Source: Acidobacteriota bacterium (lineage in GTDB: Bacteria > Acidobacteriota > Vicinamibacteria > Vicinamibacterales > UBA2999). From it: 64,000 nt of DNA. Under the pieces are notes generated by a model. That model did no database searches and was not told the origin of the DNA. It worked only from the letters and a program-made list of their open reading frames with translations. This document shows, piece by piece, positions 1 through 64,000 of the stretch (within the stretch, counting starts at the first letter, position 1; every line of letters starts with the position of its first letter). Location: assembly GCA_021730945.1 (NCBI GenBank), contig JAKFYH010000013.1:124001-188000 (forward strand). Direction: 5' to 3'. Position numbers and translations under genes: made by a program.

Positions 1-2033
1 ATACCGACGAATACTCCTGTCGGCGATCCAACGAGCGATCGCGGATCGATCGCGGCGTGCTCAAGCGCCTCCCACGACACTTCGAGCAGCAGGCGCTGCT
101 GCGGGTCGAGCGCCAGCGCTTCGCGCGGCGAGATGCCGAAGAACCCGGCATCAAATCCCGTGATCTCGTTCAGGAAGGCGCCGAACGAGGCTCGCCGCCG
201 CACCAGCTCGTCACCAGTCGCCACATCGAGCGTTGGGTCCTCGCGATTCGCCGGGGTCGTGGTGACGGCGTTGAAGCCGTCACTCAGGCGATCCCAGAAC
301 GCTTCGGGCGTGTCCACGCCGCCGGGCAAGCGGCAGCCGATGCCCACCACCGCGATCGGCTCGCGATCGCGGCCGGCCACGGCGCGACGCGCCGCCGGAG
401 CATGGGCCGTGCCCGACTCGAGCTCGGCGACGGCCTGCGCCAGTTGCGCAATTGATGGATGGTCGAACGGCAGGGTCTGAGGCAGCGGCACCGCGGTTCG
501 GGTCGCCAGACGCTCGACCAGTTCGAGGCAGCCGATCGATCCCAGGCCGAGGTCGAAGAAACCGCGAGACGGATCGAGATCGCCGGCAGAGCTCACCTCG
601 AGCAACGACGCGACTGCCGCGGTCACGACCTCCAGCCACGGCCCGGCCGCGACCGGGACGACGGCAGGAGATTCTGGCGCAGGATCGAGCACCGGAACGG
701 CCGCCACCGTGGCACCGGAGACGGGGGCGGCGCCAAGGATCGGCGCCACCGCGTCCATCACCGCCGGTTGCAGCCGGCGCCAATCCAGGTCGTGCCCCAG
801 CACGAACAACTGCGCGAGCGCGGCACACAGTTGCGCCCGCAGGTCGCGGCCCTCGATATTGGTGGCGATGGTGGTGACGCCGGTTCCGCGCAGGGTGTCG
901 CGGACAAAGCCCGACAGCCGATCGCCGGCGCCGACCTCGACAAAGGTGGTGATGCCGTCGGCATGCAAGCGCTGCACGACTTCGCGAAAGCGCACTGGCG
1001 AACGCCACTGAGCGGCCAGGACGCCGCGAATGGCGTCGGGATCCGAGGGAAGGCGGTCGACCGTGGTCGCGCTCCACGCCGCCAATCGCGGCGCGCGAAT
1101 CGCCAGCTTCTGATAGTGCCGCCGCAGGGCGGTGTCTGACACCTGGAGCAGAGGCGTGTGCACGGGATGTTCGACTGCCGGCAGGCGGAACACCACTTCC
1201 CGGCGGGCGCGCGCGGCCTGCTCGACCTGTTCGAGCACGGACGTCTCGCCCCACACCACAATCTGCTGCGGACAATTGTCGAGCGACACGCACAACTGCG
1301 GCGGGTCGGCGTTCAAGAGCGGCTCGATGATCGGGCGCGAGGCCGCCGACAACGCCAGCATCCCGAGCGTCGATGCCTCGGGCGCCCGGGCCAATCCGGT
1401 TTCGCGCCGCAGGTCCCAGAGCAGCGTGACCAGCGTGGCGTAGTCGTCCACCATGCCCGCCGCCACCAGCACGGCGTTCTCGCCGAAGCTGTGACCGACC
1501 ATGGCGTCGCAGGCAAAGCCAAAGTCCTGCAGCAGGGCCCACATCGCCAGGTCGGCGAGCAACTGCGAGTCGAGCACCTCGGCCGCCGGCCCATTTGCCG
1601 CGGGAGGTCCGGCGCCGGCGCCACGGCCCGCGCGATCGCGAACCGGACGCAGCGTCTCGCTCCACACATCGACGGCGGGAAAGACGGCGCACAGGTCCTT
1701 GAGCAGCGCGGTTGGCCGTTGGCCGAGGCCGGGGAACAGGCAGGCAACACGGCTTGGCGCGAGCGCGGTCCCTGAGAACGTGGTGCCCGCGACGCTCAAC
1801 GCCCGCTCGGCGTCGCCGCTCTCCAGGTGTGACAGCGCGCGCGCCCTCCGCTGGTCAAACTCAGCCGTGGTGGTGGCGACAATGGCGAGGCGGTGCGGGG
1901 CCGGTGGCAGTCGCGCGCAAGACTCGGCCAGTGCCGGCAGATTGCCGCTCGCCGCCCCGCGCACGAGCGTGGCAAGGTCGGCAATGCTGCACGCAGAGAA
2001 TGCAAACAGGTGGCAACCGGCGAGGTCTGACAT
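1..2033 (-). CDS. Type I polyketide synthase, AT-ACP-KS (partial, runs off left edge)
   Basis: No stop is met before position 1, so the 3' part is missing. The protein opens with an acyltransferase: an LFPGLGQ motif near residue 100 and the nucleophile motif GHSFGE with Ser182. A carrier domain follows (DLGLGSIGC, phosphopantetheine Ser about 499), then a ketosynthase from about residue 553 ([13 protein letters not shown], later DPQQRLLLE). The window ends before the KS active-site Cys. Opening with AT rather than KS means its own KS partner must lie in another protein, so trans cooperation with the other synthases here is inferred. The ATG at 2033 has a TATAGT hexamer 10 nt upstream. It is transcribed divergently from the deoxysugar genes. 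Further modules beyond the edge cannot be seen. Confidence 0.88.
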
Positions 2034-2043
2034 CGAGGGCTGC

Positions 2044-2051
2044 ACTATACT
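2044..2051. promoter_or_regulatory. Overlapping back-to-back -10 elements
   Basis: TATACT on the plus strand (2046-2051) and TATAGT on the minus strand (2049-2044) overlap in the 65-nt gap between the divergent synthase and ketoisomerase genes. RNA polymerase could probably occupy only one direction at a time. No clear -35 was found on either side, so this rests on the hexamers and spacing alone. Confidence 0.4.
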
Positions 2052-2098
2052 ATCGCGCAGCGTCCATCCTCGACGGGCGCCGCGCGCAGAGATCATTC

Positions 2099-2536
2099 AT
2101 GTCGTCATCACCACAGCCCGCTTCGAGCCGCGCCGGAGACTTGAACGCCGTGCGCTGGGTCGAGTTTGCCAGCCACGCCGACGTCCGCGGCACGCTCACG
2201 GCGATCGAGGGCGGCCAGGATGTGCCGTTCGACATCAAGCGCATCTACTTCGTGCATGACGTGCAGGCCGAACGCGGCGGCCACGCGCACCGCGACACCC
2301 ACCAGGTGGTCACCGCGGTCTCGGGCCGCTGCGAGCTGACGCTGTCGGACGGCGAGCGCGAAGTCTCCTTTGTCCTTGACGACCTGCGGCGGGGCATCTA
2401 CATCGGGCCCATGCTGTTCATTCGCACCGCCAATTTTTCGCCTGGCACGGTGCTGGTGTCGATGGCCAGCAGCCACTACGACAAGGCGCGCTCGCTGCGA
2501 TCGTGGCCCGAGTACCTGGAGGCGATTCGCCCGTGA
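2099..2536 (+). CDS. dTDP-4-oxo-6-deoxy-glucose 3,4-ketoisomerase family cupin (FdtA/QdtA-like)
   Basis: A 145-residue single-domain cupin. The family block is clear: GTLTAIE, then VPFDIKRIYF, the metal/active-site stretch RGGHAHRDTHQ, and later RRGIYIGPM. Family members move the keto group from C4 to C3 of a dTDP-6-deoxysugar in the cytoplasm. ATG 2099 was chosen because the reading frame upstream runs antisense to the synthase and lacks family similarity. It overlaps the next gene by four bases (GTGA), pointing to translational coupling. With the dehydratase and reductase downstream it fits synthesis of a dideoxysugar donor. A lipopolysaccharide sugar role is the alternative, but the polyketide context argues against it. 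Confidence 0.85.
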   Translation: MSSSPQPASSRAGDLNAVRWVEFASHADVRGTLTAIEGGQDVPFDIKRIYFVHDVQAERGGHAHRDTHQVVTAVSGRCELTLSDGEREVSFVLDDLRRGIYIGPMLFIRTANFSPGTVLVSMASSHYDKARSLRSWPEYLEAIRP

Positions 2537-4011
2537 GCCCGTTCTCCGACGCCGACGCCAAGGCCGCTGACGGCTACCTGCGATCGGCGATCGCCACCGA
2601 CGGCCATCACCGCACCATGGCGGAGGTGGAGGCGTGGTTTGCCGGGCAGCGCCGCGAGTTGCACATGGCGGTCAGGCAGGTGCCGTTTGCCGAGCTGTCG
2701 GGCTGGGCGTTCAGCGGACCTCCGGTCAGCCTGTCGCATGCCTCCGGCAAGTTCTTCTCGGTGGAGGGCATCCGCGTTCACACCGACGCCGGCCCGTTGC
2801 CGACCTGGGATCAACCGATCCTCCATCAACCCGAAGTCGGCATCCTCGGCATCATCACCTGCGTGTTCGGCGGCGTCCGCCACTTCCTGATGCAGGCCAA
2901 GGTGGAACCGGGCAACATCGACGCCGTGCAGTTGTCGCCGACGGTGCAAGCCACCCGCAGCAACTACACGCGGGTCCACGGTGGATCGGCGCCGCCCTAC
3001 CTCGAGTACTTTCGCGACCGCTCGCGGTCGCGCGTACTGGTCGACGAGCTGCAGAGCGAGCAGGGCGCCCGTTACCTGCAGAAGCAGAACCGCAACATGA
3101 TCGTCGAGGTCGACGAGGAGCTGGCGGTCGGCGAGCGTTTCTGCTGGATGACGCTGGCCCAGATCAAGCAACTGCTGAAGCGCGACAACGCGGTCAACAT
3201 GGACACCCGCACCGTGCTGGCGTGCCTGCCACTGCTCGGCCGCGGTCCGCAGGCCCTCGACAGCCGCGAGATCGACGGCCCACCGCTCTTGATCGGCGAC
3301 CTGCAACTCGGCGGCTTCGCCCGCGAATTGCTGACCTCGGCGGTCGACGGCCATCGGCCGCTGCATCCGCTCCGCGAGCTCATGCAGTGGCTCACCGACC
3401 TGCGGGCCACCCACGAACTGCGGATCGAACGGCAATCGCTCACCGAGCTGTCCGGCTGGACGGTCACCGACACCAGCATCAGTCACCCGGCAGGCCGGCA
3501 CTTCTCGGTGATCGGCGTCGATGTCGAATCCGGCGTGCGCGAAGTCCGGCGCTGGCAGCAGCCGCTGGTGGCGCACCACGGCCTCGGCCTGAACGGCTTT
3601 CTGCTGCAACGCCGCAACGGCGTGCTGCACTTCCTGGTGCGGGCGTGCATGTATCCCGGCAACCGCCAGTTGTTTGAATTGGGCTCGACGGTGTCACGGT
3701 CGAACGCCGACGCGCATCTCGATACGCCCGGCGCACCGCCGTTCCTCAACCTGATTCACCACGCGCCGGCAGAGTGGGTGCGCTACCACGCGATTCAATC
3801 GGAAGAGGGCGGCCGTTTCTACCAGTACCAAAACCGCTACCGCATCGTCGAGGCGCCCGAGGGGTGGCCGATTGAAGACAGCCCGCGACACCGCTGGATG
3901 ACGCTGGGCCAGATTGAGCAGTTGCTCCACCACGGCTATTTCAACGTCGAGGCGCGCAACCTGCTGGCCTGTCTCGACCTGTGCGACGGGGGCCAGGGCT
4001 GGAGGCATTAA
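2533..4011 (+). CDS. NDP-hexose 2,3-dehydratase (EvaA/TylX3-type)
   Basis: 492 residues built from two homologous halves, about 25-245 and 265-490. Each half carries a LSGW element, a KFFSVEGI or HFSVIGV element, a YPGN-like or VEPGN element, an ARYLQKQNR or GRFYQYQNR element and a closing WMTLAQI or WMTLGQI element. The duplicated layout is typical of NDP-hexose 2,3-dehydratases, which start C2 deoxygenation of dTDP-4-oxo-6-deoxyglucose. GTG 2533 is preferred over GTG 2503 because GGAGG sits at 2518-2522 and the start overlaps the upstream stop as GTGA. It sits between the ketoisomerase and the reductase in a tight operon. Confidence 0.87.
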   Translation: MSPFSDADAKAADGYLRSAIATDGHHRTMAEVEAWFAGQRRELHMAVRQVPFAELSGWAFSGPPVSLSHASGKFFSVEGIRVHTDAGPLPTWDQPILHQPEVGILGIITCVFGGVRHFLMQAKVEPGNIDAVQLSPTVQATRSNYTRVHGGSAPPYLEYFRDRSRSRVLVDELQSEQGARYLQKQNRNMIVEVDEELAVGERFCWMTLAQIKQLLKRDNAVNMDTRTVLACLPLLGRGPQALDSREIDGPPLLIGDLQLGGFARELLTSAVDGHRPLHPLRELMQWLTDLRATHELRIERQSLTELSGWTVTDTSISHPAGRHFSVIGVDVESGVREVRRWQQPLVAHHGLGLNGFLLQRRNGVLHFLVRACMYPGNRQLFELGSTVSRSNADAHLDTPGAPPFLNLIHHAPAEWVRYHAIQSEEGGRFYQYQNRYRIVEAPEGWPIEDSPRHRWMTLGQIEQLLHHGYFNVEARNLLACLDLCDGGQGWRH

Positions 4012-4940
4012 TCCTGGGCTGGTCGTCGATTGCCAGGCGCCGTGTGCTGCCGGCCCTGGCCAGTAACGGCGCGGCCCGCATCGATGTCGCCTCCCTGACC
4101 CACGACGTGGTGTTGCCAGACGGGGTCCTGGGATCGGTCTATCGGTCGTACGACGAGGCCCTCGACCGATCGACGGCGCCGCTGGTCTACGTTTCCTCCC
4201 GCAACCACGATCATCTCCACCTGGTGCTGCGGGCACTGGCCTCGGGCCGGCACGTGGTGGTCGACAAGCCCGCGGCCCTGGCCGTGGCCGAGGTCGAACA
4301 GATGGTGGCGGCCGCGGCGCGCGCCGGCCGGTTGATTGCCGAGGCGACGGTGTGGTCGTGGCATCCGCAGATTCAGCAGCTGGTGCAGTTGACCGCCGAG
4401 GCCGGGCCGCTGGCCAGCGTGGTGGCGCTATTCAGTTTCCCGGTGATGCCCGCCGACAACTTCCGGATGCAGGCGTCGGCCGGCGGCGGCATGCTCTGGG
4501 ACCTGGGGCCGTACGCGGTGTCGGCGTCGCGGGTGTTCTTTGGTGAATCACCGGTCGAGGTGGCCGCTCATGCGCATCGGGCGGAGGGGGCGGCGGTCGA
4601 TACCGCGTTCGACGTGATGATGCGCTACGCCAGCGGCAGCAGCCTGATGGGGCGCTTCGGCATGCACACGGCCTATGTCAATCGGCTCACGCTGGTCGGC
4701 ACCGCGTTCGAGGCCACGCTCGATCGCGCGTTTACCTCGGCACCCGATCAGCCGGCAGCCATTGTCGGCCAGCGGCACCAGGCGCCGCTCGCGATCACGG
4801 TTCCGGCGGCTGATGCTTTCGGGTGTTTCCTGGCCGCCGTCGTGGAGGCGATCGAGGACGGCCGGCCCGATGCCTTCGCGACGGTGATGCTAGCCGACGC
4901 GGCTGCCCTGCACGAGCTCCGGCGCGCGGCCGGTGTCTGA
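3981..4940 (+). CDS. Gfo/Idh/MocA family oxidoreductase, probable NDP-hexose 3-ketoreductase
   Basis: The Rossmann start (ALILGWSSIARRRVLPAL) and the DKPAALAVAEVE motif with its catalytic-type Lys mark the Gfo/Idh/MocA family. A GGGMLWDLGPYAV segment begins the second half. In deoxysugar operons this family reduces the 3-keto group left by 2,3-dehydratase, and the neighbours support that job. The start is uncertain: GTG 3981 overlaps the dehydratase by 31 nt, while GGAGG at 4001-4005 would better serve a non-ATG start near CTG 4014. The 3' end overlaps the convergent radical SAM gene by 51 nt. Confidence 0.8.
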   Translation: MRRGPGLEALILGWSSIARRRVLPALASNGAARIDVASLTHDVVLPDGVLGSVYRSYDEALDRSTAPLVYVSSRNHDHLHLVLRALASGRHVVVDKPAALAVAEVEQMVAAAARAGRLIAEATVWSWHPQIQQLVQLTAEAGPLASVVALFSFPVMPADNFRMQASAGGGMLWDLGPYAVSASRVFFGESPVEVAAHAHRAEGAAVDTAFDVMMRYASGSSLMGRFGMHTAYVNRLTLVGTAFEATLDRAFTSAPDQPAAIVGQRHQAPLAITVPAADAFGCFLAAVVEAIEDGRPDAFATVMLADAAALHELRRAAGV

Positions 4941-6500
4941 CACCGTCGAGACCCCCAGCGATTCCAGTTCGGCGAGCAGGCCGCGGCACCGGGCCGCGGC
5001 GGCCTCATCCTGCCCGAGATCCTTGACGAGATAGGCCAGCCGCTCGAGCGCCTTCTCGAGGCGCAGGTTGGCGGGTTGGCTGATGCCGGGCATGAACGGG
5101 CGCATGAACGCGGGCTGCCACAAGTCGTGGACGGCGCGGTCGCTCTGCCACCGCGCGGCGAGCAGCGTCTCCGAGCGAAGGCGCTGGGCGGTGAACGAAT
5201 CCATGCCGTTGTGCTTCCAGGTCCAGGGATTGGTGACGTCGAGGTCGAACAGCGGCGCGTCATCCCACACTGGCATGGTCTCGTCGCTGAACATGAAGAA
5301 GTGGACGTTGAAGAGCCCCTCGTACTGCTTGACCAGGAAGTCGTGGGTGAGCTGGTAATCGTCTGGGGTCTCGCCCGGATAGCCGGCCATGAACGAGGCG
5401 CGGACCTCGATGCTGGAGCCGCGCAGGGCCTCGACCGCCCGGTAGTTCTGCGCGAGCGTCACCTTCTTGTCCATGTTCTTGAGCGCGGTCGCGTTCATGG
5501 CTTCGAAGCCGATGAACAGGCGCCGGCAGCGGGCGGCTTCGAGTTGCTGGACCACCTCGCGGGTCCCGAGGGTGTTGGCGCGCGAGTAGCCCTCCCACGG
5601 CACGCCAAGCGCCGGCAGCAGCTCAAGCAGGCGCTTGAAGCGCGGCGGCGGAATGGTGAAAGTGGAATCGTAGGCGCGAATCAGCTCGGCGCCGTTGTCC
5701 TCGGCATAGCGCGACCAATCGGCGACGATCTTCTCCGCCGACTTGTAGCGCCACTGGGGCGACGCCGCCGGGAACGAACAGAACTTGCAGGTGAAGGGAC
5801 ACCCGCGCATCGACTCGTAGGGCACCATCTGCTGGCGGCCCTTGAAGACCGGTGACGGGTGAGCCTCGATGTCGATGTACTGCACGGGCGGCGCCTGGAT
5901 GTGGCCCTGCTCGTCGCGCCACGTCAGGTTCGGCACCTTTGACAGGTCGCGGTCGCCGCCGAGGGCGGCCAGCAGCGCCGGCAACCCGGCTTCGGCGTCG
6001 CCGCGCACGATGAAGTCGACATCGGGATGCGCGGTCAGGATTTGCGCGTACTTCAGGTTGCTGTATTGCCCGCCCATTACCAGCGTGGCCGACGGGTAGC
6101 GATCGCGAATCCAGCGCACCGCCTTGGCCAGCGAGGCGACGTCCCACACGAAGGTGGTCGACAGCCCGATCACGTCGAAGCGGCCCGGTGGCGGTTCGGC
6201 GTTGCCATGCCAGATGGCGTCGATGCTGAGCCACTCGTACTCGATGTCGTGCGCCTCGAGAATCGATCGCACGGTGGCGGTCGGCAGGTGGGGCGCGGTG
6301 CCCAACCACGGCCGCAGTAGCGGCGTGCCATGCTCACCGCCAATCCTGAACTGGCGAAGGTCAACCGGCCGCCCGGCCATGCGGGCGTAGGCGCTCGACA
6401 CGCCGGGCGCGATCTTCTCCTCGAGCAAGGTGCCTTCAAGGGCGTGGGTGTTCAGGAAGGAGGGCCCAAGACCGGAAATCAGAAGTACCCGCAGCGACAT
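4890..6500 (-). CDS. B12-binding-domain radical SAM protein
   Basis: 536 residues. The N-terminal 180 or so look like the cobalamin-binding Rossmann fold (VIGLSTTFVWD, LVMGGQYSN, DFIVRGDAE). The radical SAM core follows with the CxxxCxxC cluster motif at Cys234, Cys238 and Cys241 in GCPFTCKFCSFP. Such enzymes often methylate unactivated carbons or rearrange skeletons in natural-product pathways. The C-terminal 100 residues are helical. It overlaps the convergent reductase gene by 51 nt. The substrate cannot be told from sequence; a tailoring step on the polyketide or sugar is inferred from context. Confidence 0.82.
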   Translation of the reverse strand: MSLRVLLISGLGPSFLNTHALEGTLLEEKIAPGVSSAYARMAGRPVDLRQFRIGGEHGTPLLRPWLGTAPHLPTATVRSILEAHDIEYEWLSIDAIWHGNAEPPPGRFDVIGLSTTFVWDVASLAKAVRWIRDRYPSATLVMGGQYSNLKYAQILTAHPDVDFIVRGDAEAGLPALLAALGGDRDLSKVPNLTWRDEQGHIQAPPVQYIDIEAHPSPVFKGRQQMVPYESMRGCPFTCKFCSFPAASPQWRYKSAEKIVADWSRYAEDNGAELIRAYDSTFTIPPPRFKRLLELLPALGVPWEGYSRANTLGTREVVQQLEAARCRRLFIGFEAMNATALKNMDKKVTLAQNYRAVEALRGSSIEVRASFMAGYPGETPDDYQLTHDFLVKQYEGLFNVHFFMFSDETMPVWDDAPLFDLDVTNPWTWKHNGMDSFTAQRLRSETLLAARWQSDRAVHDLWQPAFMRPFMPGISQPANLRLEKALERLAYLVKDLGQDEAAAARCRGLLAELESLGVSTVSDTGRAPELVQGSRVG

Positions 6501-6522
6501 GATGTTGGCCGCGAGAATACCA

Positions 6523-7665
6523 CTAACGCGCGGATGGCGCGCCGTGCAGCAACCGCTCGTACAACGCCAGCCATTGGTCGCGCTCGCGCTGGCGGCTCAT
6601 CCGTGCGGCCAGGGCAAGCCCGCCTGCCGACAGCCGCTCGGCCAGCTGATGGTCGGTCAGAACGCGGGCGATCGCCGCGCCCATTTGATCGCGCTCGCCG
6701 TGCGGCACCAGCAGCGCCGATTCACCATCGACCAGCACTTCGCGCATGCCGCCCACCGCCGTCGCCACAATCGGCACTCCCCGTGCGGCGGCTTCAAGCA
6801 CGGCATTGGCGCCACCTTCGCTGGCCGACGGCTGCACGTAGACATGCATCGCGGCCAGGTGACGGCCAATCGCCGAGGGCTCGAACTGGCCGGTCACGAT
6901 CGTCTCGTCAGAGAGGCCCAGTTCCCCGATCAGCGTGCGCGACCACGACTCCTCATCCGCATCGCTGAAGAACCCTCCCAGGTACAACGCTCGGCGGCGT
7001 TCGCGTGGCACGGTGGCGTAGGCGCGGATCAGCAGCGGCACATCCTTCACCGCGCGGAACTCGCCGATCGTGCCAACGATGCCGCGGCGGGTGTCACTCA
7101 GTGACCAGGCTGGTTCACCGGCCGGCGGATCGGCCACGCCGTTGCGGATCACCGAGCTGCGGCCGGCCACCGGCACTTCTTCGGCTGCGCGCGCGAGGCA
7201 GGTGTCGTTGACCGAGGTAATCCAGGTCACCGACCGAAGCGTCGCCAGCAGCACGGTGCGCACCACTGGCTGCTCGAGCAGCACCATGGCGTCGCTGCCG
7301 CGCAGGCTGGCAATTGACGGCCGGCGGCCGCGCATGGCGGCGTACACGCACGCAACAGCGGCCGTGAGAAAGAAACCGTGGAACAGGGCGAAGCCGTGGC
7401 GGTCGTCCAGTCCACGCATGGCCTGCCGCAAAGCGAACTGCGCCGGTGATGACGAGGGGTCGGCCTGGTAGACGCGGTGCACGGTGACGGCGCCGTCGTG
7501 GCCGGTCTCCACTTCTCCAACACCGTGCGGCCGTTCGATCGCCACCACGACGTGGACGTCGTAGTGCTCGGACAGGTCACGGGCCAACCGCTGCGCGGCG
7601 GCCGCCACTCCGCCGGGCTGAGGCGGATAGGTTGACGTGCTCAGGCAGATGGCAGGGCGGCTCAT
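6523..7665 (-). CDS. GT4-family glycosyltransferase
   Basis: 380 residues with the two-Rossmann GT-B layout. The N-terminus (SRPAICLSTSTYPPQPGGVA) has the Gly-rich loop for the acceptor side. The C-terminal half has the glycogen-phosphorylase/GT1_C signature: VGTIGEFRAVKD, then QPSASEGGANAVLEAAARGVP with the sugar-nucleotide-binding Glu. ATG 7665 was chosen over an upstream GTG because family similarity begins there; the extension is an Arg-rich antisense shadow. It lies 16 nt behind the GINT1-like gene and probably shares its transcript. Donor and acceptor are unknown; the deoxysugar made nearby is one possibility. Confidence 0.85.
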   Translation of the reverse strand: MSRPAICLSTSTYPPQPGGVAAAAQRLARDLSEHYDVHVVVAIERPHGVGEVETGHDGAVTVHRVYQADPSSSPAQFALRQAMRGLDDRHGFALFHGFFLTAAVACVYAAMRGRRPSIASLRGSDAMVLLEQPVVRTVLLATLRSVTWITSVNDTCLARAAEEVPVAGRSSVIRNGVADPPAGEPAWSLSDTRRGIVGTIGEFRAVKDVPLLIRAYATVPRERRRALYLGGFFSDADEESWSRTLIGELGLSDETIVTGQFEPSAIGRHLAAMHVYVQPSASEGGANAVLEAAARGVPIVATAVGGMREVLVDGESALLVPHGERDQMGAAIARVLTDHQLAERLSAGGLALAARMSRQRERDQWLALYERLLHGAPSAR

Positions 7666-7681
7666 CGTGGCACCATCACGA

Positions 7682-8554
7682 TCACGATCCCGAGGTCTCC
7701 GGCTGATGCCGGGTCGGCGACGCGCCGTCCACGACAGCCAGCCACGACCCGTCGGCGCGCTGGACGGCGTCGATATGGTGCATGCCAACGGCGTTCCACC
7801 CCGAGCGGCTGGCGCGCAGGATCGGACTGGACGGCCGCTCGCGTTCTTGGTAGCGCGACTCGGTCAACGCCAGCACATCAAACGCGCGCAGGCTGTGGCC
7901 ATAGGTGGGCCAGCCGTCCTGGGCGAACCGCACGAGCTGCCCTGCATCGATCAGCATGCGGCCCCCGGGCCTGGTTCGCGACCGATTGCCGGGCCACAGC
8001 GGACTGGCCGGATGCGGCTGCCAGGGTCCCTCGAGTTCGCGGCTCGAGAACAGGCACAGTTCGTCGAGGCCGCGTTGCGCGAACAGCCACCATCGATCGT
8101 CGTGACGGGTCACGGTCGCATCGGCGAATGGTCCGGTGGCCAGCGTGGCGATGCGGCGCCAGCCCTTGGGAAAATCCTCGGCGACATACAGGTAGATGCC
8201 GTGGTCACGCCGTGACTCCGGAATCATGAACACCTGGCCGTTGGCGGCGAAGACGTGGGGGTACGACAGGTGAAACGGTTCACGCAGCACCGACTCGCGA
8301 TACGTCCAGGTGAGGCCGGCGTCGCTGCTGGTGGCGTAGGCGATCTCGCCGCGGCCGGTCGCCGCGTTCCACACCTCGCAGAACAGGTACCAGCGGCCTT
8401 CGATGATGATCAAGAACGGATCGGCGATGGCGCGGGCCGGCAGGTCGGTGACATCGGCCGCCATCAGCGCCGGGCGCGCGCCGGTGTGAGCCGGAGCCAG
8501 CTCGGCCAGCGAGGCGCCGACATAGACATCAATGGACCATTGGAGTTGCCACAC
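7682..8554 (-). CDS. GINT1 N-terminal-like beta-propeller protein
   Basis: 290 residues with propeller-like repeats: ADPFLIIIEGRWYLFCEVW, then EIAYATSSDAGLTW, LSYPHVFAANGQVFMIPES and IATLATGPFADATV. This resembles the N-terminal domain found in plant glucosamine inositolphosphorylceramide transferases and in bacterial proteins of polysaccharide and natural-product loci. The domain looks like a GH43-type propeller but lacks an obvious hydrolase context. The GTG start at 8554 overlaps the region upstream of the divergent radical SAM gene. It probably forms a transcription unit with the GT4 gene. A sugar-transfer or sugar-binding role is inferred. Confidence 0.7.
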   Translation of the reverse strand: MWQLQWSIDVYVGASLAELAPAHTGARPALMAADVTDLPARAIADPFLIIIEGRWYLFCEVWNAATGRGEIAYATSSDAGLTWTYRESVLREPFHLSYPHVFAANGQVFMIPESRRDHGIYLYVAEDFPKGWRRIATLATGPFADATVTRHDDRWWLFAQRGLDELCLFSSRELEGPWQPHPASPLWPGNRSRTRPGGRMLIDAGQLVRFAQDGWPTYGHSLRAFDVLALTESRYQERERPSSPILRASRSGWNAVGMHHIDAVQRADGSWLAVVDGASPTRHQPETSGS

Positions 8555-8580
8555 GTCTCGAATCTGCGGAGCAGCGACTG

Positions 8581-8586
8581 TATACT
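8581..8586 (+). promoter_or_regulatory. -10 hexamer TATACT for the twitch radical SAM operon
   Basis: TATACT lies 38 nt before the chosen TTG start of the radical SAM gene, in the divergent gap after the GINT1-like gene. No convincing -35 at 16-18 nt spacing was found, so confidence is low. Confidence 0.35.
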
Positions 8587-8624
8587 GCGATCACGATGAC
8601 GCGCAACGCATTCCGGAGACCGCG

Positions 8625-9935
8625 TTGAGTTCGACCGGCTCGCCCACCTTCTGCGTCGTCCCCTGGATCCACGTCTTTGGCGATGAGCGCGGCCTGATGC
8701 GGCCGTGCTGCAAGACGCTGGACGCCGAAGCCCGCACCATTCACCACCTCGATGCCGACGGGCGCGCCTTCACGGTGCACCGTCCGGGCGACATCGAAGC
8801 CGGATGGCAGTCCGAGCTGATGCGCGGCATGCGCCGCGACATGCTCGACGGCCGCCAGCCGCGCATCTGCGCCAGTTGCTTTGGCGAGGAAGCGCTGGCT
8901 ATTCGCAGCTACCGCAACGACATCAATGCGATGCATCCCGGCCTGGAGGAAGCGGCCGCCGCCGCCACCGCCGCCGACGGATCGGCGCCGCTCTCGCTGG
9001 TGCGCAGCCTGGACGTGCGGCTCGGCAACATGTGCAACCTGATGTGCCGCATGTGCTCGCCGGTCTCGTCGCGGCTCTTGATCCCCGAATGGCGGCTCCT
9101 GTATCAAGTGGAGAACGAAGAGGACAACGCCAAGCTGACGGCGATGGAGCACGTCAACTGGTTCGATCGCGACGACTTCTGGACCAACTGCGAACACCTG
9201 TTGCCGGGCATGACCCACCTGCACTTCGCCGGCGGCGAGCCCATGATCATCACCCGCATGCTCGACTTTCTCGAGCGCGTGATCGAAACCGGTCACGCCG
9301 GCCACATCTACCTCAGCTACGTCACCAATCTGACGATCCTGCCGGAACGGGTGATCAAGCTGTGGCCGGCGTTCAAGGGTGTGACCTTGACCGGCAGTCT
9401 CGATGGCCACGGGCCAATCAACAGCTACATCCGCCATCCCGCCAAGTGGGACCGCATCGAAGACAACCTTGGCCGGTTGATCGGCACACCCGCCTTGTTC
9501 AACCTGGATTACCTCACCATCAACACCACGGTCCAGGCCTACAACATCCTCCACCTGACCGACTTCTTTGAGTACATGCTGGCCCAGGTCGGAACCAACG
9601 TCCGCGTCTATCCGCGGCTATCGCTGCTTAGTTGGCCCGCGTGCTACAGCATCCAGGTGCTGCCGCCCGCCCTCAAGGCGCTGGCCGAAGCGCGGCTGCG
9701 CGCCTTCGTTCAGCGGTGGACCGGTCGCTGGCCGGTGGTCGACGATGATCTCGATAATTTCATCAGCTCGATCGACGGCGTGATCGCGCACATGCACGCC
9801 GCCGACCGCTCGCACGAACTCCCGGACTTCTTCGCCCGCACGCGCGTCCTCGACGGCTCCCGCCAGCAGGATCTGCGTAGCGTCGCGCCGGAGTGGTCGC
9901 CGTTTGTCGACGCCGGCGCCGCGGCGCCAGCCTGA
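8625..9935 (+). CDS. Twitch-domain radical SAM protein
   Basis: 436 residues. The N-terminus has FCVVPWIHVFG and a PCCKT element plus an ICASCF pair that could hold an auxiliary cluster. The canonical CxxxCxxC motif lies at Cys137, Cys141 and Cys144 (MCNLMCRMC), followed by the HFAGGEPM SAM-binding strand. TTG 8625 is chosen because it follows CCGGAGA and the family block starts right after it; longer starts run into the divergent gene. Its TGA overlaps the ATG of the AT-DH gene (TGATG), so the two are translationally coupled. Reaction unknown; a tailoring role in the polyketide pathway is inferred. Confidence 0.82.
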   Translation: MSSTGSPTFCVVPWIHVFGDERGLMRPCCKTLDAEARTIHHLDADGRAFTVHRPGDIEAGWQSELMRGMRRDMLDGRQPRICASCFGEEALAIRSYRNDINAMHPGLEEAAAAATAADGSAPLSLVRSLDVRLGNMCNLMCRMCSPVSSRLLIPEWRLLYQVENEEDNAKLTAMEHVNWFDRDDFWTNCEHLLPGMTHLHFAGGEPMIITRMLDFLERVIETGHAGHIYLSYVTNLTILPERVIKLWPAFKGVTLTGSLDGHGPINSYIRHPAKWDRIEDNLGRLIGTPALFNLDYLTINTTVQAYNILHLTDFFEYMLAQVGTNVRVYPRLSLLSWPACYSIQVLPPALKALAEARLRAFVQRWTGRWPVVDDDLDNFISSIDGVIAHMHAADRSHELPDFFARTRVLDGSRQQDLRSVAPEWSPFVDAGAAAPA

Positions 9936-12472
9936 TGCCAGCCCACCGGCTGCTGACTCTCGCCGCCGCCGACCGCCCTGGCCTGGTCAGCGCCCTGCAG
10001 CGGCTGCGCGAGCAGCCGCTCGACGCGCTGGCCGCCACCCTGGACCGCCAGCCGGCCACGAGCGGCCGCGAGCGCATCGCCATCCTTGCCCCTCTCGATG
10101 CCATCGCCGCCAGTCTTGACGCAGCCATCGCGCGGCTGCCGGCGCTGTCGTCGCCGCGCTGGGTGTCGCGGCCGCATGGCATCTACTTTCGATCGGGTTA
10201 CCGGCCCGGGCGGGTCGCGTTCCTGTTCCCGGGCCAGGGTTCCGAGCACATCGGCATGCTGCGCGAACTGCGCCGCCGCTCACCGATCGTCGCGCGCTGG
10301 TTTGACGCGCTCGAGCAGGCGGCGATCGAACTCGGCCGGCCGTCGCCGGCGCGCCTGCTCGAGCCCGAGGACACCGACGAAGCTCGCCGCGGCGCCGAGC
10401 GGGCCCTGCGCCGCATGGAAGAAGGCGCGCAGTTGGGCAGCGTCGCCGCACTGGCCATGCACGAGGTGGCGCGCGCCCTGGGCCTGCGCGCCGATGTGCA
10501 CGTGGGCCACAGCAACGGCGAACACCCGGCAGTGATTGCCGCCGGCCGCGTGGCGGCGCCGATTGACGAAGTCTGCCGGGGATTCCTGCAGTTGGGCATC
10601 GCCGGTTCCCTGCTGCCGCGCCCGGTCAGAAACGAGAGCTTGCTGACGATTGCCGCGGTGCCGGCCGATCGCCTGGAGCAGTGGCTCGACCAGCGGCGCG
10701 GCGTCATTCACTTCGCCATGGACAACTGCCCCAGCCAGGCCGTGGTCGGCGGCGCCGCCGATGACATCGAACGTTTCGCCGCCGACGTGGTCGCCGCCAA
10801 CGGAATTGCCGCGGCCTTGCCCTTCGAGCGGGCGTACCACACGCCGCTTTTTCACGACTGGTCAGCAACGCTCGCCACTTATTACGAGCGCCTACCCATC
10901 GTGACCGCGGCCACGCCGGTCTACTCGTGCCACACGGTGGCGCCGCTGCCAGACGACCCGGCCGCCTGCCGCCAGACCATGGCGGCACAATGGATGGGCC
11001 GGGTGCGGTTCGCCGACACCATCCGCCACTTGCACGACCACGGCATTACCACCTTCATCGAGCTCGGCCCAGACAATCGCCTGACCCCCTTTGTCGAAGA
11101 CACGCTGCGCGGGCGGCCGCACGTGGCCGTCAGCCTCAACGCCGCCGGGCGCGACGAGGCGACCCAGCTGCGCACGGCCCTGGGCGAATTGTTCGTGGCC
11201 GGCTTCGACCTCGATCCGCGTGCGGTCGACGCGCTCTGGCAACGACCGGCGGATCGGCGCGACGGCATCGCCGGCGAGGCAACGCCGGAGCAGATCGCGG
11301 CCGTGCACCGCCGCCTGATCGCCGATGCGCGCGTCCGCCTCGCCCGCGCCAGCGCCCTGGTGGCGCCCGCGGCGGCGCGGCCAGTTGCCGTGCCCGCGCC
11401 GCTCATCGGCGACGTCACCGAGCAGGGTGCGTCGGGACTGCGCGCGAGCACCACGTTCACGCGGGTGACGCATCCGTGTGTGGAACACCATGCGCTCGGC
11501 CGCATGAGCACGGCTCACCCTGAGGCCGGCAGCTCGCTGCCGGTGATCGCGTTCACGATGAGCCTTGAGATCGTGGCCGAGGCGGCGCGCCGGCTGAGCG
11601 GACAGCCGGTACACACCATCCGGAGTGCGCGCGGCTCGCGGTGGCTGGCGCTCGACCACGGCACGCTCGACCTGGACATTCACGCCGAAGGCGCCGACGC
11701 CATCGTGGTGAAGCTACGCGACCGCGGCGCCGCCGTGCCCATGCCGGCATTTGAGGCCACCGTCACGGCGGAGCCGGCGCGCCCGGTGGAGATCGCCGAC
11801 GACCCGTCGGCGACGGCGCCGCAACTGTGGAGTGCGGCCGACTTCTATGCGCGCTACGCCTTTCACGGCCCGGCGTTCCAGGGCATCAGCCGCGTCACCG
11901 CCGTCGGCGCGGCGTCGATTGCGGCCGAGTTGCAAGTGCACGCATTGCCGGGCATCGCGACGGATCAGATGGTGCTCGATCCGGCCCTGCTCGACTGTGC
12001 CGGCCAACTGGTGGCGTTCTGGTTGCTCGAACAGCAGCGGCGTCCGCCGGTGTTTGGCGTGTTTCCCTTCCGCCTCGCCGGTGTGAGTATTGCCTTGCCA
12101 CCGCGGCCGCCCGGCTCGGTGATCTACGCGCGAGCGCGGGTGACCGAACAAGGCGGCACCACCACGGCCGACGTCTCGTTCGTCACCGGCGATGGCGCGT
12201 TCCTGATGGGCGTGACGGGACTCGAGCAGCGCATCCTGCCCTTCCCGGATGCGATGGCGCGCCGCCTGATTCAGAGCGAGACCAATGTGGCGCCGAGCCA
12301 GGCCGACGCCGAGTTCCTGGCGTCAAGCTGGCACATTTGGGAGCGCACGCTGGCCCACCTGGCCCTGTCGGCCAGGCAACGGGCCGAGTGGCGGGGGCTC
12401 GGCGGGCCGTCGCCGGAGCGGGTGCAGTGGTTGATCCGGACGCTTGCGCGAGGCGTGTCCGGGGATTCGTGA
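9935..12472 (+). CDS. Polyketide synthase protein with AT and DH domains
   Basis: 845 residues. An acyltransferase occupies about residues 90-420: VAFLFPGQGSEH near 95 and GHSNGE with nucleophile Ser193, then FERAYHTPLF. A double-hotdog dehydratase follows at about 500-800: catalytic-type His in VEHHALG near 512-517 and the second catalytic region DPALLDCAGQ near 687. There is no ketosynthase and no carrier domain, so it must work in trans. The ACP gene starts right at its stop codon and is the natural carrier. The AT and that of the leftmost synthase look related in layout. It is coupled to the radical SAM gene upstream. Confidence 0.85.
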   Translation: MPAHRLLTLAAADRPGLVSALQRLREQPLDALAATLDRQPATSGRERIAILAPLDAIAASLDAAIARLPALSSPRWVSRPHGIYFRSGYRPGRVAFLFPGQGSEHIGMLRELRRRSPIVARWFDALEQAAIELGRPSPARLLEPEDTDEARRGAERALRRMEEGAQLGSVAALAMHEVARALGLRADVHVGHSNGEHPAVIAAGRVAAPIDEVCRGFLQLGIAGSLLPRPVRNESLLTIAAVPADRLEQWLDQRRGVIHFAMDNCPSQAVVGGAADDIERFAADVVAANGIAAALPFERAYHTPLFHDWSATLATYYERLPIVTAATPVYSCHTVAPLPDDPAACRQTMAAQWMGRVRFADTIRHLHDHGITTFIELGPDNRLTPFVEDTLRGRPHVAVSLNAAGRDEATQLRTALGELFVAGFDLDPRAVDALWQRPADRRDGIAGEATPEQIAAVHRRLIADARVRLARASALVAPAAARPVAVPAPLIGDVTEQGASGLRASTTFTRVTHPCVEHHALGRMSTAHPEAGSSLPVIAFTMSLEIVAEAARRLSGQPVHTIRSARGSRWLALDHGTLDLDIHAEGADAIVVKLRDRGAAVPMPAFEATVTAEPARPVEIADDPSATAPQLWSAADFYARYAFHGPAFQGISRVTAVGAASIAAELQVHALPGIATDQMVLDPALLDCAGQLVAFWLLEQQRRPPVFGVFPFRLAGVSIALPPRPPGSVIYARARVTEQGGTTTADVSFVTGDGAFLMGVTGLEQRILPFPDAMARRLIQSETNVAPSQADAEFLASSWHIWERTLAHLALSARQRAEWRGLGGPSPERVQWLIRTLARGVSGDS

Positions 12473-12486
12473 CAAAATGGCTGACG

Positions 12487-12795
12487 ATGCCCTACACCAG
12501 TGAGGAGATTTGGACCACGCTCACCAGCGTGGTGACGGAGTTGCTGCAGCAACGTGGTGAGGAGAGCGTGGCCCTCGACCCCACTCAGAAAATCAGCGCC
12601 GACCTTGGCATCTCGTCGGTCGAGGCCATCCACATGATGATCATGCTGGAAGACCGCGTGGCCATGCCGCTCAGCTTCAACGATCTGGCGGTGCGCGACG
12701 GCGAGTACGTCGACGACCTCACGCTCGGTGAAGTGGCCGCGTTCGTGGGCAAGAGCCTCGCGCAAGGCGACGGCGCCACCCTGCGGTCGCAGTAA
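12487..12795 (+). CDS. Acyl carrier protein
   Basis: A 102-residue discrete carrier protein. The phosphopantetheine motif DLGISSVEA is clear, with Ser in GISS, between two helices. It immediately follows the AT-DH protein and most likely carries the intermediate that protein dehydrates. ATG 12487 is used here. GTG 12469 overlaps the upstream TGA as GTGA and would add six residues; it has a GGGG stretch just ahead, so it may be the real start. The gene is too short to be seen as a separate module of a synthase, and its frame closes before the first GT1 gene. Confidence 0.85.
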   Translation: MPYTSEEIWTTLTSVVTELLQQRGEESVALDPTQKISADLGISSVEAIHMMIMLEDRVAMPLSFNDLAVRDGEYVDDLTLGEVAAFVGKSLAQGDGATLRSQ

Positions 12796-12810
12796 CGGCT
12801 CCCCCCCAAC

Positions 12811-14085
12811 ATGCGTTGCACGGTAGTGGCGGTCGGATCGCGCGGCGACGTCCAGCCGCTCGTCGCCCTCGGTGCCGGGCTGCGCGCGGCCGGGCTCCGG
12901 GTTCGCCTCGCCACCCATCGCGATTTCGAGGGCATGACCCGCGAAGCGGGCCTCGACTTCGCGCCGGTCGAAGGCCAGTCGGCCAACTTTTCGGCGGGGC
13001 CGGCCGGGCGGGCCTTCCGTGATCGGGTGGGCGACCCCAAGCGCTTCCGCCAGTTCGTCGACAACTACCTGGGCTTGTTTCTCCAGCGATTCTTCCGCGA
13101 CTTGTGGGCGGCCTCTGAAGATGCCGATGTCGTGCTCTCGTGGACGGCCGGCGCCACCTCACTGGCCGAACGCCTGCGCGTGCCGGTGTTCGTCGTCGGG
13201 CTGACGCCCGGTCTCCATTTATCGACCGGGGCCTTCCCCAACCCGTTCCAGGCGTCGTCCGATCCACTTGACCCCGTCGCCAACCGCCGGACCTGGCGGC
13301 TGGCATTGCCGACCTTGCAAATTGGCCAGCGTCAACTGGATGAGTGGCGGACCCAGACGCTGGGACTCGGCCCGGTCTCGTGGCGGCGGCAACTACGCGA
13401 ACTGCGGCGCCTGCCGCACTTGTTTGGCTACAGCCCGTCGGTGTTGCCCAGGCCGAACGACTGGGCGCCGTGGCTGCACGTGCCGGGGTACTGGTTTCTC
13501 GATCACGAGGGCGTGTACTCGCCACCGGCCGAACTGGCGGGCTTCCTGGCCAACGGTGAGCCTCCGATTGTGATTGGATTCAGCAGCCAGGTGAGTGGCA
13601 ACGCCGCCGATCTCACCAGGACCGTGCTGGAGGCGGTGACCCGCGCCGGCACGCGCGCGGTGGTGGTGACAGGCTTTGGCGGGCTCACGGGCGTGACGTT
13701 TCCGCCGGGCGTGTTGCCGGTCAGCACGGTGCCGTACGACTGGCTGTTCTCGCGCGTCAGCGCGGTCGTGCATCAAGGCGGCGCCGGCTCGACCGCTGCG
13801 GCCTTGCGCGCGGGGTTACCCAACATGGCGATCCCGTTCGGCTTCGACCAGGGCTTGTGGGGGCATCGCCTGCATGCGCTCGGCGTCGGGCCGGCGCCGA
13901 TTCCAGCGGCCGAGCTAACCGTCGACCGCCTGGCCGCCGCGCTCAAGGAACTGACCGGCAACGCCGTGATGCGCCGTCGCGCCGTCGCGCTCGGCGAGCA
14001 GGTGCGACAGGAGGATGGCATCGGCAACGCCGTTGCGATCGTGCTCGAGGCCCTCGACCGCTCGCGCCGGCCGGCCACCGCCTGA
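12811..14085 (+). CDS. GT1/MGT-type glycosyltransferase (first of a tandem pair)
   Basis: 424 residues of GT-B fold. The N-terminus (VVAVGSRGDVQP) is the family start and the C-terminal donor-binding signature is HQGGAGSTAAALRAG with AIPFGFDQ following. These soluble enzymes glycosylate hydrophobic acceptors such as macrolides and sterols, normally from UDP- or dTDP-sugars. It lies in the same direction as the AT-DH and ACP genes, with one nucleotide separating it from a close paralogue downstream. A plausible task is attaching the deoxysugar made by the left-hand genes; the acceptor is inferred from context. Confidence 0.88.
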   Translation: MRCTVVAVGSRGDVQPLVALGAGLRAAGLRVRLATHRDFEGMTREAGLDFAPVEGQSANFSAGPAGRAFRDRVGDPKRFRQFVDNYLGLFLQRFFRDLWAASEDADVVLSWTAGATSLAERLRVPVFVVGLTPGLHLSTGAFPNPFQASSDPLDPVANRRTWRLALPTLQIGQRQLDEWRTQTLGLGPVSWRRQLRELRRLPHLFGYSPSVLPRPNDWAPWLHVPGYWFLDHEGVYSPPAELAGFLANGEPPIVIGFSSQVSGNAADLTRTVLEAVTRAGTRAVVVTGFGGLTGVTFPPGVLPVSTVPYDWLFSRVSAVVHQGGAGSTAAALRAGLPNMAIPFGFDQGLWGHRLHALGVGPAPIPAAELTVDRLAAALKELTGNAVMRRRAVALGEQVRQEDGIGNAVAIVLEALDRSRRPATA

Positions 14086-14086
14086 C

Positions 14087-15355
14087 ATGCGCTGCACCAT
14101 CGTCGCCATCGGGATGCGGGGTGATGTGCAGCCCATGCTGGCCCTCGGCGCCGGATTGAAGGCGGCCGGCGTGCAGGTGCGCGTCGCGACACACGCCGAC
14201 TTCGCTGCGGCGGTGCGCGACGCGGGCCTTGACGTCGCGGTGGTTCAGGGCGATGCCGGCGCGTTCTTCGGCGGCACGGGTGGGGTCGCCCTGCGCGATC
14301 GGCTCGCGGATGCGCGCGCCTTCCGCCGGTTGTTCGACGACTACCTGTCGCTGTTCTACGAAAAGCTGCTCAAGGATGTGGCCGCCGCCTGCGAGGACGC
14401 CGACGTCATCATTTGCTGGCCGTGGACGCGCTTTGCGCCGTCGCTGGCCGAGGCGTTCGGCGTGCCGGTGTTCCTGGCCTGTCCGTATCCGCCGATGCAC
14501 CTGCCAACGGCGGCGTTCGCCAACCCATATCAGCACGAGGCGCACGCCCATTCGCTGCGGCGAAGCTGGAGGCTGGCGTTGCCGGCGGTGCAAATGGGCG
14601 ATGGCCCGCTCAATCGCTGGCGGCAACAAACGCTGAAGCTGGCACCGATTGGGTGGCGGCAGGATGTGCGCCGGTTGAGGCGTATGCCGCACCTGCTGGG
14701 CTACAGCGAAGCCGTGCTGCCGCGGCCGGCCGAATGGCCGGCGTCGGTGGAGATCACGGGTTTCTGGTTCCTGCAATCCGCCGGCTACGAGCCGCCACCG
14801 GAGCTGAAGGCGTTTCTCGAGGCGGGTCCGGCCGTGGCGATCGGTTTTTCCAGCCAGGTGGTCCGCAACAACCACGCCCTCGCCAAGGCGGTCGCCGGCG
14901 GCATCGCCGCGTCGGGCGTGCGCGCGGTTGTGCTGTCGGGGTTTGGGGCGCTCGCCAACCTGACCGCCGGACCAACGATGCTGCCCATGCGATCGGTGCC
15001 CTACGAGTGGCTGTTTGCGCGGATGACGGCGGCGGTCCATCACGGCGGATCGGGTTCGACCGGCCTCGCGCTCCAGGCCGGTGTGCCGAACGCGGCCGTC
15101 CCGTTTGGCTACGACCAACCGCTGTGGGGTGAGCGACTGCACGACCTCGGTGTCGGCCCTGCACCGATTCGCGCCACCGACCTCACCGCCGACGGCCTGG
15201 CGCGGATGCTGACGGCATTGACCACCAGCGAGCCAATGCGGCAACGGGCGCGCGAGCTGTCGGCGGCGATTCGCGCCGAAGACGGAGTTGGGCGGGCGGT
15301 CGCGGCAATTTCGTCGGCGCTCGCTCGGCGGGACTCGCCCGCCGGCGCCTTATGA
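14087..15355 (+). CDS. GT1/MGT-type glycosyltransferase (second of a tandem pair)
   Basis: 422 residues, collinear with its upstream neighbour: VAIGMRGDVQP at the start, matching LPHLLGYS and GFSSQV segments, and the donor signature HHGGSGSTGLALQAG with AVPFGYDQ. ATG 14087 sits two nucleotides after the upstream stop. The pair looks like a tandem duplication that has since diverged, which would fit two successive sugar additions or two acceptor positions. Its 3' end overlaps the convergent large synthase by six nucleotides. Confidence 0.88.
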   Translation: MRCTIVAIGMRGDVQPMLALGAGLKAAGVQVRVATHADFAAAVRDAGLDVAVVQGDAGAFFGGTGGVALRDRLADARAFRRLFDDYLSLFYEKLLKDVAAACEDADVIICWPWTRFAPSLAEAFGVPVFLACPYPPMHLPTAAFANPYQHEAHAHSLRRSWRLALPAVQMGDGPLNRWRQQTLKLAPIGWRQDVRRLRRMPHLLGYSEAVLPRPAEWPASVEITGFWFLQSAGYEPPPELKAFLEAGPAVAIGFSSQVVRNNHALAKAVAGGIAASGVRAVVLSGFGALANLTAGPTMLPMRSVPYEWLFARMTAAVHHGGSGSTGLALQAGVPNAAVPFGYDQPLWGERLHDLGVGPAPIRATDLTADGLARMLTALTTSEPMRQRARELSAAIRAEDGVGRAVAAISSALARRDSPAGAL

Positions 15356-18300
15356 CCGTGGCGTGACCGCCAGAGTGCGGCTGGCCCAGGGACCATGGCC
15401 GGCAATGACCTCGACCACGCCGTTGGCACCAGCGCTCAGTTCGTCGAGCACGAAACGGCGGCCCGCTTCCGGAGTGATCGGGTGAATGCCGCGGGCCTGC
15501 ACGAGCGCCAGGGTCGACTCGCTCATCATGCCGAGTCCGCGCCAGGGTCCCCAGTTGATCGCGCGCACGCGCGTGTCGGGCCACGCCGCCGACATGCGCC
15601 AGGCCAGTCGATTGAGCACTTCGTTGGCGGCGGCATAGTCGGTCTGTCCCGGGTTACCGAAACGTCCCGACACCGATCCAAAGAGCACGACCCACCGCAG
15701 GCCCTCGGGTTTCAGGTGCCTGGCCAGCGTCCACGCGCCGCCAACCTTGGCGCGGAAAATTGGCACCAGCGCCGACTCCGGCTTCAGCTCGAACCGCTGG
15801 TCGTTGATGACACCCGCGCCGTGAAGCACGCCGTCGATGCGACCGTACCGGCGATACACATCGTCGATCGCCTGGCCGAAGGCAGCCGGGTCGCCGACGT
15901 CTACCGCCAGCAGTTCGACCTCGGCCCCGGCGGCCCGCAGCCGGCTGACAGCGCGATCGCGCTCCGCCTCCGCGGCATCACCGGCCGCCGCGCCATCGCC
16001 GCGCGGCCGGCCGATCAGGACGAACCGCACACCGGGTGCCGCCAGCTCGTGGCACACCTCGGCCGTCACGCCTCGCGCACCGCCAGTGGCCACCACCACC
16101 CAGCCGGCCTGCGGCCGCCATCCGGCATCAGCGCCGCTCACCGCAATCGGCGCCGCCTGCGTCACCGGTACGAACCGACGGCCGCCGCGCCATCCGGCTT
16201 CCTGATCATCTGGCGACAGAAACTCGCCGATCACCTGTCGCGCAATCGCGTCAGGCGACTCGCTCTCGTCGACATCCACCACCAGGGCCCGCACATCCGG
16301 ATACTCACGCGCGAACGATCGCAGCAAGCCGTGGCAGCCGGCCGCCAGCTCGGCACCGGGGCGATGCGGGTCGCGGCCCCAGCGCCCGCCGAGCGCGGTC
16401 ACTGAGACAACCACGCCGCCGCCGGCATCCAGATCGGCGGCCGCCGGCTTCAACACGCGGAACAGGTTGCCGGTGGTCGCGGCGACCTCGGGCCACCAGT
16501 CATCCGCACCTTCCACGGCGGCGCGGCCAAGGGCGGCCAGGTCGATCAGACCGCGCACGCGCCCTGCGCGCGCGGTGGCATCGGCCAGGTGTGCGGCCAG
16601 GCGATCGGCATCAGCCGACAGCCCGGCCGGAATCGACACGACGATGGCGCCGGCCTCACGTAGCGCCTGCGCCACCAGCACCGACACGCCGAGACGATCC
16701 TCGATCAGCAGGTGCAATCCGTGCAGGGACCGTGGCGCCGAGCGCGCGCCGTCGCCGGGCGCCACCTGAATCACGAACCGGTCGCACGCGCCCGCCTGTG
16801 GTGCGGCCGCCGGCGCCGCAAGCGAGCCACCCAGCGCCAGCGCTGACGCATCGGCAATGGCGCCGAGCGTCCGCAGCCGCGTCAGGCGATCCAGTTCGGT
16901 CTGCAAGCGGCGGCCATCGGCCTCGGGCAGTGACTGGGCAAAGGTGGTGATCACCTCGATCCGCTTGATCGAGTCGATCCCCAGGTCGGCCTCGAGATCG
17001 AGGTCGGTGCCAATCGCGTCCTCGGTGTAGCCGGTGCGATCGCCGACGATGCGCACCAGGCGGCCGAGCAAGGTGCCACGGTCGCCGGGCCGATCGCCGG
17101 CCGGCGCGATGGGCGCGGGCGCGATCGAAGCGACGAGCGGGACCTGCGGGGCGACCGGCACCACCGGCACGGCGCCCTCGGTCATGCCGAGGACATGGCC
17201 CAGCATGCGTTCCTGCTGGTCCAGGAATCGCCGCATGGTCTGTTCGTACTCGCGATAGAACTCCACCAGCGGCGTCCCGCTACCCGGCGGCGGCAGCGGC
17301 ACGTCGGGCACCGCCGCGATCGGCATGGCCGTGAGCGCGGTCTCGACGGTGAGGAACGGGTCGACTCCTGACGATCGCTGCCGGCTGCCGGCCGGCCATG
17401 CGTGCCCGCCGTCGATCCACCACGGCGGGGCGGGTTGCGGTTCCGGCAGGCGGTCCAGATCCATCCATCGTGGATCGCGATCGCGATGGAGCGCCGGCAG
17501 GTTGGTGGCCTGCCCCTCGATGAAGAGGGCGGCTGCGACGTCCAGGAAAGCGCGCAGGTCTTCGCCGCAAGCCAACGCGACGGCCGGCCGGCCGCCGAGA
17601 ATGCGCCGGACCAGCCCTGTCATCACTCGCCCGGGTCCCAGCTCCAGGAACACGCGCACGCCCGCCGCGTACATCGATTCGATCTGCGCGACGAAGTTGA
17701 CAGGCTGCTCGAGGTGATCGCACAAGCGGGCCGCGATCGCGTCGCCGGCCGCCGGGTACGGCGCGCCGTCGGCATTGCCGTAGACGGGCACCGCGGGCGC
17801 CGACCACGACACGCGCGCCACCGCCTCGGCCAGCGAGGCTCGCGCCGCCCGCATGAGCGGCGAATGAAACGCGCCCGACACCGGCAGCAGCACTGCGTGA
17901 TGGCCGTCGGCACGCGCCCGTTCGGCCGCCTGCTCGACGGCCGCCGCGGGTCCCGAGATCACTACCTGCGACGGCCCGTTGATATTGGCAAGCACGACGC
18001 CGGCTGCCGCATCGAGATAGGTGGTGGCCCCGGCCGCATCAAGCGGCAGCATCGCCATGGCGCCGGCATCGGCCGCCGCCATCGCCTGTCCGCGCGCGAT
18101 AGCCAGGTCGACGAGGGCCGGCCGATCGAGACTGCCCGCAGCATGCAAGGCGACCAGTTCCCCAAAACTGTGACCGGCCAGGGCGGACGGTCGGAGGCCA
18201 AGCCGCAGCGCGACATCCAGGCAGCCGCAACTAAGCGCGCCGATGGCCGGCTGCGCGACCGCGGTCTCGGACAACTTGCGCTGCTGGTCCGACTCCTGGT

Positions 18301-21300
18301 CGGGGCCAAACGCAGCCGCGGGCCACATCCGCCTGGCCAGATCGACCGCTGGTGGCATGCGCTGCGACGCCTGGTCGACGCTCTCGCGCAACTCGGGGAA
18401 GTAGAGCGCCAGCGACCGCCCCATCCCCGGGTGCTGGCTCCCCTGTCCGGGAAAGACGAACGCCAGGTCGCCACGCGGCGGGCCGGCCGCGAGAAACACG
18501 CCTTTCGACGGCGCGAGCTGGCCGGGCTCGCTCTCTTTCAGCCGGCGAATGCCGGCGCGCAGTTCATCAAGTGAAGTGGCGACCATCGCGGCGCGCCACG
18601 GCGCGTCAGCCTTGGCCTCGACCAGCGACACGTAGGCCAGATCGCGGAAAGCAAACGCGGCCGGGCGGCCGTCGTTCGGTGCCGCCGCCAGGTAGGCCGC
18701 CGCCCGATCGAGCCGATCCAGTTGGCGATGCAGGCCGCCGCGATCGTCGGCGCCGATCACGAACAGCTCGCACGGCCACAGCGTCGCGCCAGGCGCCGCG
18801 CCGGCACCCGTCGGCCGATGTTCTTCGACCACCGCGTGATAGTTGGTGCCGCCAAACCCGAACGCGCTGGCGCCGGCGCGGCGTGGCGCCGTACCGGCCA
18901 GCCAGGGCGTGGCCTCAGCCAGCAAGTACATCGGCTGATCGCCGCCGGCCACCGCGGGCAGTGGCGAGGTCACTCCGGCATGCGGCGGCAACACCCGATG
19001 GTGCAGCGACAGCACCGCCTTCATCAGTGCCACCATGCCGGCAGCGATGCGAGTGTGGCCGACCAGGCTCTTGACCGATCCCACCGCGCACGACTCGCCG
19101 CCCGACCCGGCGGTGCGCAGCAGCCGGCTTAACGTCTCGGTCTCGGCGGCATCGCCGAGCGCCGTGCCGGTGCCATGCGCCTCGTACAGTCCGAGCGACG
19201 CCGGATCGACGCCGGCGCGGGCGTAGGCCCGATCGAGCGCTACGCTCTGCCCGGTCGACTTGGGCGCGGTCATGCTCAGGCCGCGGCCGTCGCTCGACGC
19301 CGCCACGCTCTTGATCACGCCGTAGACGCGATCGCCGTCACGCTCGGCATCGGCCAGCCGCTTGAGCACCATCGCCACGCCGCCCTCGGCAATGACGATG
19401 CCGTCGGCGCCGCGGTCGAAGACATCGGCGCGCCCCCGCGGCGACAAGGCGCGGGTGTGGCTGAAGCCCATGAAGGTCTGCGTCGACATTTCGAAATCGA
19501 ATCCGCCGGCCAGGGCCATGTCGGAGCGGCCATCGGCTACTTCGCGCACGGCCACATCGAGTGCGGCCAGCGACGAGGCGCAGGCGGCATCGGTGGTGAG
19601 GTTGGGGCCGCCAAGATCGAACCGGTTGGCCACCCGGCCGGCGACGACGTTGGCAAGCAGCCCGGGATAACTCTCCTCGGTCCACTCGGGCAGCCGGCGC
19701 CGCATCGCTTCGTCAATCGGCCCGACGATCAAGGGCAGCGCGGCGCGCGCCATGTACATCTGCTCGAGGTCACCGGTGTTGCCGACCGCGAACACGACGG
19801 CGGTGCGCTCACGCAGGGCGGCGGGCGGCCGCGCGTCGGCGTAGCCGGCATCGATCAGGGCGCGGCGTGAAATTTCGAGCGCCAGCAGTTGGGGCGGCGT
19901 AATCGCGCGCAGCGAGTTGGGCGGAATGCCGAACCCGGTGGGGTCGAAGCCGATCGCATCGACGAACCCGCCCCACTTGGAGGCGACGCGGTCGCGCGCG
20001 CCGGCACGGGCATCGTAGAGCAGCCGGTAGTCCCAGCGCTCGCGGGGAATCTCGGTGATGGCGTTGCGGCGATCGAGGACGTTACGCCAGAACGTGCCGG
20101 GATCGCGGGCGCCGGGGACCAGGCAGGCCATGCCGACAATGGCGACGTCGGCAGGCTGTGGCGGCTCCATCACTCGAGCGACCGGCGCCGATAGAAACGC
20201 CTGCAATCGCGCGGTGGAGCCGTCCGACACCTCGGTGTGCAAGGCGGCGATCGTGGTGATGCGATCGCGGCATGCCGCCACCTGGCCCAGCATGAACAAG
20301 CCGTCGGCATGCTGGCGCGCGGCGTCGACCTCCACCAGCCGATCGCCCTGCCGGGCCAGGCCCTTTGACGCAATCCGCGAGCGGCCCAGCACCAGTTGGT
20401 CGAGCGCACTGGACAGCTCGTCGCTGCCCAGTCCCGACTGGGCGAGCGCCTGGCGCTCGCGCGCGAAGTGATCGATGAAGGGCGTGGCGGCGCAGCGAAT
20501 GACATGCCCGGGCCCGGTCTCAATGGTGGCGGTGGTCTCGCTGGTCAACGCCTCATGCTGGAAGCCGGGCGTAATGGCGCCGCACGCCACCGCTTCTTCG
20601 GTAAACAGGTAGGCGGTCCCCATCAACGCGCCGACCTGCACGCCGGCCGCGGCCAGTGGCGCCGCGAGTGCCGACACCATGGCGGCCGATCGATCGTCGT
20701 GAATGCCGCCGGCGAACAGCACCTGGGTGGCCGCGGCATCGGCCGCCGGCAGCCGCTCGATCAGCGTGTCGACCGCGTAGTCCCACAGCGCGAAGCTATG
20801 AAGCGGCCCGACGTGACCGCCGCATTCGCCGCCCTCGAAGACGAAACGGCGCGCGCCCTGCGCCAGGAACACCGGCAGCAGCGGCGCCGGGACATGGAGG
20901 AACGTGCCGATACCGGCGGCTTCAAGGTCGGCGGCCTGATCGGGACGGCCACCGGCAATCAGCGCGAACGGGGGACGCGCGTGCCGCACGGCCGCGAGTT
21001 GTTCCTGGCGCAGAGGGTTGGGCACGAAGCCAAGGATGCCGACACCCCAGGGCCGGCCTTCGAGGCGCGCCGCCGTCGCGGTCAGCAGGCTCGCCACGTC
21101 GGGACCGCGCAAGAGCGCCAGGGCCAGCATCGGCAACCCGCCGCCGCCGGCGACCGCCGCGGCAAAAGCCTCGGTGTCGCTCACCCGCGTCATCGGTCCC
21201 TGCACGATCGGCACGCGCGTGCCGAGCGCCTGCGCGAGCGGAGCATGCGTGGCCAGCGGCAACAGCCGCGCCGCGGCCGACAGGTGCTCCGGGATGGCCG

Positions 21301-22246
21301 CCTGCACCGCGCGCACCAACCGCGCGACCGTGCGGTAGCGATCGGCTGCGGCGCTCGCGCGTGCGCTGGCTTCGCCGATCGGCCAGGCCGTGTCGGCCGG
21401 ATCACCCCACGCCACCATCTGGCCGACCGCGCGCATCCACTCGGCCGAGGCCATCGCATCGCCGGTCGCCGACAACGCTTCGGCGGTGGCCTTCAAGGTC
21501 CGCGACGCGTCTGATTCGTGGCGATCGATGACGCGCACGGCATGGCCGAGGTCGCTGCCCACCCGCACCGTGTCGGTGTGCGACACCTTCGCCAACAGGT
21601 GCCGCCAGCGTGGCGGCAGGGGCGACTCCCGCAGCAACAGCACCACATCGTCCAGGATCACGCCGTGGGCGCCGGCCGCCGCGCACGCCGCGGCGCTGTG
21701 CAGACCGATGCCGCCGCGAACCAGGAACGGGCGATCGAGCGCGGCGAGGCGTTGGGCCAGCACGAAAGACGACTCGCGCCCGGCGTGACCGCCGCACTCG
21801 GCGCCGCGCGCGGCCCAGCCGGCGAATGCCAGTGAGGCCGCGACCGCGTGCGTCTCGGCGCTGTCGCCAACCTCAAGCCAGATTTCGCGGCCCGGCGAGG
21901 CCAGCGACGTCAACATGGCCGGCAGCGACGCGGCCGTCCATTGATCGAGCAGCACCCAGTGCGGCCGGACCGCCAGGGCGGCCAGCCACTGCGGATGATC
22001 GGCGGCTTGCGCGGCGGTCAGCCGCAGGCCGACGGCGGCGCGATCGATCGGCGGGGTGGCGGCAGCGGCGTGGAGATTGCGCAGCACCGTCTCGGTGCAG
22101 GCGGCGGGCGCGTGGACCGCATCGAGAATGCCGATGCCACCGGCGCGCGCGGTTTCGATCGCGACGGCTGCATGGGCAAGGCCGGCCGGCGACAAGGTGG
22201 CGCACAACGACGAGCTGATCCGCTTCGGTTGGGTGATCGATAACAC
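15350..22246 (-). CDS. Large synthase: NMO-type FMN domains, KS, AT, ACP, KR
   Basis: About 2298 residues. Residues 1-690 hold two nitronate-monooxygenase/PfaD-like barrel segments; the second has VPIVQGPMTRVSD and the FMN-binding FEGGECGGHVGP near 465. A ketosynthase follows from about 697 with active-site Cys889 (DAACASSLA), His in EAHGTGTALG and SVKSLVGHT. The acyltransferase has FVFPGQGSQ near 1265 and GHSFGE with Ser1360. The carrier motif DLGIDSIK places Ser1759, and a ketoreductase from about 2045 has VATGGARGV and catalytic-type Tyr2204 in DYAAANE. The DSIK carrier and NMO domain recall PUFA synthases (PfaA/PfaD), here fused. GTG 22246 is chosen, with GGAG 11 nt upstream; a longer frame to 22990 is antisense to the next gene. 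Confidence 0.85.
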   Translation of the reverse strand: MLSITQPKRISSSLCATLSPAGLAHAAVAIETARAGGIGILDAVHAPAACTETVLRNLHAAAATPPIDRAAVGLRLTAAQAADHPQWLAALAVRPHWVLLDQWTAASLPAMLTSLASPGREIWLEVGDSAETHAVAASLAFAGWAARGAECGGHAGRESSFVLAQRLAALDRPFLVRGGIGLHSAAACAAAGAHGVILDDVVLLLRESPLPPRWRHLLAKVSHTDTVRVGSDLGHAVRVIDRHESDASRTLKATAEALSATGDAMASAEWMRAVGQMVAWGDPADTAWPIGEASARASAAADRYRTVARLVRAVQAAIPEHLSAAARLLPLATHAPLAQALGTRVPIVQGPMTRVSDTEAFAAAVAGGGGLPMLALALLRGPDVASLLTATAARLEGRPWGVGILGFVPNPLRQEQLAAVRHARPPFALIAGGRPDQAADLEAAGIGTFLHVPAPLLPVFLAQGARRFVFEGGECGGHVGPLHSFALWDYAVDTLIERLPAADAAATQVLFAGGIHDDRSAAMVSALAAPLAAAGVQVGALMGTAYLFTEEAVACGAITPGFQHEALTSETTATIETGPGHVIRCAATPFIDHFARERQALAQSGLGSDELSSALDQLVLGRSRIASKGLARQGDRLVEVDAARQHADGLFMLGQVAACRDRITTIAALHTEVSDGSTARLQAFLSAPVARVMEPPQPADVAIVGMACLVPGARDPGTFWRNVLDRRNAITEIPRERWDYRLLYDARAGARDRVASKWGGFVDAIGFDPTGFGIPPNSLRAITPPQLLALEISRRALIDAGYADARPPAALRERTAVVFAVGNTGDLEQMYMARAALPLIVGPIDEAMRRRLPEWTEESYPGLLANVVAGRVANRFDLGGPNLTTDAACASSLAALDVAVREVADGRSDMALAGGFDFEMSTQTFMGFSHTRALSPRGRADVFDRGADGIVIAEGGVAMVLKRLADAERDGDRVYGVIKSVAASSDGRGLSMTAPKSTGQSVALDRAYARAGVDPASLGLYEAHGTGTALGDAAETETLSRLLRTAGSGGESCAVGSVKSLVGHTRIAAGMVALMKAVLSLHHRVLPPHAGVTSPLPAVAGGDQPMYLLAEATPWLAGTAPRRAGASAFGFGGTNYHAVVEEHRPTGAGAAPGATLWPCELFVIGADDRGGLHRQLDRLDRAAAYLAAAPNDGRPAAFAFRDLAYVSLVEAKADAPWRAAMVATSLDELRAGIRRLKESEPGQLAPSKGVFLAAGPPRGDLAFVFPGQGSQHPGMGRSLALYFPELRESVDQASQRMPPAVDLARRMWPAAAFGPDQESDQQRKLSETAVAQPAIGALSCGCLDVALRLGLRPSALAGHSFGELVALHAAGSLDRPALVDLAIARGQAMAAADAGAMAMLPLDAAGATTYLDAAAGVVLANINGPSQVVISGPAAAVEQAAERARADGHHAVLLPVSGAFHSPLMRAARASLAEAVARVSWSAPAVPVYGNADGAPYPAAGDAIAARLCDHLEQPVNFVAQIESMYAAGVRVFLELGPGRVMTGLVRRILGGRPAVALACGEDLRAFLDVAAALFIEGQATNLPALHRDRDPRWMDLDRLPEPQPAPPWWIDGGHAWPAGSRQRSSGVDPFLTVETALTAMPIAAVPDVPLPPPGSGTPLVEFYREYEQTMRRFLDQQERMLGHVLGMTEGAVPVVPVAPQVPLVASIAPAPIAPAGDRPGDRGTLLGRLVRIVGDRTGYTEDAIGTDLDLEADLGIDSIKRIEVITTFAQSLPEADGRRLQTELDRLTRLRTLGAIADASALALGGSLAAPAAAPQAGACDRFVIQVAPGDGARSAPRSLHGLHLLIEDRLGVSVLVAQALREAGAIVVSIPAGLSADADRLAAHLADATARAGRVRGLIDLAALGRAAVEGADDWWPEVAATTGNLFRVLKPAAADLDAGGGVVVSVTALGGRWGRDPHRPGAELAAGCHGLLRSFAREYPDVRALVVDVDESESPDAIARQVIGEFLSPDDQEAGWRGGRRFVPVTQAAPIAVSGADAGWRPQAGWVVVATGGARGVTAEVCHELAAPGVRFVLIGRPRGDGAAAGDAAEAERDRAVSRLRAAGAEVELLAVDVGDPAAFGQAIDDVYRRYGRIDGVLHGAGVINDQRFELKPESALVPIFRAKVGGAWTLARHLKPEGLRWVVLFGSVSGRFGNPGQTDYAAANEVLNRLAWRMSAAWPDTRVRAINWGPWRGLGMMSESTLALVQARGIHPITPEAGRRFVLDELSAGANGVVEVIAGHGPWASRTLAVTPRS

Positions 22247-22339
22247 GGGTAGCCGGACTCCGCCTCTGTCAACCTTGAAAACCGGGAGCCTCAGTGTAAC
22301 CCGGTTGACCTGAGCGAGGCGGTCGCGAACAATACGTGG

Positions 22340-23191
22340 ATGATTTACCCGTTCAATCGCGGAGCGCGGCTCCTGGTCGGCCTGATCGCGCTCGGTGTGA
22401 TGCTCGCGCGGCCCGCAGCAGCGCAGAGTCCTGGCAGCAGCGAAACCAGCACCGACCAGACCCTGGCCCAGGACCTGGCGTCGGCGCCGGCACCCGGGAA
22501 GAGCTCTGTGTCTATCACGGTGGGCGGACAGATCCAGCAGGGCCGTACCGAAACCAAGGGCATGAAGGTGGACGGCATCTTTGCGCACTCGACCCAGCGC
22601 AAGGATCTGATCCGCCTCGATGCCGAGATTGATTACGCGCGCTACCGGCCGGCGGCCGGTGAAGATGAACTGGTGGTCGAGAACAGTCAGCAGGCCACGC
22701 TGTTCTACCTGCGGCCGCAGCACAAGCGGCTGTACTTGTTCGGCTCCACCGCCTGGCGGCGCGACATGATCGTCGGCCTCAACTACCGGGCCTACGCCGA
22801 GGCGGGCGCCGGCACGGTGGTCGTCGCACGGGCCAACGTGGACTCGTTCATCGGCCTCTCCTACGCCCTCGGCCGCGAGCACCGGCCGCACACCAATCAG
22901 GGCGCGGCGGTCTCGGACATCGGCATTCTCCAGAACTTCCATTGGCGCATCAGCGACATCATGGGCATTGAGGAGTGGTTCAAAGGGCACCTGCAGGTGA
23001 CCGACAGCGACGACCAGACCTACACCTTTAACGTGTCACTCATGAGCAAATTGACCAAGTACGCGGGCTTGAAGATCTACTACAAGCGCCAGTACGACGC
23101 CCTGACCCCGCCCACGGTGTCGAACCTGCAAAACGAGATCGGCATGGGTGTGCAGATCAATTTCAAGCCGGCCGCAACGGCCAAACCCTAG
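22340..23191 (+). CDS. DUF481-like outer-membrane protein
   Basis: 283 residues with a signal peptide ending near PAAAQ. The mature part is a run of amphipathic strands (VSITVGGQIQQG, LIRLDAEIDYARY, FYLRPQHKRLYLFG, GLNYRAYAEAGAG, ending MGVQINFKP) of the kind seen in DUF481 salt-induced barrels. It is transcribed away from the large synthase. TTGACC (22305-22310), a 17-nt spacer and AACAAT (22328-22333) are followed by the ATG six nucleotides later, with no Shine-Dalgarno, so the mRNA may be leaderless. Function unknown beyond an outer-membrane location, which is inferred. Confidence 0.7.
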   Translation: MIYPFNRGARLLVGLIALGVMLARPAAAQSPGSSETSTDQTLAQDLASAPAPGKSSVSITVGGQIQQGRTETKGMKVDGIFAHSTQRKDLIRLDAEIDYARYRPAAGEDELVVENSQQATLFYLRPQHKRLYLFGSTAWRRDMIVGLNYRAYAEAGAGTVVVARANVDSFIGLSYALGREHRPHTNQGAAVSDIGILQNFHWRISDIMGIEEWFKGHLQVTDSDDQTYTFNVSLMSKLTKYAGLKIYYKRQYDALTPPTVSNLQNEIGMGVQINFKPAATAKP

Positions 23192-23260
23192 CAAACGCCG
23201 GGCTTGATACCGTGCAGTCCGGTCGTTGACCGCCGGGGGGCGCACGTCTATACTTGGCCC

Positions 23261-23536
23261 ATGATTCTCCCAATCGTTGGCAGACTGAGCATGAAGTCGT
23301 TCTGGGCGGGCACGGCGGTCGCGGCCGTTGGCGCCGCTGTCGCCAGGCCGTTACTGGTGGGCACGATCCGGGCCGGCTACGAAGTGAAGGACGTCGTGGG
23401 TAGCGCCTGGGACAAGGCCAAGGCCGAGGTTGACTCGCTGAACGCCGAAGCCGTCTCGGGCCGCCGCGCCGACGCCGAGATCGAAGCGCTGCGGGCGGAG
23501 AACGCGACGCTCAAGGCTCAGCTCACCAAGAAGTAG
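23261..23536 (+). CDS. DUF5132-like helical membrane-associated protein
   Basis: 91 residues. A hydrophobic Ala/Gly segment (about 11-25) leads into ARPLLVGTIRAGYEVKD and a charged, coiled-coil-like tail rich in Glu and Ala. This resembles DUF5132 proteins, which occur beside metal-transport ATPases and carry a conserved RP-x5-G turn. A TATACT hexamer at 23249-23254 ends six nucleotides before the ATG and no Shine-Dalgarno is present, suggesting a leaderless start; ATG 23291 is an alternative. A similar short protein is encoded at 24455-24751, next to the ABC exporter. Confidence 0.65.
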   Translation: MILPIVGRLSMKSFWAGTAVAAVGAAVARPLLVGTIRAGYEVKDVVGSAWDKAKAEVDSLNAEAVSGRRADAEIEALRAENATLKAQLTKK

Positions 23537-23568
23537 CCCGCCGAAGCAGGCGCCGGTTCCTGTCGCAG

Positions 23569-23594
23569 CACGAAGGCCTTCGCGCGCCTTCGTG
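23569..23594. repeat. CACGAAGG-family inverted repeat (short form)
   Basis: CACGAAGGC (23569-23577) pairs perfectly with GCCTTCGTG (23586-23594) across an 8-nt loop, in the 71-nt gap between the DUF5132-like and DUF1523-like genes. The arm shares CACGAAGG with the larger inverted repeats at 51535-51614 and 56644-56720. It could also act as a transcription-attenuating hairpin, though no T-run follows. Confidence 0.6.
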
Positions 23595-23607
23595 ACTGCT
23601 GTACCCC

Positions 23608-24450
23608 ATGTCACACGACACTACGCAGGCCAGTCATGCGGGCGGCGCCATCACCCCGGGTGATGGCGACCCCATGTACATCCGCGCCGAGCGGCTGGCC
23701 GCGGGTATTGAGCACGCCTTCATCGAAGTCTGGCGGTTCCTCCGCTTCCTGACGTTCATCGTCTTTCTGGCGCTGGCGATCCTCAACTTCTGGCTCTGGG
23801 TCTTGTCGGCCGCGCTTGGCCTGGTCCGGCTGCTGATCAACGCCTTGATGGTCGGGCTGCTCTGGATTTCAGGGGGCACCCCGCCGCGTTCCGGCCCGCC
23901 GGCCCCGAACGTCACGGTCGCCATCCAGCGCGACCTCGATGCGCTGTGGCAGTCGCGGCTGGTGGCCTACGAAAATCTCGCCCGGCCGCTCGCCCGCCAC
24001 TGGGTCGGCGCCCAGCACGTGATGCGCATGTTCTGGCACTGGGGCGCCGGCCGCAAGGCCACCGCCGTGTTGTTCGCGCTGCTGTTCATCGCCATGCCGG
24101 CCGCCTATGTGATCCCGCGGCCCAACTACGTGCAGGTGACCGACGACAACGCGGTGCACTACGACGAGGACGGCAAGGTCAGCTACCTCATTCACACCAC
24201 CGACCTTGAGACGAATGGGTTGACCCGCGAGTATCGCAACGAAGATGCGTGGTGGCTTGGGAAGATCAATTCCCAGGGCCTCAAGAGCCAGTTGCAGCCG
24301 GGCAAGAACTACAAGTTCTGGGTGGTGGGAATCCGCTGGTACTACAAGCCGCGGATGTTCCCGAACATCATCTCGGCCATCGAGGTCGACGAGACCGGCG
24401 CCACGATCGACCGTCCCAGCCGCCTGGCTGCGCCGCCAGCGCCGAAATAA
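23608..24450 (+). CDS. Membrane protein with DUF1523-like C-terminal region
   Basis: 280 residues. One or two membrane segments lie at about 45-85 (FLRFLTFIVFLALAILNFWL and a following hydrophobic stretch) and one at about 150-170. The soluble C-terminus has VSYLIHTTDLETNG, EYRNEDAWWLGK and WYYKPRMFPNIISA. The YRNED plus FPN pattern resembles DUF1523, a family of unknown role. It is followed by the convergent DUF5132-like gene. No catalytic motif is visible and function is unknown. Confidence 0.6.
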   Translation: MSHDTTQASHAGGAITPGDGDPMYIRAERLAAGIEHAFIEVWRFLRFLTFIVFLALAILNFWLWVLSAALGLVRLLINALMVGLLWISGGTPPRSGPPAPNVTVAIQRDLDALWQSRLVAYENLARPLARHWVGAQHVMRMFWHWGAGRKATAVLFALLFIAMPAAYVIPRPNYVQVTDDNAVHYDEDGKVSYLIHTTDLETNGLTREYRNEDAWWLGKINSQGLKSQLQPGKNYKFWVVGIRWYYKPRMFPNIISAIEVDETGATIDRPSRLAAPPAPK

Positions 24451-24454
24451 CTTC

Positions 24455-24751
24455 TCAGGATGCCGGCGGAGCCGGAGGCGGGGGCTGGGGCGGAGCGCTG
24501 GCCGCGGCCCGGGCGGCCTCGGCGGCGCGAGCCGCCTCGAAGGCCACCTGCGCATCGCGCTGCGCCTTGGCTTCGGCCGCGGCATCCTCGATGTTCTCGC
24601 GCACCTGGGCGGTCAACCGCTTGGTTTCGTCCACCGTCATCAACGTCGCCCGAATCGCCTCGACAAACAACGGGCGCAGCAACGGGCGCACAACCGGCGA
24701 CAAGAAGACGCCGAGCAGGAACGCAAGCAGCAAGAACAGGAAATCAGTCAC
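24455..24751 (-). CDS. DUF5132-like helical membrane-associated protein
   Basis: 98 residues from GTG 24751. A strong hydrophobic segment (FLFLLLAFLLGVFL, residues 3-16) is followed by SPVVRPLLRPLFVEAIRATL and a long charged helix, then a Pro/Ala-rich tail. The RPLL-x-IRA pattern matches the protein at 23261. ATG 24793 would add 14 low-complexity residues and is less likely. It is divergent from the ABC exporter with only 65 nt between starts, so the two may share control. Function unknown. Confidence 0.6.
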   Translation of the reverse strand: MTDFLFLLLAFLLGVFLSPVVRPLLRPLFVEAIRATLMTVDETKRLTAQVRENIEDAAAEAKAQRDAQVAFEAARAAEAARAAASAPPQPPPPAPPAS

Positions 24752-24816
24752 GGCTGGGCCGTCATCATGACAGCCTTCGCCGCCACCCGTCAATTGCCGT
24801 ATCCTGTGGTGCGCGC

Positions 24817-26880
24817 ATGCATGTTCTCCACTCGTTGCCCGGGCGCATCCGGTGGCACGTTCCCCTCCTGCTCGACAATCCCGCCCTGGCCGACACGCTG
24901 CGCCGGACGCTGTTGTCGATGCACGGCGTGCGCGGCGCCCGCACCGAGCCGCTGACCGGCAACGTGCTGCTGGAGTTCGAGACCACCCTTACTGAAGGCG
25001 GCGCGACCGACATTCTCGGTCAGGCGATGACACAGGCGCTGGTGGCGCCGCCGTCGACGGCCCTGGCGCTCCCCGGGGGCGTCGCTCCGCCCAGCAACCT
25101 GATGCGCCTGGTCGAGCGCGCCAAGGAGCACCATCCGCTGGCCCGCAAGATGATGGCGTCGGCGCTGATCAACCGACTGCTCGATTCGTCACCGCCCCTC
25201 CTGATCGGCAGCGGCATCGACATCGTCACCCGCGGACGATCGGGCCTGGTGGCCTGGATGGGCTTCAAGTCGGTGACCGGGCAGTTGCTGGGACTGGGCG
25301 GCATCGGCCTGGCGATGTGGGCGATCGACTCGGTGTTTGACTATGTCCATCGGACGAGCGCCGCTGAACTGGCCAACCGCGTGCGGCATGACCTGCGCAA
25401 CGACGTCTACGCCCAGTTGCAGCGGCTCGACGTCGCGCAGATCGAATCGAAGGATGTCGGCGAGTGGATGGCCCTGATCGAGGGCGACCTCGCCCGGATT
25501 CATGGCTTCATCAAGGACGGCAGCGATCCGCTGATCACGATCATCGCCAACGGCATCACCGCGGTCGGCACCTCGCTGACCTTGACACCGGCCTTCGCAC
25601 TGGCGCAATTTGCCACCATTCCGCCGGTGGCGCTGGCGTCGCATCACTTGCTGGGACCGCTGCGCGATCGCCTGATCATGGTCTACCGCGACTCCGACCG
25701 GTTGTCGTCGGTGCTGCACGGCAACGTCTCGAGCCTGGCCACCATCAACAGTTTCGGCACCCACGATGCCGAGTCGGCGCGCATCCGCGAAGCCGGTGAA
25801 CGGCAACTCGAGACCCTGCAGTCGGCCGACCAGTTGCAGTCGCTGTACGTGCCAACACTGACCATGATCGTCGGCACGGGCTTCATGTCGACCCTGGTCT
25901 GGGGCGGCCTGCAGGTGGACAAGGGATTGCTCGCGCCGGGCGCCTACAACATGGTGGCGACCACTCAACTGCGGATGCTTTCCGCGATTGGCCATTTCGG
26001 GGCCAGCATGCAGAACTACCAGCGCACGCAGGTGTCGCTCGACCGCATCTTCACGGTCCTCGACATGAAGCCCGACGTGATCAATCGCCCGGCGGCAGTG
26101 CCGATCTCGGGCCTCGCGCGCGAGATCGCGTTCAATCACGTCGGCTTCGGCTACGAGTCCGACCGGCAGGTGCTGCGCGATTTCCACATCACCTTTCCGG
26201 CCGGCAAGACCATTGGCATCGTCGGATCGAGCGGCGCCGGCAAGAGCACGGTGCTGAAGCTGCTGTCGCGCTTCTACGATGTCAGCGAAGGCGAGGTCAC
26301 CTACGACGGCGTCGACATCCGCGACCTGAAGCTCGAAGACCTGCACCGGACCATCGCCATGGTGTCGCAGGAGCTGGCGGTGTTTGCCGGTACCATCCGC
26401 GAGAACATCGCCTACGCCAGGCCCGACGCCAGCGACGAAGATGTCCGGCGGGCCGCCGACACCGCCGAGGCACACGACTTCATCAGCGCGCTGCCCCGTG
26501 GCTACGACACCACGATCGGCTACGGCGGGCATTCCCTCTCGGCCGGCCAGCGCCAGCGCGTGGCTATCGCCCGCGTGGTGCTGGCCAACCGGCCCATCCT
26601 CCTGTTCGACGAAGCGACCTCGGCGCTCGACTACCAGACCGAAGCGTCGGTGCAGCGCGGACTGCGCGAGGCGACCGTCGGCCGCACCACCATCATCGTT
26701 GCTCACCGGCTGTCGACCATCCGCCAGGCCGATCTGATCTACGTGCTCGATGACGGCCGGGTCAAGGAACGCGGCCGCCACGACGACCTGATCAAGACCG
26801 ACGGCATCTACGCCGCGATGTGGAAGGTGCAGACCGGCGAGCCGATTCCGGCCGCCAACGGCAACGGCGGCGCCCGCTAG
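24817..26880 (+). CDS. ABC exporter with N-terminal metal-associated-like domain
   Basis: 687 residues. Residues 1-60 (LHSLPGRIRWHVPLLL, then GVRGARTEPLTGNVLLEFE) match the HMA_2-like domain usually found at the front of P-type metal ATPases; no CxxC metal site is present. A six-helix exporter transmembrane domain follows (about 145-420), then the ATPase: Walker A GSSGAGKST near 470, HSLSAGQRQRV signature, and ILLFDEATSALD Walker B. Joining an HMA-like domain to an ABC exporter is unusual. The divergent DUF5132-like neighbour fits, since that family also accompanies metal ATPases. Substrate unknown; the fusion partner gene follows two nucleotides later. Confidence 0.82.
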   Translation: MHVLHSLPGRIRWHVPLLLDNPALADTLRRTLLSMHGVRGARTEPLTGNVLLEFETTLTEGGATDILGQAMTQALVAPPSTALALPGGVAPPSNLMRLVERAKEHHPLARKMMASALINRLLDSSPPLLIGSGIDIVTRGRSGLVAWMGFKSVTGQLLGLGGIGLAMWAIDSVFDYVHRTSAAELANRVRHDLRNDVYAQLQRLDVAQIESKDVGEWMALIEGDLARIHGFIKDGSDPLITIIANGITAVGTSLTLTPAFALAQFATIPPVALASHHLLGPLRDRLIMVYRDSDRLSSVLHGNVSSLATINSFGTHDAESARIREAGERQLETLQSADQLQSLYVPTLTMIVGTGFMSTLVWGGLQVDKGLLAPGAYNMVATTQLRMLSAIGHFGASMQNYQRTQVSLDRIFTVLDMKPDVINRPAAVPISGLAREIAFNHVGFGYESDRQVLRDFHITFPAGKTIGIVGSSGAGKSTVLKLLSRFYDVSEGEVTYDGVDIRDLKLEDLHRTIAMVSQELAVFAGTIRENIAYARPDASDEDVRRAADTAEAHDFISALPRGYDTTIGYGGHSLSAGQRQRVAIARVVLANRPILLFDEATSALDYQTEASVQRGLREATVGRTTIIVAHRLSTIRQADLIYVLDDGRVKERGRHDDLIKTDGIYAAMWKVQTGEPIPAANGNGGAR

Positions 26881-26882
26881 CC

Positions 26883-28709
26883 TTGGCCACCGTCCTGTTG
26901 CCCGTCAACGGCATCGGCTACGGCCACCTGATGCGGGCCGCACTGGCCAGCCGGTGGCTGCGCCGGGCCGGTGAACGCCCGGTCATCTTCTTTCAGGGCA
27001 AGTTTCCCGCCAGCTGGCCGCTGGCAACGCCCGGGCTCAGCCTGCTGCCGTTCTATCGCATGCCGCCGACTGCCGCGCATCAAGCGGCCGAACAGATCGT
27101 CAGCCACGCCCGCCTGTCGTCACCGTCGGTCATCATCGAAGACACCCATCTGGCGCCGGTCAGCTGGCCCGCCGACATTGCCCGATTGTTGCTGCTGCGG
27201 CCGACCTCATTCGCGTATCTGCGCGAGACCCGCGATCTCCACGGCGCCGGCCTGGCCAGCGTGCTGCTGTGCGATCACCCCGATTCACCCACCTGGCCGT
27301 ACGACGCGGAGCAGACCGCCGAATTGCAATCGTGGCCGGGCTGGGAGTGCATCGGGCCCATTTTTCGCCGTCCGAGTACCAGCGCACTGGAGGATGTGCG
27401 CCGGCGTTATCGCCTGCAAGCAGCGACGCCACTGTTCGTGTTTTCAATGGGCGGCGGCGGCGAGCAACTGGGCAGCGGCGATCGCCCCGTCTTCGTGGAG
27501 CAGGCCGTCGCGATTGCCGCCCAACTGCGCCGGCTGGCGCCGCAGGCGCGGCTGGTATTCGTCCGCGGTCCGCTGTTTTCGGCGAACGTCGCGATCCCCG
27601 AGCCGTTCGAGAATGTCGCGAGCGAACCGGAGCTGCCCTCGCTGCTGGCCCTGGCCGACGGCGCGATCATCCGTCCGGGGTTCAACGTCACGTGGGAATG
27701 CATTGCCGGTCGCACGCCGTTTGTCACCATCGCCGGCACCACGTTCCAGGAACCGGTGGACGATCGGCTCAAGCGCCTGCGTGCGCATGGACTCGATCCC
27801 GGCAGCGGCGTGGCGGCATGGTTCGATGCAAAATGGCGCCGGCGCTTCGAGCAGGGGTGTGACGCAATTCTCGCGCAGCACGACGGCGCCCCGGCCGCCG
27901 CCCTGGTCCGGGCGCACGACCAATGCCGTCAAGCGGCGACACCACCGGCCGCGGCCCGCCAGCCGCCGCGCGCGGCCGGCGATCCGTTTGCGCAGCTGGC
28001 CGGCCAGGTCGCCGAAATACCCGGCGCCAAGCACCTCTTGATCCGCATCGACGACATCGTCGAACGAGACGAAGTGCTGACCTGGGTGACCGCGATCTGT
28101 CGTGACCACGGGGTGCCACTGTCGATCGAGGTCATCCCCTACTTCGCGCGCGTGACCGGCGCCCAGCTGGATGCGCTCGATCCGGACGGACTATGCGAAG
28201 TGTCACAGCACGGATACGCCCACCTGCCGGGCGGGCTGCCGGGCCTTCGCCGCAACGAGTTCCACGACGATCGCGGACAGCCATCGGCCGCTACGCGGGC
28301 GGCGCTGCGGCGCGGTTACCGGCTGTTACGCTGGAAATTTGGCGAGCGCTTCAAGGGGGGCTATTCCGCGCCCTATGACGGGTGGTCCGACTGGCTCGCA
28401 CCGGAGTGGATTGCGGCCGGCGGCCGCTTCATTTCCTGGATGAGTGGCGACCCGGCGCGCAGCCGGGTGCCCAACGTGAAGCTGGCCCTCGACCCGTGGG
28501 ACTGGTCGGCCCATCGCGCGCGTCCCACCGAGGCCGTGGCCGGCCAGGCCGAACAAGACCTGCGGGACGATGGCGCGGTGGGATTGGTGCTGCATCCGCA
28601 GTGCTTGCGGGACGCTGGCGAGCGCCTCGCCCTGGAACAGCTCGTGGCGGCGCTGATGCGCGGTGGCTGCCGCGGCGTGCCGCTCTCCGGCGCCGCCAGG
28701 GTCAGCTAG
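26883..28709 (+). CDS. Glycosyltransferase-like and polysaccharide-deacetylase-like fusion
   Basis: 608 residues from TTG 26883, two nucleotides after the exporter stop. The first 360 residues are GT-B-like: VNGIGYGHLMRA at the start (the GxGH loop) and a GT28-like C-half with FSMGGGGEQ, LLALADGAII and GFNVTWECIAG. The last 230 residues resemble the polysaccharide-deacetylase/DUF2334 fold: LLIRIDDI, VSQHGYAHLPG and YSAPYDGWSD. No start other than TTG fits between the upstream stop and the conserved block. The tight linkage suggests the exporter and this enzyme serve the same, unknown, glycoconjugate. Confidence 0.72.
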   Translation: MATVLLPVNGIGYGHLMRAALASRWLRRAGERPVIFFQGKFPASWPLATPGLSLLPFYRMPPTAAHQAAEQIVSHARLSSPSVIIEDTHLAPVSWPADIARLLLLRPTSFAYLRETRDLHGAGLASVLLCDHPDSPTWPYDAEQTAELQSWPGWECIGPIFRRPSTSALEDVRRRYRLQAATPLFVFSMGGGGEQLGSGDRPVFVEQAVAIAAQLRRLAPQARLVFVRGPLFSANVAIPEPFENVASEPELPSLLALADGAIIRPGFNVTWECIAGRTPFVTIAGTTFQEPVDDRLKRLRAHGLDPGSGVAAWFDAKWRRRFEQGCDAILAQHDGAPAAALVRAHDQCRQAATPPAAARQPPRAAGDPFAQLAGQVAEIPGAKHLLIRIDDIVERDEVLTWVTAICRDHGVPLSIEVIPYFARVTGAQLDALDPDGLCEVSQHGYAHLPGGLPGLRRNEFHDDRGQPSAATRAALRRGYRLLRWKFGERFKGGYSAPYDGWSDWLAPEWIAAGGRFISWMSGDPARSRVPNVKLALDPWDWSAHRARPTEAVAGQAEQDLRDDGAVGLVLHPQCLRDAGERLALEQLVAALMRGGCRGVPLSGAARVS

Positions 28710-28970
28710 CTACTCACCGGATGCGTGCGGCAAGATGTGTTCGACGGTCGTCTTCATCCCTTCCAGCAGATCGCCAAGGCCTTTAGCGACGTGCTGAACC
28801 GACAGCAGGATGACGCCGTGATACACGTCGACGTTCAGGACCCCTTCCGTTCCGGTCAGGCTCTCGAACAGGTCGTCGGCGCCGGCCACGAGCAGGGCCA
28901 GGCCGATCGAAATGCGCGTGACGGGATGTTCGGTGAACCAGACCAGGGCGCGGCCAAATCGTTTGTGCAT
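28710..28970 (-). CDS. Small membrane protein of unknown function
   Basis: 86 residues, from ATG 28970. It contains a basic N-terminus (HKRFGRALVWF) and one hydrophobic stretch (ISIGLALLVAGADDLFESL) then a second weaker one (VYHGVILLSVQHVAKGLGDLL). The stop codon abuts that of the convergent fusion gene. A longer frame upstream to 29189 is Pro/Ser-rich and antisense to tadA, so it was trimmed. I do not recognise a family; the pattern of two amphipathic-to-hydrophobic helices is all that can be said. Confidence 0.55.
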   Translation of the reverse strand: MHKRFGRALVWFTEHPVTRISIGLALLVAGADDLFESLTGTEGVLNVDVYHGVILLSVQHVAKGLGDLLEGMKTTVEHILPHASGE

Positions 28971-29010
28971 CCCTGCATTGAATCTGCAGTGGTGCCCGGC
29001 CGTCAAACGG

Positions 29011-29469
29011 TCAGGCGCGCGGGCTGCGCCGGTCCTTGAAGAATTGCTGCATGATCGCTCGGCACTCGTCTTCGAGCACGCCGCCGTGGGCGGCCAGCCG
29101 ATGGTTGAGGCCGGCGAATTCATGGGCGCTGGCCATCGATACGATCGCGCCGGACCGTGGTTCGGTGGCGCCGTACACGACGGCGGCAAGGCGCGCGTGG
29201 ACCATCGCGCCCACGCACATCAGGCACGGCTCCACCGTGACATACAGCGTTGCGCCGGTCAGGCGGTAGTTGCCCAGCGCGGCGGCGGCGGCCCGCATGG
29301 CCACCACTTCCGCGTGCGCCGTGGGATCGTGGGTGCCAATGGGCTGGTTGAACCCACTGCCGATCACGGCGCCGTCGAGCACGACCACCGCGCCCACCGG
29401 CACTTCGCCGGCCTCGTGCGCCTGCGCCGCCTGGGCCAGCGCCAGGCGCATGAAGGCTTGGTGGTCCAT
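29011..29469 (-). CDS. tadA: tRNA-specific adenosine deaminase
   Basis: 152 residues, the usual TadA length. The zinc and proton-shuttle motif HAE (His52, Glu54) and the VEPCLMCVGA cysteine pair are intact. TadA converts A34 to inosine in tRNA-Arg(ACG), and such a tRNA is encoded at 34109-34185. ATG 29469 directly abuts GGAGG, which is too close for normal Shine-Dalgarno use; TTAATT lies just before that GGAGG, so the mRNA may be leaderless. The frame continues upstream to 29616 but only as an unrelated extension. Confidence 0.92.
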   Translation of the reverse strand: MDHQAFMRLALAQAAQAHEAGEVPVGAVVVLDGAVIGSGFNQPIGTHDPTAHAEVVAMRAAAAALGNYRLTGATLYVTVEPCLMCVGAMVHARLAAVVYGATEPRSGAIVSMASAHEFAGLNHRLAAHGGVLEDECRAIMQQFFKDRRSPRA

Positions 29470-29588
29470 CCTCCAATTAAACAAGAGAAGAGAAGACCAG
29501 GAGGAAACTATTCTCCTGATCTCCTCGCCTTTCTGTCGAAGAATCCGGGGAGCACCCCGGATGGACGGGGGATTCCCGCAGCCGTCCT
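29470..29588. other. Divergent intergenic region between tadA and the TPR gene, two hairpins
   Basis: No gene is seen. CAGGAGGAA (29498-29506) can pair with TTCTCCTG (29511-29518) with one bulged base. ATCCGGGG (29543-29550) pairs perfectly with CCCCGGAT (29555-29562) over an AGCA loop. Neither is followed by a T-run, so regulatory hairpins or remnants are more likely than terminators. Confidence 0.45.
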
Positions 29589-29597
29589 TGCTATGAT
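29589..29597 (+). promoter_or_regulatory. Extended -10 promoter of the TPR gene
   Basis: TG, one base, then TATGAT form a good extended -10 element. It lies 35 nt before the ATG at 29633, which has its own GGAGG at 29623-29627, giving a leader of about 30 nt. No -35 is obvious, as is common with extended -10 promoters. Confidence 0.5.
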
Positions 29598-29632
29598 GGG
29601 CGCGCACCGCTTTCATGCGCCTGGAGGATTTG

Positions 29633-31243
29633 ATGACCGTTCGCTTTTGTCGCGTCGTGACCCTGTGTCTCTGTTGTCTGGTGGCCAGCTCCAGTGCGGG
29701 CTGGGCTCAAGAGAGTCACCTCGATACACCGGGCGAAGTCCCCAAATACGTCCAGGAGCCGATCCCCCTCTTTACCGGCGCCCTCGGCCCCTTCAAGCGA
29801 CCCATCTCCTCCAAGAACGCGGAAGCCCAGGCCTTCTTCACCCAGGGCTTCCAGATGATGTACGCCTTCGCGCGCATCGACGCCATCCGCTCGTTCCGCG
29901 AGTCGTGGAAGCGCGATCCCGAATGCGCCATCTGTTATTGGGGCGAAGGCTGGGCGTGGGGCTCTTACCTGAACGGCCCGATGTCGGCCGACCAGTCGCC
30001 TTTCGCCTACGCCGCCATGCAGAAGGCCATGAGCCTGAAGGACAAGGCCACGCCGAACGAACGGGCGTTCATCGAGGCCCTGAGCGTGCGCTACGTCAAG
30101 AATTTCGACCCCAAGACGCGCAAGGAGCAGGATCAGGCCTACGCCGACGCCATGAAGAAGGTGGCGGACCAGTATCCGAACGACCTTGATGCCGTCACGC
30201 TCTACGGCGACGCGCTGTTCCTGCTGGAACCGCGCCGCGGCACGCGCGACATCAACCAGCCGAGCGTCAAGCGGCTGCACACCGTGCTCGAAACCGTGCT
30301 CAACAAGGATCCGAAGCACCCCGGCGCCTGCCATCTCTACGTGCACGCCACCGAATCGACCGTGGTGCCCGACAAGGCGGTGTTCTGCGCCCAGTATCTC
30401 GGCAAGACCATCCCGGGCGCCAGCCACATCAACCACATGCCGTCGCACACCTGGAACGTCGTGGGCCGCTGGGCCGACTCGGTGCGCGCCAACCTCGACG
30501 CGTGGCATTCCGACTTGAAAGCCGACTCCGGCGAGGGCTTTGCCATCTACCCGGATCACAACCTGCACATGCTGCTGTTTGCCGCCTCGATGGACGGCCA
30601 GGGCGCCATCGCCACGCAGGCCGGCAAGGACTACACCAAGCGCACCAGCGACACCATGTACCAGGTGTTGACGCTGATTCGCTTTGGCCGCTTCGACGAA
30701 GTGGTCGAGATCACCAAGCGCCCCGAGCGCGAGATTCCGGCAGCCGCGTTCGACTTCTCGCAGGGCTACGCCAAGCTGAAGCTGGGCGATGTCGACTTCG
30801 CCAAGGCCTACCTGGCCAAGGTGAAGAAGACGGCGTCGACGTCGAAGCAGGAGTTCCGCCAGCATTCGGCCGCCCGGCTCGGCGGCATCATGGCCGGCAT
30901 TCTCGAAGGCGAGATCGCCCGCACCGAAGGCCGTTTGGACGCGGCCATTGCCCAGTTCGAGGCGGCGGCCAAGCTGGATGACGAACTGGAATACGACGAA
31001 CCGGAGCCGCTGCCGTTCGCGGCGCGCCATTGGCTGGGCGCCGCGTTGCTCGAAGCCAAGCGGCCGGCCGACGCCGAGAAGGCGTACCGCGAAGACCTGA
31101 AGGCGCACCCGCACAACGGCTGGTCGCTGCTCGGCCTGCAGCAGGCGCTCAAGGCGCAAGGCAAATCGGATCCGGCGGTGGACGAGGACCTGGCCAAGAG
31201 CTGGGCGCGCTCGGACACCTGGATCCGCTCGTCGCGCTTCTAA
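29633..31243 (+). CDS. Secreted TPR-repeat protein with conserved His motifs
   Basis: 536 residues with a signal peptide (VVTLCLCCLVASSSAGWAQ). Helical TPR-like repeats run through most of the length: RIDAIRSFRESWKRDPE near the N-terminus, GRLDAAIAQFEAAAKLD and ADAEKAYREDLKAHP near the end. Between them are His-rich blocks: HLYVHATES, SHINHMPSHTW and YPDHNLHMLLF. The His density hints at a metal site, but I cannot name an activity. ATG 29633 has GGAGG upstream and begins exactly where the signal peptide is expected. Confidence 0.75.
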   Translation: MTVRFCRVVTLCLCCLVASSSAGWAQESHLDTPGEVPKYVQEPIPLFTGALGPFKRPISSKNAEAQAFFTQGFQMMYAFARIDAIRSFRESWKRDPECAICYWGEGWAWGSYLNGPMSADQSPFAYAAMQKAMSLKDKATPNERAFIEALSVRYVKNFDPKTRKEQDQAYADAMKKVADQYPNDLDAVTLYGDALFLLEPRRGTRDINQPSVKRLHTVLETVLNKDPKHPGACHLYVHATESTVVPDKAVFCAQYLGKTIPGASHINHMPSHTWNVVGRWADSVRANLDAWHSDLKADSGEGFAIYPDHNLHMLLFAASMDGQGAIATQAGKDYTKRTSDTMYQVLTLIRFGRFDEVVEITKRPEREIPAAAFDFSQGYAKLKLGDVDFAKAYLAKVKKTASTSKQEFRQHSAARLGGIMAGILEGEIARTEGRLDAAIAQFEAAAKLDDELEYDEPEPLPFAARHWLGAALLEAKRPADAEKAYREDLKAHPHNGWSLLGLQQALKAQGKSDPAVDEDLAKSWARSDTWIRSSRF

Positions 31244-31277
31244 CACAGACTCTGGGTCGCTGCGGTCCCGCTGGCGG

Positions 31278-31452
31278 GGCCGCAGATGACACAGATGACG
31301 CAGATGCCGAAGGCCCGTGGCGGCCTTCCCAAGGCGCCACGGGCCTCGGCACCGAAATGCGTTAACGCACTGAGCAAGCATCGCCGTTTCAGAATCGGCG
31401 TAATCTGCGTAATCTGCGGCCCTGGCCCGGGATCTGCGTCATCTGCGGCCCT
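31278..31452. repeat. CAGATGACGCAGAT-family imperfect inverted repeat
   Basis: The left arm at 31278-31310 (GGCCGCAGATGACACAGATG and the following GACGCAGATGCCGA) has a near-complement at 31395-31421 (TCGGCGTAATCTGCGTAATC then TGCGGCC), and a second complementary copy at 31431-31450. The segment fills the gap between the TPR and PQQ genes, which otherwise holds only the PQQ gene's promoter. This looks like a dispersed repeat unit with one left arm and two right arms. Function unknown. Confidence 0.6.
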
Positions 31453-31458
31453 GGACCA

Positions 31459-31464
31459 TAGAAT
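31459..31464 (+). promoter_or_regulatory. -10 hexamer TAGAAT, probable leaderless start of the PQQ gene
   Basis: TAGAAT ends six nucleotides before ATG 31471 and there is no Shine-Dalgarno. Transcription starting at the usual distance would begin at or near the start codon itself. Confidence 0.45.
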
Positions 31465-31470
31465 GGCGGC

Positions 31471-33387
31471 ATGTTCAGCCGCTCCGCACTGCCGTTCCTC
31501 ATTGTCATTGCCGCCAGCATCGGCGTTGGCGGGCAGCAGTGGCCGCACTACGCCGGCGATCAGGCCGCGTCCCACTACTCGCCACTCGATCAGATCACCG
31601 CCACCAACGTAAACACCCTGCAAGTCGCGTGGGAGTGGCGACCCAACGAGAAGGTCTTATCTGAGTGGGGCACACGGCCGGGCGCCTTCCAGAACACGCC
31701 CCTGATGATCGACGGCGTGCTCTACGTCAGCACGCCCTACAACCAGGTGGCGGCGCTCGACGCGGTGAGCGGCAAGGAGTTGTGGCGCTACGATCCGAAA
31801 GCCTATGAAGACGGTCAGCCGGCCAACGGCCAGGGCTTCGCGCATCGCGGCGTGGTCGCCTGGCGGGATCCTTCGACCAGGCAACTGCGCATCTTCATCA
31901 ACGCGCGCTACAAGCTGATCCAACTGGACGCCGCCACCGGCCTTCCAGTGCCGGCGTTTGGACAGGGCGGCACCCTCGATCTGAGTACGGGCCTGGTGTG
32001 GGCCATCAACAAGAAGCACTACACCAACACCTCTCCGCCCATCGTCTACCAGAACCTGATCATCGTCGGTAACGGCGTTGGTGATCGGCTCACCTACAAG
32101 AACGATCCGCCCGGTGATGTCCGGGCGTTCGACGCCCGGACGGGAAAATTGGTGTGGAAGTTCAACACCATTCCGCAACGCGGTGAGTTCGGCAACAACA
32201 CCTGGGACGGCGGGTCATGGCAGTTCACCGGCCATACCAACGTGTGGGCGCCCATGAGCCTGGACGAGGCGCGCGGGCTGATCTACCTGCCGGTGAGCAC
32301 GCCGAGCAACGACTACTACGGCGGCCGCCGGCCGGGACAGAACCTGTTTGCCGAATCGATCGTGTGCCTCGACGCCGTTACCGGCGAGCGCAAGTGGCAC
32401 TTCCAGATCGTGCATCACGGCTTGTGGGACTACGACCCGGCGTCGGCGCCCAACCTGGTGACCATCACCGTCGACAACAAGCGCATCGACGCCGTGGTGC
32501 AGCTCACCAAGCAGGGCTGGGCCTTCGTGTTCGACCGCGTGACGGGGCGGCCGGTGTGGCCGATCGAAGAACGGCCCGTGCCGCGTAGCGACGTGCCCGG
32601 CGAAGCCTCGTGGCCGACGCAGCCCTTCCCGACCAAACCGCCGGCGTTCGAATCACAGGGCGTGACCCTGGACGATGCGTTTGATGCGACGCCGGCGTTG
32701 AAGGAAGCGGCGCAGGCCGAGTTGAAGAAGTACCGGCTCGGGCCAATCTACACACCGCCATCACTCCAAGGCACCGTGGTGTTGCCGGGCGTGTGGGGCG
32801 GCGCCAACTGGGGCGGCGGTGCGTTCGATCCAGAGACCGGCCGGCTGTTCGTAAAGACCACGCGCAGCCCCGGCATCTTCAAGATGGAGCGCTTCGAGCC
32901 GGCATCACAAGCCGGCGATCGTGCCGGCGAAGTGGATGCCGAGTGGGTCAACCGGACGCAGCCCGGGTTTATCGACGGCGTGCCGATCCTGAAGCCGCCG
33001 TACGCCCACCTGGTGGCGATCGATCTGAACCGCGGCGAGATCGCGTGGAAGGTGCCGTTTGGCGATGCGCCCGAAGTGCGGCGCGTGCCGGCGCTGCAGG
33101 GCGTGGCGCTGCCTGAACGCCTGGGCGCGATCGGGCCTCCCGGTGCGATTGTGACCAAGGGCGGCCTGGTGTTCGTCGGCGGCAACGACATGGCGCTGTC
33201 GGCGTTCGACACGCGGACGGGCCGCGAGGTGTGGCGTCACGTGCTGCCGCGGCAAGCGACGGCAACACCGATGACCTACCTGGCGCCGGACGGACGCCAG
33301 TTCGTCGTGATTGCCACCGGGCGCGGTGAGGACACGTCATTGGTTGCGCTCGCCATCCCGCGCAACGCGCCGGGAGCCGCTCAGTAA
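31471..33387 (+). CDS. PQQ-dependent glucose/alcohol-type dehydrogenase
   Basis: 638 residues with a signal peptide (FLIVIAASIGVGG) and an eight-bladed quinoprotein propeller: WPHYAGDQAASHYSPLDQI, VAWEWRP, ALDAVSGKELWRYD and later GWAFVFDRVTGRPVWPIEE. The W-motif repeats of quinoprotein dehydrogenases recur throughout. It lacks the five-helix membrane domain of the classic membrane glucose dehydrogenase, so it is likely periplasmic. It would oxidise a sugar or alcohol and pass electrons to the respiratory chain. Substrate cannot be read from sequence. No PQQ biosynthesis genes are in the window. Confidence 0.85.
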   Translation: MFSRSALPFLIVIAASIGVGGQQWPHYAGDQAASHYSPLDQITATNVNTLQVAWEWRPNEKVLSEWGTRPGAFQNTPLMIDGVLYVSTPYNQVAALDAVSGKELWRYDPKAYEDGQPANGQGFAHRGVVAWRDPSTRQLRIFINARYKLIQLDAATGLPVPAFGQGGTLDLSTGLVWAINKKHYTNTSPPIVYQNLIIVGNGVGDRLTYKNDPPGDVRAFDARTGKLVWKFNTIPQRGEFGNNTWDGGSWQFTGHTNVWAPMSLDEARGLIYLPVSTPSNDYYGGRRPGQNLFAESIVCLDAVTGERKWHFQIVHHGLWDYDPASAPNLVTITVDNKRIDAVVQLTKQGWAFVFDRVTGRPVWPIEERPVPRSDVPGEASWPTQPFPTKPPAFESQGVTLDDAFDATPALKEAAQAELKKYRLGPIYTPPSLQGTVVLPGVWGGANWGGGAFDPETGRLFVKTTRSPGIFKMERFEPASQAGDRAGEVDAEWVNRTQPGFIDGVPILKPPYAHLVAIDLNRGEIAWKVPFGDAPEVRRVPALQGVALPERLGAIGPPGAIVTKGGLVFVGGNDMALSAFDTRTGREVWRHVLPRQATATPMTYLAPDGRQFVVIATGRGEDTSLVALAIPRNAPGAAQ

Positions 33388-33454
33388 TCAGTCGGGAGTT
33401 GCCAGTCAATCGTCGGGAGGGCACACCCTGACGGGAAGTGCTCGAGAGGGTGTC

Positions 33455-33862
33455 ATGATCGATCGCTACACGAAGGCCGTGCTCACGTTGATCGCCACTG
33501 CCCTGCTCTACCTGTGCATAGTCCTCACGCCATGGCCGGGCGTGCAGGCGCAGGCGACGCCGCGGCCGGGGGAATTCACCGGACCGGGGCAGGTGGTGAT
33601 CGTGGGCTGGCGAGGCGCGCCGGGCGACACCATTCCGGTGTCGTCGCCCGAACCGATCGCCGTGACGGCACCGGCGCCGTTGGCGGTGCGGACCACGTCG
33701 CCGGTCGTGGTGACCGGGCAGGTCACCACCAGCAAGGCGACCGAGCGCGCCGACCGCGTGGTGGTGGTCGGGTGGGAGGACGAGGGCACGCGCGACGGCA
33801 AGCCGCCGCGGCCAATGCTTCCGATCACCCCGAAGGCGGCGTTGCCGGTGAACGTGAAGTAG
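33455..33862 (+). CDS. Hypothetical membrane-anchored protein
   Basis: 135 residues. An N-terminal hydrophobic segment (AVLTLIATALLYLCIVLTPW) could be a signal anchor. The rest is Pro/Val-rich and polar with two copies of a short motif, VVIVGWRG and VVVVGWEDEG, each preceded by a Val-rich run. ATG 33455 has GAGAGGG six nucleotides ahead. I do not recognise a family. It follows the PQQ gene by 67 nt and precedes a small ORF in the same direction. Confidence 0.6.
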   Translation: MIDRYTKAVLTLIATALLYLCIVLTPWPGVQAQATPRPGEFTGPGQVVIVGWRGAPGDTIPVSSPEPIAVTAPAPLAVRTTSPVVVTGQVTTSKATERADRVVVVGWEDEGTRDGKPPRPMLPITPKAALPVNVK

Positions 33863-33888
33863 ACCGGACATCCGCGCTAGGATGGGGC

Positions 33889-34062
33889 ATGAGCGATCGA
33901 GTAGTCGTCCACCTGCCGCCCATGCCCCAGCCCAAGGACTTTGGTCTCGACGCCAAGGTGGCCAACGATACCCCTGCCGCGGCGCGCTACGACAAGGCGC
34001 TCAAGGTGTGGGAGCGCGTGGTCACCGACATCGCCAAGCGTGTGGGCCCGAAGAAGAAATAG
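33889..34062 (+). CDS. Small hypothetical protein
   Basis: 57 residues, Lys-rich at the C-terminus (RVGPKKK). It has the composition of a coding sequence rather than of an antisense shadow (HLPPMPQPKDFGLDAKVAND). TAGGAT ends five nucleotides before the ATG, so the transcript could be leaderless. No family recognised. The gene is followed by the tRNA. Confidence 0.5.
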   Translation: MSDRVVVHLPPMPQPKDFGLDAKVANDTPAAARYDKALKVWERVVTDIAKRVGPKKK

Positions 34063-34107
34063 CGGCTTCAGCGGGGCACATTTGATGTGCTAAGCTTGAA
34101 AGTCTGT

Positions 34108-34181
<74 letters not shown>

Positions 34182-34185
<4 letters not shown>

Positions 34186-34207
34186 CCCAACTTCGTTGGG
34201 TGGTTTC
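34182..34207 (+). terminator. Rho-independent-like terminator after tRNA-Arg
   Basis: A perfect 10-bp stem, ACCACCCAAC (34182-34191) with GTTGGGTGGT (34195-34204), has a TTC loop and is followed by a short T-run. The left arm starts inside the tRNA 3' end, so it can form only when the tRNA arm is unpaired, for example in a longer precursor. Confidence 0.65.
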
Positions 34208-34230
34208 CCACCATGAATCTAGTTCAAGCC

Positions 34231-34251
34231 GGAACGCGCTCCGCGCGTTCC
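34231..34251. repeat. Inverted repeat behind tRNA-Arg
   Basis: GGAACGCGC (34231-34239) pairs perfectly with GCGCGTTCC (34243-34251) over TCC. It lies between the terminator and the tRNA 3' remnant; role unknown. Confidence 0.5.
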
Positions 34252-34256
34252 TAGCG

Positions 34257-34281
34257 TGTTCGAATCATGCCGGGCGCGCCA
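34257..34281 (+). repeat. tRNA 3' remnant duplicating the end of tRNA-Arg
   Basis: 25 nt matching the T-loop, acceptor and CCA end of tRNA-Arg at 34161-34185 at 23 of 25 positions. No acceptor 5' half is nearby, so it is not a second tRNA. Such copies of a tRNA 3' end commonly mark an attachment site left by a past integrative element; here no integrase or element remains. Confidence 0.6.
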
Positions 34282-34353
34282 ATCGACTCGCCTTCATCTC
34301 GCCTTCGTCCCCCTTTCATTCCTCAGCGGACGCGCAATCGTCGTCGCGTGTGA

Positions 34354-35460
34354 TTAGTCGACGCTCGGCTCGGGCGGCGGACTGAGGCGGTGCGCCTTGC
34401 GGCCGCCGCGACTCAGTGGATCGTGACTGGTCGCGGCAATCAGGTGCTGGGCCGCATGGACCGCGCGTTCGGTGAGGGCACGGGCGGCGTCGTGCAAGTC
34501 CTGGCTGCCTGACACCTCGGCCACATTGCGCTCCATGTCTTCCGCGGTCCAACCGCGCGAATGGGCGATGTAGGGAAAGGGCGGAAAGGTACAGCCAATC
34601 TCGGCAAAGAACCCCAGCAGTTGTCCCGCGACCGCCTGCACGTTGTCCTGCCCGCCGGTGATGATCATGGCCGCCACCTTGTTCTTGATCAGCTCGCGAT
34701 TGCGGATCGTGATCTGATTCTGGACGCAGTTGAGGCGTTCCACCATCTTGTAATAGAGCGCGCTGGCCGAACCCCACCGAATCGGTGTCGCAATGACGAC
34801 GACATCGGCCCAGTGGACGATGGCTTCATAGACTTGATCCATCTGATCCGACTCGTCCATCTGCGTGATCGAACACGGCCAGGTGCAGGCGTGGGCCGAG
34901 ATCGAGTAATACCCCTCGCACGAGCGGAACTTCAGCGTGCTCAGCCGGATCATTCGCGACTCGAGTCCCAGCTGTTCCGCGTGCGCCATGGCCGTGCGCA
35001 GCAGCAGGTCGGAGGTCGACACACGGGGCAGCGCTTCGTTCATGTTGGTGGTGGAGATGCCGACCACCCGCACGGGCCCAGGCTGGCGTTCGACCGGGCG
35101 AGCCAGCGGATGAGGTTCGTGCGGCTGCTTGTGCCGGCCGGTCGCCGGGGTCAGGTTCACCCACACATGACCGTCTCGCACCTCGACGTCATAGCGCGGC
35201 ACCTGATCGGACTCGAACCCCGGCTCTCCTTGCCCCGTGCGGCAGTGGAATTTCCAGCCATGCCAGGGGCAGGTGATGTACTCACCGTCCAGCCGGCCCT
35301 CGCCTAACGGCCCGCCCGCGTGGTTACAGACGCCCGACACCGCCCCGAACCGGCCGTCGACAAATGACAGCGCCACTCGTGTGCGGCCGACCACGATCTG
35401 CTGCAACGCCTTCCGGCTGAGCGACTCCGCCGGCCCCAGGTCACTCCACTGATCAGCCAT
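34354..35460 (-). CDS. Rieske [2Fe-2S] and flavodoxin-fold reductase fusion
   Basis: 368 residues. Residues 10-105 are a Rieske domain with cluster ligands Cys45, His47 (CNHAGGP) and Cys64, His67 (CPWHGWKF). From about residue 130 a NAD(P)H:FMN-reductase/flavodoxin fold begins (VRVVGISTTNMNEA, VVVIATPIRWGSAS). The C-terminus is basic and low in conservation. ATG 35460 is preceded by TACAGT seven nucleotides upstream and no Shine-Dalgarno; ATG 35481 is an alternative. It is divergent from the M20 peptidase. Electron transfer from NAD(P)H through FMN to the Rieske cluster is inferred; partner unknown. Confidence 0.8.
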   Translation of the reverse strand: MADQWSDLGPAESLSRKALQQIVVGRTRVALSFVDGRFGAVSGVCNHAGGPLGEGRLDGEYITCPWHGWKFHCRTGQGEPGFESDQVPRYDVEVRDGHVWVNLTPATGRHKQPHEPHPLARPVERQPGPVRVVGISTTNMNEALPRVSTSDLLLRTAMAHAEQLGLESRMIRLSTLKFRSCEGYYSISAHACTWPCSITQMDESDQMDQVYEAIVHWADVVVIATPIRWGSASALYYKMVERLNCVQNQITIRNRELIKNKVAAMIITGGQDNVQAVAGQLLGFFAEIGCTFPPFPYIAHSRGWTAEDMERNVAEVSGSQDLHDAARALTERAVHAAQHLIAATSHDPLSRGGRKAHRLSPPPEPSVD

Positions 35461-35482
35461 GATCGATACTGTATCCGTCATG
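35459..35482. promoter_or_regulatory. Imperfect palindrome in the divergent Rieske/M20 promoter region
   Basis: ATGATCGATAC and GTATCCGTCAT are near-complementary, 9 of 11 positions, across one base. It overlaps the start of the Rieske fusion gene and its TACAGT hexamer, and lies 45 nt from the M20 start. This is a candidate operator; no regulator is encoded next to it. Confidence 0.35.
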
Positions 35483-35527
35483 CCGGTCCTGTGGATCGGA
35501 CCCCTGATCGGGCATAATCTGGAGCAT

Positions 35528-37261
35528 ATGCCGCGTCCCCTTCTCACTACAGCAGCGATGGTTCTGACCACCGCCGTCGCTCTCGCTGGACAGACAACAA
35601 GCGGGTCTCCCTCGCAGGCCGCTCCGCCGCCGTCCGGGATGCCCGCGACGATTCCCCCGCCGGTGGCCGCCGCGGCGGAGAAGATCGCCAACGATCCGCA
35701 GATCGCGGCACTGCTCAAGGACCAGAGCACCGATGCGGCCGCCAAGGCGCGATGGAATCAGTTCCTGGAACTGGTGCGCATCCCCTCGCCGTCGCGCCAG
35801 GAAAACCTGAAGGCGGCCGAGATTCATCGCCGTCTGGTGGCGGAATGGGGATTCTCGCCGTCCGAAGTGATGACCCGCGCCGATGGCGTCATCGAAGCCA
35901 GCGATACCAACATCGTCGACGGCCTGCCGGTCTACAACGCGTGCGTGGTGATCAAGGGGTCGTACTCGGGCCGCGCTGACGCGGTGAACTACAAGGGGCA
36001 GTTTCCCAAGGTGCTGGTCGAAGGGCACATCGACGTGGTCAACCCGGAAGAACTGCCGAAGACGGGTGACCCGTCCATCCGCATCAAGCTCCAGCCGTAC
36101 GCACAGCCGGTGGTGGCCACACCCGAGGAACTGGCGGCAATCCCCGACGAGCTGTCATTTGACGCGCGCGGCCGCGTGGTCGAGAACGACAAGTACGCCA
36201 CGGCCAGCAAGGTCTTCGCCAACGCGAAAGACGCCGAAGCCAACGGCGGCGTGCGCATCTACGTGCCCGGCTACGGCGACATGATGCCGAGCACGTCCAA
36301 CGCCTTCGTGCTCGCGGCGGCGATGAAGAAGCACAACATCAAGCCGGTCTACGACATCTGGATCTGCGGCACGGCCGGCGAGGAGGGCAAGGGCAACCTG
36401 GCCGGCATGAAGCAACTCTACGGCTTCGATCAGAAGGCCGGCACGGGATCGAATCCGCTGAATTTTGTCGCGAACTTCGGATTGGAAGGTGGCGGCACGG
36501 TGAATTTCCTCGGCAGTTACCGTTTCGAGATGAAGTTCAAGGCGCCTCTCCCCCGTGGCGGGGGCGCGACCGGTCCGAGTGCGCCCGAGGCGATGGCGGC
36601 GGCGATCGCCAGAATTTCCGACGTCAAGACTCCGTCGGAACTGCGGGACGGCGCGCCGCGCACCACCTACACCGTGGGCCGCGCGAGCTGCGAGCCACCT
36701 CCGGCCGGCCGCACGGTGGCGCCGAGTTGCTCGCTCGAAGTCGACATGCGCTCACCGCGCAAGGAAACGCTCGATGAGATTCGCAACAACATCGAGCCCA
36801 TGTTCCAGGCGGGCGCCTCGGCCGAGAATGCCCGGTATGGGCGCAAGGATGGCTCCCCGGAAGGGATCACCCTGGAGCTGATGTGGTACGGGTTGCGGCC
36901 GGCGTTCGTGGCGGACAACGTCGACAACGTCGCGGTGCATGCGGGGCTTCAGTCCGGCATCCAGTTGGGCGTGCTCACTTCGCCGATGGTCGGCGCCGGA
37001 TCGGGCAGCCTGAACGACAACGTGCCGGCCAACACCGGCATCCCGACCTATCAATTCACCCTGGCGTCCTCGGCCGCCGGCGCCGGCGGCCACGCGTTCT
37101 GGGAATGGGGCACTCGCGGCGCGCCGGCCACCGAGGTGGCTCGCATGCATCGAGTCCTCACGGCGGCGTTGATCGTGTCTGGATTCCACGCGGCCGACGG
37201 CACGGTCGTGCCACCGGCCGTTGGTCCCCTGGGCAAGCGGACGCGCGAAGTCGCGCGATAA
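35528..37261 (+). CDS. Secreted M20-family metallopeptidase
   Basis: 577 residues with a signal peptide ending near ALAG. Metal-ligand regions are present: VEGHIDVVNPEE (His and Asp) and CGTAGEEGKGNL (the Glu pair). The lid domain between the catalytic halves is present but odd: the usual GGHS motif reads PRGGGATGPSAPEA. The C-terminal AGAGGHAFWEWGT supplies the last ligand region. ATG 35528 has GGAG just ahead, and CATAAT lies nine nucleotides before it. Family members cleave small peptides or acylated amino acids. A separate lid-like protein is encoded directly downstream. Confidence 0.8.
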   Translation: MPRPLLTTAAMVLTTAVALAGQTTSGSPSQAAPPPSGMPATIPPPVAAAAEKIANDPQIAALLKDQSTDAAAKARWNQFLELVRIPSPSRQENLKAAEIHRRLVAEWGFSPSEVMTRADGVIEASDTNIVDGLPVYNACVVIKGSYSGRADAVNYKGQFPKVLVEGHIDVVNPEELPKTGDPSIRIKLQPYAQPVVATPEELAAIPDELSFDARGRVVENDKYATASKVFANAKDAEANGGVRIYVPGYGDMMPSTSNAFVLAAAMKKHNIKPVYDIWICGTAGEEGKGNLAGMKQLYGFDQKAGTGSNPLNFVANFGLEGGGTVNFLGSYRFEMKFKAPLPRGGGATGPSAPEAMAAAIARISDVKTPSELRDGAPRTTYTVGRASCEPPPAGRTVAPSCSLEVDMRSPRKETLDEIRNNIEPMFQAGASAENARYGRKDGSPEGITLELMWYGLRPAFVADNVDNVAVHAGLQSGIQLGVLTSPMVGAGSGSLNDNVPANTGIPTYQFTLASSAAGAGGHAFWEWGTRGAPATEVARMHRVLTAALIVSGFHAADGTVVPPAVGPLGKRTREVAR

Positions 37262-37278
37262 CACCGGAGCATCCGATC

Positions 37279-37716
37279 ATGAAGCGTCTGATTCTTTCGC
37301 TCGCATTCCTTGTCAGTGTCGCCGCGGCCGCCACGCCCGCCTTTGCTCAGCAGTCGGGCGGGTTGCGCGTCGACTTCCAGGGGCCTGGCGGCCACAGCTC
37401 CGGCGCCTATGGGCGCGTCAGCGCCCTGCACGCCGCCGCACGGGCGGTCATCCTGATCCAGAAGGCCTTGCCGGCCGGCAGCTACCAGATCACGAACCTG
37501 ACCGGCGGCAACTCGGTGAATTCGATCGCGTCCGACGGTCTCATCGAAATCAAGCTGACCGCCGCCAATGCCGCCGCCTACCAGGCGCTGGTGGCCGCGG
37601 TGACGAAAGCGGCGGCCGACGGCGCCGCCGCTGAGAATGCGTTTCGCGGCGTGAAGCCCGGAGACCTGACCAGCGGTGCGCCGGCGACGGTCCGGTCGTT
37701 CGTCAAGCCGTCCTGA
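37279..37716 (+). CDS. Free-standing secreted M20 lid-domain-like protein
   Basis: 145 residues: a signal peptide (LILSLAFLVSVAAAATPAFA) and then DFQGPGGHSSGAYGRVSALHAAARAV and NLTGGNSVNSIASDG. GGHSS and GGNSVNSIA are the dimerisation/lid-domain hallmarks of M20 peptidases, yet no catalytic domain is present. It begins 17 nt after the stop of a secreted M20 peptidase whose own lid lacks GGHS, with GGAG upstream of ATG 37279. A partner or lid in trans for that peptidase is inferred; a decayed second peptidase is the alternative, but the frame is intact. Confidence 0.72.
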   Translation: MKRLILSLAFLVSVAAAATPAFAQQSGGLRVDFQGPGGHSSGAYGRVSALHAAARAVILIQKALPAGSYQITNLTGGNSVNSIASDGLIEIKLTAANAAAYQALVAAVTKAAADGAAAENAFRGVKPGDLTSGAPATVRSFVKPS

Positions 37717-37742
37717 CGCCAGGCGACGAGTACAATTCCCAC

Positions 37743-38000
37743 GTGGATCCCAACGACCTTCGCGCGTTCGCGCACCGCGACTGGGAGGCCGCCGCGAGCG
37801 GAAAGCAGCAGTACTGGGCCGAGCGTTACCGTGGCGAGGGCGCCGGACCGGCACGCCTGGCCTCGACCCTGTTGCTGGAACATGCCCGTCGCCTGGGGGC
37901 CGCCGGGTTGACCGACGGCGAGCGTGGCGACGACCTGGCACACCATCTCGAGCTCACCGACCGATTGGATCGCGCCGCCCGTGCGCTCGCCCGTCGCTGA
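37743..38000 (+). CDS. Small protein paired with a nucleotidyltransferase
   Basis: 85 residues from GTG 37743, which follows TACAAT by six nucleotides and has no Shine-Dalgarno, so a leaderless start is likely. The sequence is helical and charged (DPNDLRAFAHRDWEAAA, then HHLELTDRLDRAARALARR). No family name can be given. It overlaps the nucleotidyltransferase gene by 20 nt. The arrangement of a small helical protein overlapping a nucleotidyltransferase recalls two-gene toxin-antitoxin-like pairs, but nothing here proves that role. Confidence 0.6.
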   Translation: MDPNDLRAFAHRDWEAAASGKQQYWAERYRGEGAGPARLASTLLLEHARRLGAAGLTDGERGDDLAHHLELTDRLDRAARALARR

Positions 38001-38550
38001 CCTGCTCGCCGACCTCGCCCGCGCGTTTGATGCGCTCGGCATCTCGTGGTACCTCTTCGGCGCACAAGCCGCCATCGTCTACGGCGTCGCCCGCCTGACC
38101 GCTGATGTCGATGTCACCGTTCGCGCGCCAGCCAGCACCACCGACGAATGGCTGTCGATCCTTGAGGGCTTCGGCTTCGCGCGTCGTTTCACCGACCCGG
38201 CCTTCATCGTCCAGACTCGCGTCGTCCCCGTCGTGCATCTCGCGACCGGGCTGCCGGTGGACATCGTGCTGGCCGGGCCCGGCCTCGAAGACGAGTTGCT
38301 GCAGCGCGCCGTGGTGCAGTCGATTGACGGTGTCGCGGTGCCGGTCGTCGAGATTGCCGACCTGGTGATCTTGAAGGTTCTCGCCAGCCGGCCCAAGGAT
38401 CTCGACGATGTGGCCGCGTTGTTGCGGACGCACGGCGATGGCATCGATCTAACGCGAGTCCGCGAGGTGCTGACCAAGCTCGAACAGGCCCTGGGACAAA
38501 GCGACCTGCTCACCGCGTTCAAGAAGTGCCAGGCCCGGGCCCTAACCTGA
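37981..38550 (+). CDS. Nucleotidyltransferase-fold protein (AbiEii/DUF6036-like)
   Basis: 189 residues. The fold's core motif is visible: GAQAAIVYGVARLTADVDVTV, with the Asp pair, preceded by WYLFGAQ. A hydrophobic helical C-terminus includes VVEIADLVILKVLASRPKDLDD. GTG 37981 is the start inside the overlap with the upstream gene; a longer frame to 37924 lacks support. Family members range from nucleotidyltransferase toxins to resistance proteins and inactive homologues. With its small partner it may be a toxin-antitoxin-like module, as inference only. Confidence 0.7.
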   Translation: MRSPVADLLADLARAFDALGISWYLFGAQAAIVYGVARLTADVDVTVRAPASTTDEWLSILEGFGFARRFTDPAFIVQTRVVPVVHLATGLPVDIVLAGPGLEDELLQRAVVQSIDGVAVPVVEIADLVILKVLASRPKDLDDVAALLRTHGDGIDLTRVREVLTKLEQALGQSDLLTAFKKCQARALT

Positions 38551-38609
38551 CAGCGGCTCCGCCGCATGGCAGCGACCAACTCACGCGCAGAGCGTCGGCG
38601 TGCGCCCCT

Positions 38610-40421
38610 CTACGGCGCAGCGGCGGGACGCGTGAGGCCGTGACCGAGCGGAAACATTCCAGGTAGTGCGATCGGCAGCTTGCCGCCGATCGCAATCTCC
38701 GCCGCCAGCGCCTTCACCGCCGCGCGCTCGGCGCCATCGGAAAAGTCATACGTCAGCATCACCGCCGGCGCCTCGGGCATGCCCATCGCGGTGTAGGGAT
38801 TGCCGAACAGCACCGACACGAACGGCTGCTGCCGGCGCTCGGTGGCGCGGGCCATGTCCTTCAGGAACTGCTCGAGTTGGGGCGCCAGGTCGAGGCGCCC
38901 GCTGCCCGATGAGGCCCGCACGAAGATGCCCGCTACCACCGCGTCGTATTTCGCGGCCAGCGTGCGCACCAGGTCGAGCTCCGACGCGGTCGTGCGGTCG
39001 GAAATCTCGAAGGCCTCGGTGGCGGCCCAACGCGAGCGCAGCTCGGGAATCAGCGTCCGGCTGGGCGCGGCAATCCGCCAGCCCGAGGGATAGTCCAGCA
39101 CTGACAGGTACATCACGCTGCCGGTGCGCGGTGTCGCCAGCGGCACCATGGCGCGCTCGTCCTTGATCAGCGTGATCGCGCGATCGCTCACCATCTGCGC
39201 CACGGCTTCGTGCTTCCGGCCGCCGAGTGTGACAGGCGCCGCGTCGAGGTTGACGGTGCGGGTGCGGTGCAGGCCGAGCCGAGCCTTGGCTTCGAGAATG
39301 CGCCGCACCGAGCGCTCGATCTGCGCGCGCGGGATGGTGTTGGCCTTGACCGCCTCGACGATGGCAGTAGCGGCGGCCGCCGAGTCCGGCGAGTCGAGCA
39401 CCACGTCGATGCCGGCCTGCACGGCTTTCACCGCGGCCTCGCCCGGTGATGCCATGCGCGTGATCGCCGCCATCTTCATGGAGTCGGAGTAGATCAGGCC
39501 GCCAAACTTCATCTGCCCGCGCAGCAGGTCGCCGATCACAACCGGGCTGAACGTGGCCGGGCGCTTTTCCGGATCGACCGCCGGCATCTCCATGTGCGCC
39601 ACCATCACACCGGCGGCACCGGCGGCCATGCCGCCTCGAAACGGCGGCAGTTCCACCGCGTCGAGCCGTTCGCGCGGATGGGCGACGATGGGCAGGCCGA
39701 GGTGTGAATCGACATCGGTATCGCCGTGGCCGGGAAAGTGCTTGAGAGTGGCGAGCATGCCCGACTCCTGCAAACCCTTGACCCAGCCGTTGACCAGGCC
39801 GCCGACGCGAGCGGGATCTTCACCAAACGAGCGGATATTGATCACCGGGTTGCGCGGGTTGTTGTTGACGTCGGCGACCGGGCCAAAATCCACGTGCACG
39901 CCAATCGCGCGGCTTTCGAGGCCGACGATCCTGCCGGCTTCATAGGCCAACTGGGGATCCCCGGCAGCGCCAAACGCCATGGCGCGCGGAAACTTGGTGG
40001 CGCCGGCCACGCGCATGGCCACGCCCCACTCGAAGTCGGAGGTGGTGAGCAGCGGCAGCGGCGAGATCGACTGCAGGCGATTGAAGAGCGACGCCAGCTC
40101 GAGCGGCTGCCCCAGGATCACGGGCCCGTAGGTGTTGTTGAGCATCACGCTGGGCATCGGCTCGGTGCCGCCAAACGCGATCAACCCGCCGATGTGCGAC
40201 TCGTGCACCAGCTTGACCAGCGCCTCATACTGATCGGTGTCGCTACTGAGGTAGGTGGAGTTGAGCGGCGCAAAGATCATCTGCCCCACCAACTGCTCGA
40301 GCGTGGCCTTCTTGAAGGTGGATTCCACCCACTGCTGCGCGGCCTTATCAAGCGGCGCCTGGGCACGAAGCGGCAGAATCAGCAGTGTCAAGAGCGCCAG
40401 CGACGCCGTCACGCGATGCAT
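38610..40421 (-). CDS. Secreted GH3-family glycoside hydrolase
   Basis: 603 residues with a signal peptide (SLALLTLLILPLRAQ). The GH3 signature KHFPGHGDTDVDSH and the nucleophile region GLIYSDSMKMAAI (Asp in SDS) are intact. The C-terminal domain of family 3 enzymes follows. The layout suits beta-N-acetylhexosaminidase or beta-glucosidase; which one cannot be told. ATG 40421 follows TAGGAT by five nucleotides. A longer frame to 40811 is antisense to moaB and was trimmed. Confidence 0.85.
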   Translation of the reverse strand: MHRVTASLALLTLLILPLRAQAPLDKAAQQWVESTFKKATLEQLVGQMIFAPLNSTYLSSDTDQYEALVKLVHESHIGGLIAFGGTEPMPSVMLNNTYGPVILGQPLELASLFNRLQSISPLPLLTTSDFEWGVAMRVAGATKFPRAMAFGAAGDPQLAYEAGRIVGLESRAIGVHVDFGPVADVNNNPRNPVINIRSFGEDPARVGGLVNGWVKGLQESGMLATLKHFPGHGDTDVDSHLGLPIVAHPRERLDAVELPPFRGGMAAGAAGVMVAHMEMPAVDPEKRPATFSPVVIGDLLRGQMKFGGLIYSDSMKMAAITRMASPGEAAVKAVQAGIDVVLDSPDSAAAATAIVEAVKANTIPRAQIERSVRRILEAKARLGLHRTRTVNLDAAPVTLGGRKHEAVAQMVSDRAITLIKDERAMVPLATPRTGSVMYLSVLDYPSGWRIAAPSRTLIPELRSRWAATEAFEISDRTTASELDLVRTLAAKYDAVVAGIFVRASSGSGRLDLAPQLEQFLKDMARATERRQQPFVSVLFGNPYTAMGMPEAPAVMLTYDFSDGAERAAVKALAAEIAIGGKLPIALPGMFPLGHGLTRPAAAP

Positions 40422-40436
40422 GCGCAATCCTACCCT

Positions 40437-40466
40437 AGCACCCGAGCACCCCAGCACCCCAGCACC
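40437..40466. repeat. Short tandem repeat of an 8-bp AGCACCCC unit
   Basis: Three full 8-bp units and a partial fourth, AGCACCCG, AGCACCCC, AGCACCCC and AGCACC, stand between the divergent GH3 and moaB starts, ending just before TATAAT. Repeat-number change could alter spacing of the promoters. Confidence 0.6.
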
Positions 40467-40472
40467 TATAAT
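40467..40472 (+). promoter_or_regulatory. -10 TATAAT of moaB, probable leaderless start
   Basis: A consensus TATAAT ends seven nucleotides before GTG 40480, with no Shine-Dalgarno between, so transcription would begin at about the start codon. No clear -35 because the 8-bp repeats occupy that region. Confidence 0.5.
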
Positions 40473-40479
40473 TAGGGCC

Positions 40480-40983
40480 GTGAGCACCGCCGAGCACAAA
40501 GCCCTGGCCCCCAACCGGGCCCGCGTCTTTGTCCTGACCGTCAGCGACACCCGGACTGACGACACCGACACGTCGGGCCGCGCCATCAGCGAGTTGCTCG
40601 AAGCAGCCGGCCACCATGTCGCCGGCAAGACCATCGAGCCGGACGAGCCGACGCGCGTGGCCGAATTGGTCCGCCAGCAAGCCGCCATTGCCGACGTCGA
40701 CGCCATCATCACCACCGGCGGCACCGGGCTGACCAGCCGCGACAGCACCTTCGAAGCCGTCGACGCGCTGCTGCACAAGCGGCTGCCGGGCTTTGGCGAG
40801 TTGTTTCGCATGCTCAGCTACCAGGACATCGGCGCCGCCGCCATGCTGAGCCGCGCCACCGCCGGCACGATCGGACGGGTCATCGTGATTTGCCTGCCCG
40901 GCTCGGAGAAGGCGGTGCGCCTGGCCATGACCAACCTGGTGGTTCCCGAACTGGGTCACCTCGTCCAGCAGGCGAGAAAGTAG
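40480..40983 (+). CDS. moaB: Molybdenum cofactor biosynthesis protein B (MoaB/Mog family)
   Basis: 167 residues, the usual size. The MPT-binding motif is complete: VLTVSDTRTDDTDTSG, then ITTGGTGLTSRDSTFEAV with its TGGTG and catalytic-type Asp. These proteins adenylylate molybdopterin before metal insertion. GTG 40480 is supported by the TATAAT seven nucleotides upstream. moeA starts three nucleotides after its stop, giving a two-gene cofactor operon. Confidence 0.9.
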   Translation: MSTAEHKALAPNRARVFVLTVSDTRTDDTDTSGRAISELLEAAGHHVAGKTIEPDEPTRVAELVRQQAAIADVDAIITTGGTGLTSRDSTFEAVDALLHKRLPGFGELFRMLSYQDIGAAAMLSRATAGTIGRVIVICLPGSEKAVRLAMTNLVVPELGHLVQQARK

Positions 40984-40985
40984 CG

Positions 40986-42230
40986 ATGTCGAAAACCGAA
41001 ATGCGCCCGATCAAGGAAACCATTCCGCTGGAAGAAGCGCGCCAGCTGATCGCCGACACCTGCACGCCGATCGCCAGGCGCGAACGCATCCCCCTGATCG
41101 ATGCCAACGGCCGCGTCGCCTCCGCCGACGTGCACTCGACCCGCGACGTGCCGCCGTTTGCGCGGGCCGGCATGGACGGCTTTGCGGTGATCGCCGACGA
41201 CACCTTTGGCGCCAGCCGCTACGAACCGAAGACGCTGCGCGTGATCGAGAAGGTCTACACCGGTGAGATGCCGACCCGGCAACTCACGCCCGGCACCGCG
41301 GTCGAAATCGCCACCGGCGCGCCGATGCCGGCCGGCGCCGACGCCGTGGTGATGGTGGAGGAGACCGAGAAGACTGGCGACCTGGTCCGCATCCTCACGC
41401 CCGTGTATCCGCGCCAGAACGTCGGCCGCCAGGGCGCCGACATTGTCGTCGGCCAGACGGTGATTCGCGAGGGCGACGTACTCAATCCCAGCCGCATCGG
41501 CGCGCTGGCCGCACTCGGCGTGGCCCAGGTCGAGGTCTACGCACGTCCGACTGTCGCCATTCTTTCCACCGGCAACGAGATCGCCGACCTTGGCCAGGAA
41601 CTGAAACCGGGGCAGATCTACGACATCAACAAGTACACGTTGAGCACCATCATCCAGGAGCACGGCGGCGTGCCGGCGCCGTTTGCCACCGCGCAAGACA
41701 CCATCGAGGCGCTTGAGGCAGCAATCGATGCGGCGCTTGGGCGCCGAAGTCTTGGCGAAGGCGGGTGCGACGTGCTGGTGTTCTCGGGCGGCAGCTCGGT
41801 CGGTGAACGCGACCTCATCCTCGACGTCATCGGCCGCATGGGCGAGATCGTGTTTCACGGCATTGCCGTCAAGCCGGGCAAGCCCACCGTGTTCGGCACC
41901 ATCCAGGGCAAGCCCATGTTCGGCATGCCGGGCTACCCGACCTCGTGCCTGTCGAATGCCTACATGCTGCTGGTGCCGGCGCTGCGGGCCATGGCGCGGC
42001 TGCATCCGCGGCATACCCATTCCGTCAGCCTGCCGCTCGGCCAGCGCATCGTCTCCACTACCGGCCGGCACCAGTTCTACACCGTGAAGGTGGTGGACGG
42101 CGTGGCCATGCCCGCCTTCAAGGCCTCGGGCGATATCACCTCGATGTCGCAGGCCGACGGCTACATCGAGATCCCCGCCCAGACCGATATCGTCGACAAA
42201 GGTCAGGTCGTCGACGTCCGGCTCTTCTGA
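40986..42230 (+). CDS. moeA: Molybdopterin molybdenumtransferase
   Basis: 414 residues. Motifs are RAGMDGFAVIADDT at the N-terminus, ATGAPMPAGADAVVMVEE, and FSGGSSVGERDLI with PGKPTVFG and GMPGYPTSCL. MoeA inserts molybdate into adenylylated MPT and is the natural next step after MoaB. An extra GRRSLGEGG-like stretch before the SGGSSVGE motif lengthens the usual spacing by about nine residues and is encoded by a GC-rich near-palindrome. Start ATG 40986 lies three nucleotides after moaB. Confidence 0.9.
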   Translation: MSKTEMRPIKETIPLEEARQLIADTCTPIARRERIPLIDANGRVASADVHSTRDVPPFARAGMDGFAVIADDTFGASRYEPKTLRVIEKVYTGEMPTRQLTPGTAVEIATGAPMPAGADAVVMVEETEKTGDLVRILTPVYPRQNVGRQGADIVVGQTVIREGDVLNPSRIGALAALGVAQVEVYARPTVAILSTGNEIADLGQELKPGQIYDINKYTLSTIIQEHGGVPAPFATAQDTIEALEAAIDAALGRRSLGEGGCDVLVFSGGSSVGERDLILDVIGRMGEIVFHGIAVKPGKPTVFGTIQGKPMFGMPGYPTSCLSNAYMLLVPALRAMARLHPRHTHSVSLPLGQRIVSTTGRHQFYTVKVVDGVAMPAFKASGDITSMSQADGYIEIPAQTDIVDKGQVVDVRLF

Positions 42231-42248
42231 CATAGTAGAGACAGCAAC

Positions 42249-42887
42249 ATGCTTCACTGGTTCCGCACGCTCCACCTCCGCCTCGTCCGCACCTTGCCGC
42301 TCCGCCTCGTCTCCTCGGCCCAACTGCCGACCGACTACGGTGAGTTCGAGATTCACGTGTTCGAGCGGGCGATCGGCCACGAGGCGCACGTGGCGCTGGT
42401 GCGGGGTGAGCTGGGCGGCGGCGAGAACGTGATGACGCGCGTGCACTCGTCCTGCGTCACCGGCGACATCCTGCATTCGGCGCGCTGCGACTGCGGGCAG
42501 CAGCTCGAATCGGCCATGCGCCAGATCGCAGACGAGGGCCGCGGCGTGTTGCTCTATCTCGACCAGGAAGGGCGCGGCATCGGGCTGGCCAACAAGATTC
42601 GCGCCTATGCGCTGCAGGATCAAGGCTGCGATACGGTCGAGGCCAACGAGCGGCTCGGCTTCCCCGCCGATGCCCGCGACTACCGCGTGGCGTTGCAGAT
42701 GCTGCGCGCGCTCGGTGTGCGCTCCATGCGCCTGCTCAGCAACAACCCGAACAAGCTGGCCGGCGTCACCGGCGAGGGCGTGTCGGTCAGCGAGCGGCTG
42801 CCGATCGAGATTCTCGCCACGGCGACGACCGCGCGGTACCTGAAGACGAAAAAGGACAAGCTCGGGCACGTCCTGACGTCGGTCTGA
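42249..42887 (+). CDS. ribA: GTP cyclohydrolase II
   Basis: 212 residues. Zinc ligands are Cys69, Cys80 and Cys82 (SSCVTGD, RCDCGQQ) and the GTP-binding EGRGIGLANK motif is intact. The N-terminal 20 residues are an Arg/Leu-rich extension ahead of the usual RLVSSAQLPT start. The enzyme opens GTP to a 2,5-diaminopyrimidinone. No riboflavin genes other than a reductase follow; instead it leads, one nucleotide apart, into an unrelated membrane enzyme, so it appears to feed a specialised pathway. It is 18 nt after moeA. Confidence 0.9.
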   Translation: MLHWFRTLHLRLVRTLPLRLVSSAQLPTDYGEFEIHVFERAIGHEAHVALVRGELGGGENVMTRVHSSCVTGDILHSARCDCGQQLESAMRQIADEGRGVLLYLDQEGRGIGLANKIRAYALQDQGCDTVEANERLGFPADARDYRVALQMLRALGVRSMRLLSNNPNKLAGVTGEGVSVSERLPIEILATATTARYLKTKKDKLGHVLTSV

Positions 42888-42888
42888 C

Positions 42889-44559
42889 GTGGCCAGCCGC
42901 TCCGCCGTTCGCCTGCCTCCCTGGTGGCTCGCATGGCCGCTGGCCATTGGCGCCGTGGTCTTGCTCAACCAGTCGCTCACCTTCGCCAATATCTGGCCGA
43001 CCCCGAAGATCGAATGGCAGTACGCCCTCTCGGTTGAGTGCGCCGCGGCCGTCCTGATCCTGGCCATGGTCAGTGGGCGCCTGCGCGGCCTGGCCCGGCG
43101 GATCCTCCCGGCAGTGTGGCTGCTGCTGGTGGCCGGGCACTACATGGACGTCACCGCGCCCGGGCTCTACGGGCGCCCCTTCAATCTCTATTGGGACTCC
43201 GCGCACCTCGGCAACGTGGCGGCCATGCTGGCGCAATCGGCGCCCCTGTGGCTGGTGGTAGCGGCGGTCGTTGGCGCGTTACTCGCGCTGGGCGCGGCAG
43301 CGGTGGCCAGCCACGTGACCATCGGCTGGCTGGCGGCCGGCATGGAGCACCCGCGGCTGCGGGCGACGCTCAGCGCCTCGGCGATCGCGGTGATCGTGCT
43401 GTTTACCGGCCAGCAGCTCACCGGCCCCGCGATCGGCCCGTTGGCATTCGCGGACCCCGTCACGCCCAGCTATGCGCGCCAGGCGCGGTCGGTCCTCGCC
43501 ATGATGGGCCCTGGCGCCGTGGCGCCGGCCCTTCCTGCCAGTCCTGCCGCGTTGGCATCGCCACTCGACGGTCTGGACGGCGCCGACGTGCTGCTGGTGT
43601 TCGTGGAGTCGTACGGCGCCATCACGTTCGAAACGCCGGCGTTTCTGCCGGTGATGGCGGAGGCTCGCGCCGAGGTCGTGGCGGCGGCTCAGGACACCGG
43701 CAAGCAAGTGGTCTCGGCGTTTGTCGACTCGCCCACCTTCGGCGCCTCGTCCTGGCTGGCGCACCTGACGCTGCTGACCGGTGTCGACGTGCGCGACCCC
43801 TATTCGTATCAACGGCTGATGACCGAGTCGCGCGACACGTTGGTCAAGGCCTTCGCGCGGCGCGGCTATCGCACTGTTGCCGTGATGCCGGGCATGCGCC
43901 AACCGTGGCCCGAAGGCGCGTTTTACGGTTTCGACACCATCTACGGACGCGACCTGCTCGAATATCGGGGACCCGAGTTTGGATGGTGGAGCATTCCCGA
44001 CCAGTTCGCGCTGGCCAGGCTCGACGCGCTCGAAACCCGGAAGCCGGCGCGCGCGCCGCTCTTCGTGGTGTTCCCCACCAGCACCACCCACGCGCCGTTC
44101 GGACCGGTGGCGCCGTATCTGTCGGACTGGTCGAGGGTACTCAGGCCTGACGCCTACGATCCCGGCGAAGTCTCGCGCATCCTGAGCCGGCCGCTCGAAT
44201 GGACCAACCTGTCGGCCGACTACGGCCATGCCATGGCCTACGAGTTCACGACGTTTGCCGGTTACTTGCGCCAGCGCGCCAACGACGACCTGGTGATGAT
44301 CCTGATCGGCGACCACCAACCACCCGCCGCCGTGTCAGGCAAGGACGCGTCGTGGTCGGTGCCCGTGCACGTGATCACCAATCGATCTCACGTCATCGAG
44401 CAGTTGCAGGCGCGCGGTTTCACGACCGGTCTCACGCCGCGGCGTCCGGCCCTTGGCGGGATGCACGAGTTGGTGCCCATGCTGACCGGCGCCTTCGAAG
44501 CCTCACCGGGGCCGGTGAAGCCAGAGGTGCCGAACGTCGAGGGCGAACGACCACGCTAA
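42889..44559 (+). CDS. Alkaline-phosphatase-superfamily membrane enzyme (LtaS-like)
   Basis: 556 residues. Several N-terminal membrane segments (about 14-185) are followed by a sulfatase/alkaline-phosphatase-type domain. Motifs are VFVESYG near 235, with Glu-Ser-Tyr as the metal/nucleophile neighbourhood, FGASSWLAHLTLL (Ser as the possible nucleophile), and LIGDHQPPAA as the distal metal site. Such enzymes move phospho-alcohol groups on the cell surface. GTG 42889 starts one nucleotide after ribA. The 3' end overlaps the convergent CDP-alcohol phosphatidyltransferase gene by 57 nt. Surface decoration of a lipid or glycan is inferred. Confidence 0.75.
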   Translation: MASRSAVRLPPWWLAWPLAIGAVVLLNQSLTFANIWPTPKIEWQYALSVECAAAVLILAMVSGRLRGLARRILPAVWLLLVAGHYMDVTAPGLYGRPFNLYWDSAHLGNVAAMLAQSAPLWLVVAAVVGALLALGAAAVASHVTIGWLAAGMEHPRLRATLSASAIAVIVLFTGQQLTGPAIGPLAFADPVTPSYARQARSVLAMMGPGAVAPALPASPAALASPLDGLDGADVLLVFVESYGAITFETPAFLPVMAEARAEVVAAAQDTGKQVVSAFVDSPTFGASSWLAHLTLLTGVDVRDPYSYQRLMTESRDTLVKAFARRGYRTVAVMPGMRQPWPEGAFYGFDTIYGRDLLEYRGPEFGWWSIPDQFALARLDALETRKPARAPLFVVFPTSTTHAPFGPVAPYLSDWSRVLRPDAYDPGEVSRILSRPLEWTNLSADYGHAMAYEFTTFAGYLRQRANDDLVMILIGDHQPPAAVSGKDASWSVPVHVITNRSHVIEQLQARGFTTGLTPRRPALGGMHELVPMLTGAFEASPGPVKPEVPNVEGERPR

Positions 44560-45219
44560 CGCCGCGAGCGTCACGCCCGCGACGATCGCGCTGGGCGGCG
44601 GCATCACGATCGGCGCCAGCGCCAGGCCGAGACCCGCCAACTGCGCGATCGCCACGGCCTTGCCACGAAAGGTCGACCGCAGCGGCCGGCCCAGCCACGA
44701 CAGCCGCCAACCGGCGGCCACGAAGGCGTAACGCATCAGGCCGCAACCAAGCACCCATGGACCGGCTTTGCCGAACTGCCACACCAGCACGCTCAGTACG
44801 AGGATGTGGAGCGCGTCGGTTTCCATGTCGAAGCGGGCGCCGAAAGGGCTGGCCATCCCACTGCGACGTGCCAGCCAGCCATCCACGCCGTCGAGGGCGG
44901 CCATCGCCGCCGTGACGCCCACCACCACCCACGCGACCATCGCCGGCACCTCCAGCCACGGCGCCAGCGCCAGGCTGGCCAGCAGCGCCACGAACATCGC
45001 CCGCACCATCGTCACCAGGTTGGCCGCGCCAAGCCTGGGGAAGGGATGGCCGGATCCCATCGTGGTGATGGCCACGCTCATCATCCCGATGAAGATGGCG
45101 GCGGCCACGAACGGTTGGGTGGAGCTGACGCCCATTGCCGGAGCCGCCATCAGGCCGATCGCCATCACGCCCAGCGCGCCAACCGCGGCCACACCAACAA
45201 GATTCGCGCGAGGCGGCAT
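44503..45219 (-). CDS. CDP-alcohol phosphatidyltransferase family protein
   Basis: 238 residues with several hydrophobic helices. The family signature is intact: DGVDGWLARRSGMASPFGARFDMETDA, that is D-G-x2-D-x-(A)R-x8-(G)x3-D-x3-D in form. Enzymes of this family join a CDP-activated alcohol to a second alcohol within the membrane. It is divergent from the dehydrogenase operon and overlaps the membrane phosphatase-like gene by 57 nt at the 3' end. ATG 45219 is used; GTG 45225 is possible. A lipid-linkage step for the cluster product is inferred. Confidence 0.85.
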   Translation of the reverse strand: MPPRANLVGVAAVGALGVMAIGLMAAPAMGVSSTQPFVAAAIFIGMMSVAITTMGSGHPFPRLGAANLVTMVRAMFVALLASLALAPWLEVPAMVAWVVVGVTAAMAALDGVDGWLARRSGMASPFGARFDMETDALHILVLSVLVWQFGKAGPWVLGCGLMRYAFVAAGWRLSWLGRPLRSTFRGKAVAIAQLAGLGLALAPIVMPPPSAIVAGVTLAALAWSFALDVRHLWLHRPR

Positions 45220-45256
45220 TGTCACGACCGGGTTACCGGGACACAATGAACGGCAC

Positions 45257-46228
<972 letters not shown>

Positions 46229-46260
46229 TCGGCTCACGAAGATGTTTGAAGGAGACTGCA

Positions 46261-46671
46261 ATGTATAGCGTGACCGTGCGCGATCACATGATGATCGCGC
46301 ACAGCTTCAAGGGCGACGTGTTTGGGCCGGCGCAACGCCTGCACGGCGCCACCTACGTGGTCGACGCGGAATTCCGCCGCCCCGCTCTCGACGCCGACGG
46401 CATCGTCATCGACATCGGCCGCGCCGGCGACGTCCTCAAGCGCGTGCTGGGAGCGCTGAACTTCCAGAATCTGGACGAGGTGCCGGCCTTCGCGGGACAG
46501 AACACCACGACGGAGTTTCTGGCCAGGACGATCTTCGATCGCATGGTGGCCGCCATCCACGCCGGGGAACTCGGTCCCGGTGCCACCGGCGTCGAGCACA
46601 TCAAGATCACCCTGCACGAATCGCACGTCGCCTCTGCAGGGTTCGACGGCCGCGTCACCGGCACGCCCTGA
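46261..46671 (+). CDS. 6-pyruvoyl-tetrahydropterin synthase homologue with altered active site
   Basis: 136 residues, the size of the PTPS family. The family shape is clear: [31 protein letters not shown] and a C-terminal [15 protein letters not shown]. Zinc ligands expected from the family are His14 and His28, but the third (usually HGH) is Ala30 here. The catalytic Cys normally found about six residues ahead of the HGH motif is replaced by Gly22. GAAGGAG at 46247-46253 fixes the start. The context of GTP cyclohydrolase II and a RibD-like reductase suggests a pterin-like substrate, though the missing residues indicate a different reaction or a non-canonical metal site. Confidence 0.82.
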
Positions 46672-46672
46672 C

Positions 46673-47728
46673 GTGCGATCGATCGCTTTCCTCGTGGCCG
46701 GGCCGCTCGAGACACGCTCTGGCGGATCCATCTACAACCGCCGCATCGCCGAAGGCCTGCGCCGGCTCGGATGGCAGGTGGAGGTCCGGGAACTGGAAGC
46801 GAGCTTTCCTTGCCCGACGGCCGCCGCGCAGCACACGGCCGCCAACGTGCTGGGCGGACTTGCCGATGGCACAACCGTGGTGGTTGACGGCCTGGCCTAC
46901 GGCGCCATGCCAGAACTCGCGGAGCGCCACGGCGCGCGCTTGCGTTTTGTCCCGATCGTGCACCTGCCGCTCGGCGCCGACGTCAATGTGGATGCCGCGA
47001 CCGCGGCCCGCCTCAACGCCGGTGAGCAGCGCGCCCTGGCGCACGCCGCCGTGGCGGTCGTCACCGGAGCCGCGGCCATTGGGCTGATGACCGCCCTTGG
47101 CCTGACCGCGCCACGCCTCTTCTTGGTGGAACCGGGAACCAACGCGGCGCCACTCGCCGCTGGATCGGGTTCGGCCATCGTGCACCTGCTGACGGTCGCA
47201 TCGGTGCATGCGGGCAAGGGTCACGAGACGCTGATCGCGGCGCTGGCCGGCGTTCCGGCACGCGATTGGCATCTCACCTGCGCCGGCAGCTTGACCCGGG
47301 ACCCGGCGACGGTGGCGCGCGTCCGCGCGGCGATCGCGCACCACGGGCTCGGCGATCACATTGATCTGGTCGGCGAGCTCGACGCGCACGCCACGGGTGA
47401 CGCTTATCACGCCGCTGACGTGTTCGTGCTGGCGACCCGGCAGGAGACCTATGGCATGGCGGTGGCCGAAGCGCTGGCACGCGGTCTCCCGGTGATCGGC
47501 ACGGCCACCGGCGCCATCCCGTCGCTCTTGCACGACGGTGCCGGGCTGGTCGTCGCACCGGACAACCCGGACGCTCTGGCCGTAGCGCTGACCAGGGTCA
47601 TCACCGACGCCGGCCTGCGCGCGGCTCTCGCCGCCGGCGCGCGGCAGGCGCGGAGCCGACTGCGAGACTGGAGCCACGCCTCGGCCGCATTCGCGGCGGT
47701 ATTGGAGACGATCGACGTTCATGGATGA
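46673..47728 (+). CDS. GT4-family glycosyltransferase
   Basis: 351 residues. GT-B features are FLVAGPLETRSGGSIYN at the start and the C-terminal GT1 signature VLATRQETYGMAVAEALARGLP, with Glu in TRQETYGM. GTG 46673 overlaps the PTPS stop (GACGTG) and the downstream methyltransferase starts eight nucleotides inside its end. In this operon it probably adds a sugar to the GTP-derived intermediate or its lipid carrier; donor unknown. Confidence 0.85.
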   Translation: MRSIAFLVAGPLETRSGGSIYNRRIAEGLRRLGWQVEVRELEASFPCPTAAAQHTAANVLGGLADGTTVVVDGLAYGAMPELAERHGARLRFVPIVHLPLGADVNVDAATAARLNAGEQRALAHAAVAVVTGAAAIGLMTALGLTAPRLFLVEPGTNAAPLAAGSGSAIVHLLTVASVHAGKGHETLIAALAGVPARDWHLTCAGSLTRDPATVARVRAAIAHHGLGDHIDLVGELDAHATGDAYHAADVFVLATRQETYGMAVAEALARGLPVIGTATGAIPSLLHDGAGLVVAPDNPDALAVALTRVITDAGLRAALAAGARQARSRLRDWSHASAAFAAVLETIDVHG

Positions 47729-48605
47729 ATCGCTTTCGGAATGGCTGCGGCTGCGCGAACGCGCCGACGAGCGCGCCAGGGCGGCGGCATTGGTCCAGGC
47801 CGTCGCGGCGGTCCTGCCCTCAGATCGGCCGGTGCGCATGCTCGACCTCGCCACCGGCGCCGGTTCCAACCTCCGCTACCTGATCGAACGCCTGCCGCCA
47901 CGGCAGCAGTGGACGGTGGTGGACCGCAGTCCCCTCCTGCTTGATGCGCTGATCGAACGGACCGCGGCCTGGGCCGCCTCGCGCGGGCACACGGTGGCCA
48001 TCGCCGGCCGCGGACTCGCCATCAGCGGGCACCAGCTGGATTGCCGCATTGAAACGCAGCCGGTCGACCTGGCAGCGCTCGACGATCCATCCCTGTTCGC
48101 CGGCCGCGACCTGGTCACCGCGTCGGCCCTGCTCGACCTGGTGTCGGCCACCTGGCTGCGGGCCCTGTCGGCGCACTGCGCGTCCGCCGGCAGTGCGGCA
48201 CTCTTCACGCTGACTTACGATGGCCGGTCGAGCTGCACGCCGCGTGAAGCCGAAGATGAGCAGGTGCGCGAGCTGATGAACGCGCACCAGTTACGAGACA
48301 AGGGCTTGGGGGGACCCGCCGAGGGGCCGCGCGCGACGGCCTGTGCCGAGCGCTGCCTCACCGAAGCCGGCTTCCGCGTCACGCTGGCGCAAAGCGACTG
48401 GGTGCTCGATGTCGACGAAGCCGCAATGCAACGCGAGTTGATTCGTGGGTGGTGGCAGGCTGCGGTCGAAATGGCTCCGGCACTGGAAGGCGGGCTGACC
48501 GGCTGGTTATCGCGGCGGCTCACACATATCGACGCGGGACACTCGCGCCTGACCGTGGGCCACTACGACCTGGCGGCGCTGCCTGGCATCGGCCGCGGTC
48601 GCTAG
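47721..48605 (+). CDS. Class I SAM-dependent methyltransferase
   Basis: 294 residues. Motif I is MLDLATGAGSNLRYL near residue 40 and the acidic motif II is WTVVDRS. The C-terminal part has no extra recognisable domain. It overlaps the GT4 gene by eight nucleotides, and its stop codon overlaps that of the convergent RibD-type gene within the palindrome CTAG. An O- or N-methylation step in the cluster pathway is inferred. Confidence 0.82.
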   Translation: MDESLSEWLRLRERADERARAAALVQAVAAVLPSDRPVRMLDLATGAGSNLRYLIERLPPRQQWTVVDRSPLLLDALIERTAAWAASRGHTVAIAGRGLAISGHQLDCRIETQPVDLAALDDPSLFAGRDLVTASALLDLVSATWLRALSAHCASAGSAALFTLTYDGRSSCTPREAEDEQVRELMNAHQLRDKGLGGPAEGPRATACAERCLTEAGFRVTLAQSDWVLDVDEAAMQRELIRGWWQAAVEMAPALEGGLTGWLSRRLTHIDAGHSRLTVGHYDLAALPGIGRGR

Positions 48606-49570
48606 ATGATGCGCGTGACCGCGGCCCCCTCGGCGGCGCGGCCGGGGTCGTCCGTGCGCAGGTCGCAGTCAAACAGCACGTCGCCACCCATGCGGTAGAC
48701 GCGGTTGGCCGGCCGGCGGCAGTCGCGCAGCCGTTCGGGCGCCGGCAGTCGGATGGCCGGCCGGCCGTTGCCGATCAGAACCGGCGCCAGGGTGATCTGC
48801 AGGCGGTCCAGCAAGCCGGCCTCCAGGAACGCCGACACCGTGACACCGCCGCCTTCCACGAAGATGCGCGCGCACCCGCGGGTACGCAAGGCGGCCACCA
48901 GTTCACCGGCGGCGGCACCGGCGGCCTCCGATTCGAGTCCCACGATCGTGGCCGTGCCGACGAGGTCTTCGCCGGCGGCGATGCGGGCCCGGCCGCACAG
49001 GTACAGCGTCGGTGCCGCCAGGTCGACAAACACCCGCGCCGACGGTTCCAGCCGGCGCTCTGGATCGAGAATCACCCGCAGGGGATTCGGGCCACTCACC
49101 CGCCGCGTGGTCAATTGCGGGTCGTCCGCGGCCACCGTTCCGGCACCCACCACCACGGCGTCGCACAGCGCACGCAGGCGGTGCATGTGCACGAGGTTGT
49201 CGTCGCCGGTGACAAACTGCGAGTCGCCGGAATGAGTGGCGATGAAGCCGTCGAGGCTTTGGCCCAGGTGGCCCACGGTGATCGGCCGCGCCGGTGTGGC
49301 GCTGCAGATTGGCAGGTAGAGATCCACCAGGCCGGCGCGCGGATCGTCCGCGGGCAACAGCGATTCCCAGCCGGAGCCCGGATGCCAGGCCAGCGCGGCT
49401 CCAGGGTGTCCGCCGGCCACCGGATGCAGCCGCCCGGTCTCGTCAGGCGCAAAGACCTGGGCGCGGCCGGCGCGATCGAGCTCGGCCGCAGCATCGGCCG
49501 CCGACTGCACCAGCGGCCACGCCGCCTCGGCCGCGATGCCGTGTTGCGGCGCGGTCAGCTCAACCGCCAC
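48602..49570 (-). CDS. RibD C-terminal-type reductase
   Basis: 322 residues. Residues about 95-310 match the RibD reductase/DHFR-like domain: ITVGHLGQSLDGFIATHSGDSQFV, DAVVVGAGTVAADDPQL and FVEGGGVTVSAFLEAGLLD. The usual N-terminal deaminase domain of RibD is missing and replaced by about 90 residues of unknown, non-catalytic sequence. The family reduces the ribosyl side chain of the diaminopyrimidine made by RibA, using NADPH. It converges with the methyltransferase, ending within CTAG. GTG 49570 is the chosen start. Confidence 0.85.
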   Translation of the reverse strand: MAVELTAPQHGIAAEAAWPLVQSAADAAAELDRAGRAQVFAPDETGRLHPVAGGHPGAALAWHPGSGWESLLPADDPRAGLVDLYLPICSATPARPITVGHLGQSLDGFIATHSGDSQFVTGDDNLVHMHRLRALCDAVVVGAGTVAADDPQLTTRRVSGPNPLRVILDPERRLEPSARVFVDLAAPTLYLCGRARIAAGEDLVGTATIVGLESEAAGAAAGELVAALRTRGCARIFVEGGGVTVSAFLEAGLLDRLQITLAPVLIGNGRPAIRLPAPERLRDCRRPANRVYRMGGDVLFDCDLRTDDPGRAAEGAAVTRII

Positions 49571-49675
49571 TACGGGTACCCTCAGCCTGTGTCAGCGCTG
49601 CTCGCTCGTGCCGGATCATGCCCCGTCACTATGTCACCAAGACCGGCGCCTGCCAAGACAGCGAACCCGCCACGC

Positions 49676-50083
49676 TCAGCCGATCGCGCGGCGATCCTTC
49701 AGCCGCAACCACCCGCTGGCGATGCGATAGATCGCCCAGCACCCCAGCACGAAGAATCCCACCGCCCAGATGGCGAACCCGATCAGCACTATCGCCAGCA
49801 GCAGGCCAGTCAGGAAGATGCCGCACGCCAGCGCCATGGCGATCCAGAACGTGCTGATTTGCCAGGAGAAGTGCGACTCGAGCCACGTACCGCGCGCGTC
49901 GCCCCGCTTCACGTAGTTGATGATCACCGCGATGATCGACGGCCATCCGAACAGGAACGTGCCGACGACGCTGGCTGCCCCGAGAGCGCCGATCGCCAGG
50001 CCAAGCGCATGCAGACCGTAGGTGACGTGAGTGATCGTCACGAGCGACGGGTCGGGCTCACGAACAACGTTCGCATCGGTCAT
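49676..50083 (-). CDS. DUF4870-like integral membrane protein
   Basis: 135 residues with three to four hydrophobic segments (TYGLHALGLAIGALGAAS, FGWPSIIAVIINYVKRG and a long C-terminal pair). The pattern of a helix, NYVKRGDARGTWLESH loop, and two helices matches the small DUF4870/COG3671 group. GAAGGAG sits at good spacing before ATG 50083. Function unknown. Confidence 0.75.
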   Translation of the reverse strand: MTDANVVREPDPSLVTITHVTYGLHALGLAIGALGAASVVGTFLFGWPSIIAVIINYVKRGDARGTWLESHFSWQISTFWIAMALACGIFLTGLLLAIVLIGFAIWAVGFFVLGCWAIYRIASGWLRLKDRRAIG

Positions 50084-50135
50084 CGTCAGGCTCCTTCTGT
50101 GTCGCGACAGTCATGGGGGTGTGGCGACCACACCG

Positions 50136-51581
50136 TCAGAATCGAACGACGTTCTCAATCAACCAGTAGTAGAGACGCGTGCCGCTGAAGCTGTGCCTGG
50201 CGACCGGGCCGGCCCACATGGTGGCGGCATACCCGTTGATCGACCAGTACTTCCGAATCGGCACGTCCACCATACCCTCGAGCACCGTGCCGAGCCGCGT
50301 CTCGCCACCAGACGGCCGGCCCGAATACCCGAAGTATCGCCCGTCGCCGGCGGTGGCGCCGCTGCCTTGATACCAGCGGTCGCCCGCGCTGGCAAGACCA
50401 AGCGCATGTAATTCGATACGCGTCTTTACCCTCCGGGGTTCAAACCACGCCTGCACGAACACGTCGCGCAAATTCATTTGTGCGTAGGTCGACGACAGCG
50501 CGTAGCTCCGCGACGAGGGCAGCATGGAGAAGAACGTGCCATGGCGGCCGTCGTTCGGATCACGATCGCCAGACGCCCACAGGTACCCGGCGCGCAGCCA
50601 TGGCGCGCCGGCCGCGCCGGTCCAGCGATGTCCGATCTCCGCCGCGACGCTGGCGGCACGTTGCGGCTGCCCGTACCACGAGCCGGCCTGCGCCGCGCCC
50701 CACACCACGGCATCCAGTTCGCCGCGGCCGGTCTTCACGATGCGAGCGTGAGACCCACCGATCGCGGTGACCGTGACATCAACCGGCCGGTCGGGCGCAC
50801 CGGTGTTGTCGACCACGCGCGCCATGGCGCGGCGATCGCGGTAGGCGGTGACAAACGCCTGCGACTGGGCCGTGGCGCCCTTCCCGGTGAGCGACCCGGT
50901 GGCCAGTTGCACGTTGGGCATCGAGAGGTTGGCCGACTCCTCGAAGCCGCCTTGCGTCGGCACGAACAGTGCCGCCGTGGTGTGCCAGCGTGGACGATCG
51001 ACGTCCACCCGCACGCCGTCGAATCGGCGCTGGTAGTGCGACCACTCGAAGTTGCCCACCAGGCGCGAGTGCAGCCGCTCGCGGGTGAGCCGTGCGAGCG
51101 AGGCCGTAGCCGGCGCCGATTCGGCGCCCGAGGCAAACTGCATGCGGCCAAGGGTTACCGAGGCTCCTCCGCGTGACGACTTGACCGTGAGCGCCAGCTC
51201 GCTCAAGTACAACTGATAGCTGTAGGACACGCCGGTTGCGGCAAAGTAGAACGCGCCGCTGCCCAACCCGCCGGGGCCGATGGCCTGGGACGGCAGGTTC
51301 TCGAGCCGCACATAGTTGAAGGCTGCGCCGAGGCCGAACCGCGGGCCCTCGGCGCGAACGCCAAGATCGACCCGGTCGGCGAGGAACGTGTAGCGGGGAT
51401 GGCCAACGGGATCGGCCGGCGCCTGGAGGTCGACTCGAGGCGTGAAGAACGACCACGACTCGACGCGGGTCACGTTGGCGAGCGTGGCGGTGACGTTGGG
51501 GGGTTCTTGCGCGAGTGCCTGGGTGCTAACGGCAACCACGAAGGACGCGAAGCACACGAAGGCAGCTCTGGACCTGTCCAA
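50136..51581 (-). CDS. Outer-membrane beta-barrel, alginate-export-like
   Basis: About 481 residues from TTG 51581. A signal peptide (RAAFVCFASFVVAVSTQALAQ) is followed by alternating strands and a C-terminal NVVRF, the closing pattern of outer-membrane barrels. Strand blocks such as FSWSHYQRRFDGVRVDV-like and GYLWASGDRDPNDG resemble the alginate-export family. The start is uncertain: the frame extends upstream without a normal start codon before the sod gene, and TTG is the only candidate near the signal peptide. The signal-peptide core is encoded by the repeat at 51535-51614. Transport substrate unknown. Confidence 0.72.
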   Translation of the reverse strand: MDRSRAAFVCFASFVVAVSTQALAQEPPNVTATLANVTRVESWSFFTPRVDLQAPADPVGHPRYTFLADRVDLGVRAEGPRFGLGAAFNYVRLENLPSQAIGPGGLGSGAFYFAATGVSYSYQLYLSELALTVKSSRGGASVTLGRMQFASGAESAPATASLARLTRERLHSRLVGNFEWSHYQRRFDGVRVDVDRPRWHTTAALFVPTQGGFEESANLSMPNVQLATGSLTGKGATAQSQAFVTAYRDRRAMARVVDNTGAPDRPVDVTVTAIGGSHARIVKTGRGELDAVVWGAAQAGSWYGQPQRAASVAAEIGHRWTGAAGAPWLRAGYLWASGDRDPNDGRHGTFFSMLPSSRSYALSSTYAQMNLRDVFVQAWFEPRRVKTRIELHALGLASAGDRWYQGSGATAGDGRYFGYSGRPSGGETRLGTVLEGMVDVPIRKYWSINGYAATMWAGPVARHSFSGTRLYYWLIENVVRF

Positions 51582-51614
51582 GAGAGTCTTCGTGACGTTC
51601 GCGTCTTTCGTGGC
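51535..51614. repeat. CACGAAGG-family inverted repeat inside a signal-peptide coding region
   Basis: The arm at 51536-51563 is the near-complement of 51586-51614, and encloses about 22 nt. On the minus strand the first arm encodes FVCFASFVV of the barrel's signal peptide. Positions 51535-51561 are identical, on the opposite strand, to 27 bases at 56694-56720 in the btuF gene. Confidence 0.8.
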
Positions 51615-51622
51615 TGATCTCC

Positions 51623-52225
51623 CTAGCCCTTGAGCCGCTTGTTGACTTCCGCCCAGTTGACCACGTTCCACCACGCGCCCAGGTAGTCGGGGCGGCGGTT
51701 CTGGTACTTCAGGTAGTAGGCGTGTTCCCACACGTCGATGCCGAGGATGGCCTTCTTGCCTTCCATCAGCGGGTTGTCCTGGTTCGGCGTGCTCGTGACT
51801 TCGAGCTTGCCGCCGTTGTCGATCACCCAGGCCCAGCCGCTGCCAAAGCGGGTGGCGCCGGCCTGGTTGACCGCGGTCTTGAACTTCTCGAAATCACCAA
51901 AGGAACTGTTGATGGCCTCGGCCACCGCGCCAGTCGGCGCGCCACCGCCGCCGGGCGTCATCAGCGTCCAGAACAGCGAGTGGTTCCAGTGACCGCCGCC
52001 GTTGTTGCGCACGGCCCCCTTGATGTCGTCGGGCAGCCCGTTGACGCCCGTGATGAGGTCATCGAGGCTCTGGTTGTGCAGCTCGGGATGCTTGTCGAGC
52101 GCCGCGTTGAGGTTGTTGACATACGCCTGATGATGCTTGCCGTGGTGAATCTGCATCGTCTGGCTGTCGATGTGCGGTTCGAGCGCCGCCACATCGTAGG
52201 GCAGCGCCGGAAGTGAATGAGCCAT
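51623..52225 (-). CDS. Superoxide dismutase, Mn/Fe family
   Basis: 200 residues. All four metal ligands are in place: His27, His82 ([10 protein letters not shown]), Asp164 and His168 ([18 protein letters not shown]). It removes superoxide in the cytoplasm. Mn versus Fe cannot be told. GAGGG lies about seven nucleotides ahead of ATG 52225, inside the first unit of a 14-bp tandem repeat that also reaches the nadA end. Confidence 0.95.
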
Positions 52226-52229
52226 GTGA

Positions 52230-52313
52230 GAACCCTCGTGATGGAACCGTCGTGTTTGAACCGCCGTGTTTGAACCGTCGTGATCGAACCGTCGTGATCG
52301 AACCTACGTGATC
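52230..52313. repeat. Six tandem 14-bp repeats between nadA and sod
   Basis: Units of the form GAACCGTCGTGATC start at 52230, 52244, 52258, 52272, 52286 and 52300, with one to four differences between units. They fill the gap between the two minus-strand genes; the last unit contains the nadA stop codon and the first carries the sod Shine-Dalgarno. Copy-number change would alter the sod leader and the nadA tail. Confidence 0.85.
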
Positions 52314-53446
52314 GCCAACATCCGATCTAACGCGATCTTAGCCCACTTCTTCTGTCCGTCCGGTACCACGATTTCGTTCACCACGTCGCCGTCCACCAGC
52401 GAATCGAGCACCCACAGCAGGTGGTTGGGCGACACGCGGAACATGGTCGAGCACAGGCAACCGAACTGGTCGAGCGAGATCACGGTCTTGCCGGGCGCTA
52501 CCTCTTCCGCCAGCCGGTGCACCAGGTGGACCTCGGTGGCGACCGCCCAGGTCGAGCCATCGGGGCTGTCGCGCACCGTCTTGAGGATGTACTCGGTCGA
52601 GCCGCTGTCGTCGGCGGCGAGCAACACGTCGAACGGCACTTCGGGATGCACGATCACCTTGATGCCCGGGTGCTCACGGCGGACCTGCTCGATTTGCGCG
52701 GCGGTGAAGCGCACGTGCACGGAGCAGTGTCCCTTCCACAGGATGAGTTTCGCCCGCTCCAACTCGTCGCGGGTGAGGCCGCCGAACGGTTGATACGGAT
52801 CCCACACCACCATCTGGTCGAGCGGCAGGCCCATCTGGTACGCTGTGTTGCGTCCCAGGTGCTGGTCCGGCAGGAACAGGATCCTCTCGCGCTGTTGCCA
52901 GCCCCACCTGAGCGTGGCGGCAGCGTTGGACGAGGTGCAGACGGTGCCGCCGTTCTCGCCCACCAGCGACTTAATCGCCGCCGCCGAGTTGATGTAGGTC
53001 ACCGGCACCACGGACGACGCCAGGCCCAATTGCCGCAGTTCGTTCCAGCAGGTCTCCAGTTGATCCGCCGGCGCCATGTCGGCCATTGAACAGCCGGCCG
53101 CCAGGTCGGGCAGGATCACCCGCTGGTGCGGCAGCGCCAGGATGTCGGCGCTCTCGGCCATGAAGTGGACGCCGCAGAACACGATGTAATCGGCGGCAGG
53201 ATGGCGGGCGATGGCGTTGGCCAGCTTGAAAGAATCCCCGGTGTAATCGGCGAACCGGATCACCTCGTCGCGCTGATAGTGGTGACCGAGGATGACCAGG
53301 CGATCGCCGAGTGCGGCGCGAGCGGCGGCAATGCGCAGCGCCATCTCCTCGTCTGGCAGCCCGAGGTAGGCATCCGGCAGCGGCTGGCGCTCGTGAATGG
53401 AGGCCTTCTCGACCTCGTTGAGGACGGGCAGAAATGTGTTGGGCAT
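52304..53446 (-). CDS. nadA: Quinolinate synthase
   Basis: 380 residues. The [4Fe-4S] ligands are Cys91 (FCGVHFMAES), Cys170 (TVCTSSNA) and the later FGCLCSTM cysteine. The GHHYQRDEV and PEVP motifs are conserved. It condenses iminoaspartate and dihydroxyacetone phosphate into quinolinate for NAD. ATG 53446 was chosen because similarity starts at NTFLPVLNEVEKASIH; the upstream frame is antisense-like Arg-rich sequence. It sits 10 nt after mqnE. Confidence 0.93.
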   Translation of the reverse strand: MPNTFLPVLNEVEKASIHERQPLPDAYLGLPDEEMALRIAAARAALGDRLVILGHHYQRDEVIRFADYTGDSFKLANAIARHPAADYIVFCGVHFMAESADILALPHQRVILPDLAAGCSMADMAPADQLETCWNELRQLGLASSVVPVTYINSAAAIKSLVGENGGTVCTSSNAAATLRWGWQQRERILFLPDQHLGRNTAYQMGLPLDQMVVWDPYQPFGGLTRDELERAKLILWKGHCSVHVRFTAAQIEQVRREHPGIKVIVHPEVPFDVLLAADDSGSTEYILKTVRDSPDGSTWAVATEVHLVHRLAEEVAPGKTVISLDQFGCLCSTMFRVSPNHLLWVLDSLVDGDVVNEIVVPDGQKKWAKIALDRMLAIT

Positions 53447-53456
53447 TTCCCGACAG

Positions 53457-54563
53457 CTATTGCAGGGCTGGAATGCGAACGACGTTGTACAGAGTATCGC
53501 GCTCGATGGGTTCGCGGCCAGCGTCGCGGATGAGCTGCTCGATGTCGTCGGTCGACAGTGTCGTCGGCGTCGACGAGCCGGCCATGTGATAGATCGTCTC
53601 TTCCTGGACGGTGCCGTCGAGGTCGTCGGCGCCGAACCACAACGCGGTTTGCGCCACTTCCACGCCGCACGAAATCCAGTAGGCCTTGATGTGATCGACG
53701 TTGTCGAGCACCAGCCGCGCCACCGCATGCACCTTCAGCGTCTCGCTGGCCGCCGGCGCCGGCAGCTTGCGCATCTGGTTGTTGTCGGGATGAAAGGCCA
53801 GCGGGATGAAGGCCTGCAGGCCGCCGGTATCGTCCTGCAACGCCCGCGTCTGCAGCAGGTGATCGACGCGCTCCTCGGTGGTCTCGATGTGGCCGTAGAG
53901 CATGGTGACGTTGGTGCGCATGCCCAGATCATGGGCAATGCGGTGAATCGCCAGGTAGCGAGCGCCGTCGCACTTGTCGTGGCAAATCTTCTGGCGCACG
54001 CGCGGCGCGAAGATTTCGGCGCCGCCGCCGGGCAGCGAGTCGAGGCCGGCCGCCTTCAGCTCGGCCAGCACCTGGCGGTCGGTCTTGCCGTAGTGATCCG
54101 CGAAGAAGGCAATCTCCACCGCGGTGAAGCACTTCAAGTGAATGCCGGGGCGAATCTGCTTCAGGCCGGACAGCAGCTCCGTGTAATAGCTGAACGGCAG
54201 GCCGGGGTGCAGGCCATTGACGATGTGCACTTCGGTGAGGGGCTGATCGCCGCGCTGCCGCAACTTGGCGAAGATTTGCTCCAGCGACATGGTGTGCGAC
54301 CCGGGATCGCCCTCCTTCAGCCGCGCAAACGAGCAGAACAGGCACGACGCTTCGCAGACGTTGGTCGCCTCGAGCCGCAGGTTGTGGTTGAAGTAGGTGC
54401 GATCGCCATGGCGCCGCTCGCGTTCGCGATTGGCGATCCAGCCAAGCGCCAGCAGGTCGGTGGACTCGAAGAGCGCCACCGCATCGTCGAACGACAGCCG
54501 TTCGCGCGCCTCGACCTTGTCGGCGATGTCAACGAGTCCCGCAGTTTTCAGACGCTGTCGCAT
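53457..54563 (-). CDS. mqnE: Aminofutalosine synthase (radical SAM, menaquinone)
   Basis: 368 residues from ATG 54563. The radical SAM motif is Cys70, Cys74, Cys77 (NVCEASCLFC), followed by the family blocks EVHIVNGLHPGLPFSYY and LPGGGAEIFAPRVRQKICHDKCD. It makes aminofutalosine in the futalosine menaquinone route. TTG 54581 and GTG 54578 are longer alternatives. MqnC is the other close family, but the NGLHPGLPF block favours MqnE. TACAAT upstream on the minus strand (54607-54602 region) is a candidate promoter, back to back with that of the riboswitch. Confidence 0.85.
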   Translation of the reverse strand: MRQRLKTAGLVDIADKVEARERLSFDDAVALFESTDLLALGWIANRERERRHGDRTYFNHNLRLEATNVCEASCLFCSFARLKEGDPGSHTMSLEQIFAKLRQRGDQPLTEVHIVNGLHPGLPFSYYTELLSGLKQIRPGIHLKCFTAVEIAFFADHYGKTDRQVLAELKAAGLDSLPGGGAEIFAPRVRQKICHDKCDGARYLAIHRIAHDLGMRTNVTMLYGHIETTEERVDHLLQTRALQDDTGGLQAFIPLAFHPDNNQMRKLPAPAASETLKVHAVARLVLDNVDHIKAYWISCGVEVAQTALWFGADDLDGTVQEETIYHMAGSSTPTTLSTDDIEQLIRDAGREPIERDTLYNVVRIPALQ

Positions 54564-54618
54564 GGAATCCAGGACCACCAAGCTTCGGGTCCGTCGTGGT
54601 TTCTATTGTATCTGATGC

Positions 54619-54624
54619 TACAAT
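54619..54624 (+). promoter_or_regulatory. -10 hexamer TACAAT of the cobalamin riboswitch transcript
   Basis: TACAAT lies just upstream of the riboswitch aptamer, placing the transcript start near 54631. No good -35 at the expected distance. Confidence 0.4.
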
Positions 54625-54629
54625 TCACA

Positions 54630-54733
54630 GTTCAACCGACGCGTACCAGAACCGCCAGGGAAGTTGGGTGCGAAGCCCACACGGTCCCGCCACTGTAAGC
54701 GGCCACTCGCCGCGAGTCAGGAGACTGGCAGTT
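54630..54733 (+). ncRNA. Cobalamin riboswitch
   Basis: The aptamer core is plain: GCCAGGGAA (54654-54662), GGGTGCGAAGCCCACACGG, CCCGCCACTGTAAGCGG (the B12 box, 54686-54702) and AGTCAGGAGACTGGC (54715-54729), whose CTGGC pairs with the GCCAG arm. It sits directly upstream of the cobalamin uptake genes and should shut them off when the vitamin is plentiful. Outer boundaries are approximate. Confidence 0.92.
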
Positions 54734-54755
54734 CATGGGCATGTCACTCATTCAG

Positions 54756-54784
54756 GCGCGTGAGACGCCTGGGAGGCGACGCGC
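54756..54784 (+). promoter_or_regulatory. Hairpin sequestering the btuD ribosome-binding site
   Basis: GCGCGT pairs with ACGCGC and CGCCT with AGGCG across a GGG loop, with a GAGA bulge on the left. The GGGAGG Shine-Dalgarno is inside the loop and the inner right strand, and GTG 54786 follows one nucleotide after the stem. This is a fitting off-state for a translation-type riboswitch. Confidence 0.6.
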
Positions 54785-54785
54785 A

Positions 54786-55574
54786 GTGCTTTCCGCAGAA
54801 CAGGTATCTTTTCGCTACGCCGCCGACGGCCCACTGGTGGTCGACGGCGTGTCGGTGCGCCTTGGCGATGGCGCGCTGGTCGGCATTCTCGGCCCCAACG
54901 GCTCGGGCAAGACCACCCTGCTGCGCCTGCTGAGCGGCACGCGGCGGCCCTCGGCCGGCCGCATCATGCTGGGCGGCCAGCCGCTCGATCGCCTGGCCCG
55001 GCGCGAGGTCGCCCGGCAGATCGCCGTGGTCCCGCAGGAAACCGAGCTGGCGTTTGAGTACTCGGCGATCGAGATCGTCCTGATGGGCCGGCATCCGCAC
55101 CTGGGCATGTTCACCGTCGAGGGACCGGGCGACATTCGCATCGCCCGCGAGGCGCTGGCGGCCACCGGCACGGGACACCTGGCCGACCGCCCCTTTCACG
55201 AATTAAGCGGCGGCGAGAAGCAACGGGTGGTGATTGCCGCGGCGCTGGCGCAATCAGCGGCGCTGATGCTGCTCGACGAGCCCACCGCGTCGCTCGACCT
55301 GGGCTACCAGCTGGAAGTGTCGGCGCTGCTGCTGCGACTCAACCAGGATCACGGCGTCACCATGGCGATCTCGACGCACGACCTGAACCTGGCGGCGTCG
55401 ATCTGCCGCGAGCTCATCCTGATGCGCGACGGCCGCGTACTGGCGGCCGGACCGACCAACGAAGTGCTGACGCCCGAGAACGTGCAACGCCTCTACGATG
55501 TCGAGGCCGACGTCCACATTCACAGCGACACCGGCCACATGACCGTGGTTCCGGTGCGGCGGGTCACCCGGTGA
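54786..55574 (+). CDS. btuD: Cobalamin-type ABC transporter ATPase
   Basis: 262 residues from GTG 54786. Walker A GPNGSGKT is at residues 36-43, the signature is LSGGEKQRV and Walker B is LMLLDEPTASLD. GTG is preferred over the in-frame ATG at 54735 because GGGAGG is at 54771-54776 and the ATPase domain starts right after. The ATG lies inside the aptamer end and has no Shine-Dalgarno. It energises BtuC. The riboswitch upstream and the BtuC/F genes downstream point to vitamin B12 or a related corrinoid. Confidence 0.85.
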   Translation: MLSAEQVSFRYAADGPLVVDGVSVRLGDGALVGILGPNGSGKTTLLRLLSGTRRPSAGRIMLGGQPLDRLARREVARQIAVVPQETELAFEYSAIEIVLMGRHPHLGMFTVEGPGDIRIAREALAATGTGHLADRPFHELSGGEKQRVVIAAALAQSAALMLLDEPTASLDLGYQLEVSALLLRLNQDHGVTMAISTHDLNLAASICRELILMRDGRVLAAGPTNEVLTPENVQRLYDVEADVHIHSDTGHMTVVPVRRVTR

Positions 55575-56632
55575 ACGTCCGCCTCCGGGCAGCGACGGCG
55601 AGACCAGTCCGCCTCGGCGCGGCTCCGGCGGGACAGGTCCGCCGCCGCATCATCACCGTGGTGTCGTTGTTTGCGGCCGGCACCATCGCGGTCCTGCTGT
55701 GGGCGCCGACGGTCGGCAGCACCAGCATCTCGCTGTGGCGGGCATTGGACTCGACGATCCCGTGGGACCAGAACGTCGACGCGCAGATCTTCTTTGTCGC
55801 CCGGCTGCCGCGGGTGCTCTCGGGCGCCATCGTCGGCGCCGCGCTGGCCGCCGCCGGTGTCGTGCTGCAGGCCATGCTGCGCAATCCCCTGGCGACGCCG
55901 TTCACACTCGGCGTGTCGGCTGGGGGCGCGCTCGGCGCGATGCTGGCGATTGCCCTGGGGCTCGAGCTGGGCACCATGGGCGTGTCGTCCATTCCGATCG
56001 CGAGCTTCGCCGGATCGCTGGTCGCGATCGGTATTGTCTACTGGCTGGCCTCGTCGCAGAAGCGCGGCCTCTCCACCAACGTGCTGCTGCTGGCCGGGGT
56101 CACGCTCAACTCGTTCTTCTCGGCGCTGATCCTGTTCGTGCAATACATGGCCGACTTCGCCGAGTCATTCCGGACCGTGCGCTGGTTGATGGGTGACCTC
56201 GATGTCGGCAGCTTCACCCCGATCCTGGCCGCCCTGCCGTTCCTCGCCGTCGCCTTCGGCGTGTTTGCCATGCTGCCGCGGACGCTCAACCTGCTGACGC
56301 TGGGCGAAGACGTGGCGGCCGCCCGCGGCGTGGAAGTGATCCACGCCCAGCGCCTCGCCTTCTTCAGCGCCTCGCTGGCCACCGGCGCCGCGGTGTCGCT
56401 GGGCGGCCCGATTGGCTTTATCGGCATCGTCGTGCCGCACCTGGTGCGGCTGATGGTGGGGTCCGATCATCGCATCGTCCTGCCGGCCGCCGCGCTGTTT
56501 GGCGCCGCCTTCACCGTGCTGTGCGACCTGGTCGCGCGCACCATCATGGCGCCGCTGGAATTGCCGGTCGGCATCATCACCGCGCTGATTGGCGGACCGT
56601 TCTTTCTGTGGTTGTTGGTGAAGAAGTCATGA
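55571..56632 (+). CDS. btuC: Cobalamin-type ABC transporter permease
   Basis: 353 residues with multiple membrane segments of the FecCD/BtuC family. Recognisable blocks are ARLPRVLSGAIVGAALAAAGVVLQAMLRNPLATP, the EDVAAARGV coupling helix and a FIGIVVPHLVRLM segment. The N-terminal 25 residues are a basic cytoplasmic extension. GTG 55571 overlaps the ATPase stop by four bases. Part of the riboswitch-controlled operon. Confidence 0.88.
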   Translation: MNVRLRAATARPVRLGAAPAGQVRRRIITVVSLFAAGTIAVLLWAPTVGSTSISLWRALDSTIPWDQNVDAQIFFVARLPRVLSGAIVGAALAAAGVVLQAMLRNPLATPFTLGVSAGGALGAMLAIALGLELGTMGVSSIPIASFAGSLVAIGIVYWLASSQKRGLSTNVLLLAGVTLNSFFSALILFVQYMADFAESFRTVRWLMGDLDVGSFTPILAALPFLAVAFGVFAMLPRTLNLLTLGEDVAAARGVEVIHAQRLAFFSASLATGAAVSLGGPIGFIGIVVPHLVRLMVGSDHRIVLPAAALFGAAFTVLCDLVARTIMAPLELPVGIITALIGGPFFLWLLVKKS

Positions 56633-57513
56633 GGACAGCATTAGCCACAAAGCGCGCGAAGAACACGAAGGCCTGTATTTTCGCTGTCGTGTGCTTCGTG
56701 TGCTTCGCGTCCTTCGTGGTCGCCTTTCAACCACCACCGCAGCGCATCATCTCGCTGGTCCCCGCACTCACGGAAATGCTCTACGCGATCGGTGCCGGCT
56801 CGCAGGTGGTCGCGGTGTCGAGTTACGACGCCTACCCGCCCGAGGTGACCTCGCTGCCGCGGGTCGGTGCCCTGCTCGACCCCGACACCGAGCGCATCAT
56901 CGCCCTCAAGCCCAACCTCGTGATCACCTATGGCAGCCAGGTGGATCTGCAAGCGCAGATGAAGCGCGCCGGCATTGCCACGTTCGACTACCGGCACGCG
57001 GGCCTGAGCCACATTTTGACCACCATGAAGGACCTGGGGGCGCTCACCGGTCACGCCGCAACGGCCGACGCCGCGGTGGCGGCCATCGAGGCGCGGCTGG
57101 ACGCCGTCCGGACCCGGGTGGCCGGCAAGCGACGGCCGAAGACCCTGCTGGTGTTCTCGCGTGAACCGAAGACGTTGCGGAACATCTATGCCAGCGGCGG
57201 GCACGGCTTCCTCCACGACATGCTCGAGATCGCCGGCGGCGACGACGTGTTCAACGACATCAAGAAGGAATCGATGCAGGCCTCGACCGAGACGATCCTG
57301 GCCCGCGCGCCGGAGGTGATCCTGGAACTGCGGCCAGAAGAGATCACCGCCGGCGGCGAGATGCAGGCGGAACTGGCCTCGTGGCAACGGCTGGCCTCGG
57401 TCCCTGCCGTGCGCAACCGGCGTGTCATCTTCATCTCGGGCCAGGACGTCACCGTGCCGGGCCCGCGCATCGCCGACAGTGTCGAGCGCATGGCCAGAGC
57501 GCTGCACCCGTGA
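56629..57513 (+). CDS. btuF: Cobalamin-binding protein, exported, with repeat-derived signal peptide
   Basis: 294 residues. A basic N-terminus (RTALATKRAKNTK) and hydrophobic core (FAVVCFVCFASFVVAF) form the signal peptide; the mature part has RIISLVPALTEMLYAIGAG, VVAVSSYDAYPPEV and ALKPNLVITYG. This is the usual BtuF-type fold, capturing B12 for BtuCD. ATG 56629 overlaps the permease stop (ATGA). The signal-peptide region is encoded by the repeat at 56644-56720, and its core is the same peptide as in the barrel at 50136-51581. Confidence 0.85.
   Translation: MRTALATKRAKNTKACIFAVVCFVCFASFVVAFQPPPQRIISLVPALTEMLYAIGAGSQVVAVSSYDAYPPEVTSLPRVGALLDPDTERIIALKPNLVITYGSQVDLQAQMKRAGIATFDYRHAGLSHILTTMKDLGALTGHAATADAAVAAIEARLDAVRTRVAGKRRPKTLLVFSREPKTLRNIYASGGHGFLHDMLEIAGGDDVFNDIKKESMQASTETILARAPEVILELRPEEITAGGEMQAELASWQRLASVPAVRNRRVIFISGQDVTVPGPRIADSVERMARALHP
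56644..56720. repeat. CACGAAGG-family inverted repeat inside the btuF signal-peptide region
   Basis: The arm at 56644-56673 (GCCACAAAG, GCGAAGAACACGAAGGCC) is a near-complement of 56691-56720, enclosing about 17 nt. Both arms lie in the btuF reading frame and encode its whole signal peptide. 56694-56720 is identical to 51535-51561 on the other strand. Confidence 0.8.
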
Positions 57514-58307
57514 AGACGGACTCCTACCCCCGTCGCATCGTCTGCCTGACCGAGGAGACCACTGAGACGTTGTACCTGCTCGGCGAGGGCGACCGCGTGG
57601 TCGGGATCTCCGGCTACACGGTGCGGCCGCCCGAGGCCCGCGCGAAACCCAAGGTGTCGTCGTTCCTGCACGCGCGCTACGAGAAGATCGAGGCGCTCAA
57701 GCCGGATTTGATCCTCGCGTTCTCCGATCTCCAGGCCGGCATCACCACCGACCTGGTGAAGCGCGGTTACCCGGTGTTCACGTTCAACCAGCGCAGCATC
57801 GCCGAGATCCTGCAGATGATCCGGGTGCTCGGCGGCATTGTCGGCGTGCCCGAGAAGGCCGAAGCGCTGGCCACCCGGTTGAGCCGGGGCCTCGACGACA
57901 TTCGCGCGCAAGCGGCCCTGCTGCCGTGGCGGCCCAAGGTGTTCTTCGAGGAGTGGTACGACCCGTTGATCAGCGGCATCCGCTGGACCGAAGAACTGGT
58001 GCAGATTGCCGGCGGCGATCCGATTTTTCCGGAGCTGGATCGGGCCAGCCTGGCCAAGGACCGCATCGTCACGAGTGAACAAGTCATCGCGCGAGCGCCC
58101 GACGTGATTATCGGCTCGTGGTGTGGCAAGCCGGTTCGTCCGGCGAAGATCGCGGCGCGACCCGGCTGGGACGCGGTGCCGGCCGTGAAAAACGGGCGAA
58201 TCTACGAAGTGAAATCCAGCTACATCCTGCAACCCGGCCCGGCCGCTCTCACCGAAGGCGTGCGTCAGCTGCACGACAGAATCCGGCTCGCGGTGGCCGC
58301 GTCCTGA
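57510..58307 (+). CDS. BtuF-like binding protein without signal peptide
   Basis: 265 residues, from GTG 57510, overlapping the btuF stop. Fold blocks match the cobalamin/siderophore-binding family: RIVCLTEETTETLYLLGEGDRVVGISGY, IEALKPDLILAFSDLQ and RAPDVIIGSWCG. No hydrophobic N-terminus is present, so the product should stay in the cytoplasm unless it is moved by another route. Its binding residues differ from those of btuF. Possible roles are corrinoid handling inside the cell or a second substrate; this is inference. Confidence 0.8.
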   Translation: MKTDSYPRRIVCLTEETTETLYLLGEGDRVVGISGYTVRPPEARAKPKVSSFLHARYEKIEALKPDLILAFSDLQAGITTDLVKRGYPVFTFNQRSIAEILQMIRVLGGIVGVPEKAEALATRLSRGLDDIRAQAALLPWRPKVFFEEWYDPLISGIRWTEELVQIAGGDPIFPELDRASLAKDRIVTSEQVIARAPDVIIGSWCGKPVRPAKIAARPGWDAVPAVKNGRIYEVKSSYILQPGPAALTEGVRQLHDRIRLAVAAS

Positions 58308-58308
58308 T

Positions 58309-58314
58309 TACAAT
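58309..58314 (+). promoter_or_regulatory. -10 TACAAT, probable leaderless start of the SurA-like gene
   Basis: TACAAT ends seven nucleotides before ATG 58322, with no Shine-Dalgarno. It overlaps an in-frame upstream ATG at 58313, which supports the shorter start. Confidence 0.45.
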
Positions 58315-58321
58315 GGATCAA

Positions 58322-59395
58322 ATGAAGCGAATCGCGACCCCCCTTGTACGTCCGTCCAGTGCCGTGTTGTTCGTCCTGCTTGCCGCCATCGGATTCGGCG
58401 CCTGCCGCTCCACACCAGCCACGCCGCCCGTCTCGGCCGACGCGTGGGCGGTGGTCAACGGCCGCGAGATCAAGCGTGACGAGGTCGAGAAGGCCTATCG
58501 CCGCGCCGCGCAGGACAACGCCGCGCCGTCAGACGAAGAGATCGCCACCGCCAAGCTTGGCCTGCTGAACGAACTGATCGTGCAGGAACTGCTGATCGGC
58601 AAGGCGCGCGAGTTGAAGATCGAATTGCCCGATACCGATGTCGACAAGGCGTTCGATGAGGGCAAGAAGAACATCACGCCCGAGGCCTTCGAGAAGAGCC
58701 TGACCGCCCGCAACCTCACTGCCGCCGACCTGCGCGAGGCGCTGCGCCGCGACATGCTCTCGCAAAAAGTGATTGAACGCGAGGTCGCCGGCAAGGTCAC
58801 CATCACCGACCAGGAAATCACCGACTTCTTCAACGCCAACAAGGCCCAGTTCAACCGTCCCGAGGACGCGTACCACATCGCCCAGATCGCGGTGACGCCG
58901 ATGGCCGATGCGGAAATCGCCAATCGCACCGGTGACGATGCCAAGACGCCACAGGAAGCGGCCGCCAAGACCCAGATGCTGATGGAACGCCTGAAGGGCG
59001 GCGCGCAGTTCGGCGACCTGGCCGCCGATTTCTCGGAAGACCCGCAGTCGGCGCAGCGCGGCGGCGACCTCGGCTTTGTGCCCCTTTCGCGCCTGCAACA
59101 GGCGCCACCCGCCCTGCGCGATGCGGTGCTCAAGTCCGAACCCGGCTCCGTGCGGGTCGTCAGCAACGGCGGCGCCCACACCATCGTCCTGTTCGTGGCG
59201 AAGGACACCGCCGGCCAGAAGGATCCGAGCATGCCCAACGTCAAGCAAGCCATCTCGGACGGCCTGCGCGAGCGTCGCGAGCAGTTGCTGCGCGCCGCCT
59301 ACCTCACCGAGATTCGCAACAACGCCACCGTGGTCAATCAGTTCGCGACCCAGTTGGTGGCACTGCAGGGCAAGGCGCCGGCCGCGGCCAAGTAG
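58322..59395 (+). CDS. SurA-like peptidyl-prolyl isomerase lipoprotein
   Basis: 357 residues. A signal sequence (LFVLLAAIGFGAC) with a lipobox-like GAC suggests lipid anchoring. A SurA N-terminal-type helical region (VVNGREIKRDEVEKAYRR) precedes one parvulin domain: AYHIAQIAVTP, then SEDPQSAQRGGDLGFVP. It would fold or chaperone envelope proteins in the periplasm. ATG 58322 is preferred over 58313 because of the hexamer position and because the lipoprotein signal starts here. Confidence 0.82.
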   Translation: MKRIATPLVRPSSAVLFVLLAAIGFGACRSTPATPPVSADAWAVVNGREIKRDEVEKAYRRAAQDNAAPSDEEIATAKLGLLNELIVQELLIGKARELKIELPDTDVDKAFDEGKKNITPEAFEKSLTARNLTAADLREALRRDMLSQKVIEREVAGKVTITDQEITDFFNANKAQFNRPEDAYHIAQIAVTPMADAEIANRTGDDAKTPQEAAAKTQMLMERLKGGAQFGDLAADFSEDPQSAQRGGDLGFVPLSRLQQAPPALRDAVLKSEPGSVRVVSNGGAHTIVLFVAKDTAGQKDPSMPNVKQAISDGLRERREQLLRAAYLTEIRNNATVVNQFATQLVALQGKAPAAAK

Positions 59396-59479
59396 CCCGC
59401 CCTCCCGTTTCCGATGCGATGGGGGCGCCGCCCCCGTCGCATCCTCATTTCCCGATCGTCCCGCCGTTGCGGTCCCCCA

Positions 59480-61759
59480 ATGAAATCGATTGCTCAACTG
59501 ATTGCCGAAGAACTGAATGTCCGTGTACTGCAAGTGGACGCCGCGGTCGCGCTGCTCGATGACAAGGCCACCGTGCCGTTCATCGCCCGCTACCGGAAGG
59601 AAGTGACCGGCGGCCTGGACGACACCCAGTTGCGCCTGCTCGAGGAACGGCTCACCTACCTGCGCGACCTCGACGAGCGCCGCGCCGCGATCCTGAAGAG
59701 CATTGAGGAGCAGGGCAAGCTGACACCGCAACTGGCCGCCGCCATCGGCGACGCCGCCACCAAGGCACGGCTCGAAGATCTCTACCTGCCCTACAAGGTG
59801 AAGCGGCGGACCAAGGCGCAAATCGCGCGCGAGGCCGGACTCGAGCCGCTGGCGCTTGGCTTGTGGCATGACCCGGATCTCAATCCAGAGACAACGGCGG
59901 CCGGCTATGTTGACGTCGAGAAGGGCGTCGCCGATCCGGCTGCCGCGCTCGAAGGCGCTCGCTGGATCCTGATGGAGACCTTCGCCGAAGACGCCGAACT
60001 CGTCGGTGGCCTGCGCACGCTGTTGTGGGAGCGCGGCGAGTGGAAGTCGGCGGTCGTGCCCGGCAAGCAAGCCGAGGGCGTGAAGTACTCGGACTACTTC
60101 GCCGCCACCGAGCAGTTGAAGCTGGTGCCCGCCCATCGCACGCTGGCCCTGCTGCGCGGACGCAAGGAAGGGTTTCTTCGGGTCGCGGTCTCGCTGCCAG
60201 ACGAGGGTGACGGCCCGGCCGAACCGGAACGCCGCATCGCCGGCCGCGCCAAGATCGAGAACCGCGGCCGCGCCGCCGACAAGTGGCTGGCGGAAACCGT
60301 GCGCTGGACCTGGAAGGTCAAGCTGCTCGGCCATCTCGAGCTCGATGCCGAGCAACGCCTGCGTGAGCAGGCCGAGGCCGAGGCGATTGAGGTCTTCGGC
60401 CGCAACCTCCACGACCTGCTGCTGGCGGCGCCGGCGGGCCAGCGCGTGACCATGGGCCTCGACCCTGGCATTCGCACCGGCGTGAAAGTGGCGGTGGTCG
60501 ACGGCACCGGCAAGGTCGTGGATACCACCACCGTGTTTCCCCACGAACCCCGCAAGGACTGGGCCGGTTCGCTGCGCGCCCTGGGCCAGCTGGCGCTGAA
60601 GCATGGCGTGCAACTGATCGCGATCGGCAACGGCACCGCCTCGCGCGAGACCGACAAACTGGCCGCCGACCTGATCGCCGGCCTGCCGCAATTGCCGCTG
60701 ACCAAGGTGATGGTGTCGGAGGCCGGCGCCTCGGTCTACTCAGCCTCGGAACTGGCCGCCAGGGAGTTCCCTGATCTCGACGTCTCGCTGCGCGGTGCCG
60801 TGTCGATCGCGCGACGGCTGCAGGATCCCCTCGCCGAGCTGGTGCGCATCGACCCCAAGGCCATCGGCGTCGGCCAGTATCAGCACGATGTCAGCCCATT
60901 CCAGTTGGGCCGCAAGTTGAACGCGGTGGTCGAAGACTGCGTCAACGCGGTGGGGGCCGACCTCAACACCGCCTCGGTGCCGCTGCTGGCCCGGATCTCA
61001 GGCCTCAGCGATACGCTAGCCGGCAATATCGTCGCGTTCCGCGACGCCAACGGCCCGTTCCGCAACCGCAAGCAGTTGCTCAAGGTACCGCGGGTCGGCG
61101 ACCGGACCTTTCAGCAGGCGGCCGGCTTCCTTCGCGTGATGAACGGCGACAACCCGCTCGACGCGTCGGCCGTCCATCCCGAAGCCTACCCGCTGGTGGA
61201 GCGGATTGCCGCCCAAACCGGTGTCGCGATCGGCGAGCTGATCGGCAAGTCGCCGGTCATCCGCACGCTCAAGCCGGAGGACTTCGCCGACACCCAGTTC
61301 GGTGTGCCGACCGTCAAGGACATCCTGGCGGAACTCGACAAGCCCAATCGCGATCCGCGGCCCGAGTTCAAGACCGCGGCGTTCAAGGATGGCGTGCAGG
61401 AACTGCGCGACCTGGTCCCCGGCATGGCGCTCGAAGGCGTGGTGACCAACGTCGCCAACTTCGGCGCGTTCGTCGACATCGGCGTGCATCAGGACGGGTT
61501 GGTGCACGTCTCGCAGCTCGCCGACCGCTTCGTCAAGGATCCGCGGGAAGTGGTCAAGGCCGGCGACATCGTCAAGGTGCGTGTCGTCGAGGTGGATCTC
61601 GAACGCAAGCGCATAGCCCTGACGATGAAGAGTGGTGCCAACCCGCAGGTGCAAACACGCGGGTTCAAGCACGAGGGTTCGATCACGAAGGTTCAACCCA
61701 AGCCAGCCATCGCGAACACCGTGTTTGGCGCGGCGTTCGCGAAGCTTTCTCAGAAGTAG
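59480..61759 (+). CDS. tex: Tex-type transcription accessory protein
   Basis: 759 residues, the usual length. Blocks are KSIAQLIAEELNVR, IARYRKEVTGGLDDTQLR, a YqgF/RNase H-like DPGIRTGVKVAVVD, HhH-like helices near SGLSDTLAGNIVAFRD, and a C-terminal S1 domain (GMALEGVVTNVANFGAFVDIGVHQDGLVH). It binds nucleic acids and affects transcription. ATG 59480 is the family start; an upstream in-frame GTG at 59414 has no support. Confidence 0.93.
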   Translation: MKSIAQLIAEELNVRVLQVDAAVALLDDKATVPFIARYRKEVTGGLDDTQLRLLEERLTYLRDLDERRAAILKSIEEQGKLTPQLAAAIGDAATKARLEDLYLPYKVKRRTKAQIAREAGLEPLALGLWHDPDLNPETTAAGYVDVEKGVADPAAALEGARWILMETFAEDAELVGGLRTLLWERGEWKSAVVPGKQAEGVKYSDYFAATEQLKLVPAHRTLALLRGRKEGFLRVAVSLPDEGDGPAEPERRIAGRAKIENRGRAADKWLAETVRWTWKVKLLGHLELDAEQRLREQAEAEAIEVFGRNLHDLLLAAPAGQRVTMGLDPGIRTGVKVAVVDGTGKVVDTTTVFPHEPRKDWAGSLRALGQLALKHGVQLIAIGNGTASRETDKLAADLIAGLPQLPLTKVMVSEAGASVYSASELAAREFPDLDVSLRGAVSIARRLQDPLAELVRIDPKAIGVGQYQHDVSPFQLGRKLNAVVEDCVNAVGADLNTASVPLLARISGLSDTLAGNIVAFRDANGPFRNRKQLLKVPRVGDRTFQQAAGFLRVMNGDNPLDASAVHPEAYPLVERIAAQTGVAIGELIGKSPVIRTLKPEDFADTQFGVPTVKDILAELDKPNRDPRPEFKTAAFKDGVQELRDLVPGMALEGVVTNVANFGAFVDIGVHQDGLVHVSQLADRFVKDPREVVKAGDIVKVRVVEVDLERKRIALTMKSGANPQVQTRGFKHEGSITKVQPKPAIANTVFGAAFAKLSQK

Positions 61760-61773
61760 CGCCGGCGATCCGG

Positions 61774-62646
61774 CTATCGTCCGCGTGTGACGATCACACG
61801 GACGATCAGTTGGCCGGCATTGTCGCGAACCGGATCGTCGTTGATGCCCAGCCACAGCGGGCCATCACCAGGCATGGGCAGCGGCACGCTCTGGTTGCCG
61901 ATGGCGAACGGTGCGCCATTGCCGATGCGGCCAATCAGGGCGCCCGCCAGCACTGACGGCATGGGCGCACTCGCCACCATGCGCCCCTTCAGTGAGCCAG
62001 ACGCCGATGCCATGTCATCGGCCTCGCCCGACAGCCGGATCTCGCCGTCCGGCGTGAACAGCACGCGGTCGCCGCGGCGAACGGCGATATTGGTCGCCGT
62101 CCACTGGTCGGTGGCACGCACGCGCACGGACCCTTCGGGCACTGCCGGATCGGCGGCCGGCGCCGCGGGTGGCGCCGGGGCCGGCGTGGCTACGGTGGGT
62201 CGCGGGTAGTTCCCCATGTAGAGGCGCGCGACTTCCGCCAACCGGAGCCGCTGCTCGCCGCCGCCGGCCCTGAAGGTGACGCTGCGCGGCTCGTTCGGCT
62301 GGGCCGAGCCGTCGCCACCCTCGATGTTCACCAGCCGGCCGGTCATCACGGCGCCGCGACGCGTGATCAGAATATGATCCGCTCCCTGCGCGGCCTGCGT
62401 CTCGTTGGCTGGCAGGGTGGTGGCATTGCCGCCGACCTCGATCACCAGTACGTCGGCCATGGGAAAGCGCCGTTGATCGTTGGGCGTGACCCGCATATAG
62501 ACCGTGTCGGTCTGCCTAACCCAGTCTTCAAAGCGCCCGGTGACCCGCTCGCCGTTGCGGCGAACGACCGTCACCTGCTCCTGGGCGAAGGGGGCGGCCT
62601 GGCTGACCAGGATCACCACCGCCAGGGTCATCAAGAAGAGCTTCAT
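61774..62646 (-). CDS. Secreted protein with LecA/PA-IL-like lectin domain
   Basis: 290 residues from ATG 62646 (62655 and 62661 are alternatives). A signal peptide (LFLMTLAVVILVSQAAPFAQ) precedes an Arg-rich repeat region and an Ala/Pro linker. The C-terminal domain from about 165 has RVRATDQWTATNIAVRRGDRVLF, PDGEIRLSG, MPSVLAGALIGRIGNG and WLGINDD, which match the PA-IL-like galactose-binding fold. Carbohydrate binding at the cell surface is inferred. It is convergent with tex. Confidence 0.75.
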   Translation of the reverse strand: MKLFLMTLAVVILVSQAAPFAQEQVTVVRRNGERVTGRFEDWVRQTDTVYMRVTPNDQRRFPMADVLVIEVGGNATTLPANETQAAQGADHILITRRGAVMTGRLVNIEGGDGSAQPNEPRSVTFRAGGGEQRLRLAEVARLYMGNYPRPTVATPAPAPPAAPAADPAVPEGSVRVRATDQWTATNIAVRRGDRVLFTPDGEIRLSGEADDMASASGSLKGRMVASAPMPSVLAGALIGRIGNGAPFAIGNQSVPLPMPGDGPLWLGINDDPVRDNAGQLIVRVIVTRGR

Positions 62647-62707
62647 GGTTCTCATAATCATGAGTAGACGTTGAAGTGAACACCCACGTCAACCAGCCGC
62701 CCGTCCG

Positions 62708-64000
62708 CTAGAACCGAACGTTCAGCAGCGCGTAAAGGTTCCGGCCGGGTTCATAGACCCGCACGCCCGAGCGATAGGGATCGCGTTGATACGACAAGTG
62801 CTCGACGTAGGCGCGGTCGAAGAGGTTGGCCATCCCAATCGTGAACTGGGCCGCCCCCACCTGCACGCCGGCGCGGGCGTTGCTGATGAAATAGCCCGGC
62901 GTCATCGACTCCTGCACATCGGCGTTCACGTGATCCTGGGCCGACGAATACACGCCTTCCGCTTCCAGGAAGTAGCCACCGCGAGGCTTCCGCGCGTCGT
63001 AGCGCAACGACAGGCGCGACCGCATCGGCGGAATCTCGGCCAGGTTGGCGCTGGCTATGCCAATCGCCGGCCGGACGTCCTGCCGCCCCCGCACACCCGA
63101 CACATCTCCGGACACGAACACGCGTTCGGTGAGCGAGACCACCGCTTCCACTTCAGCGCCGGTCATGGTCGCGTCGACGTTGGCAAACGAGCGGGCAGTG
63201 GTGCTGACCATCGGCATCGTCATGCCCATGGCCGGCATCGTCGCCGCCGGCATGGTCAGGCGCGATTGCGAGTAGACGGTCACAAAGTCGCGCAGGTCGT
63301 CCCGATAGGCCGAGGCGTTCAGTGACACCCGGGGCCGCTTGTAGGACGCCGTGGCTTCCAGGCCCAGGTTGGCGGTCGTGGCCAGCGCGGGGTTGCCCAC
63401 CCAGTCGGTGCCGGCGCCGGCCACCGCGTAGAACCGTTCCTGCGCGTCGGGAACGCGAGCGGTCAGGCCGATGCCGCCGCTCAATGTGAGATCGGTCGAG
63501 GGCTGCCAGGTCAATCGCGCCTTGGCCGACGGCGCATCGTCGGTGGCCGTCAGCGCGCGGGTATTCTGATAGGCGGCGTAAAGGTCGGTGTTGGCCTTGG
63601 CCGCATCGGCTGCGCTCGAGGCGTGGTCGTAGCGGGCGCCCAGGTCGAGCCGCCAGGCCGCGGCCGGCACGATCGCATGCTCGACATAGACACCGACGGC
63701 GCGGGTCGTGACGTCGGGCAGCGCGTACGAGGGCCGATACTGGCTCATCATCATGGCGCCCTCGGTGCCCCAGAACCGGGTGTAGACCTCGACGCCGGCG
63801 AAGCCGTTGGTCCAGGTCGCTTCCACCTTGCCGCCGGTGGTCTCGGTTCGCGCCAGCGTGCCCATGCTATAGGCACGTGCCGCCGACACCGGCGCCGATG
63901 TGCGGAACTGGTCGGTCATGAAGTGCTTCACCTGGCTGAAGTAACCCTGGGCCCGGATGCCGGCCAGCTTGCCCAGCCCTTTGGTCACGTCATAGCCGGC
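62708..64000 (-). CDS. TonB-dependent receptor, C-terminal part (runs off right edge)
   Basis: At least 430 residues of beta-barrel, closing with NLFDRAYVEHLSYQRDPYRSGVRVYEPGRNLYALLNVRF-type TonB-box-distal strands and a terminal Phe. The frame stays open to 64000, so the plug domain is missing. Between residues about 245 and 262 of the visible part is a Met-rich segment (MPAATMPAMGMTMPM) in a predicted loop. This recalls copper-associated TonB receptors of the OprC type. It lies 47-62 nt upstream of the lectin gene in the same direction. Confidence 0.85.
   Translation of the reverse strand, partial: AGYDVTKGLGKLAGIRAQGYFSQVKHFMTDQFRTSAPVSAARAYSMGTLARTETTGGKVEATWTNGFAGVEVYTRFWGTEGAMMMSQYRPSYALPDVTTRAVGVYVEHAIVPAAAWRLDLGARYDHASSAADAAKANTDLYAAYQNTRALTATDDAPSAKARLTWQPSTDLTLSGGIGLTARVPDAQERFYAVAGAGTDWVGNPALATTANLGLEATASYKRPRVSLNASAYRDDLRDFVTVYSQSRLTMPAATMPAMGMTMPMVSTTARSFANVDATMTGAEVEAVVSLTERVFVSGDVSGVRGRQDVRPAIGIASANLAEIPPMRSRLSLRYDARKPRGGYFLEAEGVYSSAQDHVNADVQESMTPGYFISNARAGVQVGAAQFTIGMANLFDRAYVEHLSYQRDPYRSGVRVYEPGRNLYALLNVRF

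What the first reader, a model, noticed from the sequence alone, without database searches (positions are those of the whole stretch)
42249..49570. Candidate undescribed pathway: GTP-derived, glycosylated and possibly lipid-linked metabolite
Seen: ribA, membrane AP-superfamily enzyme, CDP-alcohol phosphatidyltransferase, MDR dehydrogenase, PTPS homologue, GT4, methyltransferase and a RibD-type reductase are packed with overlaps of 4-57 nt or gaps of 1-37 nt. Known: RibA gives a diaminopyrimidinone, RibD reductases reduce its ribosyl group, PTPS-family proteins act on related pterin precursors, and CDP-AP enzymes make membrane phosphodiesters. No riboflavin synthase or lumazine synthase genes are present. 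Inference: the set makes a novel pterin or pyrimidine glycoconjugate anchored to or exported via the membrane.
Basis: partly seen in the sequence, partly recalled or inferred. Interest (0 to 1): 0.75.

Follow-up and report, generated by a model that had tools for sequence, protein, structure and literature searches.

The report
Conserved cluster for GTP-derived membrane metabolite
Eight neighbouring genes in this bacterium belong to a widely shared, unsolved biosynthetic cluster, found in very different bacteria and in salt-loving archaea, that appears to turn GTP into a sugar-decorated and probably membrane-attached small molecule rather than only vitamin B2.

Summary
In detail: all eight genes lie at the stated places with the stated overlaps and gaps, on both strands, so not one operon. 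The block is not a local accident. MDR, PTPS, GT4 and methyltransferase genes occur together in 84 of 95 PTPS-anchored loci from Pseudomonadota, Actinomycetota, a Gemmatimonadetes bin, haloarchaeal plasmids and the window. RibD_C (65), CDP-alcohol phosphatidyltransferase (60), a flippase-type protein (52), ribA (45) and the AP enzyme (32) recur beside them. GT4-MT and AP-CDP-AP are fused in six and two loci. In the window's order, 68 of 68 genomes with the MDR also have the PTPS. The host has ribD-ribE-ribBA elsewhere; 6 of 24 other carriers checked lack a second intact GTP cyclohydrolase II. The PTPS is the orphan PTPS-IV type without the known catalytic residues. Part of the neighbourhood was printed in 2017; I found no described pathway or product.

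The parts
42249..42887 (+). ribA: GTP cyclohydrolase II without DHBP synthase domain, 212 aa; three Cys and the Tyr of LLYLDQEGR kept
   Evidence: Pfam PF00925 1.7e-69; residues; second copy elsewhere in the genome
42889..44559 (+). membrane AP-superfamily enzyme, 556 aa: N-terminal helices plus catalytic domain; LtaS/LtaP/EptA-like fold
   Evidence: Pfam Sulfatase 8.2e-07; AlphaFold pLDDT 81.3, best PDB match LtaP E 3.4e-09
44503..45219 (-). CDP-alcohol phosphatidyltransferase, 238 aa; DxxDGxxAR...GxxxDxxxD motif (recalled) kept
   Evidence: PF01066 4.2e-15; conservation
45257..46228 (+). MDR dehydrogenase, distantly BchC-like, 323 aa, without the GHE motif of zinc MDRs
   Evidence: TIGR01202 2.8e-13, under its cut-off; motif
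46261..46671 (+). PTPS-IV type T-fold protein (FGPAQ), 136 aa; CxxxHGH of QueD reads AxxxHGA, catalytic Asp-His reads Asn-Phe
   Evidence: PF01242 4.6e-22; closest solved structure 3d7j SCO6650 E 1.9e-50, alignment to QueD
46673..47728 (+). GT4 glycosyltransferase, 351 aa (GTG start)
   Evidence: PF00534 4.7e-26; PDB matches include PimA and D-inositol-3-phosphate glycosyltransferase
47721..48605 (+). class I SAM methyltransferase, 294 aa, family-specific
   Evidence: sub-threshold Pfam; AlphaFold pLDDT 96.7; listed PDB fold matches are SAM-methyltransferase-fold proteins
48602..49570 (-). RibD_C reductase, 322 aa, with about 95-aa N-terminal extension and no deaminase domain
   Evidence: PF01872 2.1e-36; best PDB match 6p8c DARPP reductase 5e-25; no deaminase motif

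Best explanation
The block is a conserved, uncharacterised biosynthetic cluster. (1) RibA opens GTP to 2,5-diamino-6-ribosylamino-pyrimidinone phosphate (DARPP); in clusters with a creatininase-family protein, that protein plausibly removes a formyl group left on the product. (2) The stand-alone RibD_C reductase reduces the ribosyl group to ribityl without prior deamination. (3) The zinc-less T-fold protein PTPS-IV binds the 2-amino-4-oxo ring through its conserved Glu and, with the MDR dehydrogenase, turns it into the mature pyrimidine or pterin head group; this step is inferred and its chemistry is the least certain. (4) The methyltransferase and GT4 methylate and glycosylate it. (5) CDP-AP joins the polyol to a phosphatidyl group, the flippase-type protein (where present) turns it outward, and the LtaS/EptA-like AP enzyme adds a phospho-alcohol group. 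Shown here: gene families, residues, co-occurrence, gene fusions, separate riboflavin genes in the window's genome, more than one placement of cluster RibA on the GCHII tree. Inferred: every reaction, the order of steps and the lipid link.
For: All four core genes in 84 of 95 loci and one or more of ribA/RibD/creatininase in 74 of 95; core in the order MDR-PTPS-GT4-MT on one strand within 6 kb in 66 of 95, plus 6 with GT4 and MT fused in one frame. Any of CDP-AP, AP, flippase in 66 of 95; AP and CDP-AP share one open frame in 2 loci. MDR and PTPS together in 68 genomes of the order, PTPS alone in 3 (contig edges), neither in 91. Of 20 order loci read: MDR 20, CDP-AP 18, GT4 18, MT 17, RibD 16, AP 15, ribA 14. 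The window's genome keeps ribD-ribE-ribBA elsewhere. On the GCHII tree the window family's cluster RibA groups with its own order's ribBA, G137 with Proteobacteria, Streptomyces and Micromonospora types elsewhere; 6 changes, at least 2 forced by starred branches. Creatininase in 19 of 95 loci, 17 of them with ribA. PTPS-IV lacks the QueD Cys, one zinc His and the Asp-His pair but keeps Glu.
Against: No chemistry was tested. ribA (45), RibD (65) and CDP-AP (60) are far from universal in the 95 loci; some loci are cut by contig ends, but in the 72 of at least 20 kb they are in 31, 48 and 47. In 6 of 24 genomes whose cluster holds ribA (Xanthomonas, Agrobacterium, Thauera, Azorhizobium, Amorphus, Aureimonas) the only other GCHII match lacks the zinc Cys or was not recovered by profile, so the cluster ribA may be the cell's only GCHII and serve riboflavin too. 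Two Streptomyces plasmid loci carry PTPS-IV without any of the seven partners. 29 of 95 loci have no CDP-AP, AP or flippase. Loci were chosen through PTPS, and only the best 80 of 559 relatives were kept, so the counts are not population frequencies. Related genomes are not independent. The GCHII tree has 189 columns, weak deep branches and an unsettled bootstrap.
Confidence: 0.6

Rival explanations
1. Riboflavin biosynthesis: ribA and the RibD-type reductase simply feed vitamin B2, and the other genes are unrelated neighbours.
For: GCHII and RibD_C are riboflavin enzymes by family. In 6 of 24 carriers checked the cluster ribA may be the only intact GCHII.
Against: In the window's genome ribD-ribE-ribBA lie elsewhere (RibH not sought); 18 of 24 carriers have another intact GCHII; 0 of 66 cluster RibD ORFs show the deaminase motif; the supposedly unrelated neighbours are conserved across phyla.
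Confidence: 0.06
2. Coenzyme F420 branch: PTPS-IV was said to belong to F420 synthesis in archaea (unpublished remark in PMC5041015, passage read).
For: DARPP reduction products are shared precursors of F420 (family knowledge); some carriers make F420.
Against: CofD model over its cut-off in 4 of 14 cluster-bearing genomes, all four Actinomycetota; 0 of the other 10 (one, G082, has a weak match under the cut-off), the window's genome none. None of the ten neighbour representatives named by Pfam is an F420 gene.
Confidence: 0.04
3. Soluble secreted pterin or pyrimidine glycoside, with CDP-AP, flippase and AP belonging to a separate glycolipid pathway that happens to lie beside it.
For: The most constant genes are MDR, PTPS, GT4 and MT; 29 of 95 loci have none of CDP-AP, AP or flippase (some cut by contig ends). 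Pterin glycosides are known (recalled).
Against: CDP-AP most often lies next to MDR: 41 of its 62 hits are centred 1-2 kb upstream of PTPS; 18 of 20 loci of the window's order keep it; two of three haloarchaeal loci keep it.
Confidence: 0.25
4. Inositol-type glycolipid (as phosphatidylinositol mannosides): CDP-AP and GT4 build the lipid and the pterin-like genes make only a cofactor for the MDR or reductase.
For: GT4 matches PimA and D-inositol-3-phosphate glycosyltransferase chains; inositol-monophosphatase family in 11 of 95 loci.
Against: GCHII, creatininase and RibD_C all recur in the cluster and GCHII seems to have entered more than once, which is hard to explain for a trace cofactor; none of the ten neighbour representatives named is an inositol-phosphate synthase.
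Confidence: 0.07

Closest known systems
PTPS-IV subfamily of COG0720 (FGPAQ signature), incl. SCO6650 (PDB 3d7j)
   Same: FGPAQ motif, loss of PTPS/QueD catalytic residues, residues 1-129 of 136 aligned to 3d7j at E 1.9e-50; neighbourhood with PF00925 and PF01872 (PMC5445326, passages read)
   Different: the printed network calls PF00925 FolE2/GCH I; Pfam's name is GTP cyclohydrolase II. The MDR-GT4-MT core, the membrane genes and the archaeal form were not in the passages read.
Streptomyces coelicolor SCO6650-SCO6655 region (studied by the Bandarian laboratory; recalled, paper not held)
   Same: S. fungicidicus plasmid locus L045 shows CDP-AP, MDR, PTPS, GT4, MT, flippase, creatininase, ribA, consistent with that numbering (inference)
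   Different: L045 has a creatininase and no RibD_C in the locus; the window has RibD_C and an AP enzyme and no creatininase among its eight genes
Archaeal route to riboflavin/F420 precursors (ArfA, ArfB, ArfC)
   Same: reductase acting before deamination; a creatininase-family formyl hydrolase (family knowledge, recalled)
   Different: GCHII in place of ArfA, with GT4, MT, MDR, PTPS-IV and CDP-AP added
Toxoflavin-type pathways starting from the GCHII product (recalled)
   Same: secondary-metabolite branch off riboflavin's first step
   Different: as recalled, no PTPS, CDP-AP or GT4; not compared here
LtaS/EptA phosphotransferases
   Same: fold of the AP enzyme
   Different: 9-17% identity among the first 20 Foldseek matches, TM-scores by query length 0.31-0.48; substrate unknown

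Membership tests
PTPS-IV (COG0720 subfamily) | FGPAQ signature | tested here: met
   window protein reads FGPAQ; F21 G22 A24 Q25 invariant in the 14 rows of A1, P23 in at least 90%
PTPS-I/QueD (queuosine) | CxxxHGH and Asp-His catalytic residues | tested here: not met
   AxxxHGA and Asn-Phe in the alignment to QueD; the genome's other PTPS on C38 reads CKFVHGH
Riboflavin pathway | cluster ribA and ribD are the only copies in the window's genome | tested here: not met
Riboflavin pathway | cluster ribA is the only intact GCHII in other carriers | tested here: inconclusive
   18 of 24 have another intact copy, 6 do not
Riboflavin pathway | RibD deaminase domain | tested here: not met
   window protein has RibD_C only; 0 of 66 cluster ORFs with the motif
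F420 pathway | CofD in the genome | tested here: not met
   4 of 14 carriers over the cut-off; window's genome none
GTP cyclohydrolase II | PF00925 with three zinc Cys and catalytic Tyr | tested here: met
DARPP reductase (archaeal/fungal type) | stand-alone RibD_C without deaminase | tested here: met
   best PDB match 6p8c; no deaminase motif
DARPP reductase (archaeal/fungal type) | activity on the 2,5-diamino substrate | not testable with these tools
   needs enzyme assay
CDP-alcohol phosphatidyltransferase | DxxDGxxAR...GxxxDxxxD motif (recalled) | tested here: met
   PF01066
LtaS/EptA-type phosphotransferase | membrane helices plus AP-fold domain | tested here: met
LtaS/EptA-type phosphotransferase | Thr nucleophile | tested here: inconclusive
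   invariant Ser288-Trp289; its equivalence to the LtaS Thr is my reading, no superposition made
Zinc MDR alcohol dehydrogenase | GHE zinc motif | tested here: not met
   1 of 92 MDR hits, and that one is a second MDR of L048 about 7 kb from PTPS

The most novel reading that the evidence does not exclude
A cross-domain pathway makes a membrane lipid whose head group is a ribityl-pyrimidine or pterin built from GTP through DARPP, methylated and glycosylated, flipped outward and capped by an LtaS/EptA-like enzyme. This would be a new class of lipid, with PTPS-IV as a zinc-free T-fold enzyme of new chemistry.
Probability: 0.35. Interest if true: 0.88.

Novelty: new variant of a known kind. Interest (0 to 1): 0.72.

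Why it matters
It would give a function to an orphan enzyme subfamily (PTPS-IV, labelled 6-carboxytetrahydropterin synthase in the plasmid records read), explain extra GTP cyclohydrolase II copies that are booked to riboflavin, and point to an unknown GTP-derived, probably membrane-attached compound shared by Pseudomonadota, actinomycetes, the window's order and haloarchaea. Carriers include genera that are grown in the laboratory (Streptomyces, Methylosinus, Rhizobium, Vreelandella), so the question can be tested directly.

Tried and rejected
Creatininase and RibA specificity: I first thought the residue before [QH]EGR (A, S or G in the 17 ribA loci with creatininase; D, N or R in the other 28, window included; my reading) marked a RibA that stops at the formyl compound. 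More copies showed that the RGHEGR/KGQEGR loop also occurs in non-cluster copies (L149, L152), and the A/S form falls in one clade of the tree, so I do not claim it. G137 of the window's order does have both the A form and a creatininase. The recalled Met-for-Tyr change in Streptomyces cluster RibA was not seen: 45 of 45 aligned with Tyr, though a one-residue insertion leaves the register of ten actinobacterial rows unsure.

I first wrote that 25 of 26 cluster genomes have two or more GCHII copies. On checking, many second matches are degenerate domains without the zinc Cys. The right count is 18 of 24 with another intact copy, 6 without; the other two of the 26 (G019, G038) have no ribA in the cluster. 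For this I raised the riboflavin rival from 0.04 to 0.06. I also first called the core 'intact' in 84 loci; 84 is mere presence, 66 is strict order on one strand plus 6 fused.

FolE2 as neighbour (printed in PMC5445326): the paper's PF00925 is GTP cyclohydrolase II by Pfam's own name. F420 and riboflavin readings were tested. The HGH count of 1 was an artefact of upstream read-through in L095; that protein has HGA. The three haloarchaeal proteins have HSH and no FGPAQ, so they are a divergent form. Structure search of the methyltransferase gave only generic SAM-fold enzymes. Ten literature searches of the open PMC library gave no described pathway or product in the listings I saw. The first neighbour clustering was cut in print and repeated with shadow ORFs removed; draws each ORF under its best family only, so fused genes appear as one.

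Rows dropped: the GCHII tree uses 49 domains (24 cluster, 25 other); 10 short or divergent GCHII-like rows were left out, one fetched stretch (L193) gave no profile match, and four partial places were not fetched. Of 71 order genomes with PTPS I read the neighbourhood of 20, chosen for long contigs. The 26 genomes were chosen mostly because their locus holds ribA. Of 23 plasmid records with a match I opened 14.
Full report
What is there. The genes run in both directions: ribA and the AP enzyme on +, CDP-AP on -, MDR-PTPS-GT4-MT on +, RibD_C on -. Upstream lies moeA, downstream an alginate-export-type protein; neither appears among the recurrent neighbours named. The window is contig 1, 124001-188000, of an unnamed 4.73-Mb genome. 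I could not name the organism. A single-contig 7.5-Mb genome in the same order (G155) made me think of the Acidobacteriota order Vicinamibacterales, but that is a guess from memory.

Is it more than a local arrangement? A protein search of plasmid records gave 23 records with the PTPS. I opened 14: the same block, more or less complete, is in Methylosinus, Rhizobium, Thiodictyon, Microbacterium, Streptomyces fungicidicus, Neorhizobium, two Rhodobacterales, an Arthrobacter (core without MT) and three haloarchaea; two Streptomyces plasmids have the PTPS alone. A scan of one genome per species kept the best 80 of 559 relatives. I searched 95 loci (14 plasmid loci, these 80, and the window) with profiles grown from the window's genes. 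Loci holding each: PTPS 95 (by construction), GT4 92, MDR 90, MT 88, RibD_C 65, CDP-AP 60, ribA 45, AP 32. All four core genes are present in 84 of 95; in 66 they stand in the order MDR-PTPS-GT4-MT on one strand within 6 kb, and in 6 more GT4 and MT are one open frame. In several Rhodobacterales loci the GT4 lies elsewhere or is another GT4. All eight genes are in 14 of 95, window included. In two loci (L108, L122) AP and CDP-AP share one open frame. Fusions of this kind suggest that the partners act together.

Further recurrent neighbours were found by all-against-all comparison and named by Pfam, then counted by profile: LPG_synthase_TM membrane protein 52 loci, cytochrome b561 23, FkbM methyltransferase 23, creatininase 19, MdoH-like glycosyltransferase 20, inositol-monophosphatase family 11. 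Hits crowd within about 6 kb of the PTPS and are rare at the edges of the 20-kb stretches, which is the internal control; no random-locus control was run. Exceptions: five loci lack MDR, three GT4 and seven MT, some because the contig ends.

Co-occurrence in the window's own order. With PTPS as query, 71 of 162 genomes match at E <= 1e-10; with MDR, 68 of 162 at the stricter E <= 1e-60. All 68 are among the 71, and the three others (G089, G101, G149) have the PTPS within about 150 bases of a contig end. Fisher's test gives p about 1e-42, but related genomes are not independent. The distribution is patchy: four of nine genomes of the genus, the window's included, lack both. Of 20 neighbourhoods read in the order, MDR is in 20, CDP-AP 18, GT4 18, MT 17, RibD_C 16, AP 15, ribA 14. 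One (G137) has another version of the cluster, with flippase, creatininase and a proteobacterial-type ribA. In a sample of 396 genomes of the phylum, 18 match PTPS-IV, 15 in this order and three weakly elsewhere.

Riboflavin. The window's genome has a second GCHII within a ribBA fusion, next to a full bifunctional RibD and a lumazine-binding RibE; RibH was not sought. None of 66 cluster RibD ORFs shows the deaminase motif. In 26 genomes searched for GCHII, 24 have ribA in the cluster. Of these, 18 have another copy with the expected motifs, the nine of the window's order among them; 6 (Xanthomonas, Agrobacterium, Thauera, Azorhizobium, Amorphus, Aureimonas) have only a further match without the zinc Cys, or one not recovered by profile. 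In those six the cluster enzyme may have to serve riboflavin as well. This is a result against a clean separation outside the window's order. A tree of 24 cluster and 25 other GCHII domains places the cluster copies in several positions: those of the window's family with the ribBA proteins of its own order, the proteobacterial ones and G137 in a separate clade, and Streptomyces and Micromonospora types elsewhere. Six changes of label are needed, four to seven over bootstrap trees; starred branches force at least two, deep branches are weak. So GCHII seems to have entered this cluster more than once, as expected if its product is what the pathway needs. In S. coelicolor a published flux model lists SCO6655 (GCHII; taken as a cluster gene by its number beside SCO6650, the sequence was not compared) among genes whose expression runs against predicted flux (r -0.61); the authors say most genes of that list belong to two expression clusters that switch on at phosphate depletion (PMC2853524, passages read).

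The key proteins. The window's PTPS is 136 aa and matches SCO6650 (3d7j) at E 1.9e-50, far better than any QueD (0.013). It bears FGPAQ, the mark of PTPS-IV (PMC5445326, passages read). Against the printed QueD motif CxxxHGH (PMC5041015, passages read) it reads AxxxHGA, and QueD's Asp-His reads Asn-Phe (the aligned solved chain also has Ala at the Cys place). HGA is seen in 92 of 95 loci; the three haloarchaeal ones have HSH. The Glu that anchors the pterin ring in this fold (family knowledge) is kept. From memory, the 3d7j paper reports no zinc, no PTPS activity and a pterin-type pocket; it is not held. The MDR family lacks the zinc motif although the plasmid records call it zinc-binding. CDP-AP keeps its catalytic motif. 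The AP enzyme was modelled (pLDDT 81.3); its best matches are LtaP/LtaS, EptA and relatives, with modest TM-scores. The methyltransferase model is confident (96.7) but says only SAM fold. GT4 matches Tll1590, PimA and D-inositol-3-phosphate glycosyltransferase chains.

How it most likely works. GTP to DARPP by RibA; in clusters with a creatininase, that protein plausibly removes a formyl group, as archaeal ArfB does (family knowledge). RibD_C reduces the sugar. PTPS-IV and MDR shape the head group; MT and GT4 decorate it. CDP-AP, the flippase-type protein and the AP enzyme suggest transfer to a phospholipid, export and capping. Five actinobacterial loci without RibD_C that I listed gene by gene are compact runs of ribA, CDP-AP, MDR, PTPS, GT4, MT, flippase and creatininase, two with an inositol-monophosphatase-type phosphatase and one (L128) without a detected MT, which fits one route with exchangeable parts. 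The entry step is well supported; the lipid link is likely but circumstantial; the chemistry of PTPS-IV is unknown.

What is new. PTPS-IV is a recognised subfamily with unsettled function, and a 2017 network showed PF00925 and PF01872 beside it (cluster of 561 sequences), calling PF00925 FolE2. The review's remark that PTPS-IV serves F420 does not fit: CofD is over its cut-off in 4 of 14 carriers, all Actinomycetota, and not in the window's genome. I found no described pathway or product in ten searches of an open-licence library; most subscription papers are not covered. I therefore call it a new branch of a known kind (DARPP-derived metabolism), with a more novel reading, a GTP-derived membrane lipid, that the evidence does not exclude.

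Noticed in passing
window 15350-22990, - strand: A 2546-aa open frame in a stretch of about 72% G+C; may be a real giant protein or an open-frame artefact of high G+C.
   Followed up: no
L039 10001-10408 and L044 12001-12384: Streptomyces plasmids carry a PTPS-IV gene with none of its seven usual partners within 10-12 kb; both stretches also hold a BTAD-type regulator, a sigma factor, an MBL-fold and cupin genes.
   Followed up: no
L067, L091, L094, L113, L117, L127 (GT4-MT) and L108, L122 (AP-CDP-AP): Cluster genes fused in one open frame, drawn as single genes.
   Followed up: partly
L214 (G137): One genome of the window's order has a different version of the cluster, with flippase, creatininase and a proteobacterial-type ribA, which suggests replacement by transfer.
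   Followed up: partly
L042, L050, L051: Haloarchaeal clusters keep MDR-PTPS-GT4-MT order, but their PTPS has an HSH motif and lacks FGPAQ; L042 has a creatininase and no ribA.
   Followed up: partly
PMC5445326: The printed neighbourhood network names PF00925 GTP cyclohydrolase I/FolE2; Pfam's PF00925 is GTP cyclohydrolase II.
   Followed up: yes
L184, L187, L188, L189, L191: Non-cluster GCHII-like domains of several Proteobacteria lack the zinc Cys and look degenerate; their hosts may rely on the cluster ribA for riboflavin.
   Followed up: partly
L038, L040, L045 and other plasmid records: PTPS-IV and MDR proteins are annotated 6-carboxytetrahydropterin synthase and zinc-binding alcohol dehydrogenase, though the catalytic and zinc residues of those names are missing in the families aligned here.
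   Followed up: yes
L038, L049 and others: An MdoH-like GT2 glycosyltransferase (20 of 95 loci), FkbM methyltransferase (23) and cytochrome b561 (23) recur beside the cluster and may be optional tailoring or redox parts.
   Followed up: partly
window 52304-53728, - strand: NadA of 474 aa with an unmatched N-terminal stretch of about 140 aa before the domain; the start codon may be too far upstream.
   Followed up: no
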